From an uncultured Acidobacteriia bacterium (GTDB lineage: Bacteria; Acidobacteriota; Terriglobia; Bryobacterales; Bryobacteraceae): a stretch of DNA of 64,000 bases. The notes beneath the pieces are model-generated. The model worked only from the letters and a program-made list of their open reading frames with translations. It searched no databases and was not told the DNA's origin. The position numbers and the translations under genes are program-made. The stretch covers positions 1 through 64,000 of the forward strand of contig CAIVPR010000098.1 in NCBI GenBank assembly GCA_903907865.1. Reading direction: 5' to 3'. Position 1 is the stretch's first letter. Each line of letters opens with the position of its first letter. Shown here one piece after another: positions 1-64,000 of this stretch.

Positions 1-84
1 ACGCTTCGTCCGCCGTCCGCCCCAACCACCACCCGTTCCCAGGGAGGCCTGGATCAATAGACCAAAGACCCCGGACAACAATAC

Positions 85-189
85 TCAGTAAATTCGGCTT
101 CGGGGTGTCTCAAAGTGCTTGACATGTTCCGCCCGTCCGATCCCGTTGGCCCCGCCGGTCACGATCACTACTTTGTCTTGGATCCGCAC
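85..189 (-). pseudogene. Remnant of a short-chain dehydrogenase (SDR), N-terminal 34 residues only
   Basis: Read on the minus strand from a GTG at 189, the sequence starts like a classical SDR: DKVVIVTGGANGIGRA contains the TGxxxGxG nucleotide-binding motif of the first Rossmann turn. After GIGRA the match to the family stops, and a TGA follows at 85, so at most 34 residues remain of a family that is usually about 250 residues long. No continuation is visible in the other frames of the first 85 bases. This looks like a deletion remnant. The rest of positions 1-330 holds no other gene; an AGGAGG ribosome site for the next gene lies at about 317-322. Confidence 0.55.
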
Positions 190-330
190 GCCGCTACGAT
201 ACCACTCCGAGATTGGCCCTCAAGTTGCTCACTAACGGGTTTGGTGCCTTTACATTATTTTCCGTTCAGAAACATACCCGAAGTCGTGGTGCCGTCCGTA
301 AATCATGTTGAAGTATAGGAGGAGCACCCA

Positions 331-2286
331 ATGAGATACCGATCCATCGCATTTGCGGGACTGCTGGCAGCCGCCGCGTCACTCAGCTTGTTTGCCCAGG
401 AAACCCCTTACCCGGAAACTGCTGTCGATCCACCTTCCCGTGTCGCACGCCTGAATTGGTTCAACGGCAACGTGTCGTTCCAGGCCGCCACCGTGGAGGA
501 ATGGGCTCCCGCCGCGTTGAACTACCCACTCTCAACCGGTGACCACATTTTCACCGACGCCGGCTCCCGTGCCGAGATGCGCACCGGTGCCAACGCCATC
601 CGGCTCAATTGGCAGACCAACTTCGGCTTCCTCAATCTCAACGACCACATGGTGCAGATCCGCTTGACGGAAGGTGCGATGGAGGTTCGGCTGCGGCGGC
701 TGGATGACGACGACACATGGGAGATCGATACTCCCCAAGGCGCCATCACCCTCTTGCGAACCGGCGATTACCGTATCGAAACCGATCCCGCCCGGAACGC
801 CACCATGGTGACGGTGCGGGCGGGCGACGCCCAGGTGACGGGCAACGGCGCGGATGTCACGGTACACCCGCGTCAAACCGCTTACTTCCCAGATGGTTCC
901 CAGGCCGATGTGCGAGAAGCCAACGCCGAAGACGATTTCGACTATTTCGTTGTGGACCGCAATCGGAACGAGGACCGGGTGCCTGCCCCCGTGCATGTTT
1001 CCGAAAGCATGGTCGGCTATGAAGATCTCGACGCGAACGGCGCTTGGCGGGAGACCCCGGACTACGGCTGGGTGTGGCGTCCGAGGGTGGAGATTGGCTG
1101 GGTTCCTTACCACTACGGCCACTGGGCATGGATCGAGCCGTGGGGTTGGACTTGGGTTGACAACGCTTCTTGGGGCTTTGCGCCGTTCCACTACGGGCGC
1201 TGGGTTGTCATTGCCGGCGATTGGGTGTGGGTCCCGGGAAGCATGGTGCGTCGGCCCGTCTACGCTCCGGCGTTGGTTGTTTTTGCCGGTGGCTTCGGCG
1301 GCGGCCTGGGTGTGGCATGGTTCCCGCTCGGTCCGCGCGAGCCCTATTACCCCGGATACCGTGTTTCCGCCACCTATGTCCGGCAGGTCAACATCACACA
1401 CGTCACCAACGTGAACGTGGTGAATGTCACGAACGTCCGGTACGTCAACCAGAATGTCCCTGGCGCGATGACGGCGGTCGACCGGAGCACCTTCGTCGGT
1501 GCGAGGTCGGTGCACAACGCATCCATGCCGGTTCGACCGGGACAGTACACCGCAATTGTCGGCGCCGCGCCGCGCATTGCGCCCACACGGGAGAGCGTTG
1601 TCGGACCAATTACCAACCGGTCGGTTGCGGCCCCATCGCGTGCAGCGATGAACCGGGCCGTGGTGGTGCGTTCCGCGCTTCCGCCAGCCACCGTCGGCTT
1701 CGAGGCTCGTCAGCAGGCATTGGCGGCGAACCCTGGTCGCCCGGTGGAATCCTCCGAGCTGAACCAGCTTCGCGGCTCCCAGCCCAATGCGACCATCCAG
1801 CGTGCGCCGGTACGGACAGTTCCGGCAGGTCCGCCCACGCGTCCGGTATTTGGCGGGGGTCAGCCAGGGGCTGTTCCTCAGCCGGTGCGGCCCGTGGATC
1901 GGATGAGTTCACGTCCGCCGGGCGCGGCACCACAGACCACTGTGGAACCGGCACAGCCGCGTCCAGCGCCGTCTTTCCGTCCGATGCCGGAAGTCCGTCC
2001 CGCGCCGGAGGTTCGTCAAGCGCCCGAGGTCCGGGGCCCGCAGATACAGCGGGTGCCTGAGGCACGTCCGACGCCGGAAGTGCGTCCAGCTCCCGACTTC
2101 CGGCCAGCCCCGCAGATGCAGCGTATGCCTGAGGCACGTCCGGTACCGGAAGCGCGTCCAGTTCCCGAAGTCCGTCCGGCCCCTCGGGTGGAACCTCGTC
2201 AGATCGAACCGCGAACTGCGCCCACACCGGAGCACAGGCAACCACCCAGGCGTGAAGAGAAGAAGGAAGAAAAGAAGGCGAACTAG
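331..2286 (+). CDS. Secreted FecR-domain protein with Trp/Tyr-rich DUF6600-like region and Pro-rich tail
   Basis: This 651-residue exported protein begins with a signal peptide (residues 1-22, ending ASLSLFAQ). A FecR-like domain follows (about 38-200). Then comes a Trp/Tyr/His-rich block (about 230-360) of the DUF6600 type, with repeated GWVPYHYGHW-like units and a Gly-rich stretch. Residues 560-640 are degenerate PEVRPAP/PEARPVP repeats, and the C-terminus is Lys/Glu-rich. A strong ribosome site (AGGAGGAG) sits 8 bases before the ATG. No ECF sigma factor lies next to it, so a classical FecIR role is not supported; an envelope-associated structural role is an inference. A paralogue begins at 62632 at the other end of the window. 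Confidence 0.85.
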   Translation: MRYRSIAFAGLLAAAASLSLFAQETPYPETAVDPPSRVARLNWFNGNVSFQAATVEEWAPAALNYPLSTGDHIFTDAGSRAEMRTGANAIRLNWQTNFGFLNLNDHMVQIRLTEGAMEVRLRRLDDDDTWEIDTPQGAITLLRTGDYRIETDPARNATMVTVRAGDAQVTGNGADVTVHPRQTAYFPDGSQADVREANAEDDFDYFVVDRNRNEDRVPAPVHVSESMVGYEDLDANGAWRETPDYGWVWRPRVEIGWVPYHYGHWAWIEPWGWTWVDNASWGFAPFHYGRWVVIAGDWVWVPGSMVRRPVYAPALVVFAGGFGGGLGVAWFPLGPREPYYPGYRVSATYVRQVNITHVTNVNVVNVTNVRYVNQNVPGAMTAVDRSTFVGARSVHNASMPVRPGQYTAIVGAAPRIAPTRESVVGPITNRSVAAPSRAAMNRAVVVRSALPPATVGFEARQQALAANPGRPVESSELNQLRGSQPNATIQRAPVRTVPAGPPTRPVFGGGQPGAVPQPVRPVDRMSSRPPGAAPQTTVEPAQPRPAPSFRPMPEVRPAPEVRQAPEVRGPQIQRVPEARPTPEVRPAPDFRPAPQMQRMPEARPVPEARPVPEVRPAPRVEPRQIEPRTAPTPEHRQPPRREEKKEEKKAN

Positions 2287-2296
2287 CTGGATGGTC

Positions 2297-2830
2297 TCAA
2301 CGGCGTGATCCAAGGTACCGTTCCAAGTTGCCGTAGAGTTCGGCGGCGCTTGTGGCAACTCCTTCGAAATCAGTGTCGCGTTCCTGTTGGGACGGGTATT
2401 GGAGCGTCTGCTTGAACCAAGTCTCGTTGCCGACCTGCTCGAGCGTGGTGGCGACCGTCACTTGCAGCGGCGAGAAGCCATACGTTTCCAAGTACGCCAA
2501 GAACCGAGGAGGATCGACCATTTCGTACTGGCCTCGAACCTCGATCACCGCTCCCCGGCCTCGCTGGAAAACATAGCGGAATCGTCCGTGAGTCCGCAAG
2601 TCCACCTCGCACGAAATCAAGGACATGTTCGCCGGAACCATCCAGTGGGCGAGGTGCGTCGGTTGGGTAAGCGAATCGAAAACCGCCTGAAGGGAGCCGG
2701 TGAACTTTCGCTCGAGAACAATTTCCCGGTCGGACTGTTTTCTGAGTTGCAGGGCGTTTCCTTTCGTGACGGGCGTCTGGCCGGGTAGTGGTAGCAATGC
2801 CGCCACCAACAAAACGACTATTGTCCTCAT
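2297..2830 (-). CDS. SRPBCC / AHSA1-type domain protein, exported
   Basis: The chosen start is the ATG at 2830, because it gives a clean signal peptide (MRTIVVLLVAALLPLPGQ); the upstream in-frame extension is low-complexity and codes for nothing recognisable. The mature part (about residues 30-177) follows the Bet v 1-like AHSA1 pattern: IVLERKFTGSLQAVFDSLTQ, then HLAHWMVP, then GRFRYVF and a final helix. These proteins have a hydrophobic cavity; some are Hsp90 activators and many are of unknown function. Secretion is unusual for the family. It is convergent with the FecR gene, with only 10 bases between the stop codons. Confidence 0.75.
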   Translation of the reverse strand: MRTIVVLLVAALLPLPGQTPVTKGNALQLRKQSDREIVLERKFTGSLQAVFDSLTQPTHLAHWMVPANMSLISCEVDLRTHGRFRYVFQRGRGAVIEVRGQYEMVDPPRFLAYLETYGFSPLQVTVATTLEQVGNETWFKQTLQYPSQQERDTDFEGVATSAAELYGNLERYLGSRR

Positions 2831-2900
2831 TTGAGCACTCGGGGCACATCCGGTCCTTGGTGCCGATGCGATGCTGCCAAGCGGCACCGACGACGGATCG

Positions 2901-3413
2901 CTATTGTTTCCTCGAACCGGTGGCGATCCGGGAGGTGCTGAAAACATAGTCTCTGTCCTTGGCACCCGGGTGGCAGCCGTAGCAAACACCTTGGGTCTTG
3001 GCGCCAGCGGTTCCCACCGTATTGCCGCCCTCAAACACTTCGTACCCCCAGCCGCCGGTCGCAGTGTATCGAGCGTCTTTGTGCATCAGGGAAATGTTCC
3101 TCAAGTCCGTTTCAATCGTGACCCCGTCGACATCTTTGGCACCGACGCCCTCGTCGACAATCATCGACCCCTCTGGAAACTCCCCGGTTCGATATCCCAC
3201 CAGAGCCTTGTCGTTGGCGTAGTAGTGGTGAAATCCGCCTCTGTCTTTGAAGGTCTTGCTCTCCGGCGTGACCACGTAACTTTTGACCATCACCCAGGTC
3301 CGGTATTCGGAAGGGTAGGGTACTGCCGGGTCCGGAGACTGGGCGGAGAGAAAGGTTGCCGAGATTAGGACCGCTCCTGCGAAGGCGGATGCGATGGCGC
3401 TCTTTGGTTGCAT
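2901..3413 (-). CDS. Cytochrome P460 family protein
   Basis: The start is the ATG at 3413, preceded by AAAAGGAGTC and followed by a signal peptide (about residues 1-25, ending TFLSAQ). The 170-residue product has the P460 layout: PYPSEYRTWVMVKSYVV near the N-terminus, a central FHHYYANDKAL-GYRTGEFPEGSMIV segment, and a C-terminal c-type haem site CYGCH near residue 152. P460 proteins are periplasmic monohaem enzymes, some of which oxidise hydroxylamine. Whether the crosslinking lysine is present cannot be judged by eye, so the substrate is unknown. It lies upstream of the AHSA1-type gene on the same strand with a 70-base gap. Confidence 0.85.
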   Translation of the reverse strand: MQPKSAIASAFAGAVLISATFLSAQSPDPAVPYPSEYRTWVMVKSYVVTPESKTFKDRGGFHHYYANDKALVGYRTGEFPEGSMIVDEGVGAKDVDGVTIETDLRNISLMHKDARYTATGGWGYEVFEGGNTVGTAGAKTQGVCYGCHPGAKDRDYVFSTSRIATGSRKQ

Positions 3414-3588
3414 TATTGACGACTCCTTTTGCTTGGACGGATCGCCAAACAGCGGTTGCCGATGGCCGATCGTTTCAGTTCCAGTGTGCGGTTCCACCGA
3501 TCTTTCGATCAATCCCGTTTTGACGAGCAGGTCGTCTGGCTCCACGAACCGGACGCGGTGGGAACTCGCGACTCCGTTCCAGCTTCTT

Positions 3589-4779
3589 TCACAGGTACGC
3601 CAGCAACGGGCTCGACTTCCTCGCTTTGAGGCGTCCGAACCAAACGCAGGCCGGATACATCAGGCCGATTACCAGCAGCCAGACAAGGTACACAACACCA
3701 AGCGAGTATCCGTACCCCGCTGGATAAACGTTCGCGGGGCTGGGCGGATTCAGGAGAAATCCGGCGCGTCCGTAGCGAATCAGCGCAATCGGGATGGTCA
3801 GGAAGTGCGCCAGCAACATGTGCCCCAGGAAGTAGAAGAGCGGCACACGCCCGATTACCACCAGTGGATTGGCCGCTCGAAGGCCGATTCGATAAAACCA
3901 GGCAAGCAGTAGCATGGCTGGGCCCAACGTCATCAACAGGAAGTCGAGGGAGGGCGGATACTTCGTGCATCGGAGAAACGATAGCAGGGTGAACGCGGGC
4001 GACGCTTGGACTGCCCAGGGTTGCGGGTCGCCGTACACATTGATCAGGCGGATGACGGCGAAGCTCGCGGTCAGTCCGGCACCTAGCCGGAGCAGCCACT
4101 GCTGCCGACGCGCCGGATCCATGAGCAGCACTTCTCCGCAACAGAACCCCAAGGCCATCACGGCAATCCATGGAACCAACGGATACGCAACCACGATCAC
4201 TATTCCACCTATCGAGATCACGCCCTGCTGATGCACGATCTTCCAGAAATCGCCCAACGGCGATCCGCCTGGCGACATCGCGAGGGCACCCGCGTCCGTC
4301 AAATTATGCAACACGACGACCGCCAGGCTGAGAATCGCGAGGAGCCGAATGGGCAGCCGCGACAAAAAACCCAAGGCCACCATGGACCATCCCAGCGCCC
4401 ACAAGACCGTCAGTAGGATGGGACCGTCCAGCGGGTGAAAGGTCAGCGCGAAGCGCAACACTGTCAGCTCCAGGAATACCAGCCACAAGCCCCGCTTCCA
4501 TAGGTACGGCGAGAGTTCGGCGGGCGAGGACCGGTAGTTGAATCGCCTCATGTATGCCGCTCCGCCCGCCGCGAACATGAACACCGGCGCGCACAGGTGC
4601 GTGATCCAACGCGTGAAGAAAAGGGTCACGGTCGTGTGCCGCAAGTCGTCCGGCTGGAACTGGGAGGCGCCCGCGTGAAAGAAATCCCTGACGTGATCGA
4701 GCGTCATGACGATCATCACCAGCCCCCTGAGGGCGTCAAGCGCGGTAACTCGCGGGGCTGCGGCGGTGTTCGGCGGCAT
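3589..4779 (-). CDS. Polytopic membrane protein, DUF1624 / heparan-alpha-glucosaminide N-acetyltransferase-like
   Basis: Starting at the ATG at 4779 (MPPNTAAAPRVTALDALRG), the 396-residue protein has about ten hydrophobic segments. The N-terminal signature R-ALDALRGLVMIVMTLDHVRDFF matches the DUF1624/HGSNAT-type acyltransferase family: an LDxLRGL turn followed by a membrane His-Asp pair. Such proteins are thought to carry acyl groups across the membrane to sugars. A longer in-frame extension to 4914 exists but has no family similarity. It is divergent from the sensor kinase at 4901, with about 120 bases between them. The substrate cannot be told from sequence. Confidence 0.75.
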   Translation of the reverse strand: MPPNTAAAPRVTALDALRGLVMIVMTLDHVRDFFHAGASQFQPDDLRHTTVTLFFTRWITHLCAPVFMFAAGGAAYMRRFNYRSSPAELSPYLWKRGLWLVFLELTVLRFALTFHPLDGPILLTVLWALGWSMVALGFLSRLPIRLLAILSLAVVVLHNLTDAGALAMSPGGSPLGDFWKIVHQQGVISIGGIVIVVAYPLVPWIAVMALGFCCGEVLLMDPARRQQWLLRLGAGLTASFAVIRLINVYGDPQPWAVQASPAFTLLSFLRCTKYPPSLDFLLMTLGPAMLLLAWFYRIGLRAANPLVVIGRVPLFYFLGHMLLAHFLTIPIALIRYGRAGFLLNPPSPANVYPAGYGYSLGVVYLVWLLVIGLMYPACVWFGRLKARKSSPLLAYL

Positions 4780-4900
4780 GGGTGCGTCTCTTGAGAATAC
4801 AGTTCCAGGGCCGGGCTTGCGTGGGCTTTTTTGACCAACGGCGCTGCTGGATTGACGAACGGCTATTGACTTGGACCGCTTCAGCCGAAACAATTGATCC

Positions 4901-5992
4901 ATGGGCACTGCCAAGCGGTTCGGTATCTACCTCGCCGGTTGGATGCTCGCGACCCTTTTCTATTTTAGTCAGGATCTTGCCCAGCGCCTCTACCGCGGGA
5001 GCACAACCCCCTGGTTTGACGTTTTGGCTCCCTGGTTCATCGGCAACCTCGCGTGCGCGCTGCTCACGCCGGTAATCCTATGGTCGGGGCGCCGGTGGCC
5101 GCTGATCGAAGGCCGTTGGGCCAAGGCAATTCCGATTCAACTCGCGGTGACCATCTGCCTTGCGACGATGGCGGTCGGTATTGAGACGCCATTGCTCGTG
5201 TGGTCCGGGGAGTTGGCACCGGCACTCCAACACCGTTCGCTGCGCCAAGTGTACGGCGCGATCTGGGTGTACGGGTTTCACAGCGATTGCCTGGCCCTGT
5301 GGATTGTACTCGGCATGCAAGCCGGTGCCCGGTATTACCGCGAATTCCAGAATCGGAAGCAGGAAGCTCTCCGGCTGCAATTGCAACTCAGTGACGCGCG
5401 GTTGAACGCGCTGAAGATGCAGCTCCAGCCGCATTTTCTGTTCAATACCCTGAGCGCGGTGATCGTGCTGGTGCGGCAGCAGAGGAACCGGCAGGCCGAG
5501 GAAACATTGTCGAAACTCAGTGATCTGCTGCGCCGCGTGCTCTCGGGTTCCGATGCCAAGGAGGTGGCGTTGCGAAGCGAACTCGAGTTCCTGGAAATGT
5601 ATCTATCGATCGAGCAGGTCCGCTTTCAGGACCGGCTCACGGTCTGCGTTGCCTGCGATGAGGAGGTCCTGGACGCCATGGTGCCCCATCTGGGATTGCA
5701 GCCAATTGTCGAGAACGCGGTGCGTCACGGTCTCGGCGGCACCCTCGGGTCGGTGCGGATCGAGGTCAAGGCACATCGTTTGGGGAACCGGTTGCAGGTC
5801 GCGGTAAGCGACAACGGACCCGGATTTCCCGCATCCAAGGCGGAAGGGACTGGGATCGGGCTGGCCAATACCCGCGCACGGCTCCAGCAGCTCTACGGGG
5901 ACGAAGGAAGCCTCACCGTCCAAAACGGGGCGGAACGGGGGGCCACTGTGACGATGACGCTGCCCTTCTGTCTGGCCGAGGAGGGGGCGTGA
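4901..5992 (+). CDS. LytS/YehU-type membrane sensor histidine kinase
   Basis: This 363-residue protein has four N-terminal membrane segments (about 8-25, 40-62, 76-100 and 117-141), a short coiled linker, and then the His_kinase domain with the phospho-acceptor motif LQPHFLFNTL (His178). The ATPase part shows the N box (PIVENAVRHGL) and the G box (DNGPGF, GTGIGLAN). It phosphorylates the LytTR regulator encoded directly downstream, whose ATG overlaps its stop by 4 bases (ATGA). No ribosome site is visible before the ATG, and a weak TTGACT/AACAAT promoter-like pair lies just upstream, so a leaderless transcript is possible. Confidence 0.92.
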   Translation: MGTAKRFGIYLAGWMLATLFYFSQDLAQRLYRGSTTPWFDVLAPWFIGNLACALLTPVILWSGRRWPLIEGRWAKAIPIQLAVTICLATMAVGIETPLLVWSGELAPALQHRSLRQVYGAIWVYGFHSDCLALWIVLGMQAGARYYREFQNRKQEALRLQLQLSDARLNALKMQLQPHFLFNTLSAVIVLVRQQRNRQAEETLSKLSDLLRRVLSGSDAKEVALRSELEFLEMYLSIEQVRFQDRLTVCVACDEEVLDAMVPHLGLQPIVENAVRHGLGGTLGSVRIEVKAHRLGNRLQVAVSDNGPGFPASKAEGTGIGLANTRARLQQLYGDEGSLTVQNGAERGATVTMTLPFCLAEEGA

Positions 5993-6759
5993 TGCGCATC
6001 AAGGTATTGATTGTGGATGACGAGCCACTTGCACGCGAGGGACTACGGATGCTGCTCGCCGATCATCCCGCCGTCTCCGCGATGGTCGAGGCCCGCAACG
6101 GGCCGGAGGCCGTGGCTCTGATCGCAACGGAGCGCCCGGACCTTGTTCTGCTGGATGTCCAAATGCCCCAGATGGACGGATTCCAAGTGATCGACGCAGT
6201 CCGCACCGGGAACATGCCCGCCGTCATATTCGTCACGGCCCACGACGCCTACGCACTGCGGGCGTTTGAGGTGAATGCCATCGATTACCTGCTCAAGCCT
6301 GTCAACGCCGGACGCCTGCGCGATGCCCTGGAACGGGCCACGGTGCGCCTGCTTGGTGAACCCACGGGCGCTGCATCGGCGCGAATGCTGTCGTTGCTCG
6401 AAACCATCGCCCACCCGAGGCACTACTTGAAGCGCTTGGCGGTTCGGAAGTCGGCGAGCACGACCTTCATCAACGTCGAGAGCATCGATTGGATCGAGGC
6501 GGCGGAGAATTACGTGCAGATCCATGCGGGCAAGACCACCCACCTTCTCCACGTTCCGATCAGCACGCTTGCGACGTCGCTCGATCCCGGCACGTTCGTT
6601 CGTATTCATCGCTCCAGCATCGTCAACGTGAATAGGGTGCAGCGGCTGGTGCCCGCGAGCCACGGGCAGTATGCGGTCGTGCTCGACTCGGGAGTGGAGC
6701 TGCAATCCGGCCGGTCCTACGGCGAAGTGGTTCGCGCGCTTACGGCGAATTGTTTTTGA
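5989..6759 (+). CDS. LytTR-family response regulator
   Basis: The 256-residue protein has an N-terminal receiver domain (about 4-122) with acidic pair DDE at 10-12, phospho-acceptor Asp56 in LVLLDVQMPQ and the conserved Lys in YLLKPV. A C-terminal LytTR DNA-binding domain (about 150-250) shows the typical segments FINVESIDWIEAAENYVQIH and FVRIHRSSIVNVNRV. It is translationally coupled to the LytS-type kinase and forms a complete two-component system with it. Its targets are unknown; LytTR regulators bind paired direct repeats upstream of envelope or virulence genes. The secreted CxxCH protein at 6841 lies 81 bases downstream and may be co-transcribed. Confidence 0.93.
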   Translation: MMRIKVLIVDDEPLAREGLRMLLADHPAVSAMVEARNGPEAVALIATERPDLVLLDVQMPQMDGFQVIDAVRTGNMPAVIFVTAHDAYALRAFEVNAIDYLLKPVNAGRLRDALERATVRLLGEPTGAASARMLSLLETIAHPRHYLKRLAVRKSASTTFINVESIDWIEAAENYVQIHAGKTTHLLHVPISTLATSLDPGTFVRIHRSSIVNVNRVQRLVPASHGQYAVVLDSGVELQSGRSYGEVVRALTANCF

Positions 6760-6840
6760 ATCGCCTGTTCGGCACCTCCAAGGGCCGGTTCATCAAATAA
6801 CCGTTTGTCGTCACCGCGTTGCTTCGAAAGAATGTAAAGC

Positions 6841-7884
6841 ATGCATCGAAACACGTGGTTGAGGACGCTGTGCGCGCTGCTGGGAATGTTTGCGCCGATT
6901 CCTGGCTGGTCGGCTGATTGGAACGCCCGGCTTGCCGCCGACTATCTTGACCACCGGCAGCAGCAATGGTTCGAATGGGCGCCCGCCAAGGCACCGGGCG
7001 GGCCGTGCATCTCCTGCCACACCGGCCTGACGTACCTGCTCTCCAGGCCGATGCTGCGCCGGACTTTGGGGGAGAAGGAGCCGACGGTTTACGAGACGGG
7101 ACTCCTGAACGGACTGCGCGCCCGAATGGCCGAGGGCACGTCCATGTTCCCCGGCTTTCGGGAGGAACCGCTCAAGACTCAGGGCCGCAATGTCGAATTG
7201 GCGCTGGCGATGTTGCTGCTCAAGGGCGACGAAATCCCGCAAAAAGAGCGGCAGACGCCGTTCGACCGGGAAGCCGGTGGATACGAGGGACTCTGGGGCT
7301 TCCGGTTGGGCTTGGCCCCCTGGGAGTCGGATTCCTCCGGCTACTTCACTGCGGGACTGGTGGCGTTGGCCAATCGCGACCTGCGGGAGCCCGGTCCAAC
7401 CGGCGCCCTCTCCTTCTTGGGGAACAGCCTGCCGGAGCAGCCCCTCCACCAGAAACTGATGTCGCTGTGGGCGCGTGTTCCCGGACTCGATCCGGAAGCA
7501 CGGGAGGGACTGGTAAAGGAGGTTTGGAAGCTTCAGAAACCCGATGGGAGCTGGAGCGACGAAGCCCTGGGGCCGTGGCCTCAGCCGGGCGGCAGGCTTG
7601 CGGGCAAGGGCTCAAGCGCCTATGCGACGGCCTTCGTAGCATTCGTGCTGCAACAAGCGGGAATCGGCTGCGAGGATGAACGGCTCACCCGCGCGAAACG
7701 GTGGCTGGGGTCCCAGCAGGATGCGAAGTCGGGCGCATGGCGATCCCAGTCGATGAACAAGGCGTATGCGCGCGAATCGCTACCGGCGGGTTTCATGGAC
7801 GACGCGGCGACAGGTTTCGCGGTGATGGCGCTGCTCGATCCGGGCCTATGCGGATCGGGCACGTCCCGAGTGCAGGGGCAGTGA
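6841..7884 (+). CDS. Secreted protein with CxxCH motif and prenyltransferase/squalene-cyclase-like repeats
   Basis: The 347-residue protein starts with a signal peptide (about residues 1-25, ending PIPGWSA). A CISCH motif (residues 56-60) follows, a potential covalent c-type haem site. The rest is rich in alpha/alpha-toroid patterns like those of squalene-cyclase or prenyltransferase repeats: VELALAMLLLKGDE, GLVALANRDL, KLQKPDGSWSDEAL, YATAFVAFVL, AKRWLGSQQDAKSGAWRSQS and ATGFAVMALLD. The QxxDGxW-type QW repeat is clearest at KLQKPDGSW. An active-site DxDD is not seen, so cyclase activity is unlikely. The function is unknown; an exported haem-linked scaffold is an inference. Confidence 0.65.
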   Translation: MHRNTWLRTLCALLGMFAPIPGWSADWNARLAADYLDHRQQQWFEWAPAKAPGGPCISCHTGLTYLLSRPMLRRTLGEKEPTVYETGLLNGLRARMAEGTSMFPGFREEPLKTQGRNVELALAMLLLKGDEIPQKERQTPFDREAGGYEGLWGFRLGLAPWESDSSGYFTAGLVALANRDLREPGPTGALSFLGNSLPEQPLHQKLMSLWARVPGLDPEAREGLVKEVWKLQKPDGSWSDEALGPWPQPGGRLAGKGSSAYATAFVAFVLQQAGIGCEDERLTRAKRWLGSQQDAKSGAWRSQSMNKAYARESLPAGFMDDAATGFAVMALLDPGLCGSGTSRVQGQ

Positions 7885-7914
7885 TCTTGATCCCTCTGCG
7901 ACTTGGTAGGGCTC

Positions 7915-7965
7915 GACAAACACTCCATCGGGTCGTGGCTCGGTACCATGCCGATTCCGCGAACC
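7915..7965. repeat. Degenerate copy of the window's REP-like palindrome (copy A)
   Basis: ACAAACACTCC followed by TCGTGGCTCGG and the loop-like CATGCCGATTCCGC matches the left arm and loop of the repeat at 32977, with several changes. The right arm is lost. It lies just after the stop of the CxxCH protein gene, the usual place for REP elements. Confidence 0.6.
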
Positions 7966-8064
7966 GAAATGCGTCGCTGCAGTTTTCTTGCCGTCTTGAT
8001 GGCGCAGTGGCCTAGGCGCGAACTGGGCTAATTAGCGCAACGACCCGTCTTTGTGTTCGCATGT

Positions 8065-8176
8065 CAGGCGCGGGGCCAATCCGCCTTCTGCGGTAAGTCG
8101 TAGGGATGAAATGCTTTAAGCCAAGGCTGCTGCTCGCCATATACGCCCATGGCAACGGCTTGGTGCTTGCCCCTGT
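8065..8176 (+). other. Structured-looking leader upstream of the PEP-CTERM gene
   Basis: The 316 bases between 7885 and 8200 hold repeat copy A and no gene. The 3' half contains short complementary stretches: AAGCC (8118-8122) with GGCTT (8157-8161), or alternatively CCAAG (8121-8125) with CTTGG (8159-8163), and CATGGCAACGG next to them. The layout loosely recalls GEMM (cyclic-di-GMP-I) riboswitches, which have an AAAGCC box and an ATGGCAGCC-type box, but the GGCAAACC box is not seen. This is therefore a weak candidate only. A ribosome-binding AAGGAAA lies about 10 bases before the ATG at 8201. Confidence 0.2.
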
Positions 8177-8200
8177 CCTTCCGAAGGAAATCAGACGATC

Positions 8201-8878
8201 ATGTCGCAGCGGAGTCGGGTGAGCTTGAGTGCGATGCGCTGGGTACTAGCCAACTTGGTCCTGTTGTGCGCGTTGGCGAATGCTCTGCCGCTAATGGCGG
8301 GTCCAATCTTGATCTTTGGAAGCTGGGATAAGTCCAACTGTGACGCGTACGGAGGGAGCACTGGTTTGTGCGCTGTCGCGCCGGACGGTTATCCAAGCGA
8401 TACGAAAACGGCCCACATTCTGATCACCTGCTGTGTTTCTAATAACGGGGGAACCGTCACACATACGGGCGTCTTTCACGGCTTCACCCTTGGCCCGCTG
8501 CGCCCGGGATTGATGACTGTTACTGCGACCACATGGATCGATAGCGAGAACTATGCCGGTCTGCATCAATGGGGGAGCGTGGTTTCATTTGCCGATTCCT
8601 CTCCTGCAACTCTCGATTCCTGGAGCGGCAATTGCACCGCCAGTGGGTGCACGCCCATCCTTGCGGTGACTTTTGCGATTGAACTAGGAACGTCGTTTGA
8701 CGTGAACCTCGGGGACACGATCTCGGCTGGACCGGGCACGGCAAACCACGCGGCTGGCGGAGCTTATGCTTCCATGGTCCAGTTCTCCTTCCAGGAAGTC
8801 CCGGAGCCATCAACCCTTTTGCTGCTCGGCGTCGCGTTGATGAGTGGTGCTGTGTGGTGCTTGGTCTCGAGGCACTAG
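8201..8878 (+). CDS. PEP-CTERM sorting-domain protein
   Basis: The 225-residue protein has an N-terminal signal peptide (about 1-34, ending NALPLMAGP). Its middle is Gly/Ser/Thr-rich with several cysteines. The C-terminus carries the full exosortase sorting signal: VPEPSTLLLLGVALMSG, then a short hydrophobic stretch and a basic end (VSRH). The PEP-CTERM tail marks the protein for processing by an exosortase and surface or matrix display. No exosortase is encoded in the window, so the enzyme must lie elsewhere. The body has no recognisable domain. Confidence 0.88.
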   Translation: MSQRSRVSLSAMRWVLANLVLLCALANALPLMAGPILIFGSWDKSNCDAYGGSTGLCAVAPDGYPSDTKTAHILITCCVSNNGGTVTHTGVFHGFTLGPLRPGLMTVTATTWIDSENYAGLHQWGSVVSFADSSPATLDSWSGNCTASGCTPILAVTFAIELGTSFDVNLGDTISAGPGTANHAAGGAYASMVQFSFQEVPEPSTLLLLGVALMSGAVWCLVSRH

Positions 8879-8918
8879 CATGACAACGAGTTACCCAAAA
8901 ACGGACAATGTTGGAATT

Positions 8919-8992
8919 TGGCTCCCCGACATGGATTCGAACCACGATTCACGGCTCCAAAGGCCGCTGTCCTACCGTTAGACGATCGGGGA
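8919..8992 (-). tRNA. tRNA-Gln (anticodon TTG)
   Basis: On the minus strand the sequence folds as a complete 74-base tRNA with encoded CCA. The acceptor stem TCCCCGA pairs with TCGGGGA, the anticodon arm is GCGGC-CTTTGGA-GCCGT with anticodon TTG, and the T arm is CGTGG-TTCGAAT-CCATG. The discriminator base is G. It reads CAA (and CAG by wobble). It stands alone between the PEP-CTERM gene and the broken bicupin gene. Confidence 0.95.
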
Positions 8993-9107
8993 AGCTGGGA
9001 GGGAATGTCGGCAACCGCCAACACTTCTTTCAGTTTACAACACTCGCTCTGTCCGCGAGCCGGTCGCCAAGTCCCGCGAAACAGGGTGCCATAGAATTGT
9101 TCCTGTC

Positions 9108-9903
9108 ATGCTTCCAGACCAACTTCCAGGGGCCAAGACGCCATACCTGCTGAGATCCGGTTCCGGCAAACGCTATCTCGTCGGGGGCCTCTTGGCCACC
9201 GTCATCGCCCACAACGACGAAACGGACGGACTGCTGGAAGCCGTCGTCGCAACCCAACTCTGGGCCTCCCTCGGCCAACCGTACGACGGTTTCGTCCACC
9301 CGGAAGGCATCCCGGAATCGTTCGGCGAAGAGGCGCTTGCAGCCGCCGAGCGAGTCGCGGACATCAGGTTTCTGCCTGGTGGGCACGAGTTCCAGCCGGG
9401 AAAGGCGGGCCAAGTACGCCCGGAAGCCGCCATCCCCTATGTCCTCGCGTCGGGAGAGGTCGAACGCCTCATCGCCGGAGACCAACTGTTCGCGTTCCTC
9501 GCCCATGGGGCAACACTGGCGGCAAATTCATCTGCCTCACAACCATTGGCCCCAAGGGCGACCGCATCCCGGAACACTTCCACGAGCGCCACACCGAGAC
9601 CTTCCTCTGCCTCGACGGCACCATGACCATGTGGGCCGATGGCGAGGAGGTGCCCTTGCACCCCGGGATTTCCTTCACGTGCCGGCCGGAACCGTCCACT
9701 CGTACCGACTGGATTCCCATTTCACCCGTTTCGTCGGGCTGCTTGCGCCGGGCATCTTCGAACGGTTTTTCCGCACCATGTGCGACCCCTACGACAGCCA
9801 CATCTTCCCGCAAAATCCCAAACCGGTCCGATTCGACCGGGTCATCCAGAGGCTGCACGAGTTGGATCTGAAGCTGGTCGGCCCGCCTGGCCCGCCGCGC
9901 TAA
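9108..9903 (+). pseudogene. Broken quercetin 2,3-dioxygenase-type bicupin (deletion plus two frameshifts)
   Basis: The pieces align in order with the bacterial quercetinase (QdoI/YxaG) type of bicupin. Frame 1 (from 9108) gives TPYLLRSGSGKRYLVGG, then LLEAVVAT, jumps to LWASLGQPYDGFVHPEG, and continues to IPYVLASGEVERLIAGDQL. The core of the first cupin, including its metal-binding His/Glu motif, is missing at the jump, apparently by an in-frame deletion. A -1 shift near 9511 moves into frame 2 (GGKFICLTTIGPKGDRIPEH, then FHERHTETF, the second metal site). A second -1 shift near 9666 (a G run after CCC) moves into frame 3 (DFLHVPAGTVHSYRLDSH and on to the stop at 9903). Both shifts are at G runs, so sequencing error is possible for them, but not for the missing cupin core. 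Confidence 0.75.
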
Positions 9904-9959
9904 GAATTGGAGCACCAGCGCGCTACAATGGCCCGAGGCGGTGTTGAACCGTCCAATGC

Positions 9960-10054
9960 GGAAGCCAATCCCGGCCGGTGCCGGGCCCGGACTTCAAACC
10001 CGGCGTGCGTTACCTCGTATCGCGGGTGGGTTCGACCCCCACTGGCTTCCGCCA
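9960..10054 (+). tRNA. selC: tRNA-Sec (selenocysteine tRNA, anticodon TCA)
   Basis: The 95-base gene has the special features of bacterial tRNA-Sec. The acceptor stem has 8 base pairs (GGAAGCCA with TGGCTTCC) above a 5-pair T stem (GTGGG-TTCGACC-CCCAC). The D stem is long, with 6 pairs and a 4-base loop (CCCGGC-CGGT-GCCGGG). The anticodon loop CTTCAAA carries TCA, which reads UGA. A long variable arm (GCGTTAC...GTATCGC) is present and CCA is encoded after a G discriminator. The closing anticodon-stem pair is A-C. The length equals that of E. coli selC. It implies that the organism makes selenoproteins; selA, selB and selD are not in this window. Confidence 0.93.
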
Positions 10055-10067
10055 CCTCCGCCTCCGC

Positions 10068-12041
10068 TCACCGCGTGGAAACCGCGAATAACCACTGTTC
10101 CCCGGACACCCCAAGAGCCCGCACGCCCCATTCGTCGGCGTGATGCAGAAGGTCTCGCCCGAGCGGCGCGAAGGGCCCGGTCGAAACCGGGATCAGGATG
10201 TGCCGGTATCCCGCGCCCAAGACGCGCCCGGCGGCGTCGCGTCGTAGGTCGATGTGGAACGTGGTGCCTGCCACAGGCTCCGCGCCGGTGCTGGAGAACC
10301 GGGCGTCCGCAGGCCAGACCACCACCTCGGCCGGTGCCCGGAACTGGAAGCCCTCGCCCGGCAGGAAATTCTTCCACGCCAAGCCACTTTCAGGGCGGGT
10401 CTCCACCACGCGCAACTCGGACCGCGCGGTCACCGAAACCATCCCCGCCGACCGCCATGAAAATGCCCCCGCATTCCCGCCTTCGCTGTCCAACGCGAAG
10501 ATCAGCCCGTCCGACAATCTTCGTCCGGTTGCCGACTGCCACGGGATCAAGGTGTCCCGGTCGACGTACACCTCGGGAAGCACTCCAAAATTCAGGATCC
10601 GCGATCCGGGCAGCGTCTCCCGGTCGATCAGTTTGGCCACCGGGAACGAGGGAATCCGTCGGGCGAGGTACGCCTTCTCGGGTTCCAACCGCAAAGCCGC
10701 TTCCCATGGCAGTTCCCCGAATCGCCATTCGTTGCGCGCGTAGACGTCGACCGCATCGGGCGCACTGCCAATCGCTTGGATTGTGACCAGCGCGATCACG
10801 GCGGGGGTCGGCAGGACCGAGACCATAGCGATTGCAGCCGGTCCAAGTGCTGGTATCAGGAAGCGGGTGCCGGTGTTCGCAAGGATCGGCAGGGCAAGCG
10901 CCGCGCTCGCCAAGAGTGCGGTTGCGGTGGCCCTCCGCCGCAGTCCGAGGCACGCGACCGGCACCAACAGGAGCGCAGGTCCCAAAACCCCTTGGTTTCC
11001 GCCACGCATGGTGTAGTCCCAGAACACGGTTTGCCATGCGAATCCGGGACGGAATGCGCTGAAGGAGTGGGCCAGTTGGGCGTCGAGGCCCGGCGTCGTG
11101 AAGAAGGGTGCAAAGGGATTTCCGGCAATGGCATAGGCCCGGAACATCCACGGGGCGACCGCTGCCAGCACGCCGCCAGCGAAAACCGCGCATGGTCTCC
11201 AACGCCTGGATCGCACCAGAATGAACACGAACGCGACGACGGCCACCCACCCGAACGTCTGCTTGACGGCGTAACAAGTACCCGCGTTGATTGCGGCAAC
11301 CAGCAGCAGCCACGGATCGCGCTCGCGGTCCCAGCGAAGAAGCAGGTAGAAGGTCGCAAACGAGAAGGCAGCCAAGCCGCAGTCGGTGTAGGCCGAGGTG
11401 CCAGCCAACCCGCAAACCGGCGTGACAAAGAACAGTGCCGCCGCGCCCCACGCGGCAGTCCCGGACAATCCAAGTTCGAGCGCCACTTCGCGAACAATAG
11501 CCGTCGCGGCCACGAGCAGTCCGAGGTGCACCAGTTTTGCCGCCGAATGTGCCCCAACCGTGAACGCGGGCACGAAGAGCATTTCAACCGGCTGCGGCAT
11601 GACGTCGAAGAACGCCGATTTTCCGGTGAATCCATGGGCACGCACATAGTCGGAAACCATGCGCAAGTGGTAGGCGACGGCGTCGGCCTCGATTTCCGGA
11701 GCGGCCCCGTGCACCAGATACAGAAAGCCGTAGGCACCGAAGACGGCGAGAAAAAACAAACCCGTCGGCCAGCCCGCCCTCTGGCGCCCTACAGCGATGG
11801 AAGCGACCGGCGGCCACTTCCAAGCCGCACATCCCAAGCCAGTCCCAACCAGCCAGAAGACTGGCCCGTACCCCAAGTGCACCTGCAACAGCGCAAAGAC
11901 CAACAGGGAGTAGATCGCCGCGCCCGTCGAACAACGCACCGCCCACGGCAGATCGAGTCGGCGCGACACCACCATACCCGCAGTCCATGCGGACCCCAGG
12001 GAAAGGAGGCATCCTAGGGCGATGGACAGGTGCACCGGCAT
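10068..12041 (-). CDS. Large polytopic membrane protein, glycosyltransferase family 39/ArnT-like
   Basis: The 657-residue protein has about ten to twelve hydrophobic segments in its first 430 residues and a soluble C-terminal part of about 220 residues. In the first extracytoplasmic loop EIEADAVAYHLRMVSDYVRAHGF resembles the acidic Asp/Glu site of GT-C glycosyltransferases (polyprenyl-phosphate-sugar dependent). These enzymes add sugars to lipids or proteins on the outer side of the inner membrane. It ends 13 bases from the 3' end of the convergent selC gene and is divergent from the DoxX-like gene. Family placement is from fold and motif only. Confidence 0.65.
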   Translation of the reverse strand: MPVHLSIALGCLLSLGSAWTAGMVVSRRLDLPWAVRCSTGAAIYSLLVFALLQVHLGYGPVFWLVGTGLGCAAWKWPPVASIAVGRQRAGWPTGLFFLAVFGAYGFLYLVHGAAPEIEADAVAYHLRMVSDYVRAHGFTGKSAFFDVMPQPVEMLFVPAFTVGAHSAAKLVHLGLLVAATAIVREVALELGLSGTAAWGAAALFFVTPVCGLAGTSAYTDCGLAAFSFATFYLLLRWDRERDPWLLLVAAINAGTCYAVKQTFGWVAVVAFVFILVRSRRWRPCAVFAGGVLAAVAPWMFRAYAIAGNPFAPFFTTPGLDAQLAHSFSAFRPGFAWQTVFWDYTMRGGNQGVLGPALLLVPVACLGLRRRATATALLASAALALPILANTGTRFLIPALGPAAIAMVSVLPTPAVIALVTIQAIGSAPDAVDVYARNEWRFGELPWEAALRLEPEKAYLARRIPSFPVAKLIDRETLPGSRILNFGVLPEVYVDRDTLIPWQSATGRRLSDGLIFALDSEGGNAGAFSWRSAGMVSVTARSELRVVETRPESGLAWKNFLPGEGFQFRAPAEVVVWPADARFSSTGAEPVAGTTFHIDLRRDAAGRVLGAGYRHILIPVSTGPFAPLGRDLLHHADEWGVRALGVSGEQWLFAVSTR

Positions 12042-12091
12042 TCGGAATCGTCCACCATTGTAGCCGCCGCGACCATGTATGCTGGTAGCGC

Positions 12092-12484
12092 ATGAATGGA
12101 CAGTACCCGACTTGGCGAAAATCGCGGCGCTTCCTCGCGTATTTGGCGGCCTTGCTTTACGTGGTCGCCGGAACCATGCACTTCCTGTCGCCCGCGCCGT
12201 TTGTGCGGATTGTCCCGCGATGGATTCCTTGGCCGGAGCTGGCCGTGTCGATCAGCGGCGCTGCCGAGATTCTCGGTGGATTGGGGCTGACTGTTCCGCG
12301 AGTCCGCAGACTCGCTGCCTGGGGTCTGGTGGCCCTGTTGGTCGCGGTGTTCCCGGCAAACGTGTATATGGCGACGAATCCGGTGGAAGCGGGCGCAGCC
12401 GGGATCAATCCACTCTACCTTTGGTTCCGCCTGCCTGTCCAAGGCCTCTTGATTTGGTGGCTGCTCTGGTGCTCTAAAGCTTAG
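12092..12484 (+). CDS. DoxX-like small membrane protein
   Basis: The 130-residue protein has four predicted membrane helices and the DoxX-like pattern: LAALLYVVAGTMHFLSPAPF in helix 1, then SGAAEILGGLGLTVP-RVRRLAAWGLV and a VFPANVYMA segment. DoxX family members are integral membrane proteins of varied or unknown function, some linked to redox stress. The start ATG at 12092 is 50 bases from the divergent glycosyltransferase-like gene. It is convergent with the hybrid kinase gene, with 18 bases between stop codons. Confidence 0.8.
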   Translation: MNGQYPTWRKSRRFLAYLAALLYVVAGTMHFLSPAPFVRIVPRWIPWPELAVSISGAAEILGGLGLTVPRVRRLAAWGLVALLVAVFPANVYMATNPVEAGAAGINPLYLWFRLPVQGLLIWWLLWCSKA

Positions 12485-12502
12485 GCGCAGCGCCGAATCG
12501 GC

Positions 12503-15500
12503 TCAGTCCTTGGGACTGCGATCAACCAGTTCCTTGGTCTCCGCCCAAGCTTTCTCCAAGCTCTTGGCTGCGTTCTCAATGTCTTCCCAACGCGGGACAC
12601 TGCCTGACGAATCCTGGCCGGCCGACTCCAACTCCGCCGCCAAACCAGTCACGGTGGCAAGTCCGAAGTTCGAAGTGCTCCCCTTTAGGCTGTGGGCTGC
12701 ATTGGCGATCCGAACGGCGTCTCGGGCGGCAACCGCTGTCCCGATCTCCCGTACAAGGACGCCACCGGTATCGATCAGCGACACCACCAAGGCGTCGATC
12801 TCCGTTTTCCCGAGCCCCATTTGCTCCATAGCCGCCAAGCCTGCGGTCAACTCCTGGCTGGTTCCACCGGTCCAGATTTGCAGTTTCTTGAGCAACTCGT
12901 CGCCCCGGACGGGCTTCGACAGGTAATCGTCCATGCCCGCGGCAAGGCAGCGCTCCCGCTCGCCTTCCATCGCGTTGGCCGTCAGGGCAATAATCGGGAC
13001 GTGCCGCTTGGCGTTCCTCCGAATGTTGGCCGTGGCCTCGAAGCCGTCCATTACTGGCATCTGGCAATCCATCAGGATGACATCATAGAGCACCGCGGCA
13101 GCGGCCTGCACCGCGTCCAGACCGTTCACCGCGACATCGACCGTGCAGCCGAGCTTGCGCAATAGGAGCGCGATGACCTTCTGGTTGGTCATGTTGTCCT
13201 CGGCCACCAGGACCCTCGCGGTGACCTTGGCCCGGTCGTTGCGTGCCGGTTGCGTCGCCTTCGACGAGAATCCGAACATCTCGCCGACCGATCGGATCAG
13301 GTTGGCTTGGCGGACAGGCTTCACGAGGAACACCCTTACACCGAGTTGCCGCGCGGTCGCCGCCTCGTCCCGGTCGCGGTCCGACGTGAGCATCATCAAC
13401 GGCACCTCGGCGATCGCGGGCGATCGGCGGATCTCCTGCGCCAGCATCAGCCCGTTCATGCCCGGCATGTGGAGGTCGAGGATTGCCAGCTCGTAGCCAC
13501 GGCTCTGTTGTACGGCAAGTTTGAGCTCCTCAAGCGCCTCCGCACCGGATGCGGTGCACGTGACCAGCATGCCGGCTTTACCGAGTTGCTGCTTGACGAT
13601 GCTGCGGTTGGTGCCGTTGTCGTCCACCGCGAGGATGCGTCGACCCTTGAGGTTTTCGATCGGCAAAGGCGGCGTGACCGGCTCGGGGGCCACGGGGAAG
13701 GGAATCGAGCACCAGAATGTGGAACCGGAGCCGGGCTGGCTGACCACGCCGATCTGGCCCCCCATCAGTTCCACTAGGCGTTTGCAGATCGCCAGACCAA
13801 GCCCCGTGCCGCCGTAACGCCGGGTGGTGGAACTGTCCGCTTGGCTGAAGCTCTGGAAGAGCCGCGCCTGTGCTTCCTCGCTGATCCCGATGCCGCTGTC
13901 CCGGACCTCGAAACGGACGACGGCCGGCGCGCCCGGCAACCGTTTCGAACACAGAACGCTGAGGACAACCTCGCCGGACTCGGTGAACTTCACGGCATTG
14001 CTCAGCAAATTCAGCAGTACTTGACGGAGGCGGGCGGAATCGCCGATCAGCGCCTCGGGCACCGTGTCCTCGAACGGCGCGCAGATTTCCAGCCGCTTGC
14101 GGTGCGCCGTCGGAGCCACTACTTCCAAGGATTCCTCGACTACGACGCGCGGGTCGAAGGGGCGCGATTCGAGGTCGAGCTTGCCAGCCTCGATCCGGGA
14201 GAACTCCAGGATGTCGTTGATGATCGCCAGCAGCGCCTCGCCCGAGGAGCGGATGGTCTCGGCGAAATCGTGTTGTTCGGGAGCCAGCGGGGTTTCAAGC
14301 AGGAGCCCCGCCATGCCGATCACTCCGTTCATCGGGGTGCGGATCTCATGACTCATGGTGGCGAGGAATTCACTCTTCGCCTTGGTGGCCGATTCTGCTT
14401 TCAAGACGGCGTCGGCCAGTTGTTCGGCATAGGCTTGCAGCTTGGCCTCGGCCTCCTTCGTCGACGTGACGTCTATTTCAACGCCGTTCCAGACGAGATG
14501 GCCGGAAGGAGTTGGCTGCGGGGTCGCGCTGATGGCCAACCAGCGAAGTGGCGCTCCATCCTTGCCGCCGACCCGGCACGTCATCTTGTAGGTTTCGCCC
14601 CGCAGCAGCACGTCCCTCAACTGTTGGCGCACCACGGGCAGGTCCCTCGAATAAACGTCTTCCAGAATGAGGCTGGGATCTGCCAGGATCTCTTGGGCCG
14701 TACGACCGTGCAGGTTGCGGATTCCGTCGCTCAGGAAGAGGAACCGGGGATCGCCGTCCGGTCCCCGCTCCATCTGGAAGACGGCTCCGGGGATGTTGGC
14801 TGTCACGTCCAGCAATTGTTGCCGACTGTGCTGGAGCGCTTTCTCCGCGTCGCGACGCGTCGTGATGTCGCGGAGGATGCCCACGAAGGTTCGGCGACCG
14901 TCTGTCGTGATCTCGCTCAGCGCCAGGTCGAGCGGAAACTCGGTTCCATCCTTGCGCAGGCCGGCGACTTCGCGGTTGAGGCCGATGACCTTGCGCTCGC
15001 CGGTCTTGAGGTAGTTGCCAATGTAGGAGTCGTGATGCGCGGCGTAGGCTGCCGGCATCAGCATCTTGACGTTTCGTCCGACCACTTCGGCAGCTTTGTA
15101 GCCGAAGATCTGTTCGGTGGCGCGGTTGGCGCTCTCCATGATGCCATGTTCGTCGATTGTGATGATGGCGTCGATGACGTTGTCGAAAAGCGTCCTGAGG
15201 CGCTGTTCCTTGTCGCGCAGGCTGCGTTGGGCCGATTCGAGCTCGTTGTTCACGGCTTGCAATTGGACCAGGTTGCGTCGGCGTTCCATATTCATGCCGA
15301 CGGTCCGCAAGAAAAACAACATCCCCACCAGCAGAACCGAAATCTCCACCATCGTCCGCCGCAGGGTTCCCGTGACTTGGGCCGAGCGTTCCCCCGCCGC
15401 CCGGTCCAACTCGGCACGCAGCCGGATCAGCGAGGTGCGGACCAGTTCGAACGCCGGCTGGGCGCGACCAAGGTCGGTGGCCAGCCCGCCCTTGCCGTCG

Positions 15501-15928
15501 CCTACGAGGATCGATGCAATGACGCCGTCGCGGATTTTCTGGTAGACATCCCAACTGGCGACAAATGTGGCCAGTGCGGTGCGGGAACGGTCGTCCAAGC
15601 GGGAGGCCGCCAAGCGCTGTTCCAAGTCGGCCACGGCATCCCCGGCGGTGCGGGCTTGGACGACATAGGCGAGTTGGTTGTTGGGGTCGGTCGTGGTGAG
15701 CGCGTAAATGACGGTGCGGCGGCCTTCCTGAATCTGGAAAGCCATCTCGGCGGCCGTTTGCAGGCCACGCACGTCCACCTCGTAGAACTGGCGGACACTC
15801 TCCACAGCTCCCTTTGATTCGACGACGACAAAAACACCAGCGGCGAGTACCGCCAAGCCGCCGGCGACCAGAAGCCAGCTGGAACGCTCGCCGATCAGTG
15901 GGAACCACTTGGTCATAGCACCCCGCAT
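12503..15928 (-). CDS. Hybrid histidine kinase: CHASE3-like sensor, PAS-PAS, HisKA, HATPase, REC-REC, HPt
   Basis: This 1141-residue phosphorelay protein has two membrane helices (about 18-36 and 195-211) enclosing a CHASE3-like helical periplasmic domain. Two PAS domains follow (about 243-358 and 370-490), then HisKA with His527 in MSHEIRTPMNGVIGM and the HATPase domain (about 630-745; DSGIGI, GGTGLGLAI). Two complete receivers follow (AILDLHMPGM and VILMDCQMPVMDG), and the C-terminal HPt has the acceptor motif AAHSLKGSTSNFG. CGGAG stands 8 bases before the ATG at 15928. It is the last gene of a tight operon, 13 bases after the phosphate-binding-like gene, and may sense the state of that system. 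Confidence 0.93.
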   Translation of the reverse strand: MRGAMTKWFPLIGERSSWLLVAGGLAVLAAGVFVVVESKGAVESVRQFYEVDVRGLQTAAEMAFQIQEGRRTVIYALTTTDPNNQLAYVVQARTAGDAVADLEQRLAASRLDDRSRTALATFVASWDVYQKIRDGVIASILVGDGKGGLATDLGRAQPAFELVRTSLIRLRAELDRAAGERSAQVTGTLRRTMVEISVLLVGMLFFLRTVGMNMERRRNLVQLQAVNNELESAQRSLRDKEQRLRTLFDNVIDAIITIDEHGIMESANRATEQIFGYKAAEVVGRNVKMLMPAAYAAHHDSYIGNYLKTGERKVIGLNREVAGLRKDGTEFPLDLALSEITTDGRRTFVGILRDITTRRDAEKALQHSRQQLLDVTANIPGAVFQMERGPDGDPRFLFLSDGIRNLHGRTAQEILADPSLILEDVYSRDLPVVRQQLRDVLLRGETYKMTCRVGGKDGAPLRWLAISATPQPTPSGHLVWNGVEIDVTSTKEAEAKLQAYAEQLADAVLKAESATKAKSEFLATMSHEIRTPMNGVIGMAGLLLETPLAPEQHDFAETIRSSGEALLAIINDILEFSRIEAGKLDLESRPFDPRVVVEESLEVVAPTAHRKRLEICAPFEDTVPEALIGDSARLRQVLLNLLSNAVKFTESGEVVLSVLCSKRLPGAPAVVRFEVRDSGIGISEEAQARLFQSFSQADSSTTRRYGGTGLGLAICKRLVELMGGQIGVVSQPGSGSTFWCSIPFPVAPEPVTPPLPIENLKGRRILAVDDNGTNRSIVKQQLGKAGMLVTCTASGAEALEELKLAVQQSRGYELAILDLHMPGMNGLMLAQEIRRSPAIAEVPLMMLTSDRDRDEAATARQLGVRVFLVKPVRQANLIRSVGEMFGFSSKATQPARNDRAKVTARVLVAEDNMTNQKVIALLLRKLGCTVDVAVNGLDAVQAAAAVLYDVILMDCQMPVMDGFEATANIRRNAKRHVPIIALTANAMEGERERCLAAGMDDYLSKPVRGDELLKKLQIWTGGTSQELTAGLAAMEQMGLGKTEIDALVVSLIDTGGVLVREIGTAVAARDAVRIANAAHSLKGSTSNFGLATVTGLAAELESAGQDSSGSVPRWEDIENAAKSLEKAWAETKELVDRSPKD

Positions 15929-15941
15929 CCTGACACTCCGC

Positions 15942-16439
15942 TCATTGCAGTGGATACCCCTGTTCGCTTGGCAACTTGCCGTCCACCTTCAGAACTTTGA
16001 CATGGGTCGACGCCGCGGCAGCACCCGCATCCACGATGGAAACCGCGCCCGGGACGTTCCACACAAAGGTGATTGCGTTCGCGTCCGAATTGAGGACTCG
16101 AATATTTGGGGGCAAACCGCCCTGGAACTGTATTCGGAACAACTGCCGCCCGTAGTTCGCTGGAGTCGTTTTGAGGATCAACTCCAGCATTCTTTTTTGC
16201 GTTGCCGCCGTGTCGGGTTGCTGCGCCAGCACGACCGGCGTCGAATCGCTCCAAACGTGTGTTACTCCATTCAGCAACTTGCGCAGGTCGGCCAGCGAGA
16301 TGTTGTCCACGGGCGACGTTTTGTGGACGATGACGGCCATCGGCGCGCCTGCCGCCGATGGTTCCCCGGCATGAAGCCGCACCGCCATGGCGACGGCCAG
16401 TCCCGCGACGAGAATGAGGTGCTTGCGCCGGGTAGCCAT
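15942..16439 (-). CDS. Half-size PstS-like periplasmic substrate-binding protein
   Basis: The 165-residue exported protein (signal peptide about 1-24) matches the C-terminal half of phosphate-type binding proteins: MAVIVHKTSPVDNISLADL, RKLLNGVTHVW, an LVLAQ/QPDTAATQKRMLELIL region, and NAITFVWNVPGAVSIVD. Full PstS proteins are about 300-350 residues long, so this is a one-lobe form. No ABC permease or ATPase is nearby. Its ATG overlaps the porin stop codon by one base (TAATG), so it is translationally coupled to the porin. A sensory rather than transport role is an inference from the flanking kinases. Confidence 0.75.
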   Translation of the reverse strand: MATRRKHLILVAGLAVAMAVRLHAGEPSAAGAPMAVIVHKTSPVDNISLADLRKLLNGVTHVWSDSTPVVLAQQPDTAATQKRMLELILKTTPANYGRQLFRIQFQGGLPPNIRVLNSDANAITFVWNVPGAVSIVDAGAAAASTHVKVLKVDGKLPSEQGYPLQ

Positions 16440-17806
16440 TAGAATGTAAACGCCAGTTGGGCAGTCGCCATGTTGACGGGGCTCAACGAGTCCTGGAGCA
16501 ATCGACCGTACTGGAATTTCAAGGCCGCGAACTCGTTGAAATCATATCGGATGCCGAAGCTCGCCTGTCTCCGCACACCGAGATGCGGCAGGATGAGCTG
16601 GGCGACCGGATCGCGCCGGTTGCCGTTCAGGTACTCGAAGCGGCCGTATGGGCTCCAATTGCTGAGCCGGTACGCGAACTGGGTATAGCCCCCGGGGATG
16701 GTCGTTGTCCTCCCTGCCTGCGTATGCTGCATGAGGACCCCCTCGTTCAAGAACTCGATCCTGCCGCGATCATAGACCGCATAGGCCGAATACACCTGCT
16801 GGCCAATTGGTTGGAGTCCGCCCCACTTCAGGCTCTCGTGATAGGCCGAGCCTCCAATCTGCAGACCGGGAAGCGCGTCCGGCGAGGAACTGAACGCCGC
16901 GTTGACAGACTTGCCGGAACCCACGTTGAAGCGGTTTTGGACCGATTCCGTCCCTTGCTGGTAACTGCGTCCGTTCCCCACCTCGAACGTGTACTGCAGG
17001 CCCAGCCCGGAGGAAGGGATTTCCCCCGAAGCGCGCAGCCCGATGGTGTGGACCGGCAAAAGGCCGCCTTCATCTTCGAACGCAAACAGGAAAGGCCGTG
17101 CCGTCGCGGTCTGGAACCATGTTCCATGGTGGAAGGCGGTGTTGTAGTAGCCGATCGCGGTATGGTTCCGGCCCGCGTCGAACTTTAGATAGCGGTTGAC
17201 CCGGTGTTGAATCAGGAACCGCTCGATGTCGACCCCGATGTTGTTGTCGGAACCAGCCTCGAACACGGTCTCCATCAGAACGCTCGTCTTTTCGGTTAGC
17301 CGGGAAGAAATATACAAATCCATCTGGCCCAGCGCGAAGCTGTTGGGAGAGGCCGCGTAAGCCTCCTTGCCGAACCGCACGTCGCCGTATCCTCGAATCG
17401 CCAGCTTGGGCGCATTGGCACCCGCCGCTGGCGGCGCATCGTGGTCGTGTTCGGCCATGGGGTTGGCGGGACTCTGTGCCGCCACCGGGGTCGGAGCCGG
17501 ATCCAACGCAGCTTGCAACACGGGCGGCTTCGCGGTCTGCCCGGACTCGAGCGCCTGGATTCGCGACTTGGCTTCCGCGAGTTCCGCAGTCGTCTTCTGC
17601 AGAGCGCCCTCCGACTCCGACAAACGCTTCTCAACCGACTCCAGCCGCTTGAGCAGTTCCTTCAACGCCGTGGAATCCGACGCATCCTGGCACCGGGCCG
17701 GGGTTGCGGCCAACATGCCTGCGAGACAGAGCGAGAGAGCAATGAGCGTCCGTCCAAGCATTGGACGCTTGGAATTGTGCGGGGCGACATGCAGACTGCG
17801 AATCAT
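16439..17806 (-). CDS. Outer-membrane porin with N-terminal coiled coil
   Basis: The 455-residue protein starts at the ATG at 17806, which overlaps the upstream kinase stop codon in ATGA. A signal peptide region (about residues 16-40, ending ATPARCQ) is followed by a coiled coil (about 46-88, with heptads such as LKELLKRLESVEKRLSES) and a Pro/Ala linker. A beta-barrel of the phosphate-selective/OprP-like porin type follows, with many alternating strands and a C-terminal aromatic TAQLAFTF. The coiled coil is typical of porins that trimerise and contact peptidoglycan. It lies between a hybrid kinase and a PstS-like protein. Confidence 0.82.
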   Translation of the reverse strand: MIRSLHVAPHNSKRPMLGRTLIALSLCLAGMLAATPARCQDASDSTALKELLKRLESVEKRLSESEGALQKTTAELAEAKSRIQALESGQTAKPPVLQAALDPAPTPVAAQSPANPMAEHDHDAPPAAGANAPKLAIRGYGDVRFGKEAYAASPNSFALGQMDLYISSRLTEKTSVLMETVFEAGSDNNIGVDIERFLIQHRVNRYLKFDAGRNHTAIGYYNTAFHHGTWFQTATARPFLFAFEDEGGLLPVHTIGLRASGEIPSSGLGLQYTFEVGNGRSYQQGTESVQNRFNVGSGKSVNAAFSSSPDALPGLQIGGSAYHESLKWGGLQPIGQQVYSAYAVYDRGRIEFLNEGVLMQHTQAGRTTTIPGGYTQFAYRLSNWSPYGRFEYLNGNRRDPVAQLILPHLGVRRQASFGIRYDFNEFAALKFQYGRLLQDSLSPVNMATAQLAFTF

Positions 17807-20800
17807 GTAAGGACACCTTTCAAGCTTTCGGTCACCGCATCCAACATCCTGACGTGGCTGGACCGAATCCGGTCCACGCTTCCAGCAGGCAACTGGCCGG
17901 TGGATACTACTTGATGCTCCAATTCCTGGCAAAGTTCCGCCAAGGACGTCGCCCCCATTTGGGCGCAACTGCCCTTCAAGCTGTGGAGCAGCTTCTTGGT
18001 CTTGTCCCAATTGTTGGTTCCAACCGATTCCGCCAATTCCTGGACCTGGCTGGTCGTGTCGGTACGAAAGACATCCACCAACTCGGTCGCTGTCTCGGCG
18101 TCGTCCTGCAGCAACTCGGAGAGATACTCAGGCATGGTCCAGTCACCGTCGACCCGCGACGGGTTTCCGGTCGGTTCAGGAAGGGTTTCCCGTTCCGGTT
18201 GTCGCACGTTCATAAGTGCCTCCCGAAGATCATTTGGTTGCATCGGCTTGGTCAAAAAATGCTGCATGCCGGCGCGCAGACACGCCTCCCGGTCCGATTG
18301 CATGGCGTTGGCCGTCAAAGCGACGATCCATGGCTGCCGGTTGGACGGAACCAGTTCCCGGATGACGCGCGCTGCTTCCAGCCCGTCCATTTCCGGCATG
18401 TGCATGTCCATGAACACGACGTCGTAGCGCTGCCGTTGTACCGCGCGCACCGCCTCCAGCCCGTTGTTGGCCGTGTCGGCCCGGTAGCCCATCCGCGAGA
18501 GCATCAGCAGGACGAGCTTCTGGTTGACGGCGTTGTCTTCCACCACAAGGATGCTGAACGGATGCCGAGCCGCGAAACCGGGGTCCGACACTGAGTGTTG
18601 CGGTGTCTTGGCGACGCGCAAAGGCGCGTCCGACAGCAGGTTCGCCAGCGTTTCGCAGAGTTGGGAGGGCTTGATTGGCTTGGAGAAGAGCTTCTTGCGC
18701 GGCATGGGGTGGTTCCGCAACTCGCCCGCAAGGCCGGAATCGCGTCGTCCCAGCGAACAGAGGACAACCAGCGGGCTCTCGCCCCACAAACGCGTCACCA
18801 GTTCCAGTGACAAGCCCGGAATGTCGTTGTCCACGATTGCCAGATCGTACCCCCGAGCCTTTTCGGCCGCGGCCCCGGCGGACTCCAAGACCGTTACCTC
18901 CATCCCCCAAGCTTCCAAATGTTGGGTCAAGACTGCTTGGCTCGACCGGTTGGGGTCGAGAACAAGCACGCGGCTGCCTCCCAAAGAATGCATCCACTGG
19001 GCCGGGTCGTCGAGTTGCAATGCCGAACCCGTCGCCGCCCGGACAGTGAAGTGGAACGTGGACCCCACCCCCACCTCGCTTTCGACCCAAATTCTGCCGC
19101 CCATCATTTCCACAAGGCTGCGGCTGATTGCCAGACCCAGTCCGGTCCCCCCAAAACGCCGCGTGCTCGAATTGTCGGCCTGCTCGAAGGGCCGGAATAC
19201 GGCGTCGACGCGGTCGGGCGGAATTCCGATACCCGTATCCTTCACGGCGAAATGCAGGTCCCACTCGCCCGACTCCAGACGGCTGCCGCTGGCGGAAAGC
19301 AGCACGGAACCCTCGTTCGTGAACTTGACGGCGTTGCCCAAGAGGTTGATCAGGATCTGCCGGACCCGTGTCAGGTCGCCGACCACAGTCTCCGGCATAC
19401 CCGGATCCATCAGGTACTCCAAGTTGATCCGCTTGCGCGCCGCCGCCGAGGCCACAAGGTCCAGCGCGCTTTCGATGCACTGGCTCACATCGAATTCCAG
19501 CGCCTCCAACTGCACGCTGCCGGCATCGACGCGCGAAAAGTCCAGGATCTCGTTGATCATGGCCAGCAGCCCGTCCGCGCAGTTGTGGATCGTCTCGGCG
19601 TAGTCGCGCTGTTCTTCCGTCAGGTTGCTGTCGAGCAATAGGCCTGTCATGCCCATGACGCCGTTCATCGGAGTGCGGATCTCATGGCTCATGTTGGCCA
19701 TGAACCGAGAAGTGGTCTTGGCGTGTTCTTCGGCCGCCTTCTTGGCGCGCAGCAGCTCCTCGTCCGCCGCAATCTTGGCCGTGACGTCGTCCGCCACGCT
19801 GACGATGTACTCCACGTTGCCGGAATTGTCCTTGACGGGAGAGTAGCGGACCCTGCTCCAAAACGGTGTCCCGTCCCGGCGGTAGTTGCGGAGGGTAAGG
19901 TCGAGTTCCAAGCCGTCGGCCACCGCTTCGCCGACGCTGGCGATCTGGGCCGTATCGGTTTCCAGTCCGTTCAGCAGGGCATAGTTCTTGCCGAGGACCT
20001 CCTCGACCGGGTAACCCGACATGGCCTCGAAACCCGCATTGGCATAAATGATGGTGCAGCCTTGGGCCGGATCGATGATGGTGACAGCCGAGGTGATTGA
20101 CGCCAGAGCCCGGTCGCGCAGACGCACGGCCCTGGCGGCCATGCGCCCTTCGAAACGGGATCGCGACGCGGCCAGGAGCACGGCTACCGAATCGAGCACC
20201 GGCGCGAGTTTGGCCCCGATGTTGATGGTCCCTCCGGCTGCGGGGCGGTCGAGGCCGAGGACTCCCGCGATTCGCTCACCGTGGAAGACGGGAAAGGCGA
20301 CGCGCGTCCCTTGTTCCACCACTTGGAGGGTTGCGAAGGCGGATTCCATTACAGATCGCAGTTCCTCCTCGCCCGAGCCGCCGCGTACGATTAGGGCCGG
20401 CTGTTTCAGCGGGCCGGACTCCGCCAATTCCGCGATGCAACCGGTCTTGCTCCCGGTTGCGGCTGTGATGTGCTCCGCCAACTCTCCGAAAACCCTGTCG
20501 GGCTCGGCACCGGCAATGAAGATGCTTTGCGCATGCCGGACGGCATCCTGGAGTTTCAGACGCACGGTCTCTTTGTGCGCTTGCTCCCGATGGGCCTTTT
20601 CGTCGCGGCGCTGCGCCGCCCGCCCGATCATCTGGTGGACCACAACCTCCGCCAATTCCTTCAGCACCCGGCGTTCCACATCGGAGAACGTCTCGCGCGC
20701 CGCGCTGCCGAGCACGCACAGGGTCCCGAACGCGGACCCGCCCGGTCGCAGTAGAGGCGCACCGGCATAGGAGCGGTAGCCGTCGCCGAGACCCGGGGCC

Positions 20801-21081
20801 ACAGGCCGCACACTGGCAAGCATGTCCGCGACAACAAACAATTCGTCCCCGAGGATCGCTTCGGCACACAACGTGGAGTCGCGGGGCGTTTCGGACGGAA
20901 CCAGGGCCGTGCCTGACTTGACCCACACCCGGTCGCGGTCCACCAAGGTGATGAACGCCGCGTCGGCACCCGTCACCAGCCGCGCAATCCGCGTGATCCG
21001 GTCGAATTCCGGCTCTGGAGGCGAGTCCAGGATCTCCAGCGCGTCCAACTCGCCTTGACGCTCGACCTCGTCCTCTGGCAT
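17803..21081 (-). CDS. Soluble hybrid histidine kinase: GAF-GAF-PAS-HisKA-HATPase-REC-REC-HPt
   Basis: The start is the ATG at 21081 (MPEDEVERQGELDALEILDS), 8 bases after the preceding stop; the long upstream extension in this frame has no similarity. The 1092 residues hold a GAF domain of the LDSPPEPEFDRITRIA type (about 15-165), a second GAF (about 190-335), PAS (about 345-465), HisKA (MSHEIRTPMNGVMGM), HATPase (VKDTGIGIPP, GGTGLGLAISR), a divergent receiver (VLDPNRSS, AIVDNDIPG), a normal receiver (VVFMDMHMPEMDG) and HPt (LHSLKGSCAQMG). There is no membrane segment, so it is cytoplasmic. It links the sugar-transferase genes upstream with the porin and binding-protein genes downstream. Confidence 0.92.
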   Translation of the reverse strand: MPEDEVERQGELDALEILDSPPEPEFDRITRIARLVTGADAAFITLVDRDRVWVKSGTALVPSETPRDSTLCAEAILGDELFVVADMLASVRPVAPGLGDGYRSYAGAPLLRPGGSAFGTLCVLGSAARETFSDVERRVLKELAEVVVHQMIGRAAQRRDEKAHREQAHKETVRLKLQDAVRHAQSIFIAGAEPDRVFGELAEHITAATGSKTGCIAELAESGPLKQPALIVRGGSGEEELRSVMESAFATLQVVEQGTRVAFPVFHGERIAGVLGLDRPAAGGTINIGAKLAPVLDSVAVLLAASRSRFEGRMAARAVRLRDRALASITSAVTIIDPAQGCTIIYANAGFEAMSGYPVEEVLGKNYALLNGLETDTAQIASVGEAVADGLELDLTLRNYRRDGTPFWSRVRYSPVKDNSGNVEYIVSVADDVTAKIAADEELLRAKKAAEEHAKTTSRFMANMSHEIRTPMNGVMGMTGLLLDSNLTEEQRDYAETIHNCADGLLAMINEILDFSRVDAGSVQLEALEFDVSQCIESALDLVASAAARKRINLEYLMDPGMPETVVGDLTRVRQILINLLGNAVKFTNEGSVLLSASGSRLESGEWDLHFAVKDTGIGIPPDRVDAVFRPFEQADNSSTRRFGGTGLGLAISRSLVEMMGGRIWVESEVGVGSTFHFTVRAATGSALQLDDPAQWMHSLGGSRVLVLDPNRSSQAVLTQHLEAWGMEVTVLESAGAAAEKARGYDLAIVDNDIPGLSLELVTRLWGESPLVVLCSLGRRDSGLAGELRNHPMPRKKLFSKPIKPSQLCETLANLLSDAPLRVAKTPQHSVSDPGFAARHPFSILVVEDNAVNQKLVLLMLSRMGYRADTANNGLEAVRAVQRQRYDVVFMDMHMPEMDGLEAARVIRELVPSNRQPWIVALTANAMQSDREACLRAGMQHFLTKPMQPNDLREALMNVRQPERETLPEPTGNPSRVDGDWTMPEYLSELLQDDAETATELVDVFRTDTTSQVQELAESVGTNNWDKTKKLLHSLKGSCAQMGATSLAELCQELEHQVVSTGQLPAGSVDRIRSSHVRMLDAVTESLKGVLT

Positions 21082-21089
21082 CCGGGGCG

Positions 21090-22547
21090 TCAGTTCAAAT
21101 CCTCCACTTGGCCGCTGTCCATCCCTCCGGCGTCCGATGACGGGAAGCCCACAACAAGCTTCGAAAACCACAGGCCGAGCAGCCTGAGGTCGTGGCTGAT
21201 CGATTCCGTTGCGCTGTACACAGCCTCCGCCGTATACAACTCGTCTTCCGAGGGCTTGTCCCCGAACATGACCGCCGACTCCGTGATGATTCCCGACTTG
21301 GTGCGGAGATAAAGCGAGCGCCAGTCTGAAGGCAGGGCCAGCACTTCCTCTTTGGACCGGGGTTGGACGCCCACCAGGAACAACTTTCCCTGCAGCACAG
21401 CGAACAGGCCGGGCAGAAGTTGGCAGAAGAAGAGGCCCGCGCGCACGCTGATGCCCTTGGTGGAGAACACGGGTCCGTGGAACACGGGCACCGAGGTTTC
21501 CCGCCAACTGGCGGGGTCTTCATCCGCCGGAATCGTCACGGCGCGTTTGGACGCCAGCGCCCCCTTCCGGCCGAGGATCGCGCAGGCGACGGTCACCAGC
21601 AGCAGGGGGAAAAAGATCAGAAGCAGCGCCAATGCGATCACGAACGAGACGATCCGGTAGGTGTCGCGACCCTTCGCCTGTCCGGTGAGGCTGCCCAGCA
21701 GGAACGCCTCCGAGGCCAGCAGCGTGGTTTCGAGCCGCGTGTTGAGCAGCCGGTTGCGGTCCACGATGACCGCGTCGAGTTCCAATCCCTCGCCGACGTA
21801 CGTGCCCGCCGCTACCATTGAATCGACCACGATGGTGTGTTCGTCGATGATGCAGTTCTGCCCGATGACGGCGGACGGTCCCAGTTGCGCCCCGCGTCCA
21901 ATGCGGCAGTTTTCGCCGATGTAGACCGGCGGCGTGACCTTGGCGGTGGGGTGCATCACCACATTGCGCGCGATCCAGACGCCGGGATCGGCTTGGCGGC
22001 CCGCAATGAGGAGTCCGGGGAACTGCAATTCGAGTGCAACCCGCTGGCTGCGCAGGAAGTCGCGGCCCGATTCTATGCTGAGGAACGCGCCGGCCTCCAC
22101 CGACGGCAGTTCGTCGAAACCCGGCTGTCCGAATTGCGCGGGGTCGAGAACGGCCCAGCGGGTCCAAGTCCCTTCGTGGGCGATCCGGGTGCCGGGCGGG
22201 GTGTTCGGCAGGTCGAAGTCCGGCAGGCACTCGGCCGTTGCCAGCAGCACCGCGCCTTGCTGGGTGCCGGCGATGTTCGCTGCCAGCCGCAGGGGATCCC
22301 CATCCCCGGGCAGCAGGTGGTAGCGGAATTTGCAGCCCCAGCGCACGCCGTCGCCCAGAGCCTCCTCGATTTTCTCCGGCAGGTGGCTGAGGATGAAATG
22401 GAAATCCCGAACCTCGTGGTTGGCCACGAATTCGACCACGTGCTGGATGAACGGCTTGTCCGCCAAAGGCAGCAGAGGCACGGCAAGATGTTCCTGCAGG
22501 CCTCCGAAGGATTCATTGCTTCCAAGCGCTACGACGATCGCGATCAT
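21090..22547 (-). CDS. Fusion: sugar nucleotidyltransferase-like, left-handed beta-helix, degenerate sugar-transferase domain
   Basis: The ATG at 22547 overlaps the upstream gene stop by 4 bases (ATGA). The 485-residue product has an N-terminal nucleotidyltransferase-like part (HLAVPLLPLADKPFIQHVVE), although the usual GGxGTR loop is absent (LGSNESFGG instead). Hexapeptide repeats (about 215-290: VYIGENCRIGRGAQLGPSAV) form a beta-helix. A membrane hairpin (IVSFVIALALLLIFFPLLLV) follows, then a segment resembling phosphoglycosyl transferases: LLPGLFAVLQGKLFLVGVQP against the usual [21 protein letters not shown] pattern. The catalytic Asp-Glu pair and GPRP are lost, so this last domain is probably non-catalytic. 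A scaffold or regulatory role is an inference. Confidence 0.72.
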   Translation of the reverse strand: MIAIVVALGSNESFGGLQEHLAVPLLPLADKPFIQHVVEFVANHEVRDFHFILSHLPEKIEEALGDGVRWGCKFRYHLLPGDGDPLRLAANIAGTQQGAVLLATAECLPDFDLPNTPPGTRIAHEGTWTRWAVLDPAQFGQPGFDELPSVEAGAFLSIESGRDFLRSQRVALELQFPGLLIAGRQADPGVWIARNVVMHPTAKVTPPVYIGENCRIGRGAQLGPSAVIGQNCIIDEHTIVVDSMVAAGTYVGEGLELDAVIVDRNRLLNTRLETTLLASEAFLLGSLTGQAKGRDTYRIVSFVIALALLLIFFPLLLVTVACAILGRKGALASKRAVTIPADEDPASWRETSVPVFHGPVFSTKGISVRAGLFFCQLLPGLFAVLQGKLFLVGVQPRSKEEVLALPSDWRSLYLRTKSGIITESAVMFGDKPSEDELYTAEAVYSATESISHDLRLLGLWFSKLVVGFPSSDAGGMDSGQVEDLN

Positions 22548-23734
22548 GCGGTCTCCCCTCCGCGCAGCCGGTTCCAAACAACCCGCCGGAGAAATACTGC
22601 GTTGCCAACAAAATACCGTCGCCACATGCGGCGCGGCTCCTGGATGAAACGGTAAAACCACTCCATGCCGATCTCACGCACCCATGCCGGGGCGCGCTTG
22701 ATGCGGCCTGAATAGAAATCGAACAGGCCCCCGACGCCCATCGCCACCCCGACCCCGGTCGCGGCAAGGTTTTGCGCGATCCACTTTTCCTGGCGCGGGG
22801 CGCCGAACGCGACCAACAGCACACGAGCGCCGGAATCGCGGATCCCGCGCAGGACCTCCTCCGTTTCCTCAGGCTTGAAAAAGCCGTGACGGTGGCCTAA
22901 GACCCGGACCTGCGGGTAGTTCCGACCAATCCAGTCGGCCACGGCGGCGGCGATACCCGGTTGGCCGCCGAGCAAATACAAGCCCGTTTGCCGGATTTCC
23001 ATCTCGGCGCAAAGCCGCGGGAACAGGTCCGTGCCGTTTACATTCTGGCGGATGTTGGTGTTCAGAATCCGACCGGCGATCTTGATGCCGATGCCGTCGG
23101 CCAGCACCAGGCCGCTGGTGCGCAGGATCTGGCGGTAGTCCTGATCGCGGTAGGAAATGTTGACGCAGTCGGCGTTGATAAAGCAGGCCTGCGATGGAAT
23201 TGGTGCCACCGCGCGGGCCAGGATGTTGTCAATCGCCTCGTCCATCGAGAGGTTGTCGATGCGGATGCCCAGGAAGTCGATTTCGTCCGGGGCCGCCGCC
23301 ACTCCCTCGCCGTAAAAGGCGGCGGGGATGGCGCGGAGTCCGATGGCCATGTCGTTCCACAGCGACTGGCTGTCGAGGTATTCGGAGTCCGATTCCGATT
23401 CGGAACCGTAGGCGATGTTGGCCCGTTTGCGGATCCACCACAGGCACACGAGGCCGGGCCGGACTTTAAACCGCCGCCACGCGAAACGATCGGTCGGCGA
23501 GACCTCGTCGGCGGCCACCGGACGGGGCCCCACAAACGCCAGATCCCCCTTCAGCACGTTCCAGAGGGCTGGCAAATCGCGCATTGGACCGGAGTCGAAA
23601 CTGAACTCGTCGAACACGATGCCCCACCGTCCGAGCCGCTCCGTCCTCGCGATCCCTCCGCCTTTGGCCCGGGCGGCGATCAACAGGAGCAACAGCAAGG
23701 GCGCCAGGAGCAGCAGCGCCGCAGCCGACATCAA
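22544..23734 (-). CDS. Sugar-transferase-like membrane domain fused to WecG/TagA/CpsF glycosyltransferase (5' end frameshifted)
   Basis: Reading from the TTG/ATG at 23734/23731, the first 150 residues are a shortened phosphoglycosyl-transferase-like domain: a hydrophobic hairpin ([16 protein letters not shown]), then [20 protein letters not shown]. About 50 residues of the catalytic region are missing, and the Asp-Glu dyad is replaced by Arg-Asp. Residues 155-390 form a complete WecG/TagA/CpsF domain ([63 protein letters not shown]). Such enzymes add the second sugar to a lipid-linked intermediate. A 4-base duplication (CAGG twice, 23744-23751) separates it from its natural N-terminus. Confidence 0.8.
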   Translation of the reverse strand: [396 protein letters not shown]

Positions 23735-23909
23735 GATGTCGAGCAGGCAGGCGTCGGGCCGCGCTCAGAATCTGGATCCACACCAGCCAGAGACCGGCCC
23801 CGAAGGTGCGGTGCAGTCTGCGCCGACGGATGCCGGAGTCGGAAAAGCGCCCGCTCAGCTCGGCGATCAGTTTCGCCCGCTCGTCGGAGGTGGGTGCGGG
23901 AGGTGGCAT
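23735..23909 (-). pseudogene. Displaced N-terminal piece of the sugar-transferase/WecG gene
   Basis: From the ATG at 23909 a different frame codes for MPPPAPTSDERAKLIAELSG, then FGAGLWLVWIQILSAARRL, which is the cytoplasmic lead-in expected before the membrane hairpin. Removing one unit of the tandem CAGG at 23744-23751 would join it as [19 protein letters not shown], the exact family pattern (compare KRLIDIVVS in the next gene upstream). As it stands, this frame runs on without similarity to 23466. This is either a real mutation or an assembly error. Confidence 0.65.
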
Positions 23910-23942
23910 TGTTTTCGCCTCAGCCTAAAGGTCCGGCCATCC

Positions 23943-24728
23943 CTAGTACGCACCCTTGCCGAAGATGACAGCCGGAGCGGTCTTCAGAAGCAGCACGATG
24001 TCGAACCAGATGCTCTGGCTTTCGATGTACTGCACGTCGAGTTCCACCTGCTTGGGAAACGGGATATCGCCGCGCCCGCTCACCTGCCAGATGCAGGTCA
24101 GTCCGGGCTTGACATCCAGGCGGCGGCGGTCGCGCAGCGAGTACAGAGCCACTTCGCGGGGTACCGGCGGACGGGGGCCGACCAGCGACATGTCGCCCTT
24201 CAGCACGCACCACAACTGCGGCAGTTCGTCGATGCTGGCTTTGCGGATGATTCGCCCGATCCACGTGATGCGCGGATCCTTCTTCATCTTGAACGTGATC
24301 CCGTTCTGGTGGTCGTTCATCGCCAACAGCTTGTCCTTGAGGGCCTCGGCATTGGTCACCATCGAGCGGAACTTCGGGAAGGGAAACTCGCGGCCCCACT
24401 GTCCGACCCGTTTTTGCCAGAACAGGATCGGCCCGCGGTCGGTCAGTTTGATGGCGAGCGCGACGCCGATCAGGAACGGGGACAGCCCGATCATCATGCA
24501 GATGGAAACCACGATGTCGATCAGTCGCTTGGTCACCCTCGCCCCGCCGATCACGAGCTTCCAGAGATATTTCTTGTGCCAGTACTGCCAGCGCACGGCG
24601 AGACCCTGGCTGCTTTCCGTGCCGTAGCGGGCATACAGGGCTTCGATCAAGTCCAAGCGGGCTTGGTCGCTTGCGGGAGGGGTGGCTCGGGGAGTGGATG
24701 CAGTCGGGGTCACGGAAATAGTGTCCAA
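23943..24728 (-). CDS. Polyprenyl-phosphate sugar-1-phosphate transferase (monotopic phosphoglycosyl transferase)
   Basis: The 261-residue protein carries the canonical features of the initiating bacterial sugar transferases: a re-entrant membrane hairpin (about 68-90, [19 protein letters not shown]), [20 protein letters not shown], the catalytic Asp-Glu pair in [25 protein letters not shown], and [14 protein letters not shown]. It transfers a sugar phosphate to undecaprenyl phosphate, the first step of exopolysaccharide or O-antigen synthesis at the inner membrane. It is the first gene of the long minus-strand operon that ends at 12503. The N-terminal 65 residues are soluble and Pro/Thr-rich. 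Confidence 0.92.
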   Translation of the reverse strand: [261 protein letters not shown]

Positions 24729-24770
24729 GGGGCGGAGGCCACGTTTCTCAAGCCAAGTTTGTCAAGCAAA

Positions 24771-24805
24771 GGGACGCGCGTTTTCGTCCCTACTCCTACT
24801 ATAAT
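24771..24805 (+). promoter_or_regulatory. Candidate promoter and operator of the response regulator-SpoIIE-STAS operon
   Basis: A perfect TATAAT lies at 24800-24805. The inverted repeat GGGACG-N8-CGTCCC (24771-24790) sits across the place where a -35 box would be. No good -35 hexamer is seen at 16-18 bases, so an activator or repressor bound to the palindrome is plausible. The divergent polysaccharide operon starts only 43 bases away, so the site could serve both directions. Confidence 0.4.
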
Positions 24806-24814
24806 GAGTGTACA

Positions 24815-25312
24815 TTGGAAACGAGCTTTCTTCCACTACGAGCGGCCTCGCCGGTAGGCGGAGGCGATGAACGGGAAGCGGTTGACGGTTCAGGCGGTTC
24901 GCGCTTGGCCCCGCGACCCAGCCGGGTACTTGTGGTCGAGGACGAGCGGCACATCGCCCGCCTTTTGGAGCACGTGCTCGCGAAGGAAGGCTACGAGGTT
25001 CTTGTGGCCGGCGACGCCGAACACGGTTTGGAGCGAATCGGGGAGTTCCATCCGGACGCCTTGCTGCTGGACGTGGTGCTGCCGGGGATGTCGGGCTTCG
25101 ACATGCTGAAGATTTTGCGTCAGGATTCCCGCTGGGCATCCCTCGTGGTGATCGTCCTGAGTGCGCAGTGGTTCAACCAAGACGACCAGGCCTTGGCCGA
25201 AGCCGGTGCCACCGCGCAGTGCCCCAAGCCCATCGCCCCGTCAAAACTGATAAGAAAATTACGGGAATGTGGCGTCTTGCCGGAAACCGGCATCACCGGA
25301 GCCGAGGCGTGA
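24815..25312 (+). CDS. Single-domain response regulator
   Basis: The receiver domain runs from about residue 36 to 155: SRVLVVEDERHIARLLEHVL with the acidic pair, phospho-acceptor Asp in DALLLDVVLPGMSG, VIVLSA and the Lys in CPKPIAPSKL. There is no output domain. The start is uncertain. The TTG at 24815 would be almost leaderless behind TATAAT, while a TTG at 24905, preceded by CAGGCGG, would give a protein starting just before the receiver. Its stop codon overlaps the GTG of the SpoIIE-type gene (GTGA), so the two are coupled. It probably controls that phosphatase, as in other RsbU/HsbR-type modules. Confidence 0.88.
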   Translation: METSFLPLRAASPVGGGDEREAVDGSGGSRLAPRPSRVLVVEDERHIARLLEHVLAKEGYEVLVAGDAEHGLERIGEFHPDALLLDVVLPGMSGFDMLKILRQDSRWASLVVIVLSAQWFNQDDQALAEAGATAQCPKPIAPSKLIRKLRECGVLPETGITGAEA

Positions 25313-27321
25313 GCGATACGGTCCCCATTTCGCAAGCCGACTTCAACCGGCAGGCCGAGGCCCTGCGCCGCGAGTTCTCGGACCTACGTGGGATGGCCGG
25401 CGTCGGGATCGAGTTCCGCATGCCCGGTTTCGAGCCGCGTGTCCTGCTCCCGGTCCCACCGGAATCGACATCCGCCCAGTTTCCAGTTGACGAAAAGCAG
25501 GGGTCGGAACTAATTTTGCACCACGCGCCAGGGTCCGGGGACTTCTCCACCGTGTTGGAGTTGGCGGTTCGCGGCGTCCTTGGCCGGCTGGAGGTCGAAC
25601 GGCGCGAGGAGGTTCTGCTGGAGGAACTGGGCAGCAATTGGGAGAGCCTGGACGCCATCTATGAGATCAGCGCCGACGTTCTGCGCTATGCCGATGTCGA
25701 AACCTCCCTGGAGCGCCTCATCGCCCGCTTCATTTCGCTGCAGGACGGTCTGCACGCCGCCATCTTCCTCACCCGGAACGGCCGGTTGAAGCCCCTCGCG
25801 GGCCACGCGAGCGAAATCCTCGACTGGCAGGACCTCGGGCGCATGGAAAAGGCAATCCGCGAGGCTCGTGCCGTTTCGGTCAACCACCTGCCGCCGGAAA
25901 TGACCGGGCCGGGGCCGGTGCCATGGCCAAATGCCGTGCGCGTCGCGGCCGCTCCGGTGACCGCCCGGCTGAAGGTGATCGGATTCCTAGCCGTCTGGCG
26001 CGACGACGAACGTTTCCAATTCGACGCGCCCTTCCTGCGCCTGCTCGAGGCCATCACCCACCAAGCCTCGATGCTGCTGGAAAGCGACCGCCTCAAGCGT
26101 TCCATGCGCGAAAACGAGCGCTGGGCTCAGGAGCTCGAAATCGCCTCCTCTATCCAGCAGTCGTTGCTTTTCGGCCATCCTCCCTCGGGACTCGACCGCT
26201 TCGACATTTGCTGCTTCAGCGCGGCCTCGCAGCGGGTCGACGGCGACTTCCACGACTTCCTGAAGCACTCCAACGTCTGCGTCGATGTGCTGGTCGCCGA
26301 CGTCATGGGGAAGGGAATCGCCGCGGCGCTGATCGGCGCCGCGACCAAGAACCAGTTCCTCCGGGCCATCGCCAGCTTGGCGCTGCGTTCCAAGGGCACC
26401 GCTCCATCGCCGGCGGCAATCGTCGACCGCGCGGCCCGGCGCGTTGTCGACCAGTTGATCCAACTCGACCGCTTCGTGACACTCTGCTATGCCCGGTTCG
26501 ACGTGGGTCGCGGCCTCCTCGAGTTTGTCGACTGCGGCCACACGGGGATTCTCCTTTACCGCAAACGGACCGATGACACAATTTTCCTCCGCGGGGAGGA
26601 TCTGCCGATCGGCGTGATACCCGAGTTCACCTGCTCCCAGGTTTCCCATCGGATTCTGCCCGGCGATACGTACCTTCTGTTCTCAGACGGCGTGACCGAG
26701 GCGCGCAGCCCGGACGGCGATTTCTTCGGCGAGGAGCGCCTGACCGAATGCGTCCGCAACTGGAGTTCGCTGGGTGCGGCGATCCTCGTGGACCAGATCC
26801 GCAGGGCCGCCGCCATCTTCGGCGACAACCCCCCCCAGGCCGACGACTTCACCTGCATCGCCATCACCATCCGGCTGGACCACCTCGACGAGCCCGTCGT
26901 GGTGCGCGAGGCCGAATTTCTCTGCCAACTCGAAGAACTGGAGCACATGCGTGCGTGGATGGCCGCGGCGGCTCTGGAAGTGCCCAATGGCGGCCTTGGC
27001 GACGTTGGCCTCGGGCAACTGGAACTGGCCTGCACGGAGCTTTTTGTCAATTGCATCGCGCACGGCTCCACCGGCATCTGCGGAGGGCCGATCCACATGA
27101 CTGCCAGGGTCCACCGCGAACACTTGACTGTCGAACTGCGCCACGACGGCATCCCGTTCGACCCGCTTTCGGTGCCGCCACCCGCTTTCGACGGGTCGCG
27201 CGACAGCGGTTTCGGCACCTACATCGTTTTCCATTGCGCCGACGAACTGTCCTACCGGCGCGAGGGCGGGACGAATGTCATCTCCATATCGATCATGCGC
27301 AAGGGACATGCGCAAGAATAG
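25309..27321 (+). CDS. SpoIIE/RsbU-type protein phosphatase with GAF and anti-sigma-like kinase domain
   Basis: Translation most likely starts at the GTG at 25309, overlapping the upstream stop in GTGA (VSDTVPISQADFNRQAEAL). The 670 residues hold an unassigned N-terminal domain, a GAF domain (about 110-270), a coiled linker (MRENERWAQELEIASSIQQS), a PP2C/SpoIIE domain (about 290-505; DFHDFLKHS, DVMGKGIAAAL, FSDGVTEARSPDG, ADDFTCIAI) and a C-terminal HATPase of the RsbW type (about 520-668; ELACTELFVNCIAHGS, GFGTYIVFHCADEL). Phosphatase and kinase in one chain can set the phosphorylation of a STAS antagonist, the product of the next gene. Confidence 0.9.
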   Translation: MSDTVPISQADFNRQAEALRREFSDLRGMAGVGIEFRMPGFEPRVLLPVPPESTSAQFPVDEKQGSELILHHAPGSGDFSTVLELAVRGVLGRLEVERREEVLLEELGSNWESLDAIYEISADVLRYADVETSLERLIARFISLQDGLHAAIFLTRNGRLKPLAGHASEILDWQDLGRMEKAIREARAVSVNHLPPEMTGPGPVPWPNAVRVAAAPVTARLKVIGFLAVWRDDERFQFDAPFLRLLEAITHQASMLLESDRLKRSMRENERWAQELEIASSIQQSLLFGHPPSGLDRFDICCFSAASQRVDGDFHDFLKHSNVCVDVLVADVMGKGIAAALIGAATKNQFLRAIASLALRSKGTAPSPAAIVDRAARRVVDQLIQLDRFVTLCYARFDVGRGLLEFVDCGHTGILLYRKRTDDTIFLRGEDLPIGVIPEFTCSQVSHRILPGDTYLLFSDGVTEARSPDGDFFGEERLTECVRNWSSLGAAILVDQIRRAAAIFGDNPPQADDFTCIAITIRLDHLDEPVVVREAEFLCQLEELEHMRAWMAAAALEVPNGGLGDVGLGQLELACTELFVNCIAHGSTGICGGPIHMTARVHREHLTVELRHDGIPFDPLSVPPPAFDGSRDSGFGTYIVFHCADELSYRREGGTNVISISIMRKGHAQE

Positions 27322-27327
27322 GAAGTT

Positions 27328-27705
27328 ATGCCACTGACGATTGAAACGCTGAAGACCGATCAAGGCGGGGACATTTCCCTGGTGGTGGTGCCCGGAAAGG
27401 CTCTCGACGCGAGCAATTCCAAGGATTTCAAGACTTCCCTGGCATCGAGTCTGACGCCGGGCGCGAAGATCATCCTCGATCTGGGCAATCTGGATTTTGT
27501 CGACAGCTCCGGGCTGGGTGCCATGGTGTCGTCGCTCCGTCAAGTCTGCGGGGTCGGCGGCGATCTGAAGCTCTGCGCGCTGAAGAAGCCGGTCCGTGCG
27601 TTGATCGAGCTGGTTCGCATGCACAAGGTGTTTGAGATCTTCAACACCAGGGAAGAGGCTCTGGCCGCCTTCGGGGGGGCACCGGCCTCAGCCAACCCGG
27701 CATAA
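27328..27705 (+). CDS. STAS-domain anti-sigma factor antagonist
   Basis: The 125-residue protein is a SpoIIAA/RsbV-like STAS domain. It contains VVPGKALDASNSKDFKTSL, KIILDLGNLDFVDSSGLGAM (phospho-acceptor serine in DSSG, residues 59-62) and the C-terminal FEIFNTREEALAAF helix. Its phosphorylation state decides whether it frees a sigma factor or another partner from an anti-sigma protein. It starts 6 bases after the SpoIIE-type gene, completing a regulator-phosphatase/kinase-antagonist set. No sigma factor is encoded nearby, so the final target may be a non-sigma partner, for example in polysaccharide synthesis. Confidence 0.92.
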   Translation: MPLTIETLKTDQGGDISLVVVPGKALDASNSKDFKTSLASSLTPGAKIILDLGNLDFVDSSGLGAMVSSLRQVCGVGGDLKLCALKKPVRALIELVRMHKVFEIFNTREEALAAFGGAPASANPA

Positions 27706-27802
27706 TAGACTGGGTGTTACGAAAGTTTTATGGAGTGCGCCAGTTTCCAAACTATAAGCGAGCCGCGTATTCCGTCGCTTCGGATACCAATTTCATTGGC
27801 TC

Positions 27803-28951
27803 GTGGAAGAATCGCCCGTGCCTGATGCACGGCACAGAGTCCTGCTTATAGCGGGAATCGACGCCGTCGGCATCGCCCGGCTGCCCTCGCTCTTTGCGCG
27901 CGGCGGGTATACAGTGGATTTGCTCGCGTCCGCGGCGATTGCGGCTTCAAAATCTTCATACGTTTCGAAGTTGCTGCCCTGCGCGAAGGACCCCCATGCC
28001 GCCGCAAGGGCCGCCCGCGAGCACTTGGCGGTCCACCGCCACGAGTACCGGATGATCGTGCTCGCAGACGAGCCGACCTTCTGGGCCGCACTCGACTTGT
28101 CTCCCCGCGACTGGCTCGAAGGCTGGTTCCCCGTGCCGGTCACGCCCGAGTCGTTGCTGCGCCAAGGCTCCAAGCTACAGTTTCTCCAGGATAGCCGCGA
28201 CGCCGGCATCGGCACGCCGCGCTTCGAGGTCTGCCGGGACGCGGAGGAACTTCGGGCGGCCATTGAGAAGGTCGGATTACCGGTATACATCAAGGCAAGT
28301 CGCGGCCTTTCTGGCTCAGGCGTCTTCTTCACGGCCTCCTTTGCGGAGTTGGAAGGCCACATTTCCGCCATGTCGTTCCAGGAACCAGTGGTTGCCCAGC
28401 AGGAAATTGTTGGAGATACGGTGTCCGTTTCCGTGCTCTACGAGCATGGTCGACCGGTCTGCTGGTTCTTGTACAAGATGCGCAACATGTGGCCGAACCG
28501 GTTCGCGTCGGCCTCGTCGGTGGAGTTTTTCAGCCATCCCGACGCTCCCGAGATCGTACGACAGGTCGGCGAGTTGACCCAGTTCCACGGCTTGGCGGGC
28601 ATCGATCTCATGCTGGAGGAATGCACAGGCAAGCTGCTGCTGTTGGAGTTCAATCCGAGGCCGACCCCGGCTTACTACTTGGGCTGGCATGTCGGCGTGG
28701 ATTTTTCACGGGCGTTGCGCGATTGTGGCTCGGGCGCGCCCCAGCAGACGCCCAACGACCGCCATGATGTCGTCCCGATGTTCCCCCAGAGCCTCTACCA
28801 TGCCTGGTCGACCGCCGACCCAGTGCTCTTCGCCCGCACTTTGGCCGACGCTCCGTGGGAGGAGACCAATCTCGTCGCCGCGCACTTCCGCCGCTTCATG
28901 ACCCACTTCATGCCGGAATCGGTGAAGACGGTCCTGAAACGGAAGCCCTAG
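27803..28951 (+). CDS. ATP-grasp family protein
   Basis: The 382-residue protein has the ATP-grasp layout: an N-terminal Rossmann-like part (VLLIAGIDAVGIARLPSLFA), a lid region (GLPVYIKASRGLSGSGVFF with the ATP-binding Lys), VVAQQEIVGDTVSVSVLYE, and the metal site GLAGIDLMLEECTGKLLLLE followed by FNPRP. This resembles carbamoyl-phosphate-synthase-type ligases that activate a carboxylate and join it to an amine or thiol. The start is a GTG at 27803 with a weak ribosome site, so it could lie a few codons later. It stands alone, about 100 bases after the STAS gene. The substrate is unknown. Confidence 0.8.
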   Translation: MEESPVPDARHRVLLIAGIDAVGIARLPSLFARGGYTVDLLASAAIAASKSSYVSKLLPCAKDPHAAARAAREHLAVHRHEYRMIVLADEPTFWAALDLSPRDWLEGWFPVPVTPESLLRQGSKLQFLQDSRDAGIGTPRFEVCRDAEELRAAIEKVGLPVYIKASRGLSGSGVFFTASFAELEGHISAMSFQEPVVAQQEIVGDTVSVSVLYEHGRPVCWFLYKMRNMWPNRFASASSVEFFSHPDAPEIVRQVGELTQFHGLAGIDLMLEECTGKLLLLEFNPRPTPAYYLGWHVGVDFSRALRDCGSGAPQQTPNDRHDVVPMFPQSLYHAWSTADPVLFARTLADAPWEETNLVAAHFRRFMTHFMPESVKTVLKRKP

Positions 28952-29403
28952 CTCGAATTGGCGGCCCACACCCGAAGAAACGCTCCCTCGCGGTCGCGGC
29001 TCGGCAGGTTACCGAGCAGTGGAGGACTCCCGGCACGACAATTGGCGACCTGCGTGCTTAACAATGCTCGTCAAGCGGCGGAGTCGTCACGCTCCGGGTT
29101 TCGGACCGAAGGAGAACGGCGGCAGGTCCGGGATGATGTTGCAGGTCTGGCGAACTGGCGGGGAGTGGTGCAGGGTTTTTGCCGTATCCCCTGCTTTGCA
29201 GGCTCAAGGGGGGCGAGAAATCGCTCGTTGGCGACCCGGAGAGCCCGACACGGTAGTACCCGGCCAGTTCGCGGCTGGCCGCCACTGCGAGGGCCACGGA
29301 CGTGACTACCCGAGGTCGCGTGACGCTCGATGGTCGATATGGTCGACGATCTCCCCGGTGGAGACCGAGTGAAGGCCTTGGGCCCTACAGAATCGTTGCC
29401 GTC
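28952..29403. other. Intergenic stretch without a recognisable gene
   Basis: These 452 bases between the ATP-grasp gene and rfbC hold one half-copy of the REP-like repeat near the start. Several short frames are open on both strands, but none has a family motif, a good ribosome site or consistent codon use. No tRNA or clear terminator is seen. It may contain the remains of a lost gene. Confidence 0.4.
28977..29010. repeat. Half copy of the REP-like palindrome (copy B)
   Basis: CGCTCCCTCGCGGTCGCGG followed by CTCGGC matches the left arm of the element at 32977 almost perfectly. The right arm is missing or degenerate (ACCGAGCAGTGGAGG). It lies about 30 bases after the stop of the ATP-grasp gene. 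Confidence 0.6.
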
Positions 29404-29988
29404 CTACTTGTGCTGCAGTTCCCAGTCGTAGTTGATCAACAGGTTGTCGTGCGCGATGCGCCCCTCGTCCGCCGGGTTGTAGAAGCGGTCCGTCATGTAG
29501 ATCAGCATCGAGGGTTCCAGCCCAACCACCTTGTACCCGTGCGCGATTCCCGGCGGGATCAGGATCTGCCACGGGCGGAGGTTGCCCACGTACAGCGTGT
29601 TGCGGTGGCCGAACGTCTCGGAATCGGGACGCAGGTCCACCAGCGCCACCTGCAGCATGTTCGCGGCCGGAGTCCAGCAGTCCGTCTGGTGCAGGTGGAA
29701 GTGGAAGGCCTTGATGATGCCCGGATAGTTGAGCGCGGCCGAGACCTGCGAGGTCTCCTTGGGGAAATCGGCGGCGAGGCCGAAGCCCATCCGCTGGACC
29801 TCAAGGAAATAGCCGCGGTCGTCGGGCCAGAGCGACAGAGCCTTGCACTTGACGCCCGAAATCAGTTTCGGGCTTTCCGGATTGAGGATGATGTCGCCAA
29901 TTCCCTTGTCGCATTTTGGCAGCACGAGTCCGGAGGGAAGGGAAGGGCCGGCATGCTTGTCGTGGTGGTAAGGCGTGGTGTTTGTCAT
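29404..29988 (-). CDS. rfbC: dTDP-4-dehydrorhamnose 3,5-epimerase family protein
   Basis: The 194-residue cupin-fold protein follows the RmlC pattern: GVKCKALSLWPDDRGYFLEV, SQVSAALNYPGIIKAFHFHL, HQTDCWTP, then LVDLRPDSETFGH, ILIPPGIAHGYKV and YNPADEGRIAHDN. RmlC epimerises C3 and C5 of dTDP-4-keto-6-deoxyglucose during dTDP-L-rhamnose synthesis; some relatives make other deoxysugars. The His-rich FHFHLHQ loop differs from the usual RGLHFQ, so the exact product is open. It is divergent from rfbA, with about 157 bases between them. rfbB and rfbD are not in the window. Confidence 0.85.
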   Translation of the reverse strand: MTNTTPYHHDKHAGPSLPSGLVLPKCDKGIGDIILNPESPKLISGVKCKALSLWPDDRGYFLEVQRMGFGLAADFPKETSQVSAALNYPGIIKAFHFHLHQTDCWTPAANMLQVALVDLRPDSETFGHRNTLYVGNLRPWQILIPPGIAHGYKVVGLEPSMLIYMTDRFYNPADEGRIAHDNLLINYDWELQHK

Positions 29989-30145
29989 TCCGTCTAGTTT
30001 CCGGGCACGGCCCGAATCGACCGGTGCGCCCTAGTGCTAGTGTGGCACCCCGGAAAATGTTCCGCAAGCCGATGGCGCGCCAGCGCTTGGAACTTTCCGA
30101 TGGATATCATGGAAACTGGCAACAGCCCGGAATAGGAGAACAATC

Positions 30146-30901
30146 ATGAGAGGGATCATCTTGGCCGGGGGCACAGGCAGCCGTCTGTTCCCGTTGACGA
30201 AGGTCACGAACAAGCACCTGCTGCCCGTCTACAACCAGCCCATGATCTACTACCCCATCCGAACGCTTCTGGACGCGGGCATGGACGAACTTCTGATCGT
30301 CACGGGCGGCAACAACGCGGGTGATTTCCTGCGCCTTCTGGGCAGCGGACGCGAGTTCGGCAAGATCCACCTGAACTATACCTACCAGGAGGGGGAAGGC
30401 GGAATCGCCGACGCCCTGCGGCTCGCCGAGCACTTTTCGGATGGCGAAAAGATCTGCGTGATTCTGGGCGACAACATTATCGACGGCTCCATCCGCGGCG
30501 CCGCCGACGATTTCCGGAACCAGGACCAGGGGGCAAGGCTGCTCCTGAAGGAGGTCCCCGACGCCGAGCGCTTCGGTGTGGCCGAGATGGAGGGCGGTCG
30601 GATCGTGGGGATCGAGGAAAAGCCGTCCCATCCCAAGTCCAACTGCGCCGTGACCGGGATCTACTTCTACGATAATACGGTGTTCGACAAGATTAGGACC
30701 CTGAAGCCTTCCCGTCGCCACGAACTCGAAATCACCGACGTGAACAACGCCTACATCGCGGAGGGGAGTCTGACCTACTCGTTCCTCGACGGTTGGTGGA
30801 CCGACGCGGGGACTTTTGAGTCGTTGGCGCGTGCCAACCGCTTGGCTGCGGCGAGGGCCGGCCTGGTGCTCGACGACGAACTGGTCGCCGGCGCATACTG
30901 A
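30146..30901 (+). CDS. rfbA: Glucose-1-phosphate thymidylyltransferase
   Basis: The 251-residue protein has the nucleotidyltransferase signature GIILAGGTGSRLFPLTKVTN at its start, KHLLPVYNQPMIYYP, the metal-binding ILGDNIIDG, GVAEMEGGRIVGIEEKP and WTDAGTFESL near the end. It makes dTDP-glucose from dTTP and glucose-1-phosphate, the first step to dTDP-rhamnose. It is the short form, about 40 residues shorter than enterobacterial RmlA and without its C-terminal helical extension. AGGAGAAC stands before the ATG. Together with the divergent rfbC it supplies a deoxysugar for the surface polysaccharide. Confidence 0.9.
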   Translation: MRGIILAGGTGSRLFPLTKVTNKHLLPVYNQPMIYYPIRTLLDAGMDELLIVTGGNNAGDFLRLLGSGREFGKIHLNYTYQEGEGGIADALRLAEHFSDGEKICVILGDNIIDGSIRGAADDFRNQDQGARLLLKEVPDAERFGVAEMEGGRIVGIEEKPSHPKSNCAVTGIYFYDNTVFDKIRTLKPSRRHELEITDVNNAYIAEGSLTYSFLDGWWTDAGTFESLARANRLAAARAGLVLDDELVAGAY

Positions 30902-30998
30902 AGTAGTTTCGCGATTGCGGTAGGCTGCTGAACTTCGGAATTTTCCGTTTCAGAGCCGAGCCGACACTGCCCCCACGCCCGCGCTACACTGGCATCGT

Positions 30999-31988
30999 AT
31001 GAGCATACTGGCCGGTGTTGTGGTGGGCGTGCTTGCGTGGCTGTTCGTGCGGATCCTGCTGATGGGCGTCTATACCGTCGCCCAGAACGAGCGGGCCGTG
31101 AAGACCAGCTTTGGCCGTGCGGACCGGGTGCCGGGGAAAACCACCCTCGACGACCCCATTTCCGACCATTTGCGTCCTGAGGAGCGCGAGCGTTACGCGT
31201 ATCCCCAAGTCCGGGTGATCCAGCCCGGCGGGCCGTACTTCAAGATGCCGTGGCAGAAGATCCACAAGGCCACCGTCGCTACCTCGACCGTGAACATGGC
31301 GGTCGACCAGGAAGATCCCACTGCCAACAGCGCCGGCACGCGGTTGGACGCCGTCACCAAGGACCAACTGAACACCGGCCTGACCGGCCAGATCCGATAC
31401 CGGGTCAGCGAGGCCAACCTCTACGCCTACTTGTTCGGCATCAAGAAGCCCGTGGTCCACGTGATGGCCTATTTCGTGGCCGTCCTCCGGCAGCGGATCG
31501 CCAATTTCGAGGCCAAGTCCCCCGTTGGCGAGGCCAATGACGGCGAATCGATCAGCGGGGAGACGATTGGCGTCTCCATCAACGACCTGCGCAAGAATCT
31601 GCGCGACTTGAACGACTACATGGAGCTCGAGTGCCGGTCGGCCCAGGCAAGGTACGGCGTGATTTTCGACGCCTCGCTGATCACGGCCATCGACCCGCCC
31701 CTGGAAGTGGAGTCGGCGCTGGCGGCGATCAATACCGCCCACAATCAGGTTTCCAGCGACATCAGCCTGGCGCAGGCGTCCGCCGACCAGAAGATCGTCC
31801 AGTCGAGGCGGGCTGTCGAGATCGAAACCCTCAAGGCGCAGGCCGAGGTGGCTCCGGTAAAATCGCTCGCCGAGGAATTGTTCCAGCAACACAAGGCGGG
31901 GCCGGGCGTCTTGCCCGCGTACCTGCGCAACGTGAAACTGGGGCTGCTGGAGAAAGCGCAGCAGATCTACATGGAGGCGGGCAAATGA
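30999..31988 (+). CDS. SPFH/band 7 domain membrane protein (first of a pair)
   Basis: The 329-residue protein has one N-terminal membrane helix (about 3-25), followed by an SPFH domain (VAQNERAVKTSFGRADRVPG, then VIQPGGPYFKMPWQKIHK, and DQLNTGLTGQIRYRV) and a long Ala/Glu-rich helix (ASADQKIVQSRRAVEIETLK) typical of the family. SPFH proteins assemble into large ring cages in membranes and often guard proteases or organise microdomains. The stop codon overlaps the next gene's ATG by 4 bases (ATGA). No FtsH, HflKC or NfeD partner is adjacent. Confidence 0.85.
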   Translation: MSILAGVVVGVLAWLFVRILLMGVYTVAQNERAVKTSFGRADRVPGKTTLDDPISDHLRPEERERYAYPQVRVIQPGGPYFKMPWQKIHKATVATSTVNMAVDQEDPTANSAGTRLDAVTKDQLNTGLTGQIRYRVSEANLYAYLFGIKKPVVHVMAYFVAVLRQRIANFEAKSPVGEANDGESISGETIGVSINDLRKNLRDLNDYMELECRSAQARYGVIFDASLITAIDPPLEVESALAAINTAHNQVSSDISLAQASADQKIVQSRRAVEIETLKAQAEVAPVKSLAEELFQQHKAGPGVLPAYLRNVKLGLLEKAQQIYMEAGK

Positions 31989-32881
31989 ACTTCGTAATGG
32001 GTTTTGCGCTGGCATTCCTCGGCTGCGTCTTGATCGAGGGCTTCCTCTCGGGCCTGTGCCGGATCCTGGGCTTCTACGCCATCGTGTGGGAAGGGACCTG
32101 CCGGGTGTATGTGCTCTTCGGCAAGGTGATCGGAGTGTTGGACCAGCCGGGTCTGCACATTCTTCCAGTGGAACTGGGCTGGCGGGCGTTCATCGTGAAC
32201 TGGCTTGGCAGTTGCACGGTTCTCGACATGCGGCTGGACCAGGAATATCTGCGCAGCGAACCGGTCAATTCCGAGGAAGGCGCGCCCATGGGGATCGGAA
32301 TCTGGTACGAGATGGGGATCAGCGATCCCGTGTCTTTCCTGTTCAAGAACACGGATCCGCGCGGATCGCTGAAGGCCAACGTCAGCAACTCGACCGTGCG
32401 CTGCCTGAGCAACATGCCGCTCAGCGCGATGCTGGAGACGCGGCATCAAATGAGCCACTCGGTGCGGACGGAAGTATCGCTGAAGTCGGTGGAGTGGGGG
32501 TACAGGCTGGGTTCCGTGTACATCCGGAAGGTGCATTTCCGCGATGCGGGGATGATCCAGCAGATCGAGCAGAAGGTGGTGAACCGGCTGCGTCAGGTGA
32601 CGTCGGCCATCAAGCAGGCCGGGGCGAACCAGGTCAGCGTGATCAAGAGCTCGGCCGAGAAGGAGGCCGCGGTGGAACTTGCCAAGGCCGCCGTGATCCG
32701 TCCGGCGACAATGCGGGCCGCGTTCGCGGAGATCGCCAGCGAGCCCGAGGTTTGCTCGGCGTTGTTCGAGATTCTGGAGACGCAGCGGATCTTGGCGAAC
32801 ACCGGCAAGCTGGTCCTGCTGCCGAAGGGGCAAGCTGGCAGTTTGATTACTGCACTCCAGGCGGCCGGCAAGGCTGAGTAG
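31985..32881 (+). CDS. SPFH/band 7 domain membrane protein (second of a pair)
   Basis: Starting at the ATG at 31985, overlapping the previous stop, this 298-residue protein has an N-terminal membrane segment (about 4-33) and an SPFH domain: YVLFGKVIGVLDQPGLHILP, GSCTVLDMRLDQEYLR, GIWYEMGISDPVSFLFKN, and a helix with AIKQAGANQVSVIKSSAEKE. It is clearly related to the upstream product but divergent. The pair probably forms a hetero-oligomeric cage, as HflK and HflC do. No protease is encoded next to it. A complete REP-like repeat follows at 32977. Confidence 0.85.
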   Translation: MNFVMGFALAFLGCVLIEGFLSGLCRILGFYAIVWEGTCRVYVLFGKVIGVLDQPGLHILPVELGWRAFIVNWLGSCTVLDMRLDQEYLRSEPVNSEEGAPMGIGIWYEMGISDPVSFLFKNTDPRGSLKANVSNSTVRCLSNMPLSAMLETRHQMSHSVRTEVSLKSVEWGYRLGSVYIRKVHFRDAGMIQQIEQKVVNRLRQVTSAIKQAGANQVSVIKSSAEKEAAVELAKAAVIRPATMRAAFAEIASEPEVCSALFEILETQRILANTGKLVLLPKGQAGSLITALQAAGKAE

Positions 32882-32976
32882 CGGGTCCGACTGGGGGGAC
32901 CCTGCATGCCTTGTCCGTAAGGACCTTGCCCTGATCGCCCGTTCACCCGTTGCATGAACAACTGCGCATAGTTGGA

Positions 32977-33046
32977 ACAAACACTCCCTTGCGGTCGTGG
33001 CTCGGCCACATGCTGATTCCGCCGGGCCGCGACCGCGAGGGAGTGT
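32977..33046. repeat. Complete REP-like palindrome (copy C, best preserved)
   Basis: The left arm, containing CACTCCCTTGCGGTCGTGGC, and the right arm, containing CCGCGACCGCGAGGGAGTG, are near-perfect inverse complements; the three differences keep G-T pairs. The loop is about 20 bases long. The element is flanked by ACAAA on the left. It lies between the SPFH pair and the PAS kinase gene; apart from it, 32882-33117 is empty. Confidence 0.85.
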
Positions 33047-33117
33047 ACGGACCGATCAAAGTCGCTGAACTAAAGTAAGAGATACTGAAATCAACCGTCC
33101 TTGTCGAGGGTCTGAAA

Positions 33118-34491
33118 TTGCCTATTTACAAGAGGATCTTCGAGTTCACCCCCGATGCGGTTCTGGTGGTCGATCCCGGCGGTCGCATAGTCGACCTGAA
33201 CGCGCGGGCTTGTGCCATGTTCGGCTATGATCGCGACGATCTCCTGGGGAGTCCTATCGAGGCCCTCGTCCCCAAGCGCTTTGGCGATGTCCACGCAGCC
33301 CACCGTCTGGACTACATCGCCGAGCCCAGGACCAGGCCCATGGGTAGCGGCGAGGAGTTGTTCGGATGCCGCAAGGATCTCAGCGAATTCCCCGTCGACA
33401 TCATGCTTAGCACGATGGAATCCGACGGCGAGTCACTGGTGGTCTGCGTAGTTCGCGACATTACCCGCCGCCGATGGGCCGACGAAAAGTTCCGCAGCCT
33501 TCTGGAAGCCGCTCCGGACGCCATGGTCATCGTGGATGCCAAGGGGCGCATCGTGCTCGTAAATTCCCAAACCGAGTCGGTGTTCGGCTACGACCGCCGT
33601 GAACTGCTGGGGAAGGCGGTCGAGATCTTGATTCCGGAACGCTATCGGAGCCAGCATCCGGGCAACCGTGACCGTTACTTCCACAACACCCACTTTCGTC
33701 CTATGGGAGTGGCACTGGAATTGTTCGGCCTCCGCAAGGACGGCACAGAGTTCCCGGTTGAGATCAGCCTCAGTCCGCTCGAGACCGAGGAGGGTACGTT
33801 CGTTTCAAGCGCCATCCGGGATATCACGGCCCGCAAAGCGGCGGACGACCGCATCATCGAATCACTGCGGGAGAAGGAGGTCATGTTGAAGGAGATCCAC
33901 CATCGGGTCAAGAACAACCTGGCCGTGATCTCCAGCATGTTCTACTTGCAATCGACCTACACGCAGGATGATCCCACCCTTAAGATTCTCCGTGATAGCC
34001 AGGACCGTGTCCGCGCCATGGCGCTGGTGCACGAGATGCTGTACCAGTCGGAGAGTTTGGCCTCCGTGGACTTCGCCGACTACGCGGTGAGCCTCAGCCG
34101 GCAATTGCTCCAGAGCTATTCCGTTGGAACCGGGGTCCTAAAGCTAGCCACCGATATGAAACCGACGAGAATGCATGTCAGCCTCGCGGTGCCCTGTGCG
34201 CTGATCCTGAACGAAATCATCACCAACGCGATCAAGCACGCCTATCCCAATGGCCACGGCGGGGAGATCTTTCTGTCGCTTGGCCGGAATGCCAACGGCC
34301 ACGCGGTCCTCACGGTAGCCGACCGGGGCTCCGGTCTTGCCAACGATGTCGATCCTTCACGTCCCGCGTCAATGGGAATGCGGCTGATCCGGTCGTTGTC
34401 CCGGCAGATCGACGGAACGTTCGAATTGATCTCCACGCAGCCAGGCACGGAGGCAAGACTCACCATACCATTGGAATCGGAGCGCTCATAA
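33118..34491 (+). CDS. PAS-PAS sensor histidine kinase (HisKA_2 type)
   Basis: The 457-residue cytoplasmic kinase starts at a TTG (33118) preceded by GAGGG. It has two PAS/PAC domains (about 5-118 and 122-245), both with RKDGTEFPV-type ends. A HisKA_2 dimerisation domain has the phospho-acceptor His in LKEIHHRVKNNLAVISSM, and the HATPase domain follows (about 345-455; LILNEIITNAIKHAYP, VADRGSGL, MGMRLIRSL). This class is common in blue-light and general stress sensors. The next gene starts immediately at the base after the stop, so both act in one pathway. Confidence 0.9.
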   Translation: MPIYKRIFEFTPDAVLVVDPGGRIVDLNARACAMFGYDRDDLLGSPIEALVPKRFGDVHAAHRLDYIAEPRTRPMGSGEELFGCRKDLSEFPVDIMLSTMESDGESLVVCVVRDITRRRWADEKFRSLLEAAPDAMVIVDAKGRIVLVNSQTESVFGYDRRELLGKAVEILIPERYRSQHPGNRDRYFHNTHFRPMGVALELFGLRKDGTEFPVEISLSPLETEEGTFVSSAIRDITARKAADDRIIESLREKEVMLKEIHHRVKNNLAVISSMFYLQSTYTQDDPTLKILRDSQDRVRAMALVHEMLYQSESLASVDFADYAVSLSRQLLQSYSVGTGVLKLATDMKPTRMHVSLAVPCALILNEIITNAIKHAYPNGHGGEIFLSLGRNANGHAVLTVADRGSGLANDVDPSRPASMGMRLIRSLSRQIDGTFELISTQPGTEARLTIPLESERS

Positions 34492-36822
34492 ATGACGCAG
34501 CCAGAAGGAATGACCCCGAGACGAATTCTAGTGGTCGAGGATGAAGCGCTCATCGCCGACGAAATCCGTGACCGGTTGATCCGAATGGGCCACGAAGTGG
34601 TCGACGTCGTGGACACTGCGGTCGCAGCGGTCCGGTCGACAGACGAGCGCCGCCCTGACTTGGTGCTGATGGATATCCACCTCAAAGGAGTCGTGGACGG
34701 CATCGAGGCCGGGCGCATCGTCACGGAGGTCCTGCACACCCCCGTCATCTATCTAACGGCCTACTCGGACGAGGCAACGGTGCAGCGGGCGACCCCCAGC
34801 GCCATGGGTTACCTTCTGAAACCGTTCCAGGAGACGGATCTGCGCATTGCGATCCGCATGGCCATGCACCGGCACGCCATCCTGCAGGGGCTGAAGGATT
34901 CCGAATTGACTCATGAGGCGATCCTGACTGCCATTGCCGACGGAGTTGTGGCGGTGGATGCGGAGGGTCAGGTACGGTTCTTGAATGCCGCTGCGGAAAG
35001 CCTGATGGGACTGGGCACGGAGGAGAGCCACGGGGCCTCCGTCGGTGACGTGTTCAAGTTTTCGGATCCCCGTTCCGGCAAGGCCTTGCCAAGTCCCATC
35101 ATGGAGGCCCTGACTTCCGGGACGACCATCAACTTCGAGGAGTGTTTGCTGGAGATAGGCGCGGGATCCGCCGTTCGGTCCGTGGAGGGGTCGGCAGCAC
35201 CGATCACGCGCTCCACTGGCCACCAAATCGGTGCCGCGGCGGCGTTTCGCGATGTCACGGCCAGGCGCGAAGCCGCCGAGTCGGCGCGCAAGTACGAGGA
35301 ATTGCTTGGAAGCCTGCTGGAACGGACCCATATCCCCATGCTGGTGGTGACGGGGGACACGCCCAGCCGGGTGCTTTCGGCAAACGAATCGTTCTCCGAA
35401 TTGTTTGGCTACACGGTCGAGGATGTTCCAGATATCGAGGCATGGTGGTTCCGGGCTTATCCCGATCCGGTTTACCGGGCGGATGTTCGAACGCGCTGGG
35501 ACGACGCAATCAAGACTGCCGAGCGGGAGAGCAAGACCGCGATCGAGCCGGTTGGCGCGAGGGTCGTGTGCAAGAACGGCAGCACCCGCGAAGTCACTGT
35601 TTACATGGCGACATTTGGCGGTCGGTCTCTGGTGCTTTTCAATGACCTGACAGAGCGGCTGAAACTGGAATCCGACCTGAGACAGTCGCGCAAGATGGAG
35701 GCGCTGGGCCAGATGGCCGGCCGCGTGGCCCACGACTTCAACAACCTCCTGACCGTTATCAACGGCTACAGCGAATTGCTCTCCAAGCGGCTGTCCGAAC
35801 AGCCTGACCTGAGGCGCCAGTCGGACCTGATCCGCCGCGCCGGAAAGACGGCGGCCGAGATTACGGACCATCTGCTGGCCTTCAGCCAAAAGCGGATCAC
35901 CGAGCCGGTGCCTTTGGCTCTGAACACCCTCTTGGAGGAATATACGTCCATGCTCCAGCATTTGGCTGGACCGGCGGCGCGACTCCAATGGAACCTCGAT
36001 CCCGAATTGTGCCAGATCTCGTCCACCAGCGCCAGCTTCGAGCAAATCATGATCAATCTGGTGGCCAATGCCCGCGATGCCATGCCGCGGGGCGGCACCA
36101 TCACGGTTTCCACCGCCAATACCTGGGTCGCCAACAAGTCCGGCCCGAAGCGGCTCCACGTGCGCCTGAGTGTCAAGGATACCGGTGTGGGAATGGAGCC
36201 GGAATTGATCGACCGGATCTTCGATCCGTTCTTTACCACCAAGGCGGAAGGCAAAGGGACCGGGCTGGGGCTGGCCACGGTCTACGGCATCACCAAGCAG
36301 CGCGGGGGCTGGATCGAGGTCGACAGCGAGTTGGGTGAAGGAACCACCTTCCGACTCTACTTTCCCGCCTCGGTGGACGGGCAACGGCCGCTCGACGGAC
36401 CCAATGGAACTCGCAGGGATGCGTTTGAACTGCCGCTGCCGATGACGGTGCTGCTGGCGGAGGACGACGCCGCGGTGCGCGAGTACTGCTCACTCATCCT
36501 GAGGTCGCGGGGGTGCACCGTCCTCACGGCCGAGAATGGCACCGAGGCACTGGCTGCAAGCCGGGAGTTCGCGGGCCATATCGATTTGCTGCTTTCCGAC
36601 GTTGTGATGCCGGACATTACCGGTCCGCAGGTGGCCGAGCGGCTGATCGAGGAGCGACCGGGTCTGACGGTCCTGTTTATGACCGGCTACGCGGCCGACA
36701 CGGTACATGCGGTCTTGCAGGTTGCGGTGATTGCCAAACCGTTTGACGAGGAGCACCTTCTGGAGGCCATCCTCGCGGCGCTCGGACATGGGCGGGGTGA
36801 CCGTCCCGACAACAGTCGCTGA
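34492..36822 (+). CDS. Hybrid kinase: REC-PAS-PAS-HisKA-HATPase-REC
   Basis: The 776-residue protein begins with a receiver ([16 protein letters not shown]; Asp in [10 protein letters not shown]), followed by two PAS domains (about 140-265 and 275-395). HisKA has the acceptor His in [20 protein letters not shown], and the HATPase domain (about 500-640) shows [10 protein letters not shown] and [14 protein letters not shown] second receiver forms the C-terminus ([27 protein letters not shown]). It has no membrane segment. The N-terminal receiver can take phosphate from the upstream kinase, giving a branched relay. The start codon directly abuts the previous stop. Confidence 0.92.
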
Positions 36823-36841
36823 GCGACACTATTATTCGGGT

Positions 36842-37618
36842 ATGAAGATTCGGTTGCTGGTCTTGGTGTGTGTCGCCGCACCGCTTTTTGCGCAGGGAAA
36901 CCGCTGGTGGGCATGGCCCGCAGACCCCGATCCGCAGGCGGTCGAACGAGGCCGGGTGCAGTTTGTCACCTCGTGCGGGGGCTGCCATGCCGACAACTTG
37001 ACCGGCACCGCGAAAGGACCGAATCTTATCCGGACTTCGCGTGTACGCAAGGATGCGGATGGATCGGCAATCACAGCCGTAGTGCACGCCGGCATTCCGG
37101 CCAAGGGCATGCCGTCGTTCCAATTGGGAGATGGCGAACTCAAAGACGTCATCGCCTATATGCGGTGGGCTGTCCAAAAGTACGACCGCGTCAGTCCCGG
37201 CGCGCCGCCCGACGACTACCCGATCGAACGGCTGCTTGTCGGCAATGCCGCAGCCGGCAAGGCGTTCTTCAACGGCAAGGGCAACTGCGCGGTCTGCCAT
37301 TCGGTGACCGGCGACCTCGCCGGAATCGCCAAGAAGTATCCGCCGGTGTTCCTGCAGGCCCGCTTCCTGATGCCCCGCGCCACCAAGCCGCGCACCGCCA
37401 CGGTCTCCTTGCGCTCCGGCGAAAAGGTTTCGGGCGAGCTCAAGGTCCTCAATACCTACGATGTGACTGTGGTGGACGGCGGCAAACCCCGCACCTTTGC
37501 GGCGGATGAAGTACAGGTCGAGGTGAAAGACCCGCTGGCGGCCCACAAGGCTCTGCTGCCGAAGTACTCGGACGACGACGTCCACAACATGTTCGCCTAC
37601 CTCTGGACACTGCAGTAA
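36842..37618 (+). CDS. Dihaem cytochrome c
   Basis: From the ATG at 36842 the 258-residue protein has a signal peptide (MKIRLLVLVCVAAPLFAQ) and two c-type haem sites: CGGCH in VQFVTSCGGCHADN and CAVCH in GNCAVCHSVTG. The C-terminal third (SLRSGEKVSGELKVLNTYDV) is a beta-rich segment often seen at the end of acidobacterial cytochromes paired with quinoproteins. It stops 3 bases before the PQQ dehydrogenase gene and is very likely its periplasmic electron acceptor. Confidence 0.9.
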   Translation: MKIRLLVLVCVAAPLFAQGNRWWAWPADPDPQAVERGRVQFVTSCGGCHADNLTGTAKGPNLIRTSRVRKDADGSAITAVVHAGIPAKGMPSFQLGDGELKDVIAYMRWAVQKYDRVSPGAPPDDYPIERLLVGNAAAGKAFFNGKGNCAVCHSVTGDLAGIAKKYPPVFLQARFLMPRATKPRTATVSLRSGEKVSGELKVLNTYDVTVVDGGKPRTFAADEVQVEVKDPLAAHKALLPKYSDDDVHNMFAYLWTLQ

Positions 37619-37621
37619 GCC

Positions 37622-39142
37622 ATGACGAAACCCACCATAGTCCTCCTTGCCGCGGCTGCTGTCCTGCAGGCGCAGTCCGAATGGCCATCGCTCAACGGCG
37701 ACCTTTCCGGTCGCCGGTACAGCACGCTCAAGCAAATTACCGTCCAGAACGCCGCCCAGCTCGCCCCGGCGTGGCAGTTCAAGCCAGCGTCGGGTGCCTC
37801 GGTGATCAAGGGGACCCCGGTTGTGGTTGATGGCGTCCTCTATTTCACGGTGCCCGACCATGTCTGGGCGGTCAATGCCGCCACGGGCAAGGAAATGTGG
37901 CACTTCAACCGCCCGTCGCGCGGCGACCGCATCGCCAACCGCGGCGTTGCCGTTTACAAGGGCAAGGTCTATTTCGGCACCCCCGACGCCCACCTCGTCT
38001 GCCTCCGTGCCGATACAGGCCAGCAGCTCTGGGCCGTTCCCATGGCCGACGTCCACTTCGGCTACTACATGAGCAATCCCCCGATGGTGGTAGGCGACAA
38101 GCTGATCGTAGGCATCTCGGGCGACGCGGGCGATGTGACCGGCTTCCTGAAGGCTGTCGATCCCGACACCGGCAAGGTTCTGTGGACCTGGACCAGCGTC
38201 CCGAAATGGGGCGAGCCCGGTTCCGAAACCTGGCCGAGCCAGGAGGCGCTCCTCCACGGTGGAGGTACCACGTGGGTCCAAGGCAGCTACGACCCGGCCC
38301 TCAATCTCATCTATTGGGGCACCGGCAACCCGCATCCGGTGCTGAACGGGCGCGACCGTGTCGGGTCCAACCTCTACACCTGTTCGATTGTCGCCTTGAA
38401 TGCCGATACCGGCAAGCTGGTCTGGTACTTCCAACCCTCGCCGCATGATACGACCGACCGGGACGCGACGGAATCCGTCGTCCTGATTGATGGAATTTTT
38501 CGGGGCCAGCCGCGCAAGATGTTGGCACAGGCCAGCCGCAACGGCTACTTTTTCCTGCTGGACCGCAAGACTGGCGAGCATCTGCTGACGACCTCGTTTG
38601 GTCCTCAGAACTGGTCTTTGGGCCTGAACAAGCGCGGCGAGCCGATTCCCGACGCCAAGAAGGACCCCAGCCCTGCAGGAACCCTGCTCCAAGGCAGTGG
38701 CACGAACTGGTGGGTGCCAAGCTTCAGCCCGGCGACCGGCCTGTTATACGTGAACGCGAATATCGGGGTCTGGAGCCTAACCTATTTGACGAACGGGGCG
38801 GTGCAGGGGGGCCTCGACGACCACCAGGGAGGCCGCGAATCGGCCCTGAGCCCCGGCGACCCAGCACTGCTGGCGCTGGACTACCAGACCGGCGAGGTGC
38901 GTTGGAAGGTTGGCTACGGGAACCCGGCGGGAATCCTGACCACTGCCGGAGGGCTGCTGTTTACGTCGAATTCGAATTACTTGGTGGCGCTCGATCAGAC
39001 GACCGGGAAAACGGTGTGGAAGACCAACGTGGGCGGCCCGGCGAGCAATGCTCCGATCACGTATGAATTGGCCGGATGCCAGTATGTCGTGATGGCCGTT
39101 CGCGACACGCTTTATGCGTTTGCGTTGCCGGAATCGCGCTGA
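37622..39142 (+). CDS. PQQ-dependent dehydrogenase (quinoprotein alcohol dehydrogenase type)
   Basis: The 506-residue exported protein (signal peptide about 1-18) is an eight-bladed beta-propeller quinoprotein with W-docking motifs such as AVNAATGKEMWHF, AVDPDTGKVLWTW, ALNADTGKLVWYF and ALDQTTGKTVWKT. The active-site region TTDRDATESVVLID corresponds to the catalytic Asp region of alcohol dehydrogenases. The vicinal Cys-Cys disulphide of methanol dehydrogenases is not seen, and the chain lacks its own haem domain, so electrons go to the cytochrome c encoded upstream. The substrate (alcohol or sugar) cannot be told. Confidence 0.87.
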   Translation: MTKPTIVLLAAAAVLQAQSEWPSLNGDLSGRRYSTLKQITVQNAAQLAPAWQFKPASGASVIKGTPVVVDGVLYFTVPDHVWAVNAATGKEMWHFNRPSRGDRIANRGVAVYKGKVYFGTPDAHLVCLRADTGQQLWAVPMADVHFGYYMSNPPMVVGDKLIVGISGDAGDVTGFLKAVDPDTGKVLWTWTSVPKWGEPGSETWPSQEALLHGGGTTWVQGSYDPALNLIYWGTGNPHPVLNGRDRVGSNLYTCSIVALNADTGKLVWYFQPSPHDTTDRDATESVVLIDGIFRGQPRKMLAQASRNGYFFLLDRKTGEHLLTTSFGPQNWSLGLNKRGEPIPDAKKDPSPAGTLLQGSGTNWWVPSFSPATGLLYVNANIGVWSLTYLTNGAVQGGLDDHQGGRESALSPGDPALLALDYQTGEVRWKVGYGNPAGILTTAGGLLFTSNSNYLVALDQTTGKTVWKTNVGGPASNAPITYELAGCQYVVMAVRDTLYAFALPESR

Positions 39143-39147
39143 CTGGC

Positions 39148-39191
39148 GGACCCCTATTGTTTGATTGGCTGCCGGTCCCTCGTTTTTTTTT
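39148..39191 (+). terminator. Possible intrinsic terminator of the cytochrome-PQQ operon
   Basis: GGACC (39148-39152) can pair with GGTCC (39174-39178), followed within four bases by nine T residues (39183-39191). The stem is short and the loop is 21 bases, so the hairpin is weak, but the T run is the longest in this GC-rich region and lies right after the dehydrogenase stop. Confidence 0.35.
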
Positions 39192-39220
39192 GCTGTCGTC
39201 ACCAGTGCGACAATGACAAC

Positions 39221-39592
39221 ATGGCGGGCAAGACATCCACGCATGGGAAGCGGACGACCGTGACTCTGCCCCCCGACTCATTGGCGAAGGCTCAGGGCAT
39301 TGCTCGTGCCCGCAGAGTTGGCTTGGGCGCTGTGATCCAGGAATGGATTGCGGACGGTCTGCGCGCCGACGCAGCGCGACACCGTCGTGAAGAGGTTCTA
39401 GCGAATTACCGGAAGGCCTTTGCGGGGTTTTCCGACGACGAACTGGCAATCCTCGACGGCATCATGCTCCACCCTGTTGACTCACCGGCGGTAGCAGATC
39501 ATGGGGTTGCTGCCCGATCCTCCATCGCCGCCCCGAAAATCTCACCGCAGCGCCGAGACCCGGCACGATCGCCTTGCGCGGTGGCGTTTTGA
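39221..39592 (+). CDS. Ribbon-helix-helix antitoxin, C-terminus altered
   Basis: From the ATG at 39221 the 123-residue product starts with a ribbon-helix-helix pattern (HGKRTTVTLPPDSLAKAQGI, then ARARRVGLGAVIQEWIADGL) and goes on to FAGFSDDELAILDGIMLHP, where relatives paired with PIN toxins usually end. The remaining 38 residues (Pro/Ser/Arg-rich) come from reading into the toxin gene in another frame, which suggests that the original stop was lost in the deletion that damaged the toxin. DNA-binding antitoxin function is inferred from the family. Confidence 0.7.
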   Translation: MAGKTSTHGKRTTVTLPPDSLAKAQGIARARRVGLGAVIQEWIADGLRADAARHRREEVLANYRKAFAGFSDDELAILDGIMLHPVDSPAVADHGVAARSSIAAPKISPQRRDPARSPCAVAF

Positions 39593-39773
39593 TACCATCA
39601 TTGCCGCGACGGCCCTAGTTTCCGGTTTGCCGTTGCTTCACAACAACGGCGTCGACTTCGAAGCCATCACCCGCGCGATCATGGCCTGTCCCGAGCGGTT
39701 TCCGGGTCTAGGTCGTCTGGACTTGGTTGCATGCTCCGAAATTCCCTTCGGAAGTGCCCCAGTTAGCGTTTGA
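39501..39773 (+). pseudogene. Remnant of a PIN-domain (VapC-type) toxin with internal deletion
   Basis: The 90-residue frame opens with MGLLPD, like the start of PIN toxins with their first catalytic Asp, but then runs into a basic, Pro-rich stretch. Residues 28-60 restore a genuine PIN C-terminal part: RWRFDTIIAATALVSGLPLL, HNNGVDFEAI. The central region of a normal 130-residue PIN domain is absent. It overlaps the end of the antitoxin gene by about 90 bases, far more than usual. The nuclease is almost certainly inactive. Confidence 0.6.
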
Positions 39774-40488
39774 GCGGCTCCCAGTATTCGCGGTCCCGCC
39801 TGCGCTCGGCCCGTTCCTCAGCTTGGAGTTCATTATCGACTCTCTCGTAGTCACCCGCCAGGGCGGCTTCGACAGCCGGCCGACCGGCTGCGGTCAAGGC
39901 CTCCTCCGGCCAACGCTGTACTGCCTCCATGAGCGACTCGACCGTCCGCAATTCCCCCAACCAGAATGCTATTTCGCCCTCGGTCGGTTCGTGCGCATGG
40001 CCGAAGAAACTCTGGTCCACCAGCCGTCGGATCATAGGCCAGTCCTTGTCGCGCTGGGTCTTTTTGGCCAGAACCAAGTCCGGCAGGGAAAGGAGCTCGA
40101 CCGGCTGCCCGTCGATTTCCAAAGTGGTGCGCCTCGCCCACAACTCCTCGAACGGCGCGACACCGCGGAGGTTGGACATCACGTCGATCCTCAGTTGGTC
40201 CACGTCGGGACGCAGACACCGGAAGTGGACAGCGTGGCCCCGCAGCAAGTGCTCTGCCCGGAAGTCGGGAATAGCTATAGGCGCGGCCTGCAGTTCCGAC
40301 AGTGCGTCTTGAAGCTTGGAGAGGTTGGTGTCGCCGAGTATTTCGCCGTCCACCAGAACAAGCAGGTCCAAATCCCGGCTAAACTCTGCCGCCCCGTAGA
40401 ACACGCACGCTTGGCCGCCCATCAGCAGCATTCGCACGCCATTCGTCCGCATCGAAGAAAGGGCTTTGAGGATCGGGCTCTGGTTCAA
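39763..40488 (-). CDS. Nucleotidyltransferase-fold protein (MNT/AbiEii-like)
   Basis: The 241-residue protein has the minimal nucleotidyltransferase motif MLLMGGQACVFYGAAEFSRD followed by LDLLVLVDG (GG...DxD metal site). A middle part reads FRCLRPDVDQLRIDVMSNLR and VELLSLPDLVLAKKTQRDKD, and the C-terminal half is helical and charged. Such proteins often belong to toxin-antitoxin or abortive-infection pairs in which they modify tRNA or a partner protein. Its 5' end overlaps the small gene upstream by about 110 bases, so the two are co-translated. The C-terminus overlaps the end of the PIN remnant on the other strand. Confidence 0.7.
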   Translation of the reverse strand: MNQSPILKALSSMRTNGVRMLLMGGQACVFYGAAEFSRDLDLLVLVDGEILGDTNLSKLQDALSELQAAPIAIPDFRAEHLLRGHAVHFRCLRPDVDQLRIDVMSNLRGVAPFEELWARRTTLEIDGQPVELLSLPDLVLAKKTQRDKDWPMIRRLVDQSFFGHAHEPTEGEIAFWLGELRTVESLMEAVQRWPEEALTAAGRPAVEAALAGDYERVDNELQAEERAERRRDREYWEPLKR

Positions 40489-40615
40489 GCGACCCTCCGA
40501 GCGCCCGATACGTCTCCCACAGTTTCATCGATTCCGCGAAGCGCTCCTGCGGAGTCATACGGTACCATTCCGCCCACTCCTCGCCGACCAGTTCCTCAAG
40601 GCTCACTCGGTCCAC
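40379..40615 (-). CDS. Small conserved protein paired with the nucleotidyltransferase
   Basis: The 78-residue acidic protein contains EEWAEWYRMTPQERFAESMK and LGGSLEPEPDPQSPFFDADE, a pattern I recognise from many short bacterial genes placed upstream of nucleotidyltransferase-fold genes. It is too short for an enzyme and has no membrane segment or DNA-binding motif. The overlap with the downstream gene in a different frame suggests tight stoichiometric coupling, as in toxin-antitoxin pairs. Which partner would be the toxin is not known. Confidence 0.65.
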   Translation of the reverse strand: MDRVSLEELVGEEWAEWYRMTPQERFAESMKLWETYRALGGSLEPEPDPQSPFFDADEWRANAADGRPSVRVLRGGRV

Positions 40616-40654
40616 GCTCCAATTGTAACGGACTTTGCCTTTGCCGCTTGGATC

Positions 40655-41767
40655 CTAAAGGAAGATGCGCCCGTCGCTGTCGCCGCGCGTAAAATGCACA
40701 TTCGCCATCCCTCCCGGTTCCGCGTTGATCGCGGCCGCCAGGGGTTTCGACAGCGCGAGGATGTAGTTCGACGGCCCGGAGAGATAGCCCGCAGAGCGGA
40801 AAGCCTGCATCCACGCCGCGTGCGACTGGTTCGTCACCAGCAACTCCGCTCCCTCCCGAGCCAACGCCCGGGACGCCAGTTCGATGCACCCCAGCTTCGT
40901 CCCGTCAATCGCCACGGCGTCGAGCAGGGTCGCGACCTGGAGATTGCCGAAGAACTTGTGGTCCCGCATCTTGGTAAGGAGTGCCGCGACCCAGCCCACG
41001 GGGCGACCGTCCCTCCGAATCAAATAGCCTCGCGTCCGGCCTTCGAGGGGGTAGAGCGCGCGAACCGTTTTCAGATCCCGCCGAACAGCGAACGAAAACT
41101 CGCCGCGGCATTGTTCCCACAACTCGTCCGCCCAGTTGCCCCAAGTTGTGATCGGCTCCACGCTGAGACCACGCGTCGAAAACGCCGCGGCGGCGGACCG
41201 GAACTGCAGCGCGGAGATTCCAACCTTCCCGAGTCCGGTCGCTGCCGCAATACTCGCGATGAGCCGCCTCGCCGGGGAGGCCTGAAGAAGCCGCAATTCG
41301 CGCAGAAAACGCGACGCGCGAACAACTCGAAACAGGAACGGAACCGGGAACACCGTCCAACCTGCGCTTTTCAGCAACCGGGGAAATGGCCGGTCCTCAC
41401 CGCCCATCCCCAGCGCGAACAGGTACGGCCCCTGTTGCTGCATGAACCTCATGAGGCGCAGGCCGACCAACGAATACTTCGGATCGATGATGGCTTCCGA
41501 AAGCGGCTCGCGGGAATTCAACAGGTCGCATTCGGCCCCGGAGCCAAACGCCGCCGGAAACGCGGCCAGCAATAGACCGCCCCGAACCGACTCTTCCTCC
41601 TGTGCGACATAGAACCGATTCCGGACAGGCGCGTCGTCCGGCTCCATCACGGGCGGATATTCCGTCAGCAGGTATTCGGTTTGGCCATGAGCCCGCATGC
41701 GCTCGTTGAAAGCTGTCGCTTCCACCGCCTGCTCTGCGGTCTTATACAGCTCGATGCGGATAGCCAT
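40655..41767 (-). CDS. GNAT/FemAB-like acyltransferase
   Basis: The 370-residue protein looks like two GNAT-like halves. The N-terminal half has FYVAQEEESVRGGLLLAAF; the C-terminal half has GYLIRRDGRPVGWVAALLTK, then LLDAVAIDGTKLGCIELASR and the terminal LLVTNQSHAAWMQAFRSAGY. This is the pattern of acyltransferases that act on amino groups. It is the last gene of the minus-strand cluster that includes an acyl carrier protein, with 6 bases between it and the deacetylase gene. Transfer of an acyl group from the ACP to a deacetylated amino sugar is an inference from context. Confidence 0.65.
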   Translation of the reverse strand: MAIRIELYKTAEQAVEATAFNERMRAHGQTEYLLTEYPPVMEPDDAPVRNRFYVAQEEESVRGGLLLAAFPAAFGSGAECDLLNSREPLSEAIIDPKYSLVGLRLMRFMQQQGPYLFALGMGGEDRPFPRLLKSAGWTVFPVPFLFRVVRASRFLRELRLLQASPARRLIASIAAATGLGKVGISALQFRSAAAAFSTRGLSVEPITTWGNWADELWEQCRGEFSFAVRRDLKTVRALYPLEGRTRGYLIRRDGRPVGWVAALLTKMRDHKFFGNLQVATLLDAVAIDGTKLGCIELASRALAREGAELLVTNQSHAAWMQAFRSAGYLSGPSNYILALSKPLAAAINAEPGGMANVHFTRGDSDGRIFL

Positions 41768-41773
41768 CGCGTC

Positions 41774-42706
41774 TCAGGAGGTGCCGTGGAAGGCTTTGAC
41801 CGCCAGCCATTTCCATTCGAGGCGGGTGATCTCGTCGTAGGAAATCGTGAACGGGCCCTTCTTGGCCTTGAGATGGTCCATCAAGGGCGAAACGGGCGCG
41901 GACCAAGGATTCTTCTTGCTAATCCGCGTCATCAGGCGGCGGAACTCGGGATCCAGCTTGCCGTCCGTGACAAAGCCTTTTCCGAGGTGGGTGTACATGA
42001 TGCTCATGCCGCCCTCCTCCTCCAGTCGGTCCTGGTTCACCTCGGAAATGGTTTTCACGAACGAACGGCAGTCGGTACCTTCGGAGGCGCTGAACCACTC
42101 GTGGACGTAAGGCCGGTCGACGCTGGTGTACGGCTGGTACGGGCAGGCCTTCAGGGTGTTGATTTCACGGAATACGAGGTTGCGGAAATACTGTGTCCTG
42201 TCGCGGCAAAGATCGCCCCAAAAGTGGGGGGAGCCTTCGACGTGGCCCGAAAAGCGACTCTTCTTGCCGCCAAAGGTCATCAGGTTGTAGAGTGCGCGGC
42301 AAGCCGGGGAGTGCAGCCGGGCGGCACCCCAATACAGTGCGTCGGCATTGTAATGGTTGGCGACGGATCTAGGGTAGGCCCCAAAAATATCCCGAAACAC
42401 ATCTAGACTTTGAATGATCTCAGCACGCACGCAATCATGCGGGGCTGCGTTGTGGTAACTGATCTCGAAACCGATGTCCTGCATGTGGAGCAGGTGTTCG
42501 CGATAGTCCTTGTCGGCGCATGTCTCGCCAGAGCTGTTGCGTTGGCGCAACGGACCGATCGGCCAAACCGCAATGCTCGTACGAAAACCGAGATCGGCGA
42601 GAAAGGGATAGACCCACTTTCGCGAAGCTACCGTATCGCCGTCTGGGTCGTCGAAAACCGTGAACGCGAACCGTTTTCCTTCCGGCCACTCGATCTTCGG
42701 AATCAT
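41774..42706 (-). CDS. Polysaccharide deacetylase-like protein
   Basis: The 310-residue protein has the NodB-type opening KRFAFTVFDDPDGDTVA, with the Asp-Asp metal and catalytic pair, and the second motif FEISYHNAAPHDCVRAEI, with two His residues spaced as in the family H-S/T-x-x-H-P motif. Later parts (VANHYNADALYWGAARLHSP and GGMSIMYTHLGKGFV) complete a TIM-barrel-like chain. Such enzymes remove N-acetyl groups from sugars. There is no signal peptide, so the substrate may be a cytoplasmic sugar intermediate. It overlaps the ACP stop by 4 bases (ATGA). Confidence 0.75.
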   Translation of the reverse strand: MIPKIEWPEGKRFAFTVFDDPDGDTVASRKWVYPFLADLGFRTSIAVWPIGPLRQRNSSGETCADKDYREHLLHMQDIGFEISYHNAAPHDCVRAEIIQSLDVFRDIFGAYPRSVANHYNADALYWGAARLHSPACRALYNLMTFGGKKSRFSGHVEGSPHFWGDLCRDRTQYFRNLVFREINTLKACPYQPYTSVDRPYVHEWFSASEGTDCRSFVKTISEVNQDRLEEEGGMSIMYTHLGKGFVTDGKLDPEFRRLMTRISKKNPWSAPVSPLMDHLKAKKGPFTISYDEITRLEWKWLAVKAFHGTS

Positions 42707-42954
42707 GCCCCGGCCTTCTCCGCGTAGGAGGCCATCGCGTCGATGGTGCCGAAGTTCTCGAGCGTCAGCTCTTCCTGCTCGATCTCGAGATTGAATTCAT
42801 TTTCGAACCACATGATCAGTTCCAGCAGTCCGGGCGAATCCAGCGCGCCCCGGTCGGGGATGGAGTCATGGTAGCCCAGCGAACTGGCGTCGTTGCCCAG
42901 TCGTTTGGCGAGTTCGATGATCTTCTGATGGATTGCTTTGCGTGGGTCGGTCAC
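42703..42954 (-). CDS. Free-standing acyl carrier protein
   Basis: The 83-residue protein is a typical ACP: four helices, acidic overall, with the phosphopantetheine-bearing serine at residue 40 in RGALDSPGLLELIMWFENEF. It is not in a fatty-acid gene set (no fabD, fabG or fabF near it). Instead it lies 13 bases after the E2-like gene and overlaps the deacetylase gene. It is therefore a dedicated carrier for the acyl group produced by the E1/E2 pair, an inference from gene order. Confidence 0.9.
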   Translation of the reverse strand: MTDPRKAIHQKIIELAKRLGNDASSLGYHDSIPDRGALDSPGLLELIMWFENEFNLEIEQEELTLENFGTIDAMASYAEKAGA

Positions 42955-42967
42955 GTGAATTTACCTT

Positions 42968-44098
42968 TCAGGCCTCGTCGGCGGCAGGCGGAGTCGTTAG
43001 GCTCCGGAGTGCGGCAACCACATCCTGCCCGTTCAGGACGCGGTGGTCGTATGTGGCACCAATGCACGCATTCTGGCCGGAAGGGGAGGTGTGGGCGATC
43101 ATCATGGCGGTGTGCGGCAGCAGGACGGGCACGTGCCGGGTTACCGGCCAGCGCGCCATGCTGCTGAAGCCGATGGTGGCTCCCGAGGCTTCCTCCGGAC
43201 GCAGGGAGTTGCGCATCGCACCGCGTTGGAGATCGGTAAGTTTCTTCACAAACGCCGCTTGGTCCAGCTTTTCCGCCTCACGAACCACGACCACCATGAG
43301 ATTTGAGCTCACTTGTATGGTGAAACCAAGATTGACGTGCTCGTACTGCCAGGACTGGTCCGCAAAGATCGTCGAATTGATCAGGGGTTGTTCCACCGCG
43401 ACCCGGGCGAATCGCCACGCCAGTAGCGGGAGCAGTGGGTTCAGCAGCAACCGATGCTGCTTCTGGAAGGCTGCGGCGTACTCGGCCCACGGTGCCACGT
43501 CCCAAGCTAGTTCCAGATACCCGGGCACGGCGTCCGACTTTTGCCAAGATACCGTGCGCAACATTCCGTGGGCCGGCGGACTCAACGCAATCTTCTTGCC
43601 AGGCTCGGGCGGCGGGCTGGAGGGGGCTGCAACGGCATGGCTGACCGAGGCGGTTCGGGAAGCCGGCACGAGTCCCTTTGCTCGAATATGATTCTCGACA
43701 TCGGTCGCCGACAAACGTTCGGCAGAAGCCGGGACGTCCTTCGCGGCGAGTCCGTACTGTGATAGAAGAATCGCGGCCTTCAACGTCGGCGTTCCCGTCC
43801 GTGTGCCCGCAGAGGAGTCTGCGGACGCGGCAGCCGCGGCGGTGGGCACAGCTTCCGTGGCGGAGTCGCCGATCCAGGCCAGCACCGAGCCCACGGCGAT
43901 GGTCTCGTCGATCTCGAAGCAGAATGCCAGCACATAGCCGTCTTGATCGGCCTCGACGGTGAAGGTCGCCTTGTCGGTCTCGACCTCCGCTACCGGATCA
44001 CCCTGCTTGACGTAGGTTCCGGGTTCCACAAGGCATTTCGTGAAACGAACGGTGTCGTCGTTGTTGTTGAGTCTCGGAGTGTACAGTGCGGCGGGCAT
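42968..44098 (-). CDS. Lipoyl-dependent E2 acyltransferase of a 2-oxoacid dehydrogenase-type complex
   Basis: The 376-residue protein has a lipoyl domain (1-80) with the lipoylated Lys43 in VAEVETDKATFTVEA, then an Ala/Pro linker, a degenerate subunit-binding domain (LLSQYGLAAKDVP...LSATDVENHI) and a complete catalytic domain (about 165-370). The active-site motif is YDHRVLNGQD: the catalytic His is present, but the usual Asp of DHRxxDG is Asn. E2 proteins move an acyl group from dihydrolipoate to CoA. The ACP gene directly downstream suggests that ACP takes the place of CoA here. Confidence 0.87.
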   Translation of the reverse strand: MPAALYTPRLNNNDDTVRFTKCLVEPGTYVKQGDPVAEVETDKATFTVEADQDGYVLAFCFEIDETIAVGSVLAWIGDSATEAVPTAAAAASADSSAGTRTGTPTLKAAILLSQYGLAAKDVPASAERLSATDVENHIRAKGLVPASRTASVSHAVAAPSSPPPEPGKKIALSPPAHGMLRTVSWQKSDAVPGYLELAWDVAPWAEYAAAFQKQHRLLLNPLLPLLAWRFARVAVEQPLINSTIFADQSWQYEHVNLGFTIQVSSNLMVVVVREAEKLDQAAFVKKLTDLQRGAMRNSLRPEEASGATIGFSSMARWPVTRHVPVLLPHTAMMIAHTSPSGQNACIGATYDHRVLNGQDVVAALRSLTTPPAADEA

Positions 44099-44107
44099 GG
44101 ATGATGT

Positions 44108-46138
44108 TTAGGTGGTGGCCAGATCCGCCAAAATGGCGCCAATAACACAGTCTAGAACATTCTGCTCGGACGGCAGAACAGCCGTTTCGAGGCTGCGGGC
44201 CGCCGGAATTGGGATCGGCGGCGAGGCGACGCGGCGGTACCGGCCCCGATAACCCGCTTCCAAAAGACAGCTCCCCAGTTCGGCGGCGAAGCCGAATTCC
44301 GAAGGCGCTTCCTCGATCACAACGATTCGAGGGCTTCCCATCAGATGGTTGACCAGCGTGGCGCGCGGCAGAGGCGCCAAGAGCGACGGGGCCACAATCT
44401 CGCACGCGACCTCCTCCTCCGCCAGTTGTGCCGCGACAGCCTCCGCCAGTTGCACGGAGTCGCCATACGCCACCAGCGTGACATCCGGTTCGCGGCTGCC
44501 CCGCGTCAGAATGGGAAACCACTCGGCACCGTGATCGGACGCGTCGGGAGCCAGTTCCTGATACCCGGCAGTGTCCACGGTCCTTCCGTACAGGAGTTTG
44601 TGTTCGAAAAACACCGTGGGTGAATTCCAGCCGAGCACCGCGCGCCGTAGCAGCAGGCCTGGATCGTGCCTATGGCTGGGGAAAACGATAGTCAGACCGG
44701 GCACGCCCGTCATCAGATTTTCCGGGCTCTGGCTGTGTGTCGGACCGTAGCCGCGGCGTCCGCCGCTGGGCGTGCGCAGCACCAAGGGAACGCGGGCGTC
44801 GGCAAACATCCCGGGGAACTTCACCGCGTGGTTATACAGTTGATCCATCGCCAGCGACAGGAAGTCCGCAAACATGATTTCGACAACGGGCCGGTATCCG
44901 TCAAGCGCCAAGCCGATGGCAGCCCCCACGACGCCAGCTTCGCTGATCGGTGTCGATATGACGCGGCCTGGATAGCGGGTGCTGAGGCCGGCGGTCACTT
45001 TGAAAGCTCCTCCGTAGGGGTCGTGGAGATCCTCGCCCAACAGAATCACTTCCGGGTTGGCCGCGAGAAGCTCGTCGAGCGCATTGTTCAGCGACGCGCG
45101 AACGTTGCCTCCCGTGCTGACGGTAGTCGAGTTGGCCGTGTCCGGGGGCGTACGGTCGGCAAAGAAAATGTGCCGGTTGGAACTGTCGGATGTCGACTCC
45201 GGGGACTCCATCGCATCCCGGTAAACTTCATTGAGGAACTCGTCGGCGGCCCTGTCGATGTCGGCTTTGATGCTCGGATCCAATCCCAGTCCGAGTCTCG
45301 TCAACGGGTCGCGCGCGCGGATCGCTTCCATGTGGTCAACGTCCCGCAGGTCGTCGCCCTTACTGTGCGGCCCCAGTCGGCAGGTGTCGATCACGAGGAA
45401 CCCGGGTTTCCCCGAGGCCCTTACTTCCTCCACGACGTCTTCGGTACTCCTCAGGAAGTCCGCATGGGAGTCGTTGAGACGCCAAGTCTTGATGCCAAAT
45501 GCCGAGCCGCGGCCTTCCAGCGAGCCGCCAACCGTATCCACGGTAGGCGTCGTCTGCGCGATGCTGTTGTTTTCCACAACAAAGAGCATCGGCACCGCCC
45601 AAGTGGAGGCCAGGTTGAGGCTTTCATAGAGTAGGCCCTGGCCGGTGGTCCCGTCTCCGATGATCACGGCCACAACGCCGTTTTCCTTCCGGCGCTTCAG
45701 CGCCAGCGCATGGCCCGCGCCGATCGCGGTCATTCCGCCCTGCACGCCATTGCTGTGGAAACCGCGGAATGCCAGATGCTGACTGCCCCCGATGCCACCG
45801 CAGACACCGGCCTCGCGACCCATGATCTCCGCCACAAGGCCCAGAAAGTCGCCGCTATAGGTCAGAAAGTGGCCGTGATTCCGGTGGTTGGACAGGGCGA
45901 CGTCAGCGGGATTGTTCAGGGCCCGCACCACGGACATGGCGCAAAGCTCCTGTCCGATGCAAGTGTGCGTGGTCCCGGAAAGAAGTCCTTGGGAGAACAG
46001 ACGCAGCAGCAATTCTTCGGCCTTCCGTATCAGCGATCCATACGAATAAACCGATGCCGAGTCGAGGTGGATGAGCGGCTTCCCGTCCGCGTTGCATGGA
46101 AACAGGCGCGATGCCTGCGCTGGCGCGTTTTTGGTCAT
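44108..46138 (-). CDS. Fused alpha-beta E1 component, thiamine-diphosphate-dependent 2-oxoacid dehydrogenase
   Basis: From the ATG at 46138 the 676-residue chain joins an E1-alpha part (about 1-300: THTCIGQELCAMSVVRAL, SNHRNHGHFLTYSGD, and the ThDP-Mg motif GDGTTGQG...VVENN) to an E1-beta part (about 345-670: EVILLGEDLHDPYGGAFKVT, STPISEAGVVGAAIGLALDG, PSGGRRGYGPTHSQSPENLM). It would decarboxylate a 2-oxoacid, or cleave a ketose, and pass the acyl unit to the E2 lipoate. No E3 gene is present, so the genomic E3 would be shared. No strong ribosome site is visible before the chosen ATG. Confidence 0.9.
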   Translation of the reverse strand: MTKNAPAQASRLFPCNADGKPLIHLDSASVYSYGSLIRKAEELLLRLFSQGLLSGTTHTCIGQELCAMSVVRALNNPADVALSNHRNHGHFLTYSGDFLGLVAEIMGREAGVCGGIGGSQHLAFRGFHSNGVQGGMTAIGAGHALALKRRKENGVVAVIIGDGTTGQGLLYESLNLASTWAVPMLFVVENNSIAQTTPTVDTVGGSLEGRGSAFGIKTWRLNDSHADFLRSTEDVVEEVRASGKPGFLVIDTCRLGPHSKGDDLRDVDHMEAIRARDPLTRLGLGLDPSIKADIDRAADEFLNEVYRDAMESPESTSDSSNRHIFFADRTPPDTANSTTVSTGGNVRASLNNALDELLAANPEVILLGEDLHDPYGGAFKVTAGLSTRYPGRVISTPISEAGVVGAAIGLALDGYRPVVEIMFADFLSLAMDQLYNHAVKFPGMFADARVPLVLRTPSGGRRGYGPTHSQSPENLMTGVPGLTIVFPSHRHDPGLLLRRAVLGWNSPTVFFEHKLLYGRTVDTAGYQELAPDASDHGAEWFPILTRGSREPDVTLVAYGDSVQLAEAVAAQLAEEEVACEIVAPSLLAPLPRATLVNHLMGSPRIVVIEEAPSEFGFAAELGSCLLEAGYRGRYRRVASPPIPIPAARSLETAVLPSEQNVLDCVIGAILADLATT

Positions 46139-46533
46139 TTGGCTAGCGGCTTGCTGCTTTCGGTAGTGAACATGGCCCCTCGGACCTCTTTGGAATATGT
46201 CCGGGCGACCAATCACCCCGGGCACCGACCGAGAACCACCCATGGTGCCTTCTCCCGTCGGGACCTGCCAACTTCCACCGTCGCTCCCTTATCCATATTT
46301 CACCACAGCCGTGAAGCTGGGACAAGATCGTCTCCGGGTGATAGGCCATTTTCACCCTTGCGGGAGTCTTCGGTACATCGTGTTCTGCCGTTTCCGAGCC
46401 GCGACCGCGAGGGAGTGTTTGTTCAACGAACCCAAAACGGTGCTTGCGGCACGGCCATCCGGCGTTTGGACCGCCGGGTCGGAGTGAACCCGTTCGGACG
46501 GATCGCGCTGCGGCGACTCCGCCTGATCGCACT
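46139..46533. other. Intergenic stretch between the E1 gene and the fucosidase gene
   Basis: These 395 bases contain one REP-like repeat (46352-46432) and the presumed promoter of the E1-E2-ACP cluster. No other gene is supported. Frames that run through it on either strand have no family match. Confidence 0.5.
46352..46432. repeat. REP-like palindrome with one good arm (copy D)
   Basis: The right arm CCGCGACCGCGAGGGAGTG is intact and is followed by TTTGTT, the complement of the ACAAA flank. The left arm (CACCCTTGCGGGAGTCTTCGG) is present but diverged. It lies between the fucosidase stop and the E1 gene. Confidence 0.7.
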
Positions 46534-48084
46534 TCAGGCCAAGGCGATTTTGAAGGCCACAGCGTAGTCGGATGGCTTCTGCTCGGGCAACTCCACTTTG
46601 AGCGCCGCCGCGCCCTGGCTCCACTTGAGCTTGCCCTTGTGCCCCAGCAACTCTACGTTGTGGAATTTGGGGACCTCGTATTTCCCGCCCAGGGCCAACG
46701 AGGGAATGACGGCTTCCTTGCCCGCCCAGCCCATCGAGAAAGCGTAGAGGCTCTTGCCCTTCGTGGTGAAGCGGAAGTCGTCGGCGGTGAGGTCCTTGCG
46801 GTTGTTTTCGTTGAACCGGGTGTTGGTGACGGGCGCGCTGACGATTGCGGGCCCAGCCCCGAAAGTCTTCCACGGCCGGGTCGAGTGAATGCCCTCGCTG
46901 TTGACGGCCATCCACTTCGTGATTTCGTCAAGGATGTGCAGTTCCTCGGCATCGAGCTCGCCGCTGCCGGGCAGGGGGAAGTTGAGCATCAGATTGCCGT
47001 TGCGACTGACGATGTCGCAAAGCATGTCGATCACGGTCTTCGGCGTCTTGTATTTCATGCCGCGCTTGTAGTGCCAGTTGCCGACGCAGGTATCGGTCTG
47101 CCATGCGTTCGCCATCGCGCCCTCGGCCACGCCGCGCTCGATATCGAAAACGCAGGTGCCGGTATCGCATTCGTTGCGGCGCTTGCTTGTGTAGACAGCT
47201 TCGACCTTGCCGCCGTGGTGCTTCGCGTTGAGGTTGTAGTGATGCGAGACGAGCCGCGCGCCGACGTCGCCATAGAACATGCCGCCATCGGTGTAGAGGA
47301 GATCTGGCTGGTAGTTGTCGACCAGGTCTTTGACGCGCAGGAAGTACTCCCGCTTCCATTCGTCGGACGCCTGGGTCATGCTGCCGCCCATGCCGGTGAG
47401 GATAATCTTGTAGTCCGGCGGGAGTTCGTGATAGAGGTCCTTGTAAGCCGGGTCCACCCCGTCATAAGGGACGCCGGCAAAAGGCCCGCTCTTGTCGCTG
47501 CCGTGCGAGACGCCGAACCAGTTGTAGCTGGGAGCCAGGTGCTCGCTTACGCCGAACTTCAGGCCCTGTTTCTCGGTCGCCTTTTTCCACATTCCCACGA
47601 TGTCTTTCTTCGGTCCGGTGGCGACGGAGTTCCAGCGGGGCTGGTACTTCGAGTTCCAGAGGTCGAAACCGTCGTGGTGAACGCCCATGCTCATGAAGTA
47701 CTTCGCGCCGGCCTTCTTGTAGAGGGAGACGAGGTGGTCGGGATCGAACTTGTCGGCCGTCCACATGCGGCAGATGTCTTTGAAGCCGAACTTCGAGGGA
47801 TGGCCGAAGCGCTCGAGGTGGCTCTTGTATTGATCCTCGCCCTCGATATACATGCGTCGCGCATACCAGTCGCCATCCTCCGCGGCCGACTGCGGGCCCC
47901 AGTGCGCCCAGATGCCAAATTTGGCGTCCTTGAACCATTCGGGAATTTGGTATGCCTTCAGTCCTTCGCGGGTCCCGTCGAAGGGCCCCTTCTCGATTTC
48001 GGGCAGGCCGGTTTGGGCCAATGCTTTCGAGGCGAAGACGGGGGCTGCGAGGGCGGACAGGGCGTCGCGGCGTGTGATGTGCAT
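46534..48084 (-). CDS. Alpha-L-fucosidase (GH29), Tat-exported
   Basis: The 516-residue protein starts with a Tat signal (TRRDALSALAAPVFASKALA). GH29 features follow: PEWFKDAKFGIWAHWGPQSA, AGAKYFMSMGVHHDGFDLWN, EKQGLKFGVSEHLAPSYNWF, and the catalytic-nucleophile region NYQPDLLYTDGGMFYGD. A beta-sandwich C-terminal part ends near residue 516. The enzyme removes terminal alpha-L-fucose from glycans in the periplasm or outside the cell. GGAG stands before the ATG. It is on the same strand as the E1 gene but separated from it by nearly 400 bases. Confidence 0.9.
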   Translation of the reverse strand: MHITRRDALSALAAPVFASKALAQTGLPEIEKGPFDGTREGLKAYQIPEWFKDAKFGIWAHWGPQSAAEDGDWYARRMYIEGEDQYKSHLERFGHPSKFGFKDICRMWTADKFDPDHLVSLYKKAGAKYFMSMGVHHDGFDLWNSKYQPRWNSVATGPKKDIVGMWKKATEKQGLKFGVSEHLAPSYNWFGVSHGSDKSGPFAGVPYDGVDPAYKDLYHELPPDYKIILTGMGGSMTQASDEWKREYFLRVKDLVDNYQPDLLYTDGGMFYGDVGARLVSHHYNLNAKHHGGKVEAVYTSKRRNECDTGTCVFDIERGVAEGAMANAWQTDTCVGNWHYKRGMKYKTPKTVIDMLCDIVSRNGNLMLNFPLPGSGELDAEELHILDEITKWMAVNSEGIHSTRPWKTFGAGPAIVSAPVTNTRFNENNRKDLTADDFRFTTKGKSLYAFSMGWAGKEAVIPSLALGGKYEVPKFHNVELLGHKGKLKWSQGAAALKVELPEQKPSDYAVAFKIALA

Positions 48085-48379
48085 GGAGGGCTCCTTTGGT
48101 TCGCGTTGGTCATATCATATACCCGGTTCAGGGTGGTGCCAACGGGGCGGTGGCTCGATGGGGTGCCTATCGATAGCGGAGCCGATCCAGAACGGTCGGG
48201 GGAAAGGAAGATTGAGGGTTCGATGGACGGGGCTAGGACGTACCACTTGTCCCTCAGCAGGGACCGCGTGCCTGGAGACCGGGTCAAGTCGCCACGGCAT
48301 TTTGCCGTGCAGGGCCGGGCGTTTCCTTGCTGAACTCTGATTGCTTGACCGAATCAATCGAGCGGTACTATTCTGGGGT

Positions 48380-48661
48380 GTGACGTTCGAATGGGACGAC
48401 GCTAAGAACGAAATCAACCAGAAGAAGCACGGTGTGGCTTTTGAGGTGGCAGCTGGCGTCTTTGCCGATCCAAATGTTCTCGAATATCTCGAGCGGGTCG
48501 TAGACGCCGAGGAGCGGTGGCACGCAATCGGCTTCGCCTCCGGTACTGTGCTCTTCCTGACGGTCGTCCACACCTATGTCGGTGTCGAATCGGTGCGGAT
48601 CATTTCCGCCCGAGAAGCCACAAGCCGCGAACGGAAACTCTATGCTGATTCAATTTTCTGA
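48380..48661 (+). CDS. brnT: BrnT family toxin
   Basis: Translation most likely starts at the GTG at 48380, giving the family start VTFEWDDAKNEINQKKHGVA and then FEVAAGVFADPNVLEY, RWHAIGFASGTVLFLTVVHT and the end RIISAREATSRERKLYA. BrnT is a small ribonuclease toxin with a RelE-like fold that cuts mRNA under stress. The 93-residue length is normal. The last 20 bases overlap the antitoxin gene, the usual order brnT-brnA. A longer in-frame start at 48341 adds residues without similarity. Confidence 0.9.
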   Translation: MTFEWDDAKNEINQKKHGVAFEVAAGVFADPNVLEYLERVVDAEERWHAIGFASGTVLFLTVVHTYVGVESVRIISAREATSRERKLYADSIF

Positions 48662-48944
48662 AGACGAACTCTTCAACAGGCCGTTTTCCGACCTGCACAA
48701 GAAGCAAATTTTGGCGCTGATGGACCGACCGCCAAGCGACATCGACACCTCCGACATCCCTGAAATCACCGAGCTTCCGCCTGGCACGGTCCGCGGAAGG
48801 TTCTACCGTGGGCCGACGGTCCGCTTGAATGAGGAGTTGCGCCGCTACTTCGCCGACCGATCCAGCCGCGAAGGCGTTCCCTTCAACGACTTGGTGATTG
48901 AGACGCTTGCGAAGGCGGTGTCATCATCCGAGGCCCAGCGTTGA
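48642..48944 (+). CDS. brnA: BrnA family antitoxin
   Basis: The 100-residue protein starts at the ATG at 48642 inside the end of brnT. It has an acidic N-terminal toxin-binding part (PPSDIDTSDIPEITELPPGT) and a C-terminal ribbon-helix-helix domain (PTVRLNEELRRYFADRSSRE, then GVPFNDLVIETLAKAV). BrnA neutralises BrnT and represses the operon. The two genes form a complete, apparently intact pair next to the fucosidase gene. The 190 bases that follow hold no gene. Confidence 0.85.
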   Translation: MLIQFSEDELFNRPFSDLHKKQILALMDRPPSDIDTSDIPEITELPPGTVRGRFYRGPTVRLNEELRRYFADRSSREGVPFNDLVIETLAKAVSSSEAQR

Positions 48945-49136
48945 TTGCAGGGTGACGAACTCTTCGGGAGTTGCCGGGGCGTTGCCCACTCTCCATGTTC
49001 CCTTCTAGATCCCTGTCATTTGCCTATTCCTTTGCGGCGACCCAGCGCAATGAAATCGACGTGCCCCGCCGCCCAACCTGTTCGGTCTGGTACAAATATC
49101 TAGAGGCCGAAAGCCCGTCTGGAGCCTGGGACAGTT

Positions 49137-49889
49137 TTGCATCGCACCGTCAGCCAACTCGTTCTTCTCGCCATCATCTGCCCGTCGCTGTGCGTGGCGC
49201 AGTCCCTGCCTTCCGAAGCTGCCGAATCTGCTTCCGCGCCGGCAACCACTGCTCTTCTAGCAATGGCAGAGGAAGCTCTTCCGCCCTCGCAGCCCACCGC
49301 GCTGTCGTCCGCGATCCTGGCCGGGCAATTGAGAGCTGTGCGACGTTCCCTGATGCTCGCTGGGTGCAAGGTGGCACCTTTGTCCGACATCAACGACCCC
49401 GAGGGCATCGCGTTCGAGAAGAACGCTGAAACCGATCCTGCCGACCTCGGCGGTCTCACGCCGGATGCGGCACAGGCGCTGGACACCCTCAAAGGCATGG
49501 TGACCTCGCTGGGCGGGACGTTCTCGTTGAAATCCGCCTACCGTCCGCCGGTGTACCAAGCCCATCTCCACGAGGTCTGGGTCAAGTGGGTGAAGGAACT
49601 TCGAGGCAACCGTTCCACAGGATGCCGGGCGCTGCGCGAGGAAGTAGGCGCGGAATTCAAGAAGCATCAACTCCTCGTCCGACAGCAGCCGGTCCCGGCT
49701 TCCGACCACGCACTCGGACTTGCTTTTGACGCTGCGGTCGCGATGCCTCGGGGCGCGCGCTGGAACGGCAAACGTGTCACGGTCGACAAGCTCGCAGGTT
49801 TGGCAGGAATCAAGCGGCCGAATAGTCGCCGCGACCCGGTTCACTTTAAGGTGATTCCGGAAAGCCCTGCGGCCACCGGCTCCATTTGA
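49137..49889 (+). CDS. VanY/M15-like D-Ala-D-Ala carboxypeptidase family protein, exported
   Basis: The 250-residue protein starts at a TTG (49137) with a signal peptide (about 1-22, MHRTVSQLVLLAIICPSLCV). After an Ala-rich stretch the second half has the M15 layout: SLKSAYRPPVYQAHLHEV, the zinc-site motif SDHALGLAFDAAVAMP (His and Asp as in SxHxxGxAxD) and RDPVHFKVIP with the third ligand His. M15 enzymes trim peptidoglycan stem peptides in the periplasm. The catalytic Glu position is not obvious, so activity is not certain. Confidence 0.72.
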   Translation: MHRTVSQLVLLAIICPSLCVAQSLPSEAAESASAPATTALLAMAEEALPPSQPTALSSAILAGQLRAVRRSLMLAGCKVAPLSDINDPEGIAFEKNAETDPADLGGLTPDAAQALDTLKGMVTSLGGTFSLKSAYRPPVYQAHLHEVWVKWVKELRGNRSTGCRALREEVGAEFKKHQLLVRQQPVPASDHALGLAFDAAVAMPRGARWNGKRVTVDKLAGLAGIKRPNSRRDPVHFKVIPESPAATGSI

Positions 49890-49911
49890 TGCGCCTAACC
49901 GCGCCGAGTCG

Positions 49912-50343
49912 CTACCCCTTCAGCTTTTCCAGCTTCTTCTTGACCTCGCCCGCCACCTTGCCCTCGGGGGCCAGTTCGAGGCATTTCGCATAAGCTTCCC
50001 GCGCCGCCTTCGTGTTGCCCCGCTTCAGCTCGGTGTCCCCCAGCCTCACCCAAGCCTCCACGTTGCCGTCGTTCCATTTAGTGGCCGACCGGAACCGGTT
50101 CACCGCCGCCAGCATCTTGCCGTTCTTGAAATACTGGTTGCCGATTTCAACGTCCCGCTTCGACTTGACCGGATTGAAGCTGTACTGCTCGCCGGGCGCG
50201 AGCGCTGTCTCGTCCTCTTCGGGCGGCAACTGCTCTTGCTCGGCCTTCTTCTCCTGCGTGGGCGGCGTCGGCGGAGGCGGCAACAACTGGGCCGCCGCGA
50301 ATACGGGGATACATAACAGTGCCAGTCGGACGCAACGCAACAT
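49912..50343 (-). CDS. Exported tetratricopeptide-repeat protein
   Basis: From the ATG at 50343 the 143-residue protein has a signal peptide (MLRCVRLALLCIPVFAAAQ), a Pro-rich stretch, and two TPR units (VEIGNQYFKNGKMLAAVNRF and AWVRLGDTELKRGNTKAARE) with a basic C-terminal helix. TPR repeats mediate protein contacts; no enzymatic part is present. It may be periplasmic or, like BamD-type proteins, attached to the membrane, although no lipobox is seen. It is convergent with the M15-like gene, with about 20 bases between stops. Confidence 0.8.
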   Translation of the reverse strand: MLRCVRLALLCIPVFAAAQLLPPPPTPPTQEKKAEQEQLPPEEDETALAPGEQYSFNPVKSKRDVEIGNQYFKNGKMLAAVNRFRSATKWNDGNVEAWVRLGDTELKRGNTKAAREAYAKCLELAPEGKVAGEVKKKLEKLKG

Positions 50344-50404
50344 GCCCCTATTATAGAGGTCGCGGACCGTGTGAAATATTGGACGGCGGCCCCGCATGGC
50401 CACC

Positions 50405-50962
50405 CTACAACGCAGCCTTCCCCCACTCCGTCCCGAAAACCAACTCTTCCAGCGGCTTCCGCGTCCGCGTCGCGGGCGGCACCTCGCCCGGATCCACGTA
50501 ACCCACCGCGAACGCCGCCCCCAACTCGTAGTCTTCGGGAATCCCGAAATCTTCCCGTGCCTTGTCGTGGTGGAAGCCGCCCATCCCGTGGGCTTGCAGG
50601 CCCAGCGAACTGGCTTGGGTCGCGAGCGACGCCAAAGCTGCTCCCGCGTCGTGCAATCCATACCGGTTGGGCTTCCCGTTGTGGGTGAATGTGGTCTTGC
50701 CGACAGTGACGCCCAGCACCCATGCCTGCGAGGCCCATTGTTGGTTGGCCGGCACCAGGACGTCCAACAGCTTCTGGAACTCCTCCGGCTGGTCCTTGGT
50801 GGCGATCACAAACCGCCACGGCTGTTCGTTGAAGCACGACGCGGACCACCGCGCCGCCTCGAACAAACTTCTCAACACCTGGGGCTCGATCCTCTCATCC
50901 GTGAATGCCCGCGGGCTCCAACGGTGGGCGATGACGGGGTGCAACTCGACTGTTTCGGGCAT
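50405..50962 (-). CDS. Nitroreductase family protein
   Basis: The 185-residue FMN-dependent protein (start ATG 50962, MPETVELHPVIAHRWSPRAF) shows the family pattern: RSLFEAARWSASCFNEQPWR near the N-terminus for FMN binding, GLHDAGAALASLATQASSLG, and DYELGAAFAVGYVDPGEVPP near the end. Nitroreductases use NAD(P)H to reduce nitro groups, quinones or other oxidants. It is divergent from the RNase J gene, with about 95 bases between starts. The physiological substrate is not known. Confidence 0.9.
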   Translation of the reverse strand: MPETVELHPVIAHRWSPRAFTDERIEPQVLRSLFEAARWSASCFNEQPWRFVIATKDQPEEFQKLLDVLVPANQQWASQAWVLGVTVGKTTFTHNGKPNRYGLHDAGAALASLATQASSLGLQAHGMGGFHHDKAREDFGIPEDYELGAAFAVGYVDPGEVPPATRTRKPLEELVFGTEWGKAAL

Positions 50963-51057
50963 AGTGCTTGGATGCACCAAGCCCCCCTTTTCGATGCGTT
51001 TCCCTGGCAACGTTTCAAACGAGCTAGAATCAACTTTGCCCCTCCTCGTTCCAAAAC

Positions 51058-52719
51058 ATGACAGATAAGAAACTCCAAGTCGTTCCGCTGGGCGGACTCG
51101 GCGAGTTCGGTATGCACATGATGGCGATCCGCTACGGCGACGACATCATCGTTATCGACGCCGGAATGATGTTTCCGGAGGACGATCTGCTCGGTGTCGA
51201 CATCGTCACCCCGGACCTGCAGTACCTCAAGGACAACCGCCAGCACGTGCGCGCGCTCCTCCTCACGCACGGCCACGAGGACCATATCGGTGCCGTTGCC
51301 TTCTTCCTGGAGGAATTCGACGTCCCGGTCTACGGCACGCCCTTCACGCTCTCGCTGGTCGAGCGGCGTCTTGAGGAGTACGACGTCGATACCCCGACCG
51401 TCAAGCCCGTCAAGCCCAAGGACATCGTCCAAATTGGCCCGTTCGCCATCGAGTTCATCCACGTCACGCACTCCATCGTGAGCTGCGTCGCCATGGCGAT
51501 CTCGACCCCGCTCGGCGTCATCATCCACACGGGCGACTTCAAGGTCGACCCCACGCCGATCGACAACGAGATGTTCGACCTCCACACGCTCGCCGACTAT
51601 GGCAAGCGCGGGGTGCTGCTGCTCCTGTCCGATTCCACCAATGCCGACCGGCCCGGCTATTCCGATTCCGAGCGCGCCGTCCGTCCCCGTTTGGAGGACG
51701 TCTTCAACCGCGCCGAGAATAGGCTTTTCGTCTCCTGCTTCAGCTCCTCAATCCACCGTCTGCAGTTGATCCTGGACCTCTCCCGCGACTTCGGCCGCAA
51801 AGTGGCGCTCATCGGTCGCAGCATGATTTCGGTGACCGAGATCGCCCACCGGCACGGCCTCCTCAGCATCCCCGACGGCGTGCTGATCCGCCCGCAGGAC
51901 GTGGCGGAAACCAAGAAGGCCAAGGTTACCGTTCTGATCTCCGGCACCCAGGGCGAGCCGATGTCGGCCCTCTCGCGGGTCGCCGTGGACAACCACAAGC
52001 ACATCTCGATCCACCCCGGCGACACCGTCGTCCTCAGTTCCCGCATCATCCCTGGCAACGAGAAGACCATCTTCCGGATGATCGACCACCTCTCCAAGCG
52101 CGGTGCCGACGTGATGTACGGCAGCATGAACCCGCCGCTCCACGTTTCGGGCCACGGCTCGATGGAGGAGCTACGCCTAGTGCTGAACCTGGTCCGTCCG
52201 CGCTACTTCGTGCCTGTTCACGGCGAGTACCGCCAAATGGCCAAGCACGTCCGGCTGGCGTCGCACCTCCGGGGCATCGGGCTCGAAGAGTGCTTCATCA
52301 TGGAGACCGGCGATGTCCTCGAGTTCGACAAGCGCGGTGCCCGCAGGGCTGGCCGCGTCCACGTCGGGCGTGTCTGCATCGACTCCGGTGCCGTGGGCGA
52401 AGTGGTCGGCGACATGGTCATCCGCGACCGCCGCTTGATTTCCGAAGACGGCATCGTCCTGCCGATCTTGGCGATCAACAAGCACTCCGGACGGATCGAA
52501 TCTGCCGAAATCGTCAGCCGTGGTTTTGCCCTCGAAGGCGACCCCGAGTTCATGCGGTCCGCGCGCGAAGTGATCACCCGCACCTTGGAGAATTCCAGTG
52601 CCGAGGAAAAGGGCGATCCCGGTGTTATCAAGGAAAAGATCCGCACGGATCTGAAGCGCTTCATCAGCCGCGAGACGCAGCGTCGCCCGCTGATCACGCC
52701 GGTAATCTTGGAGATCTGA
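51058..52719 (+). CDS. rnj: Ribonuclease J
   Basis: The 553-residue protein has the metallo-beta-lactamase/beta-CASP layout of RNase J: LQVVPLGGLGEFGMHMMAIR, the zinc motif HGHEDHIGA (71-79), HTGDFKVDPTP, the beta-CASP region (CFSSSIHRLQLILDLSRDFG, ISGTQGEPMSALSRVA), HVSGHGSMEEL and FVPVHGEYRQ, then the C-terminal dimerisation domain. It processes and degrades mRNA by 5'-3' exonuclease and endonuclease action. The full family length is present. Two genes for surface O-acylation follow within 10 bases and may be read from the same transcript. Confidence 0.95.
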   Translation: MTDKKLQVVPLGGLGEFGMHMMAIRYGDDIIVIDAGMMFPEDDLLGVDIVTPDLQYLKDNRQHVRALLLTHGHEDHIGAVAFFLEEFDVPVYGTPFTLSLVERRLEEYDVDTPTVKPVKPKDIVQIGPFAIEFIHVTHSIVSCVAMAISTPLGVIIHTGDFKVDPTPIDNEMFDLHTLADYGKRGVLLLLSDSTNADRPGYSDSERAVRPRLEDVFNRAENRLFVSCFSSSIHRLQLILDLSRDFGRKVALIGRSMISVTEIAHRHGLLSIPDGVLIRPQDVAETKKAKVTVLISGTQGEPMSALSRVAVDNHKHISIHPGDTVVLSSRIIPGNEKTIFRMIDHLSKRGADVMYGSMNPPLHVSGHGSMEELRLVLNLVRPRYFVPVHGEYRQMAKHVRLASHLRGIGLEECFIMETGDVLEFDKRGARRAGRVHVGRVCIDSGAVGEVVGDMVIRDRRLISEDGIVLPILAINKHSGRIESAEIVSRGFALEGDPEFMRSAREVITRTLENSSAEEKGDPGVIKEKIRTDLKRFISRETQRRPLITPVILEI

Positions 52720-52726
52720 CCGCCCG

Positions 52727-53959
52727 ATGGACTTGGCCGGAATCCGCGAACTAGTGGCGGGGCTGTCGTCACACGACCGACAGGACCTGCTGCGTTGGCT
52801 GAAGGATTCCGAGGCGACCAGGTTGCGCTCCGAACGAGCCGAGGCGCGCAGTGCCGTTATAGGCCAGCGCGCCGATACGCTGAGGGGGGCAGTCGCTTGG
52901 TCGCTGCTGACGCTGCTGGTGTTCTTGTGCGTCGAAGGCTTCGTGTTTCGCTCCGGCTGGTATTTCAAGTTCGTCCAGCCGGAGTCCTCAGCCGGGCAAT
53001 TGCATTTCCAAGTCTTCTGGCTGAATCACGAATTGCCCGCCAAAGTCCCGGAAGTGGGCGTTGCGGGGGATTCCCGAATCGCCGAAGGCTTTTCCGCCCG
53101 CACGGCCACGGCGGCGGCCGGCGACAAGATCCATTTCTGGAACATCGGCGTGGCTGGCTCCTCGCCCCGAACGTGGTACTACCTGCTGCGTGGGGGCGAT
53201 CCCGACCGGACACGCTTCAAGACCGTTGTACTCGGTATCGACAAGTACGCCGACGTGGACGGTACCGAGGATCTCCGCAACCGGCCTACAGATCTCTTCT
53301 ACGTGTCGAGCCAACTGCGCCTGACCGACTGCCCGGAGTTCGCCGATAGCCACCCCGACCCCGCCGTCCGCCACGACGTCCTCGTCGGCTGCCTGTTCAA
53401 GGGCATCACCATGCGGCGCGACCTGCTTGACTTCCTCGCGGACCCCGTCAAGCGCTTCGATGCCGCCAGGGACTGGCGCAACCTCGGCCATGGCTACATC
53501 GACGGCTACGGCGGCAAGCCCGAAGACCTCAAGGGGTTGTCAATGGACCCGGCCACCCATGCCCTGACCTTCCCGCCCGGTCTCAAGGACTGGCAGAAGA
53601 GCAGCGTTGAGAATACCTATTCGCATGCCTTCGCGCCCCTTCCGCAGTCCGGCTCCGTGACCGCCTACCGGCGCCAGTGGCTCACCAAGATCGTCGACTA
53701 CTACGCTGGCACCAAGACCCGGATTATCCTCCTGGAATTGCCCCGTGGCCCCATTCCGCCCCCCGAGTCGCCGGTGCTGCCGACTGCGGTGTCCGAACTA
53801 AGCCGCCGTCCCAACGTCACGCTGCTCCCGAAGGAAATGTTCCATGACTTGGAACGCCCGGAGCTCTTTGCCGACGGGCTTCACTTGAACCACCACGGTC
53901 GTCCGATCTTCTCTGAACGCCTCGGTCGCAAGGTAGCGGAACTGATGGGGGTGAAGTAG
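52727..53959 (+). CDS. SGNH-like membrane-anchored protein, probable O-acylation partner (DltD/AlgX-like)
   Basis: The 410-residue protein has a cytoplasmic N-terminal helix region (1-52), one membrane helix (about 54-74) and a periplasmic domain. The SGNH block I appears as VGVAGDSRIAEGF, and the C-terminal block V as FADGLHLNHHGRPIFSERLG (Asp-x-x-His), so the Ser-His-Asp set looks complete. Such proteins work with an MBOAT protein to put acyl groups onto exported polysaccharide or teichoic acid. The MBOAT gene follows with no intervening base. Confidence 0.78.
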   Translation: MDLAGIRELVAGLSSHDRQDLLRWLKDSEATRLRSERAEARSAVIGQRADTLRGAVAWSLLTLLVFLCVEGFVFRSGWYFKFVQPESSAGQLHFQVFWLNHELPAKVPEVGVAGDSRIAEGFSARTATAAAGDKIHFWNIGVAGSSPRTWYYLLRGGDPDRTRFKTVVLGIDKYADVDGTEDLRNRPTDLFYVSSQLRLTDCPEFADSHPDPAVRHDVLVGCLFKGITMRRDLLDFLADPVKRFDAARDWRNLGHGYIDGYGGKPEDLKGLSMDPATHALTFPPGLKDWQKSSVENTYSHAFAPLPQSGSVTAYRRQWLTKIVDYYAGTKTRIILLELPRGPIPPPESPVLPTAVSELSRRPNVTLLPKEMFHDLERPELFADGLHLNHHGRPIFSERLGRKVAELMGVK

Positions 53960-55342
53960 GTGCTATTCACCACCCTTCAGTTCGCCGTCTTCCTTGGCGT
54001 CGTTCTGTCATTGTTCTATCTGTTGCCGAAGCCCGCGCGCCGATACCTGCTTCTCGGGGCCAGCCTGTACTTCTACATGGCCTGGAACCCGAAGTTCGTA
54101 GTGCTGATCCTCGGCCTGATCACCGTCGACTTCTTCGCCGCGCTGTGGATCATCCACAAGCACGGCTGGCACCGCAAGTTCGCGATGCTGGTCAGCGTGG
54201 CGGCCAACATCGGTATGCTGGGATGGTTCAAGTACGCCAATTTTCTGCGCGAAACTTGGTTGAACCTGCTGCATCCGGGCGCGCCGGTGGTCCCGCTCGA
54301 TATCATACTGCCCCTTGGTATCAGCTTCCACACCTTCCAGAGCATCTCCTACGTCATCGACGTCTACCGGGGCGAGCAACCTGCCATCACCAGCTACATC
54401 GACTACGCGCTCTTCGTGGCCTTCTTCCCGCAGTTGGTGGCCGGACCGATCGTCCGCGCCCGCGAGTTCTTCCTCGACTACTTCAACTGGACCCAGCCGA
54501 CTGCCGCCGAGTGGCGTCAAGGCTGTTCCATGATCCTGACCGGCCTGGTGAAGAAGTTGGTCTTCGCGGACCAGTTCGCCTCCGCCGCCGACCGCTACTT
54601 CGCCAACCCGCAGGCCATGCCCGGCGGCATTCCCGCGTGGACCGGCACCATCGCCTTCGGCCTGCAGATCTTCTTTGATTTTTCCGGCTACACGGACATC
54701 GCGATCGGCGTGGCGCTGCTCTTCGGTTTCCACTTCCCTGAGAACTTCCGGCGACCGTATTTGTCGGCCTCGGTGACCGAGTTCTGGCGACGCTGGCACA
54801 TGACGCTCTCGGGCTGGCTGCGGGATTACATCTACATCGGACTCGGCGGCAACAAGCACGGGGCCGCCCGGACCTATGCCAACCTCATGGCGACCATGTT
54901 GCTGGGGGGACTCTGGCATGGCGCGAGTTGGAATTTCGTGATTTGGGGCGGCTACCACGGAGCCGTCTTGGCGGTGGAACGGGTAGTCTGGGGCAGGGGA
55001 GTCCGCAAAGGGCTGATCCGGATCCCGCTGGTTGCCGTGACGTTCCTGGTGGTCAACGTTGGTTGGGTCTTTTTTCGAGCCAAGACTCTGGCGGTCTCAG
55101 TGTTCGTTGTCAAATCCATGTTTTCGGGACTTGACGGCGCGGAGGTTTTGACGCCGGTTCAGCTCGGGCTGGCCGTGGGCGCGCTTGGCATCGCCCTAGC
55201 CGAGGAATACGGCGACATGCTGACGAAGCTGGCCGATTCCCCCGTGTGGCTACGGACCGCGGCAGCAGTCGTGGCGTTGTTCGCCATCGAGCTGTTCACG
55301 GCCTCCGACCAGTCACTGCCCTTCGTCTACTTCCAGTTCTAG
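53960..55342 (+). CDS. MBOAT family O-acyltransferase (AlgI/DltB-like)
   Basis: The 460-residue membrane protein starts at a GTG immediately after the previous TAG. It has about eleven membrane segments and the AlgI signatures LPLGISFHTFQSISYVIDVY, FVAFFPQLVAGPIVRAREF, FFDFSGYTDIAIG and SVTEFWRRWHMTLSGWLRDY, and the catalytic His in LLGGLWHGASWNFVIWG. It carries acyl groups across the inner membrane to modify an exported polysaccharide. The partner SGNH-like protein is encoded directly upstream. A REP-like palindrome follows the stop codon. Confidence 0.93.
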   Translation: MLFTTLQFAVFLGVVLSLFYLLPKPARRYLLLGASLYFYMAWNPKFVVLILGLITVDFFAALWIIHKHGWHRKFAMLVSVAANIGMLGWFKYANFLRETWLNLLHPGAPVVPLDIILPLGISFHTFQSISYVIDVYRGEQPAITSYIDYALFVAFFPQLVAGPIVRAREFFLDYFNWTQPTAAEWRQGCSMILTGLVKKLVFADQFASAADRYFANPQAMPGGIPAWTGTIAFGLQIFFDFSGYTDIAIGVALLFGFHFPENFRRPYLSASVTEFWRRWHMTLSGWLRDYIYIGLGGNKHGAARTYANLMATMLLGGLWHGASWNFVIWGGYHGAVLAVERVVWGRGVRKGLIRIPLVAVTFLVVNVGWVFFRAKTLAVSVFVVKSMFSGLDGAEVLTPVQLGLAVGALGIALAEEYGDMLTKLADSPVWLRTAAAVVALFAIELFTASDQSLPFVYFQF

Positions 55343-55365
55343 CTTGGGCATTCTTGCCCCCCTAC

Positions 55366-55435
55366 CAAACACTCCCTTGCGGTCGTGGTTCGGCAACACG
55401 CTGATTCAGCCGAGCCGCGACCGCGAGGGAGCGTC
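55366..55435. repeat. Complete REP-like palindrome (copy E) between convergent genes
   Basis: The left arm CACTCCCTTGCGGTCGTGG and the right arm CCGCGACCGCGAGGGAGCG are nearly perfect inverse complements with a loop of about 22 bases. It lies between the stop codons of the MBOAT gene and the dehydrogenase gene, where a hairpin could end transcription from both sides. Confidence 0.85.
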
Positions 55436-55438
55436 CTA

Positions 55439-56521
55439 TTACAAATCGACCACATTCTTGATCCCGGTTGGTCTCAGCACCGGCTCCGCGAAGTTCTCCA
55501 ACTTGTGCCGACCCGTGACGATGCGGTCCAGCACCCCCGGCCATTGGCTCTGAATTTTCATGAGGTCGGCCACGGCCAAATCGAAGGCGTCGCGTCCCGC
55601 GTTGACCGTTCCCAACAGGCACTGGTTCTTCAGAACCATGTTCAGCATGATGCCGTGTGTGTCGAACTCCACGTTGCCATGGCGGCCCGGAACTCCGGTC
55701 AGAACGAAGATTCCGTTCGGTCCCATCGACTTCAGTACTTCGAATGCCGCCGTCGGCGCCCCGGCCGCTTCATAGACGAGGTCGAAGGGGCCTTCCTTTG
55801 CGGCGAACTGCTCGGTGGACTCGTCTTGGGAAGAGACGTAACGCCCCCCGACAGCCTCCACGATCCCGGATGCCGGATTCGGTGCACGTTCCAGCGAATA
55901 CACCACGACCTCGTAGCCTCGAAGCCGCAGTGCCATCGCCCCCAAAAGCCCGACCGGCCCCGCCCCGACCACAACTGCCCTCCGCTGACTCTTCCAAGGC
56001 AACCGCGCGGCAATGTGGTCCACTTGGATGAACGCCTTTTCGGCGATCGTCATGGGCTCCACCAGCACCGCATCCCGACCCAGAGCGCGTGGCACAGGGG
56101 CCAGAAATTTAGCGTCCACCACCACGTATTCGGTCATGAAGCCGTGCAGCCGCATGATGCCGTGTTCACGGTACTGCAAGGTTTCGCAATGGTCTTGGCG
56201 GTCCGCCCGGCAAGCGGCGCAATTGGGATCCGAGCAGGGAATCCGTACCATCGGGATTCCGAGGTCGCCCGGTGCGAACAGACCAGCCGCCTCCGACCCA
56301 GTCTCCACGACTTCGCCCAGCGCCTCGTGGCCCAGGACCAAATAATCGTAACCCTCCGGCGGTGTGCCGTACACGAAAGAGGCGATTTCACGGTCCGTTC
56401 CGCAAACGCCGACGCTCAGGATCCGCAGTTTGACGTCCGTAGGTCTGGCGATCTTAGGTTCCGGAAAGTCCTCGACCACCGCGAGTCGGCGTTCCGTTGG
56501 GAAAACAGCAGCAGCGCGCAT
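55439..56521 (-). CDS. Zinc-dependent medium-chain dehydrogenase, glucose 1-dehydrogenase-like
   Basis: The 360-residue protein starts at the ATG at 56521 (MRAAAVFPTERRLAVVEDFP). Zinc-site motifs are SVGVCGTDREI and YLVLGHEALGEVVETGS, with a structural Cys cluster (CSDPNCAACRADRQDHCETL) and the Rossmann motif AVVVGAGPVGLLGAMALRLRG. The DYLVLGHEALG...GDLGIPMVRIPC context resembles archaeal-type glucose dehydrogenases that oxidise glucose or galactose with NAD(P). Its start lies 2 bases after the cyclase-family gene stop, so the two form an operon. Confidence 0.85.
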   Translation of the reverse strand: MRAAAVFPTERRLAVVEDFPEPKIARPTDVKLRILSVGVCGTDREIASFVYGTPPEGYDYLVLGHEALGEVVETGSEAAGLFAPGDLGIPMVRIPCSDPNCAACRADRQDHCETLQYREHGIMRLHGFMTEYVVVDAKFLAPVPRALGRDAVLVEPMTIAEKAFIQVDHIAARLPWKSQRRAVVVGAGPVGLLGAMALRLRGYEVVVYSLERAPNPASGIVEAVGGRYVSSQDESTEQFAAKEGPFDLVYEAAGAPTAAFEVLKSMGPNGIFVLTGVPGRHGNVEFDTHGIMLNMVLKNQCLLGTVNAGRDAFDLAVADLMKIQSQWPGVLDRIVTGRHKLENFAEPVLRPTGIKNVVDL

Positions 56522-56523
56522 GG

Positions 56524-57156
56524 TTACACCTTCCTCAGGACGGCGCGCGCTGGAGATCCCTCGGCATCCATCAAGCGTAGAGGCAGGCACACCATTTCGT
56601 AAGCTCCAGGCTCGATCTTGCCGAGATCCAACCCTTCGACAATCCAGATTCCGGCCCGCAACAGCGCCTGATGGGTTTCGACGCCGTCCTCCCGGAACCC
56701 GCCGACCGACAAGTAATCCACGCCGACTGTCCGAATCCCGACCTCGGCCAAGTACTCGGCCCCATCGTGTGCAATGTAGACGAAGTCCTCGAAGAAGCTA
56801 TCCGACGCCCACAATCCGTCCGAATTGACCGTACGGAACAGTATCCGCTCGCCTCGTTGGATGTCGTGTTCCAGTAGTTCCGACCGGTGGATCGCCTTCC
56901 TATCCCGGATCGGAATCACCCGCGCCGGTCCGATGACGGCTTCCAAGGACAACGTCTCCATGGTGGCCCCGTCCGGTAGGAAATGCAACGGTGCGTCCAT
57001 GTGCGTGCCGGTATGGACCGAAAGGGAAATGTGCGAAAGCGTACACATATCGCCTTTGGACTGCTCCAGCAGCCTCTTGATGACAAACTCCGGGTCGCCC
57101 GGCCAATAGGGCATGCCGGTGCGGACGGGGACGGTTACGTCGATCCAGTTGTTCAC
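56524..57156 (-). CDS. Cyclase family protein (kynurenine formamidase-like hydrolase)
   Basis: The likely start is the GTG at 57156 (VNNWIDVTVPVRTGMPYWPG), which matches the family's N-terminus; the upstream extension has no similarity. The metal-binding motif HTGTHMDAPLHF (HxGTHxDxPxH) is complete, and later segments (IGIRTVGVDYLSVGG-type and GLDLGKIEPGAYEMVCLPLR) follow the family. These zinc hydrolases cleave N-formylkynurenine or related amides and lactones. Pairing with a sugar dehydrogenase suggests that a sugar-derived lactone is also possible; this is an inference. Confidence 0.85.
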   Translation of the reverse strand: MNNWIDVTVPVRTGMPYWPGDPEFVIKRLLEQSKGDMCTLSHISLSVHTGTHMDAPLHFLPDGATMETLSLEAVIGPARVIPIRDRKAIHRSELLEHDIQRGERILFRTVNSDGLWASDSFFEDFVYIAHDGAEYLAEVGIRTVGVDYLSVGGFREDGVETHQALLRAGIWIVEGLDLGKIEPGAYEMVCLPLRLMDAEGSPARAVLRKV

Positions 57157-57194
57157 TGGCCCATCGTATCCCGTCGCCCGCCGCCGTCCGCGTT

Positions 57195-60100
57195 CTAGAA
57201 GTTGTACTTCAGCGCGAACTGGATCTGCCGCATGCTTGCGACCGTGCCGCGGATCTGCCCGAAACTCGCCGCCGGAAGCGCCGGTGCCGGGTTGGAATTG
57301 CCCCAACTCCCGTTCGGCGCGCCCAGCTCGACATGGTTCGGGGCGTTGAACATCTCCATGCGGAACTGCAGGGCCTGCTTCTCCGTCACGTGGAAGTCCT
57401 TGATGGTGGAGAAATCGAAGTTTACCTGCCGCGGCGCCCGCAGGTTGTTGCGCGCGCAGGTCCCGTAGGTCCCGACCAGCGGGTTGGTGAAGGCCGCCGG
57501 ATTCAGCCACGCATTGGCATTCCCGTTGGCCAAGTACGGGCTCACACCCGCGACACAGTTCAGGCGCGCGCTAGCCGGGTTGAAATTGGTTCCCGCCGAG
57601 TCCCACGAGGTGGTGTCCAGCGGCGTCCCGTCCTGCAGTTGCACGATGGTGCTGACCTGCCAGCCGCCCACCAGGCGGTCCACCACCCCGCCGTGGTTCA
57701 GGAACTGCTGGCCCTTGCCGAACGGCAGCGTGTAGAGCACAGACGCCACAAAGCGGTTCGGCACGTTGAAGGTCGAGTAGCCGTAGTCGCAATGCCGGCA
57801 GTGGGCGTTTTCGGGCGAAAACTCGTTGCCCGGTCCGCGGATCGCGCTGGCGTCGTCCAACGCCTTCGACCACGTATAGCTGAACAGCGTGGTCAAGTTC
57901 TTGCCCATGTGCTGGCTCACCTTGGTGGTGAAGTTGTTGTAGTTGCCCACGCCGCCGCCGCCCAGGAACTGGATTCCCGAGAACTGCGGATACGGCGCGC
58001 GCGTGATCCAAGGGCCATTGCCGGGAATCGGCGCGTCCTGGTTGCTCAGCAACAGCAGCTTGCGGCTCTGCGACCCGTTGTAGCCCACTTCAACGGTCGT
58101 GCTCTTGCTCAGCGTCCGCTGGACATTCAGCAGGTAGTTCATCGTGTACGTCGTGGCAAGGTTGGGCTCCGTTCCCCACAGGAGCCCAGCGGTGACGTTG
58201 ACCGGAAGTGCTGCGGCGCTGATGAAGTTCGTATACCCGATTGTCGGCTGGTGGATGGTGTCCGGTGGCAGCACCGTGGCGCGGCCGCCCAGTCCGCGGG
58301 CCATGTCGAAGATCGAATTCTTGCTCTCCTGCGAGAAGAACACCCCGAAACCCGTGCGGATGGACCACTTGTCGGACGGATTGTACGCCAAGCCAAGGCG
58401 AGGCGCAAAGTTGTTGTAGTCGGTATTGATCAGGCGCGGGCCTAAACGACCGTCGCGTGTGGTCTGGATCGTCGGCGCGCCCACTTGATTGGGCACATAG
58501 CGGAAGTCCAAGCCGTCGTAGAAGTTGCCGCTTCCGGCGCGCACGAGTACAGGCTGAAGGTTGGGGTCCTGGATGTTGGCCGTATAGGGCAGCGGCTGGC
58601 GCAATTGGACGTTCAGCGTGTGTCCGGACACGTCCAGAAGCGGCTGGGCCACTTCCCAACGCAATCCCGCGGAAATGGTCAGGCGCGGGCGGATCTTCCA
58701 CGTGTCGTCGATGTATCCGGCCCATTCGTTGCTGCGGAAGTCGGCCTGGGCCAGAGCTACCGCGATGTCGACGCGGGTAGAATAGCCGAGCAGGAAGTCG
58801 GCTCCGGCATACCCGCCGCTCTGGGCGTTGGTTGCGGAGTTGATCTGGGTGTAGTTGCCTGGGAAGAAGAACTGGCCGCGCGGGAACTCGTTACCCTGCT
58901 GCGGGAACTGCGTGTTGCGGTACTCCCCGCCCATTCGCAGTGCGTGCTTGCCGATGATCCAGGAGAAGTTGTCCACGAACTGGAACGTCTTGTTGTTGAT
59001 CGTGAAGGGGCTGCTTGTGGCGTTGCCGAACCCGCTCAGGTTGTTGCCCAGCGAGATGTTGGGGATGCCCCAGGAACTCTTGTCCGTCACTTTGACCGGC
59101 ACGCCGATCTCGGCGTCCACGTCCTCGACGTTGGCCAACTGCTGGCCGATCACGTTGAACAGGGAGTTGTACCCGAAACGGGCCTCGTTCACCTTGGTCG
59201 CGGAAAGGATCCGCGTGTTGGCGATGACCCACTGACTGGCGCGCGTGTAGAGCGTGGCACCGTCTGTCGTCAGGCCGGGCGTGATCTGCGACTCGTCGGT
59301 CCAGCTGTAGCGCCCGAACCACTGCGAGTTGTTGTTCTCGGTGAAGTCGATGCGCTCGGTTGCCTGGTCCTTGTCCACGGGCACGCGGCTGGGGTACTGG
59401 TAGTTGTTGAGCGGCAGACCGGTGGCAAGTTGCTTGATGTTGGGCAGGGGATTGAACTTGCCCAGCAGGAAGACGGAGTTCTTGTCGAACCTGCTTTGCG
59501 GGATGATGTTGCCGGGAAACGGGGCCGACGTCACCTGGCCCGTCGACTGCGTGGCGCGGGTCAGCGGGTCCTGGAGCACGGCGCTGACGCCGATGCCGGT
59601 CGCCGGGTCGATGGAGAAGTCCCCGCTCCGCATGCGGGCGTTCATGGTGGTGGCGGTGTTGAAGCTGGTCTTGCGGCTCCGGTAGCCCTCGTAGTTCGAC
59701 ATGAAGAACAATCGGTTCTTTCCGTTGAAAACTTTAGGGATCTGCACGGGTCCGGCCAAAGTAAATCCATATTGGTTCTGGCGGTAGGGGGCCTTGGCCG
59801 GACGGGTCCCGAGGAAGTCGTAGTCCTTGGCGTCGAACTTGTCGTTGCGCAGGAACTCAAACGCCGTGCCGTGGTACGAATTGGTACCGGGCTTGGTGGA
59901 GACGTTGACCTGTCCCGCCTCGCGGCCGAATTCGGCAGGGAAGACGCCGGACTGCACCTTGAACTCTTGAATGGCGTCCACCGAAGGCAGCAGAACGTAT
60001 AGATTGAAGTTGACGTCCGTGTTGGTCACGCCGTCCAGCGTGTAGTTGCTCCACGTGGCGCGCGATCCGGCCAGGGACATCGTCAGGTTGGCGCGGGTGC

Positions 60101-60620
60101 CACCTTGCCGGTTTTGCGCCTGGGCCGCGGGGGCGAAGTTCACGGTCACGGCCGGACTCAATTCCACCAGGCTGAAGAAGCTGCGGCCGTTCAATGGCAG
60201 GTCGGTGATTCGTTTTTCCTCGATGACCGTGCCGACGGTGGCACCTTCGGTCGCAAGCAGTTCCCCGCTGGCGCTGACCTCAATGGTCTGGGTCGCCTGG
60301 CCGACGGTCAAGGCGAAGTCGACGCGTGCCGTCTGCTGCACTTGTAGTTCGATATTGGTCTTGACGACGGTCTCGAATCCCGCCGCAGCCACCTTGACTT
60401 GATAGTTGCCCGGGTTGAGTTCGGGGACAAGATAAATGCCCGCGCTGTTGGTCACGGTGGACCGGCTGACGTTGGTCGCCGTGTTGGTCACCGTGACGGG
60501 CGCGTTGGGCGCGATGGCGCCGCTAGGGTCTTTGACCTCGCCGGTAATCGTTCCGGAGGTCTGTGCCGACGCAAAAGTCGGGGCTAACAAGAGGGCAAGA
60601 ACAACGAGGTATCTGCGCAT
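57195..60620 (-). CDS. TonB-dependent receptor, Oar-like, with carboxypeptidase-regulatory domain
   Basis: From the ATG at 60620 (ribosome site GGGAG 5 bases upstream) the 1141-residue protein has a signal peptide (1-20), a carboxypeptidase-regulatory-like Ig-fold domain (about 22-105: GTITGEVKDPSGAIAPNAPV), a plug domain (about 125-245: LPLNGRSFFSLVELSPAVTV) and a 22-strand-type barrel ending in the aromatic signature MRQIQFALKYNF. Such large receptors are greatly expanded in acidobacteria and probably import oligosaccharides or peptides across the outer membrane. No TonB/ExbBD or substrate-specific enzyme is adjacent. Confidence 0.93.
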   Translation of the reverse strand: MRRYLVVLALLLAPTFASAQTSGTITGEVKDPSGAIAPNAPVTVTNTATNVSRSTVTNSAGIYLVPELNPGNYQVKVAAAGFETVVKTNIELQVQQTARVDFALTVGQATQTIEVSASGELLATEGATVGTVIEEKRITDLPLNGRSFFSLVELSPAVTVNFAPAAQAQNRQGGTRANLTMSLAGSRATWSNYTLDGVTNTDVNFNLYVLLPSVDAIQEFKVQSGVFPAEFGREAGQVNVSTKPGTNSYHGTAFEFLRNDKFDAKDYDFLGTRPAKAPYRQNQYGFTLAGPVQIPKVFNGKNRLFFMSNYEGYRSRKTSFNTATTMNARMRSGDFSIDPATGIGVSAVLQDPLTRATQSTGQVTSAPFPGNIIPQSRFDKNSVFLLGKFNPLPNIKQLATGLPLNNYQYPSRVPVDKDQATERIDFTENNNSQWFGRYSWTDESQITPGLTTDGATLYTRASQWVIANTRILSATKVNEARFGYNSLFNVIGQQLANVEDVDAEIGVPVKVTDKSSWGIPNISLGNNLSGFGNATSSPFTINNKTFQFVDNFSWIIGKHALRMGGEYRNTQFPQQGNEFPRGQFFFPGNYTQINSATNAQSGGYAGADFLLGYSTRVDIAVALAQADFRSNEWAGYIDDTWKIRPRLTISAGLRWEVAQPLLDVSGHTLNVQLRQPLPYTANIQDPNLQPVLVRAGSGNFYDGLDFRYVPNQVGAPTIQTTRDGRLGPRLINTDYNNFAPRLGLAYNPSDKWSIRTGFGVFFSQESKNSIFDMARGLGGRATVLPPDTIHQPTIGYTNFISAAALPVNVTAGLLWGTEPNLATTYTMNYLLNVQRTLSKSTTVEVGYNGSQSRKLLLLSNQDAPIPGNGPWITRAPYPQFSGIQFLGGGGVGNYNNFTTKVSQHMGKNLTTLFSYTWSKALDDASAIRGPGNEFSPENAHCRHCDYGYSTFNVPNRFVASVLYTLPFGKGQQFLNHGGVVDRLVGGWQVSTIVQLQDGTPLDTTSWDSAGTNFNPASARLNCVAGVSPYLANGNANAWLNPAAFTNPLVGTYGTCARNNLRAPRQVNFDFSTIKDFHVTEKQALQFRMEMFNAPNHVELGAPNGSWGNSNPAPALPAASFGQIRGTVASMRQIQFALKYNF

Positions 60621-60785
60621 AAGTCTCCCAAAGGCCAACATGGCCGTGGGGAAGACGCTATCACAGGCGGAGCCCGGATGCAATATCGACGGGACCACCG
60701 GGGTCCATGCGGACTACCTGGCGACCCACGAACTGGAGTTGGCCCGCGGCAACGATCGCCGGCACGCCCCACCGCCATCGGGGGG

Positions 60786-62486
60786 CTACAGGCCCAGCCA
60801 GGCGTCCAGTTGGTGCCGCTGGTCCGCAGTGACGTCCGCGAGGACTTCGAGCTGCCACAGGTTTGCCGGTTCCGGCCCCAAAACGATGTCGATCCGCAGC
60901 AGTTTCTCGCGGCGGGCCACTAGAATCGATGTTGCCTCGCTTGGTTGGTAGTTTTCGAGCCTCTGCGCGAGTTGGTCCGGCCGGACCCGAAAGTCGCCGA
61001 TTCCCAGGATCTCGTCGTCCACCTGCAGGATTCCGAACGCGGGGGTTCCGCGGGGAATCTGGCTGACCAGAAGCCGGCCTCCATCGACCCTCGTCGTGGC
61101 TCCGAGCCAGGCCTTCCCCGAGTCCGCGACCGGGCGGAACCGCAATCCTAGCCAGTCGAGGGCCTCGACGTAGTCCAGTTCTTCGGTCGATTCCACAGCG
61201 TGCCGGAAGAACTCCCTTAGCGACGCGCCTGCCACTTCCCCGCAAGTGGCTTTGAATTGTTGCGGCGTGTAGCCGAGGTCCCCCGAATATCGTTCGAACG
61301 CCAGTCGCATCGCGTCGTCAAGGGATTTCGCCCCGCCCGACGCCTTCCGGATCGCCGCGTCCAGCAGCCAGCCTACGACAGCGCCCTTGGTGTAGTAGCT
61401 CACCGTCGTGTTCTTGGAATTCTCGTCGGGACGGTACAGCTTAATCCATGCGTCGTACGACGACCGCTCCAGCGGTGCGAACAACCGGCCCGGCGTGTTC
61501 TGGATGGACTCGATATTGTTGGATACTTCGGCCAGAAGTTCCTCGCGGGTACTCAGGGCCGCCCGGTGGACCATCACCGGCGCGTAGTATTCGGTGATGC
61601 CCTCGGCAACCCAGAGGCTGGTGGTGTGGTTCTCGTTCTCGTAGTCGAAGGGGCCCAGTTCCACTGGGCGCAGCCGCTTGACGTTCCAGACGTGGAAAAA
61701 CTCGTGCGACACCAATCCGAGCCACGAAAGGTATGCCTTCCGAGTGCGGGCAGCCCAACGGCTCGCCATCATGACGACCGAGTTTCGATGCTCCAAGCCT
61801 CCTCCCGCCTCCGTCAGTAGATTGAGAAAGACATATTTCGAATACGGCAGCGAGCCCCACATGCCGCGGTAGGCGAGGACGATCTTCTCCACGTTCGTCG
61901 CCGATTTCACCGCGTCCCAAACTCCGTCGCCACCTTGGTGCACCAAGAAATGCGGAATGCCGTCAACTTCGAACTGGTGGACTTCGGGATTGCCCGCCAG
62001 AATCGGCGAGTCGACCAACGTGTCGTAGTCCGGCGCCACGTAGTGGTGGGGCGCGCCCCCGGGAGCCGCATCCAACCCCGTCATGGTGGTCTTCCACGCT
62101 TCCGGCAGTTCCAGCCGGACCTCGTGCGGCCTCGCATGCCCGTCGACCAAGGTCACGAACGTCGGAGCACCGTTCAAGAGCGCGAAATCCGCCTCGACCC
62201 AGTTGGTCCGCACGCTCATCTCCCGGCAATACACCCGGTAGCGGATTCGAACCGTCGGAGCCCCGCCCGTCTCCACCCGCCACCGGTTCTTGCGCGATTT
62301 CGCGAACTCCGGCGGCATCTCCACGTGCCGGGCATACTCGCGAACCAGATACGACCCCGGTGTCCAGACGGCCATGAACAGTTCCACCGATTCGCGGCCT
62401 TCTGTCGGGATCTCGGCCTCCACTTCGGCGTAGTGCGTGCCGGGGGCGGGGAAGCGCACCGTGTAGCGGATGGGGGACCGGTCCAT
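60786..62486 (-). CDS. M61 family glycyl aminopeptidase-like protein with PDZ domain
   Basis: The start is the ATG at 62486, preceded by GGTGGGGAAT. The 566 residues hold the N-terminal M61 domain (RYTVRFPAPGTHYAEVEAEI), the catalytic part with the zinc motif SHEFFHVWNVKRLRP (HEFFH at about 261-265), and the third-ligand region LWVAEGITEYYAPVMVHR. A C-terminal PDZ-like segment follows (about 470-560: LVSQIPRGTPAFGILQVDDE). M61 enzymes release N-terminal Gly or Ala from peptides. No signal peptide is seen with this start, so it is probably cytoplasmic. It lies after the TonB receptor gene start with 165 empty bases between them. Confidence 0.9.
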   Translation of the reverse strand: MDRSPIRYTVRFPAPGTHYAEVEAEIPTEGRESVELFMAVWTPGSYLVREYARHVEMPPEFAKSRKNRWRVETGGAPTVRIRYRVYCREMSVRTNWVEADFALLNGAPTFVTLVDGHARPHEVRLELPEAWKTTMTGLDAAPGGAPHHYVAPDYDTLVDSPILAGNPEVHQFEVDGIPHFLVHQGGDGVWDAVKSATNVEKIVLAYRGMWGSLPYSKYVFLNLLTEAGGGLEHRNSVVMMASRWAARTRKAYLSWLGLVSHEFFHVWNVKRLRPVELGPFDYENENHTTSLWVAEGITEYYAPVMVHRAALSTREELLAEVSNNIESIQNTPGRLFAPLERSSYDAWIKLYRPDENSKNTTVSYYTKGAVVGWLLDAAIRKASGGAKSLDDAMRLAFERYSGDLGYTPQQFKATCGEVAGASLREFFRHAVESTEELDYVEALDWLGLRFRPVADSGKAWLGATTRVDGGRLLVSQIPRGTPAFGILQVDDEILGIGDFRVRPDQLAQRLENYQPSEATSILVARREKLLRIDIVLGPEPANLWQLEVLADVTADQRHQLDAWLGL

Positions 62487-62631
62487 ATTCCCCACCATAG
62501 CGCCCGCGACTGGCCCATTACCTCCAAGGTGGTGGTTTTCAACCACCCCAATGCCGGGGTGCATCCTTGTAAGTCCTTTACAATGAGCAGTGTGGCCAAT
62601 GGCGTGTGAATTGCTTTATCTTGGCCGGATA

Positions 62632-64000
62632 ATGAAACGTATGCGGACAGTCAAACTCACCATCACATCGATCCTCTGGACTGCGCTCGCCATCCAAGCC
62701 ATCGCGCAGGGGCCGGTTCCCCAGCCGACTCCGACTGTCTCGGGCCCGGACGCGTCGGGCGGTCCCTCTGGTTCCGATGCCGCTCCGGCCCCCGACGAGC
62801 CCGGTCGCGCGGTAGCCCGGTTGAGCGTTCTCAGCGGAGAGGCCTCCATCCACCGCGGCGATTCCCCCGATGCCGTTGCCGCAGCCCTCAACGCGCCCGT
62901 CATGGCGGGCGACTCGCTCGCGGTCGGACACAACGCCGCCGTCGAACTCCAATTCGACTCGGCCCACTTCGCGCGGTTTGCCGGAGACACGGACGCCCGT
63001 GTGACAGGCATGGACGGCACTGGGCCACAGGTACAGCTCTCGCGCGGCTTGGTGACATGGCGGGTGCTCCGCAGTTCTACCGTGCAGGCCGAGATTCAAG
63101 GGCCGCTGGTCGCGGTCCGTCCGGTCGGCCTCGCCGCCGTGCGTTTCGAGGTGGCGGCGGACGGCTCCGGCAGCATCATGGTGCGCCATGGCGAGGCTGA
63201 AGTGCGCTCCGCGAAGGGCGTGCAGCGCGTCAAGGTCGGCGACTTGATGCTGGTCCGTGGCACCGCCGCTGATCCCGAGTTCCAAGTGGTCCGCGCTCCG
63301 GCGATCGACCAGTGGGACGACTGGAGCGACAAACGCGACGCCTACCTCAGCCGCGCGGAATCGCCACGCCATGCCAGCGCCGACATCGTCGGTACCGAGG
63401 ATCTGGACAACTACGGCCAGTGGAGCAACGATCCGGCCTACGGTGATGTTTGGGTCCCCCGCGTTCCCGCGACGTGGGCACCCTATCGCGACGGCCGCTG
63501 GGTCTGGGAGGACTACTACGGCTGGACTTGGGTGGACTACTCCCCGTGGGGTTGGGCGCCGTTCCATTACGGTTCGTGGTACTGGCGGACCGGATTCGGC
63601 TGGTCCTGGTTCCCCGGATCGCGCTTCGGGCACCACTGGTACCGCCCGGCGCTGGTCGGATTTGTCGGCTTCGGCGGCGGTGGCTTCGGCGGTGGTGGAT
63701 TCGGCGTCGGTTTCGGTTTTGGCAGCATCGGCTGGATCCCGCTGGGCCCGTACGAGCGCTACCATCCATGGTACGGACGCGGCTGGTACGGCGGACGCAA
63801 CGTGGTTGTGAACAACATCAACATTGTCCACAACACCAACATAAACAACGTGTACCGCAACGCACGGGTGGCCAACGGCGTGACGGCGGTCTCCTCCGCG
63901 GACTTTCAGCGGGGCAACTTCCGCAGCAATGTGCCTGTCACTTCGGCTCAGATGAGCCAGGCATCCATGGTGCGGGGAGCCGTGCCGATGACGCCCGGTG
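62632..64000 (+). CDS. Secreted FecR-domain protein with DUF6600-like region (cut by window end)
   Basis: The frame stays open from the ATG at 62632 to the last base, so the C-terminus is missing. A signal peptide (about 1-25, ending AIQAIAQG) is followed by a Pro/Ser/Gly stretch, a FecR-like domain (about 65-215: VARLSVLSGEASIHRGD), and the same Trp/Tyr-rich block as in the first gene of the window (TWAPYRDGRWVWEDYYGWTW, YSPWGWAPFHYGSWYW), then Gly repeats and an Asn-rich segment (VVNNINIVHNTNINNVYRN). A second in-frame ATG lies three codons later. It is paralogous to the protein at 331-2286. Confidence 0.85.
   Translation, partial: MKRMRTVKLTITSILWTALAIQAIAQGPVPQPTPTVSGPDASGGPSGSDAAPAPDEPGRAVARLSVLSGEASIHRGDSPDAVAAALNAPVMAGDSLAVGHNAAVELQFDSAHFARFAGDTDARVTGMDGTGPQVQLSRGLVTWRVLRSSTVQAEIQGPLVAVRPVGLAAVRFEVAADGSGSIMVRHGEAEVRSAKGVQRVKVGDLMLVRGTAADPEFQVVRAPAIDQWDDWSDKRDAYLSRAESPRHASADIVGTEDLDNYGQWSNDPAYGDVWVPRVPATWAPYRDGRWVWEDYYGWTWVDYSPWGWAPFHYGSWYWRTGFGWSWFPGSRFGHHWYRPALVGFVGFGGGGFGGGGFGVGFGFGSIGWIPLGPYERYHPWYGRGWYGGRNVVVNNINIVHNTNINNVYRNARVANGVTAVSSADFQRGNFRSNVPVTSAQMSQASMVRGAVPMTPG

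Follow-up and report, generated by a model that had tools for sequence, protein, structure and literature searches.

Candidate acyl-ACP-driven N-acylation cassette with a dehydrogenase-like E1/E2 pair in an uncultured Acidobacteriota bacterium

Five adjoining minus-strand genes at positions 40655-46138 of the window, the 64,000-nucleotide stretch of DNA analysed here, encode an E1 alpha-beta fusion, a lipoyl E2, an acyl carrier protein (ACP), a CE4-fold deacetylase and a tandem-GNAT protein, and the reading slightly favoured here is that they constitute an acyl-ACP-driven N-acylation cassette. The cassette could work stepwise: E1, a ThDP enzyme, would extract two carbons from a donor that is most likely a ketose phosphate, and an oxidative transfer would leave them as an acyl (most likely glycolyl) thioester on the lipoyl arm of E2. 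The catalytic domain of E2, in which the Asp of CoA-type enzymes is missing, would then charge the phosphopantetheine arm of the ACP, and not CoA, with this acyl group, and an E3 encoded elsewhere would re-oxidise the dihydrolipoyl group. The CE4-fold enzyme would strip an N-acylated substrate of its acyl group; this substrate is probably an amino sugar bound to a lipid or nucleotide on the cytoplasmic side. The tandem GNAT would put the ACP-bound acyl group onto the freed amine. Loading of the ACP by E1/E2 is the most secure of these proposals and likely correct; by analogy, the acyl group is probably a glycolyl derived from a ketose, and re-acylation of a deacetylated amino sugar is likewise judged probable. 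The GNAT presumably uses acyl-ACP instead of acyl-CoA, as suggested by its co-occurrence with the ACP and a loader. The loading module itself is known; its deacetylase-GNAT context is new. The computational evidence comprises the gene set, the protein folds, their conservation, E1 clade membership, loss of the E2 Asp and the swapping of loaders.

E1 (44108..46138, on the minus strand like the other four) is a fused alpha-beta ThDP enzyme of 676 aa with E1_dh, Transket_pyr and Transketolase_C domains (Pfam), assigned in addition by alignment, trees and clade residues. E2 (42968..44098, 376 aa) combines lipoyl and 2-oxoacid dehydrogenase acyltransferase domains (Pfam, alignment); its Lys43 in the motif ETDKA (43970..43972), invariant in 6/6 aligned E2s, is predicted to be lipoylated. 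The stand-alone ACP of 83 aa (42703..42954) matches Pfam PP-binding at 24.7 bits (cut-off 20.8), and its predicted phosphopantetheine site, Ser40 in LDS (42835-42837), was located by eye. The remaining two genes encode a deacetylase-like CE4/NodB-fold amide hydrolase of 310 aa (41774..42706; alignment of 32 sequences, residue counts, AlphaFold2, fold match) and a tandem GNAT-fold acyltransferase of 370 aa (40655..41767; alignment of 25 sequences, AlphaFold2, fold match). The gaps between the five genes measure -4 to 13 bases, and the operon as originally observed is confirmed.

The strongest indication of ACP loading by E1/E2 is their replacement: relatives with the same GNAT and deacetylase carry FkbH or an AMP-ligase, which are unrelated acyl-ACP loaders, where the window has E1/E2. 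Neighbourhoods of the deacetylase were surveyed in the best 80 of 152 stretches, with L083, a near-copy of L008, omitted from the neighbourhood table. Within this set, a GNAT is present at 38/79 tabulated loci, and an acyl-ACP loader lies at most 8 kb from the deacetylase at 30 of the 38 loci with a GNAT versus 1 of the 41 without, counts for which the gene-family models were built from the same loci and may overlook weak or distant loaders. The association (Fisher p 3.6e-13) is descriptive, the loci not being independent. The loaders at the 30 GNAT loci of the best 80 stretches are FkbH (19), AMP-ligase alone (6) and E1/E2 (5); the FkbH of one relative, when scanned, reached 205.7 bits with TIGR01686 (cut-off 146.65). 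On the deacetylase tree, E1/E2- and FkbH-type loci interleave, L017 (E1/E2) standing beside L014 (FkbH) with 95/86 support; the E1/E2 label by itself is only weakly clustered (5 changes, a number as low in 39/500 shuffles), which counts against the reading. FkbH-ACP glyceryl loading, as in tetronates and methoxymalonyl-ACP, employs a stand-alone ACP as in the window; FkbH itself is unrelated to E1/E2 and draws on 1,3-bisphosphoglycerate as donor (available part of PMC7489565). Among the open-access matches listed, no description was found of FkbH joined to deacetylase/GNAT or surface-polysaccharide loci, though one of them mentions cj1302, an FkbH-domain gene in the flagellar glycosylation region of C. 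jejuni (available part of PMC7099621).

The five-gene set recurs in other Acidobacteriota. All five genes stay together at L012, L017, L019 and L125; at L015, they are rearranged, with the GNAT gene inverted and next to E1. Chthoniobacter (L056) has the same set, except that E1 is split in two and stems from another branch of the E1 clade. Genome G608 (L128) has the same kind of E1, with deacetylase and GNAT absent from the stretch examined, and the contig of G417 ends within E2. On this conserved neighbourhood, which bears out the expectation that the genes travel together, chance neighbours are rejected. The narrower module of E1 alpha and beta, lipoyl E2 and free ACP is encoded together in the window and at L012, L015, L017, L019, L125, L163 and L056, and likewise at L181, where the ACP profile match is weak. 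The ACP of L019, a locus that the loader table had scored as lacking one, lies at about 9711-9980.

In the trees, the window E1 stands apart from ordinary E1s and falls into the same 100/100 clade as RenH of the renieramycin cluster; the clade comprises the cassette E1s, RenH and the E1s of L056, L128, L163, L171, L181 and L183. RenH and the cassette clade were set against 22 other E1s in one tree and 21 in a second. The tree with 22 other E1s omits L017, L106, L113, L126, L131 and L135, where the two E1 parts were not both present. The 33-row tree adds L163, L164, L165, L168, L171, L175, L178, L181, L183, L184, L186 and L187, omits L101, L103, L105, L107, L111, L112, L115, L116, L119 and L124, all of which are in the earlier trees, and leaves out L166, L169, L170, L172-L174, L176, L177, L179, L182 and L185 of those fetched. 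The clade is marked by residues such as Q120 (mostly M in ordinary E1s) and Y171 (mostly H). RenH is also the top match to the window E1 in the best 20 of 72 plasmid records (39-40% identity, 369 bits), the other matches there reaching at most 235 bits. The E1 of L056 pairs with that of L181 (100/100), and E1/E2 thus seem to have entered the deacetylase-GNAT core at least twice.

Members of the clade adjoin ACPs or lipoyl-acyltransferase fusions. At L183, the neighbour of the E1 is a PglD-type hexapeptide transferase that carries a fused lipoyl domain, every domain scoring above cut-off; L171 has a similar lipoyl-hexapeptide transferase fusion, the hexapeptide part of which scores below cut-off. 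Judging from these domain combinations, acyl groups made by E1 are possibly used on sugars. A search for Nap-like E1s in 396 genomes of the phylum of L057 returned L163, L181 and L183 along with many other E1s, and no E2 was found beside the E1s of L172-L175 and L184. An E1-like match at L024, which by eye resembles one half of a transketolase, was excluded from the counts.

The E2 proteins carry a second mark. The motif DHRVLNG, claimed originally from the window alone, holds Asn356 (43031..43033, minus strand) where Asp is normal in HxxxDG, as the sequence and a motif survey agree. The Asp is kept in 0/10 clade E2s, RenI (DHRVLTG) included, as opposed to 19/20 E2s beside ordinary E1s, the exception being L114 (Gly). 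Outside these two counts stand the E2 of L181, which has Asn and lies beside a free ACP by a weak profile match (19.6 bits), and the E2 of L187, which has Asp; the survey also omits nine candidates in which no DHR motif could be read (L091, L099, L115, L134, L145, L149, L150, L151 and L158). By profile search, 8/10 clade E2s adjoin a free ACP; the ACP-like part at L128 was seen by eye and missed by both Pfam and the ACP profile.

These observations bear on the plainest alternative, namely that E1 and E2 form an ordinary CoA-dependent 2-oxoacid or acetoin dehydrogenase which neighbours the ACP, deacetylase and GNAT by accident. The domain architecture of E1 and E2 matches such an enzyme, but the conserved five-gene neighbourhood, the exchange of loaders, the separate E1 clade and the loss of the Asp in 10/10 clade E2s versus 1/20 controls make it very unlikely, and it is rejected on E1 clade, E2 motif and gene neighbourhood. 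By eye, no E3 gene was seen among the window genes; ordinary complexes may use an E3 from another locus. The check for a CoA-type dehydrogenase, run in part, thus did not refute loading of the ACP, with E1 outside the ordinary E1s at 100/100 and the E2 Asp distributed as described.

Comparable modules are known from antibiotic biosynthesis. In a 2012 PNAS study, the PDH-like E1/E2 proteins NapB/NapD of naphthyridinomycin biosynthesis reportedly shift a hydroxyethyl unit from a ketose via ThDP and lipoate to an ACP; QncN/QncL of quinocarcin biosynthesis are PDH-like E1/E2 proteins that load an ACP in the same manner. The proposal that the window E1/E2 act in a Nap/Qnc-like way is supported by the loader swap, the E1 clade with RenH and the E2 Asp loss. 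Like NapB/NapC/NapD, QncN/QncM/QncL and SclQ1-4, the window encodes E1 alpha and beta, a lipoyl E2 and a free ACP together; the Nap, Qnc and Scl modules provide the glycolic units of naphthyridinomycin, quinocarcin and scleric acid in NRPS lines, whereas the window module is paired with a CE4-fold hydrolase and a tandem GNAT. Nap, Qnc and Scl are likened to the window module by description, and RenH represents the tetrahydroisoquinoline pathways in the trees, which makes the connection to a ketose donor indirect. RenH, from Candidatus Endohaliclona, is a fused E1 like that of the window, and its role in the renieramycin cluster is assumed by analogy. RenH and RenI, which also lacks the E2 Asp, are encoded on a 33-kb record that also contains NRPS genes; unlike in the window, no free ACP is annotated on this record or found there by profile, and RenI by itself is therefore no evidence of ACP loading. 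SclQ1-4 correspond to ACP, E1-alpha, E1-beta and E2 and are proposed, on homology to QncN/L/M, to turn a ketose phosphate into the glycolic unit of scleric acid; residual scleric acid is still made upon sclQ1-4 deletion, a point against the reading, and the cluster also encodes a phosphopantetheinyl transferase (available part of PMC6335953). In contrast to the fused E1 of the window, DinS (754 aa) and DinU (306 aa), which are homologous to NapD and NapB respectively, show a different split (available part of PMC7570522).

The nature of the acyl group may be read in another way. The same cassette would operate with pyruvate, 2-oxobutyrate or a branched 2-oxoacid as the substrate that E1 decarboxylates, and the ACP would carry an acetyl, propionyl or branched acyl group. 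A precedent is pepteridine of Photorhabdus, for which a PDH-like E1 and an E2-T-C enzyme, whose E2 is continuous with carrier and condensation domains, are proposed to prime the carrier with a 2-oxoacid-derived acyl group and then acylate an amine; it differs from the window in this acyl source, in its pterin acceptor and in the NRPS condensation domain that serves as transferase (available part of PMC5384830). The general E1 motifs are kept in the window E1 (alignment, by eye), and the AMP-ligases of some relatives imply that a hydroxyacyl group is not required. The E1 clade, however, unites with RenH and not with ordinary E1s, and a 2-oxoacid donor is considered rather unlikely.

The acceptor side of the proposed N-acylation cassette rests on two proteins without a match among Pfam or NCBIfam models. 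The AlphaFold2 model of the deacetylase (pLDDT 95.3) retrieves the NodB-type fold in a fold search, and that of the GNAT protein (pLDDT 93.2) the GNAT fold. PF01522 does not match the window deacetylase, and a relative (L068) scores 18.4 bits versus a cut-off of 23.1; no Pfam family matches the GNAT protein at E <= 0.01, NodA-type acyltransferases included. In the alignment of 32 deacetylases, D19, D20, H85, H118 and H240 are invariant, the Asp-Asp of motif 1 (D19, D20) and H240 (motif 5 by eye) being found in 32/32. Motif 2 reads HxxxxH in 27/32, the window included, the second His being missing in 5; it departs from the classical CE4 motif H(S/T)xxH, where three residues separate the His, which counts against the deacetylase part of the reading. 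NodB, NodA and NodF of Nod factor synthesis provide a deacetylase and an acyl-ACP-dependent N-acyltransferase acting on an amino sugar. This deacetylase-plus-N-acyltransferase logic is common to both systems; unlike in the Nod system, the window GNAT lacks a Pfam match, and neither chitin synthase nor ketosynthase was seen in the operon.

Acylation of a deacetylated amine, as originally suggested, fits the folds and the deacetylase-GNAT pairing; the gene surroundings are less supportive of an amino sugar. Among six loci with the five-gene set, no glycan genes were recognised at L012, L017 (short flanks) and L125, and in the best 80 of 152 stretches (L083 set aside) at least two glycan gene families lie near the deacetylase at 14/38 GNAT loci versus 30/41 GNAT-less ones; both observations count against the amino-sugar part. 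The cassette might instead make a small molecule or an aminolipid, with the deacetylase-like protein trimming a small amide and the GNAT acylating a non-sugar amine. That GNAT-less relatives of the deacetylase so often stand among glycan gene families argues against this, as do the sister E1s adjoining lipoyl-PglD/hexapeptide proteins and a Bacteroides plasmid whose O-antigen-ligase cluster contains a deacetylase relative next to a GNAT-family gene; a non-sugar acceptor appears doubtful.

In a wider and tentative reading, for which the chances are put somewhat below even, the cassette would belong to a widespread, undescribed deacylate-and-reacylate system, whose CE4-fold hydrolase and tandem GNAT would remodel the N-acyl groups of surface-glycan amino sugars. 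Interchangeable loaders would supply small acyl-ACPs: FkbH a glyceryl group, an AMP-ligase a free acid and E1/E2 a ketose-derived glycolyl group. The E1 clade would be dedicated to C2 donation to non-CoA acceptors, and some lipoyl-PglD-type fusions may pass the acyl group from lipoate directly to a sugar amine. If this is true, the ketose-to-glycolyl-ACP route, known from few antibiotic pathways, would be a more general bacterial source of N-glycolyl groups that needs neither oxygenases nor glycolyl-CoA, and it would be one plug-in loader among several for the same acylation cassette. Loss of the E2 Asp together with the E1 clade residues would then allow E1/E2 pairs not serving CoA to be recognised from sequence, and a large set of unannotated genes would become testable together.

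The five-gene neighbourhood of the window (40655-46138, minus strand), which the original prediction proposed to look for in related genomes, is found there. A pattern scan of a species-genome collection returned 152 stretches with relatives of the deacetylase, of which the best 80 were kept; among these, the order E1-E2-ACP-deacetylase-GNAT recurs in loci L012, L017 and L019, the GNAT gene is inverted and adjoins E1 in L015, and E1 is encoded by separate alpha and beta genes in Chthoniobacter flavus (L056, Verrucomicrobiota). Few genomes carry the deacetylase-like protein: 5 of 396 in the phylum sample, the window's own counted. A profile search of 257 genomes of the window's order detected cassette-type E1 in seven (at least 546 bits; next match 350): G000, G432 (L015), G439 (L012), G417, in which the contig stops inside E2, G401 (L125), G426 (L017), in which E1 is spread across two contigs, and G608 (L128). 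L125 has all five genes, its GNAT being an open reading right after the deacetylase stop that the gene caller did not predict. In L128 (6364-10707), E1-E2 precedes a protein of 280 aa in which an AcpS-type phosphopantetheinyl transferase domain is recognised (PF01648, 33.3 bits, cut-off 25); the N-terminal part of this protein looks ACP-like by eye, with no match by Pfam or the ACP profile, and no deacetylase or GNAT was present within the 11.2 kb fetched.

The E1 proteins form a well-separated group. In separate alpha and beta trees, the cassette E1s with those of L056 and L128 stand apart from 24 ordinary E1s (100/100). RenH, the E1 of the renieramycin cluster, was the top match among plasmid records (39%, 369 bits, four records), the remainder reaching at most 235 bits among the matches listed (20 of 72 records); in a second tree it falls inside the cassette clade at 100/100, against 22 other E1s. 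A 33-row tree likewise separates a clade of 12 (cassette E1s, L163, L128, RenH, L056, L181, L171 and L183) from 21 others at 100/100. Midpoint rooting was used and the ordinary E1s are those that the searches happened to return, so separation is claimed here, not ancestry. Among the residues that clade E1s have in common and ordinary ones seldom show, Gln120 and Tyr171 occur in all ten clade E1s compared; Met and His, respectively, occupy these positions in 22 of 24 ordinary E1s.

The Asp of the E2 motif HxxxDG, retained in 19 of 20 E2s beside ordinary E1s (those with a readable motif), is found in none of ten clade E2s, being replaced by N (window, L056, L163), S (L015, L017), T (L019, L125, RenI of the renieramycin cluster), H (L012) or E (L128). 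That E1/E2 are of the ordinary kind was rejected on the 100/100 separation of E1, the missing Asp and the conserved neighbourhood. A free ACP adjoins eight of the ten clade E2s (profile match); in the renieramycin record none was annotated or found by profile, and the 1285-aa RenK gave a weak carrier-domain match. Loss of the Asp therefore marks the clade; ACP use is its likely, though not its only possible, cause.

The same GNAT and deacetylase occur in many other loci beside an ACP and an unrelated loader, such as an FkbH-domain protein (TIGR01686 match of 205.7 bits, cut-off 146.65, in L013, the one member scanned). In 79 loci (the best 80 of 152 less L083, a near-copy of L008), a GNAT lies within 8 kb of the deacetylase in 38; 30 of these have a loader and eight have none, the loaders being FkbH (19, two also with AMP-ligase), AMP-ligase alone (6) and E1/E2 (5). 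Only one of the 41 GNAT-less loci has a loader, and 22 have a FemAB-like protein without one (Fisher p 3.6e-13 for GNAT against loader, descriptive only). Mapped on a deacetylase tree of 41 entries (the 38 plus L008, L125 and the window), all three loader labels together require nine changes, where two would suffice given single origins and shuffled labels average 12.7; the E1/E2 label alone requires five (39 of 500 shuffles give a value as low), at least three of which are forced by starred branches. L017 (E1/E2) and L014 (FkbH) are sisters (95/86). The loader thus seems to have changed several times while the core stayed constant, and we infer for this reason that E1/E2, too, load the ACP. 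In the 33-row tree, L056 and L181 have sister E1s (100/100); L181, a locus from the search around the genome of L057, has KAS III, E1-alpha, E1-beta, E2 with DHRVVNG and a probable ACP. E1/E2 therefore seem to have joined the core independently in Verrucomicrobiota.

Several cassettes carry further genes: in Planctomycetes (L034, L049, L060, L087) the AMP-ligase is followed by a LuxE-like acyl-protein synthetase, and some FkbH-type cassettes (L028, L034, L065) include a VOC/epimerase-like protein. In L024 (9075-10010), a stretch that by eye resembles the C-terminal portion of a split transketolase immediately precedes a deacetylase-GNAT-ACP-ligase cassette. On a Bacteroides thetaiotaomicron plasmid (L189, 5024-6981), an O-antigen-ligase cluster contains a distant deacetylase relative (31%) next to a GNAT-family gene.

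Glycolyl loading by E1/E2/ACP is already known; NapB/NapD and QncN/QncL, reported to work in this way, provide the analogy. Following these proteins and SclQ1-4, E1 would form a dihydroxyethyl-ThDP adduct and E2 a glycolyl-lipoyl ester, from which the glycolyl group would reach the ACP; the GNAT would then move the acyl group to the amine freed by the CE4-fold enzyme. By this analogy the operon probably follows the route from ketose phosphate to glycolyl-ACP, and the fact that FkbH is the commonest alternative loader suggests that the acyl group is a small hydroxyacyl. SclQ1-4 are proposed to supply an ACP-bound glycolic unit starting from a ketose phosphate; after deletion of sclQ1-4 there was residual product, which added glycolate restored, so the precedent is not airtight (PMC6335953). 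A 2-oxoacid is a possible donor instead, as has been proposed for pepteridine, in which an amine is acylated by an E1 together with a fusion of E2 and carrier (PMC5384830). Searches of the open-access literature yielded no description of CE4-GNAT partners of the loading module, of its swapping with FkbH and AMP-ligase, or of the breadth of the deacetylase-GNAT core.

At least two glycan gene families surround 30 of the 41 GNAT-less and 14 of the 38 GNAT-bearing loci (L083 set aside; best 80 of 152); of the five E1/E2 loci counted, two have at least two, one has one and two have none. In the window, glycan genes lie 10 to 18 kb from the operon, not inside it: WecG/sugar transferase (22544-23734), sugar transferase (23943-24728), dTDP-sugar epimerase (29404-29988) and nucleotidyltransferase (30146-30901). 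On the operon's strand, a DUF2204-type nucleotidyltransferase lies downstream (39763-40488) and an alpha-L-fucosidase upstream (46534-48084). A tandem at 51058-55342 comprises RNase J, a protein of 410 aa that matches no Pfam family and an MBOAT acyltransferase.

Members of the E1 clade also occur in other settings. In L163 (193-9506), E1-E2-ACP lies in an exopolysaccharide-type locus; the two exosortase-A-associated hydrolases, 1 and 2, come next, with scores for TIGR03101 and TIGR03100 that exceed the cut-offs. In L183 (8156-11279), E1-alpha and E1-beta adjoin a gene on the opposite strand whose product joins a lipoyl domain to a PglD-type hexapeptide transferase; in L171 (7745-10877) the neighbour of E1 is a lipoyl protein whose hexapeptide match stays below cut-off. 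In both, the acyl group may pass directly from lipoate to a sugar, with neither CoA nor ACP involved. Just outside the clade, L186 (2211-7337) has a row of genes for a radical SAM protein, a polysaccharide deacetylase (PF01522, 47.7 bits), a hexapeptide transferase, a stand-alone lipoyl protein of 88 aa and E1-alpha/beta; this may be a parallel deacetylation-reacylation set with lipoate as carrier. These contexts suggest that acyl groups made by E1 acylate sugars, sometimes without an ACP.
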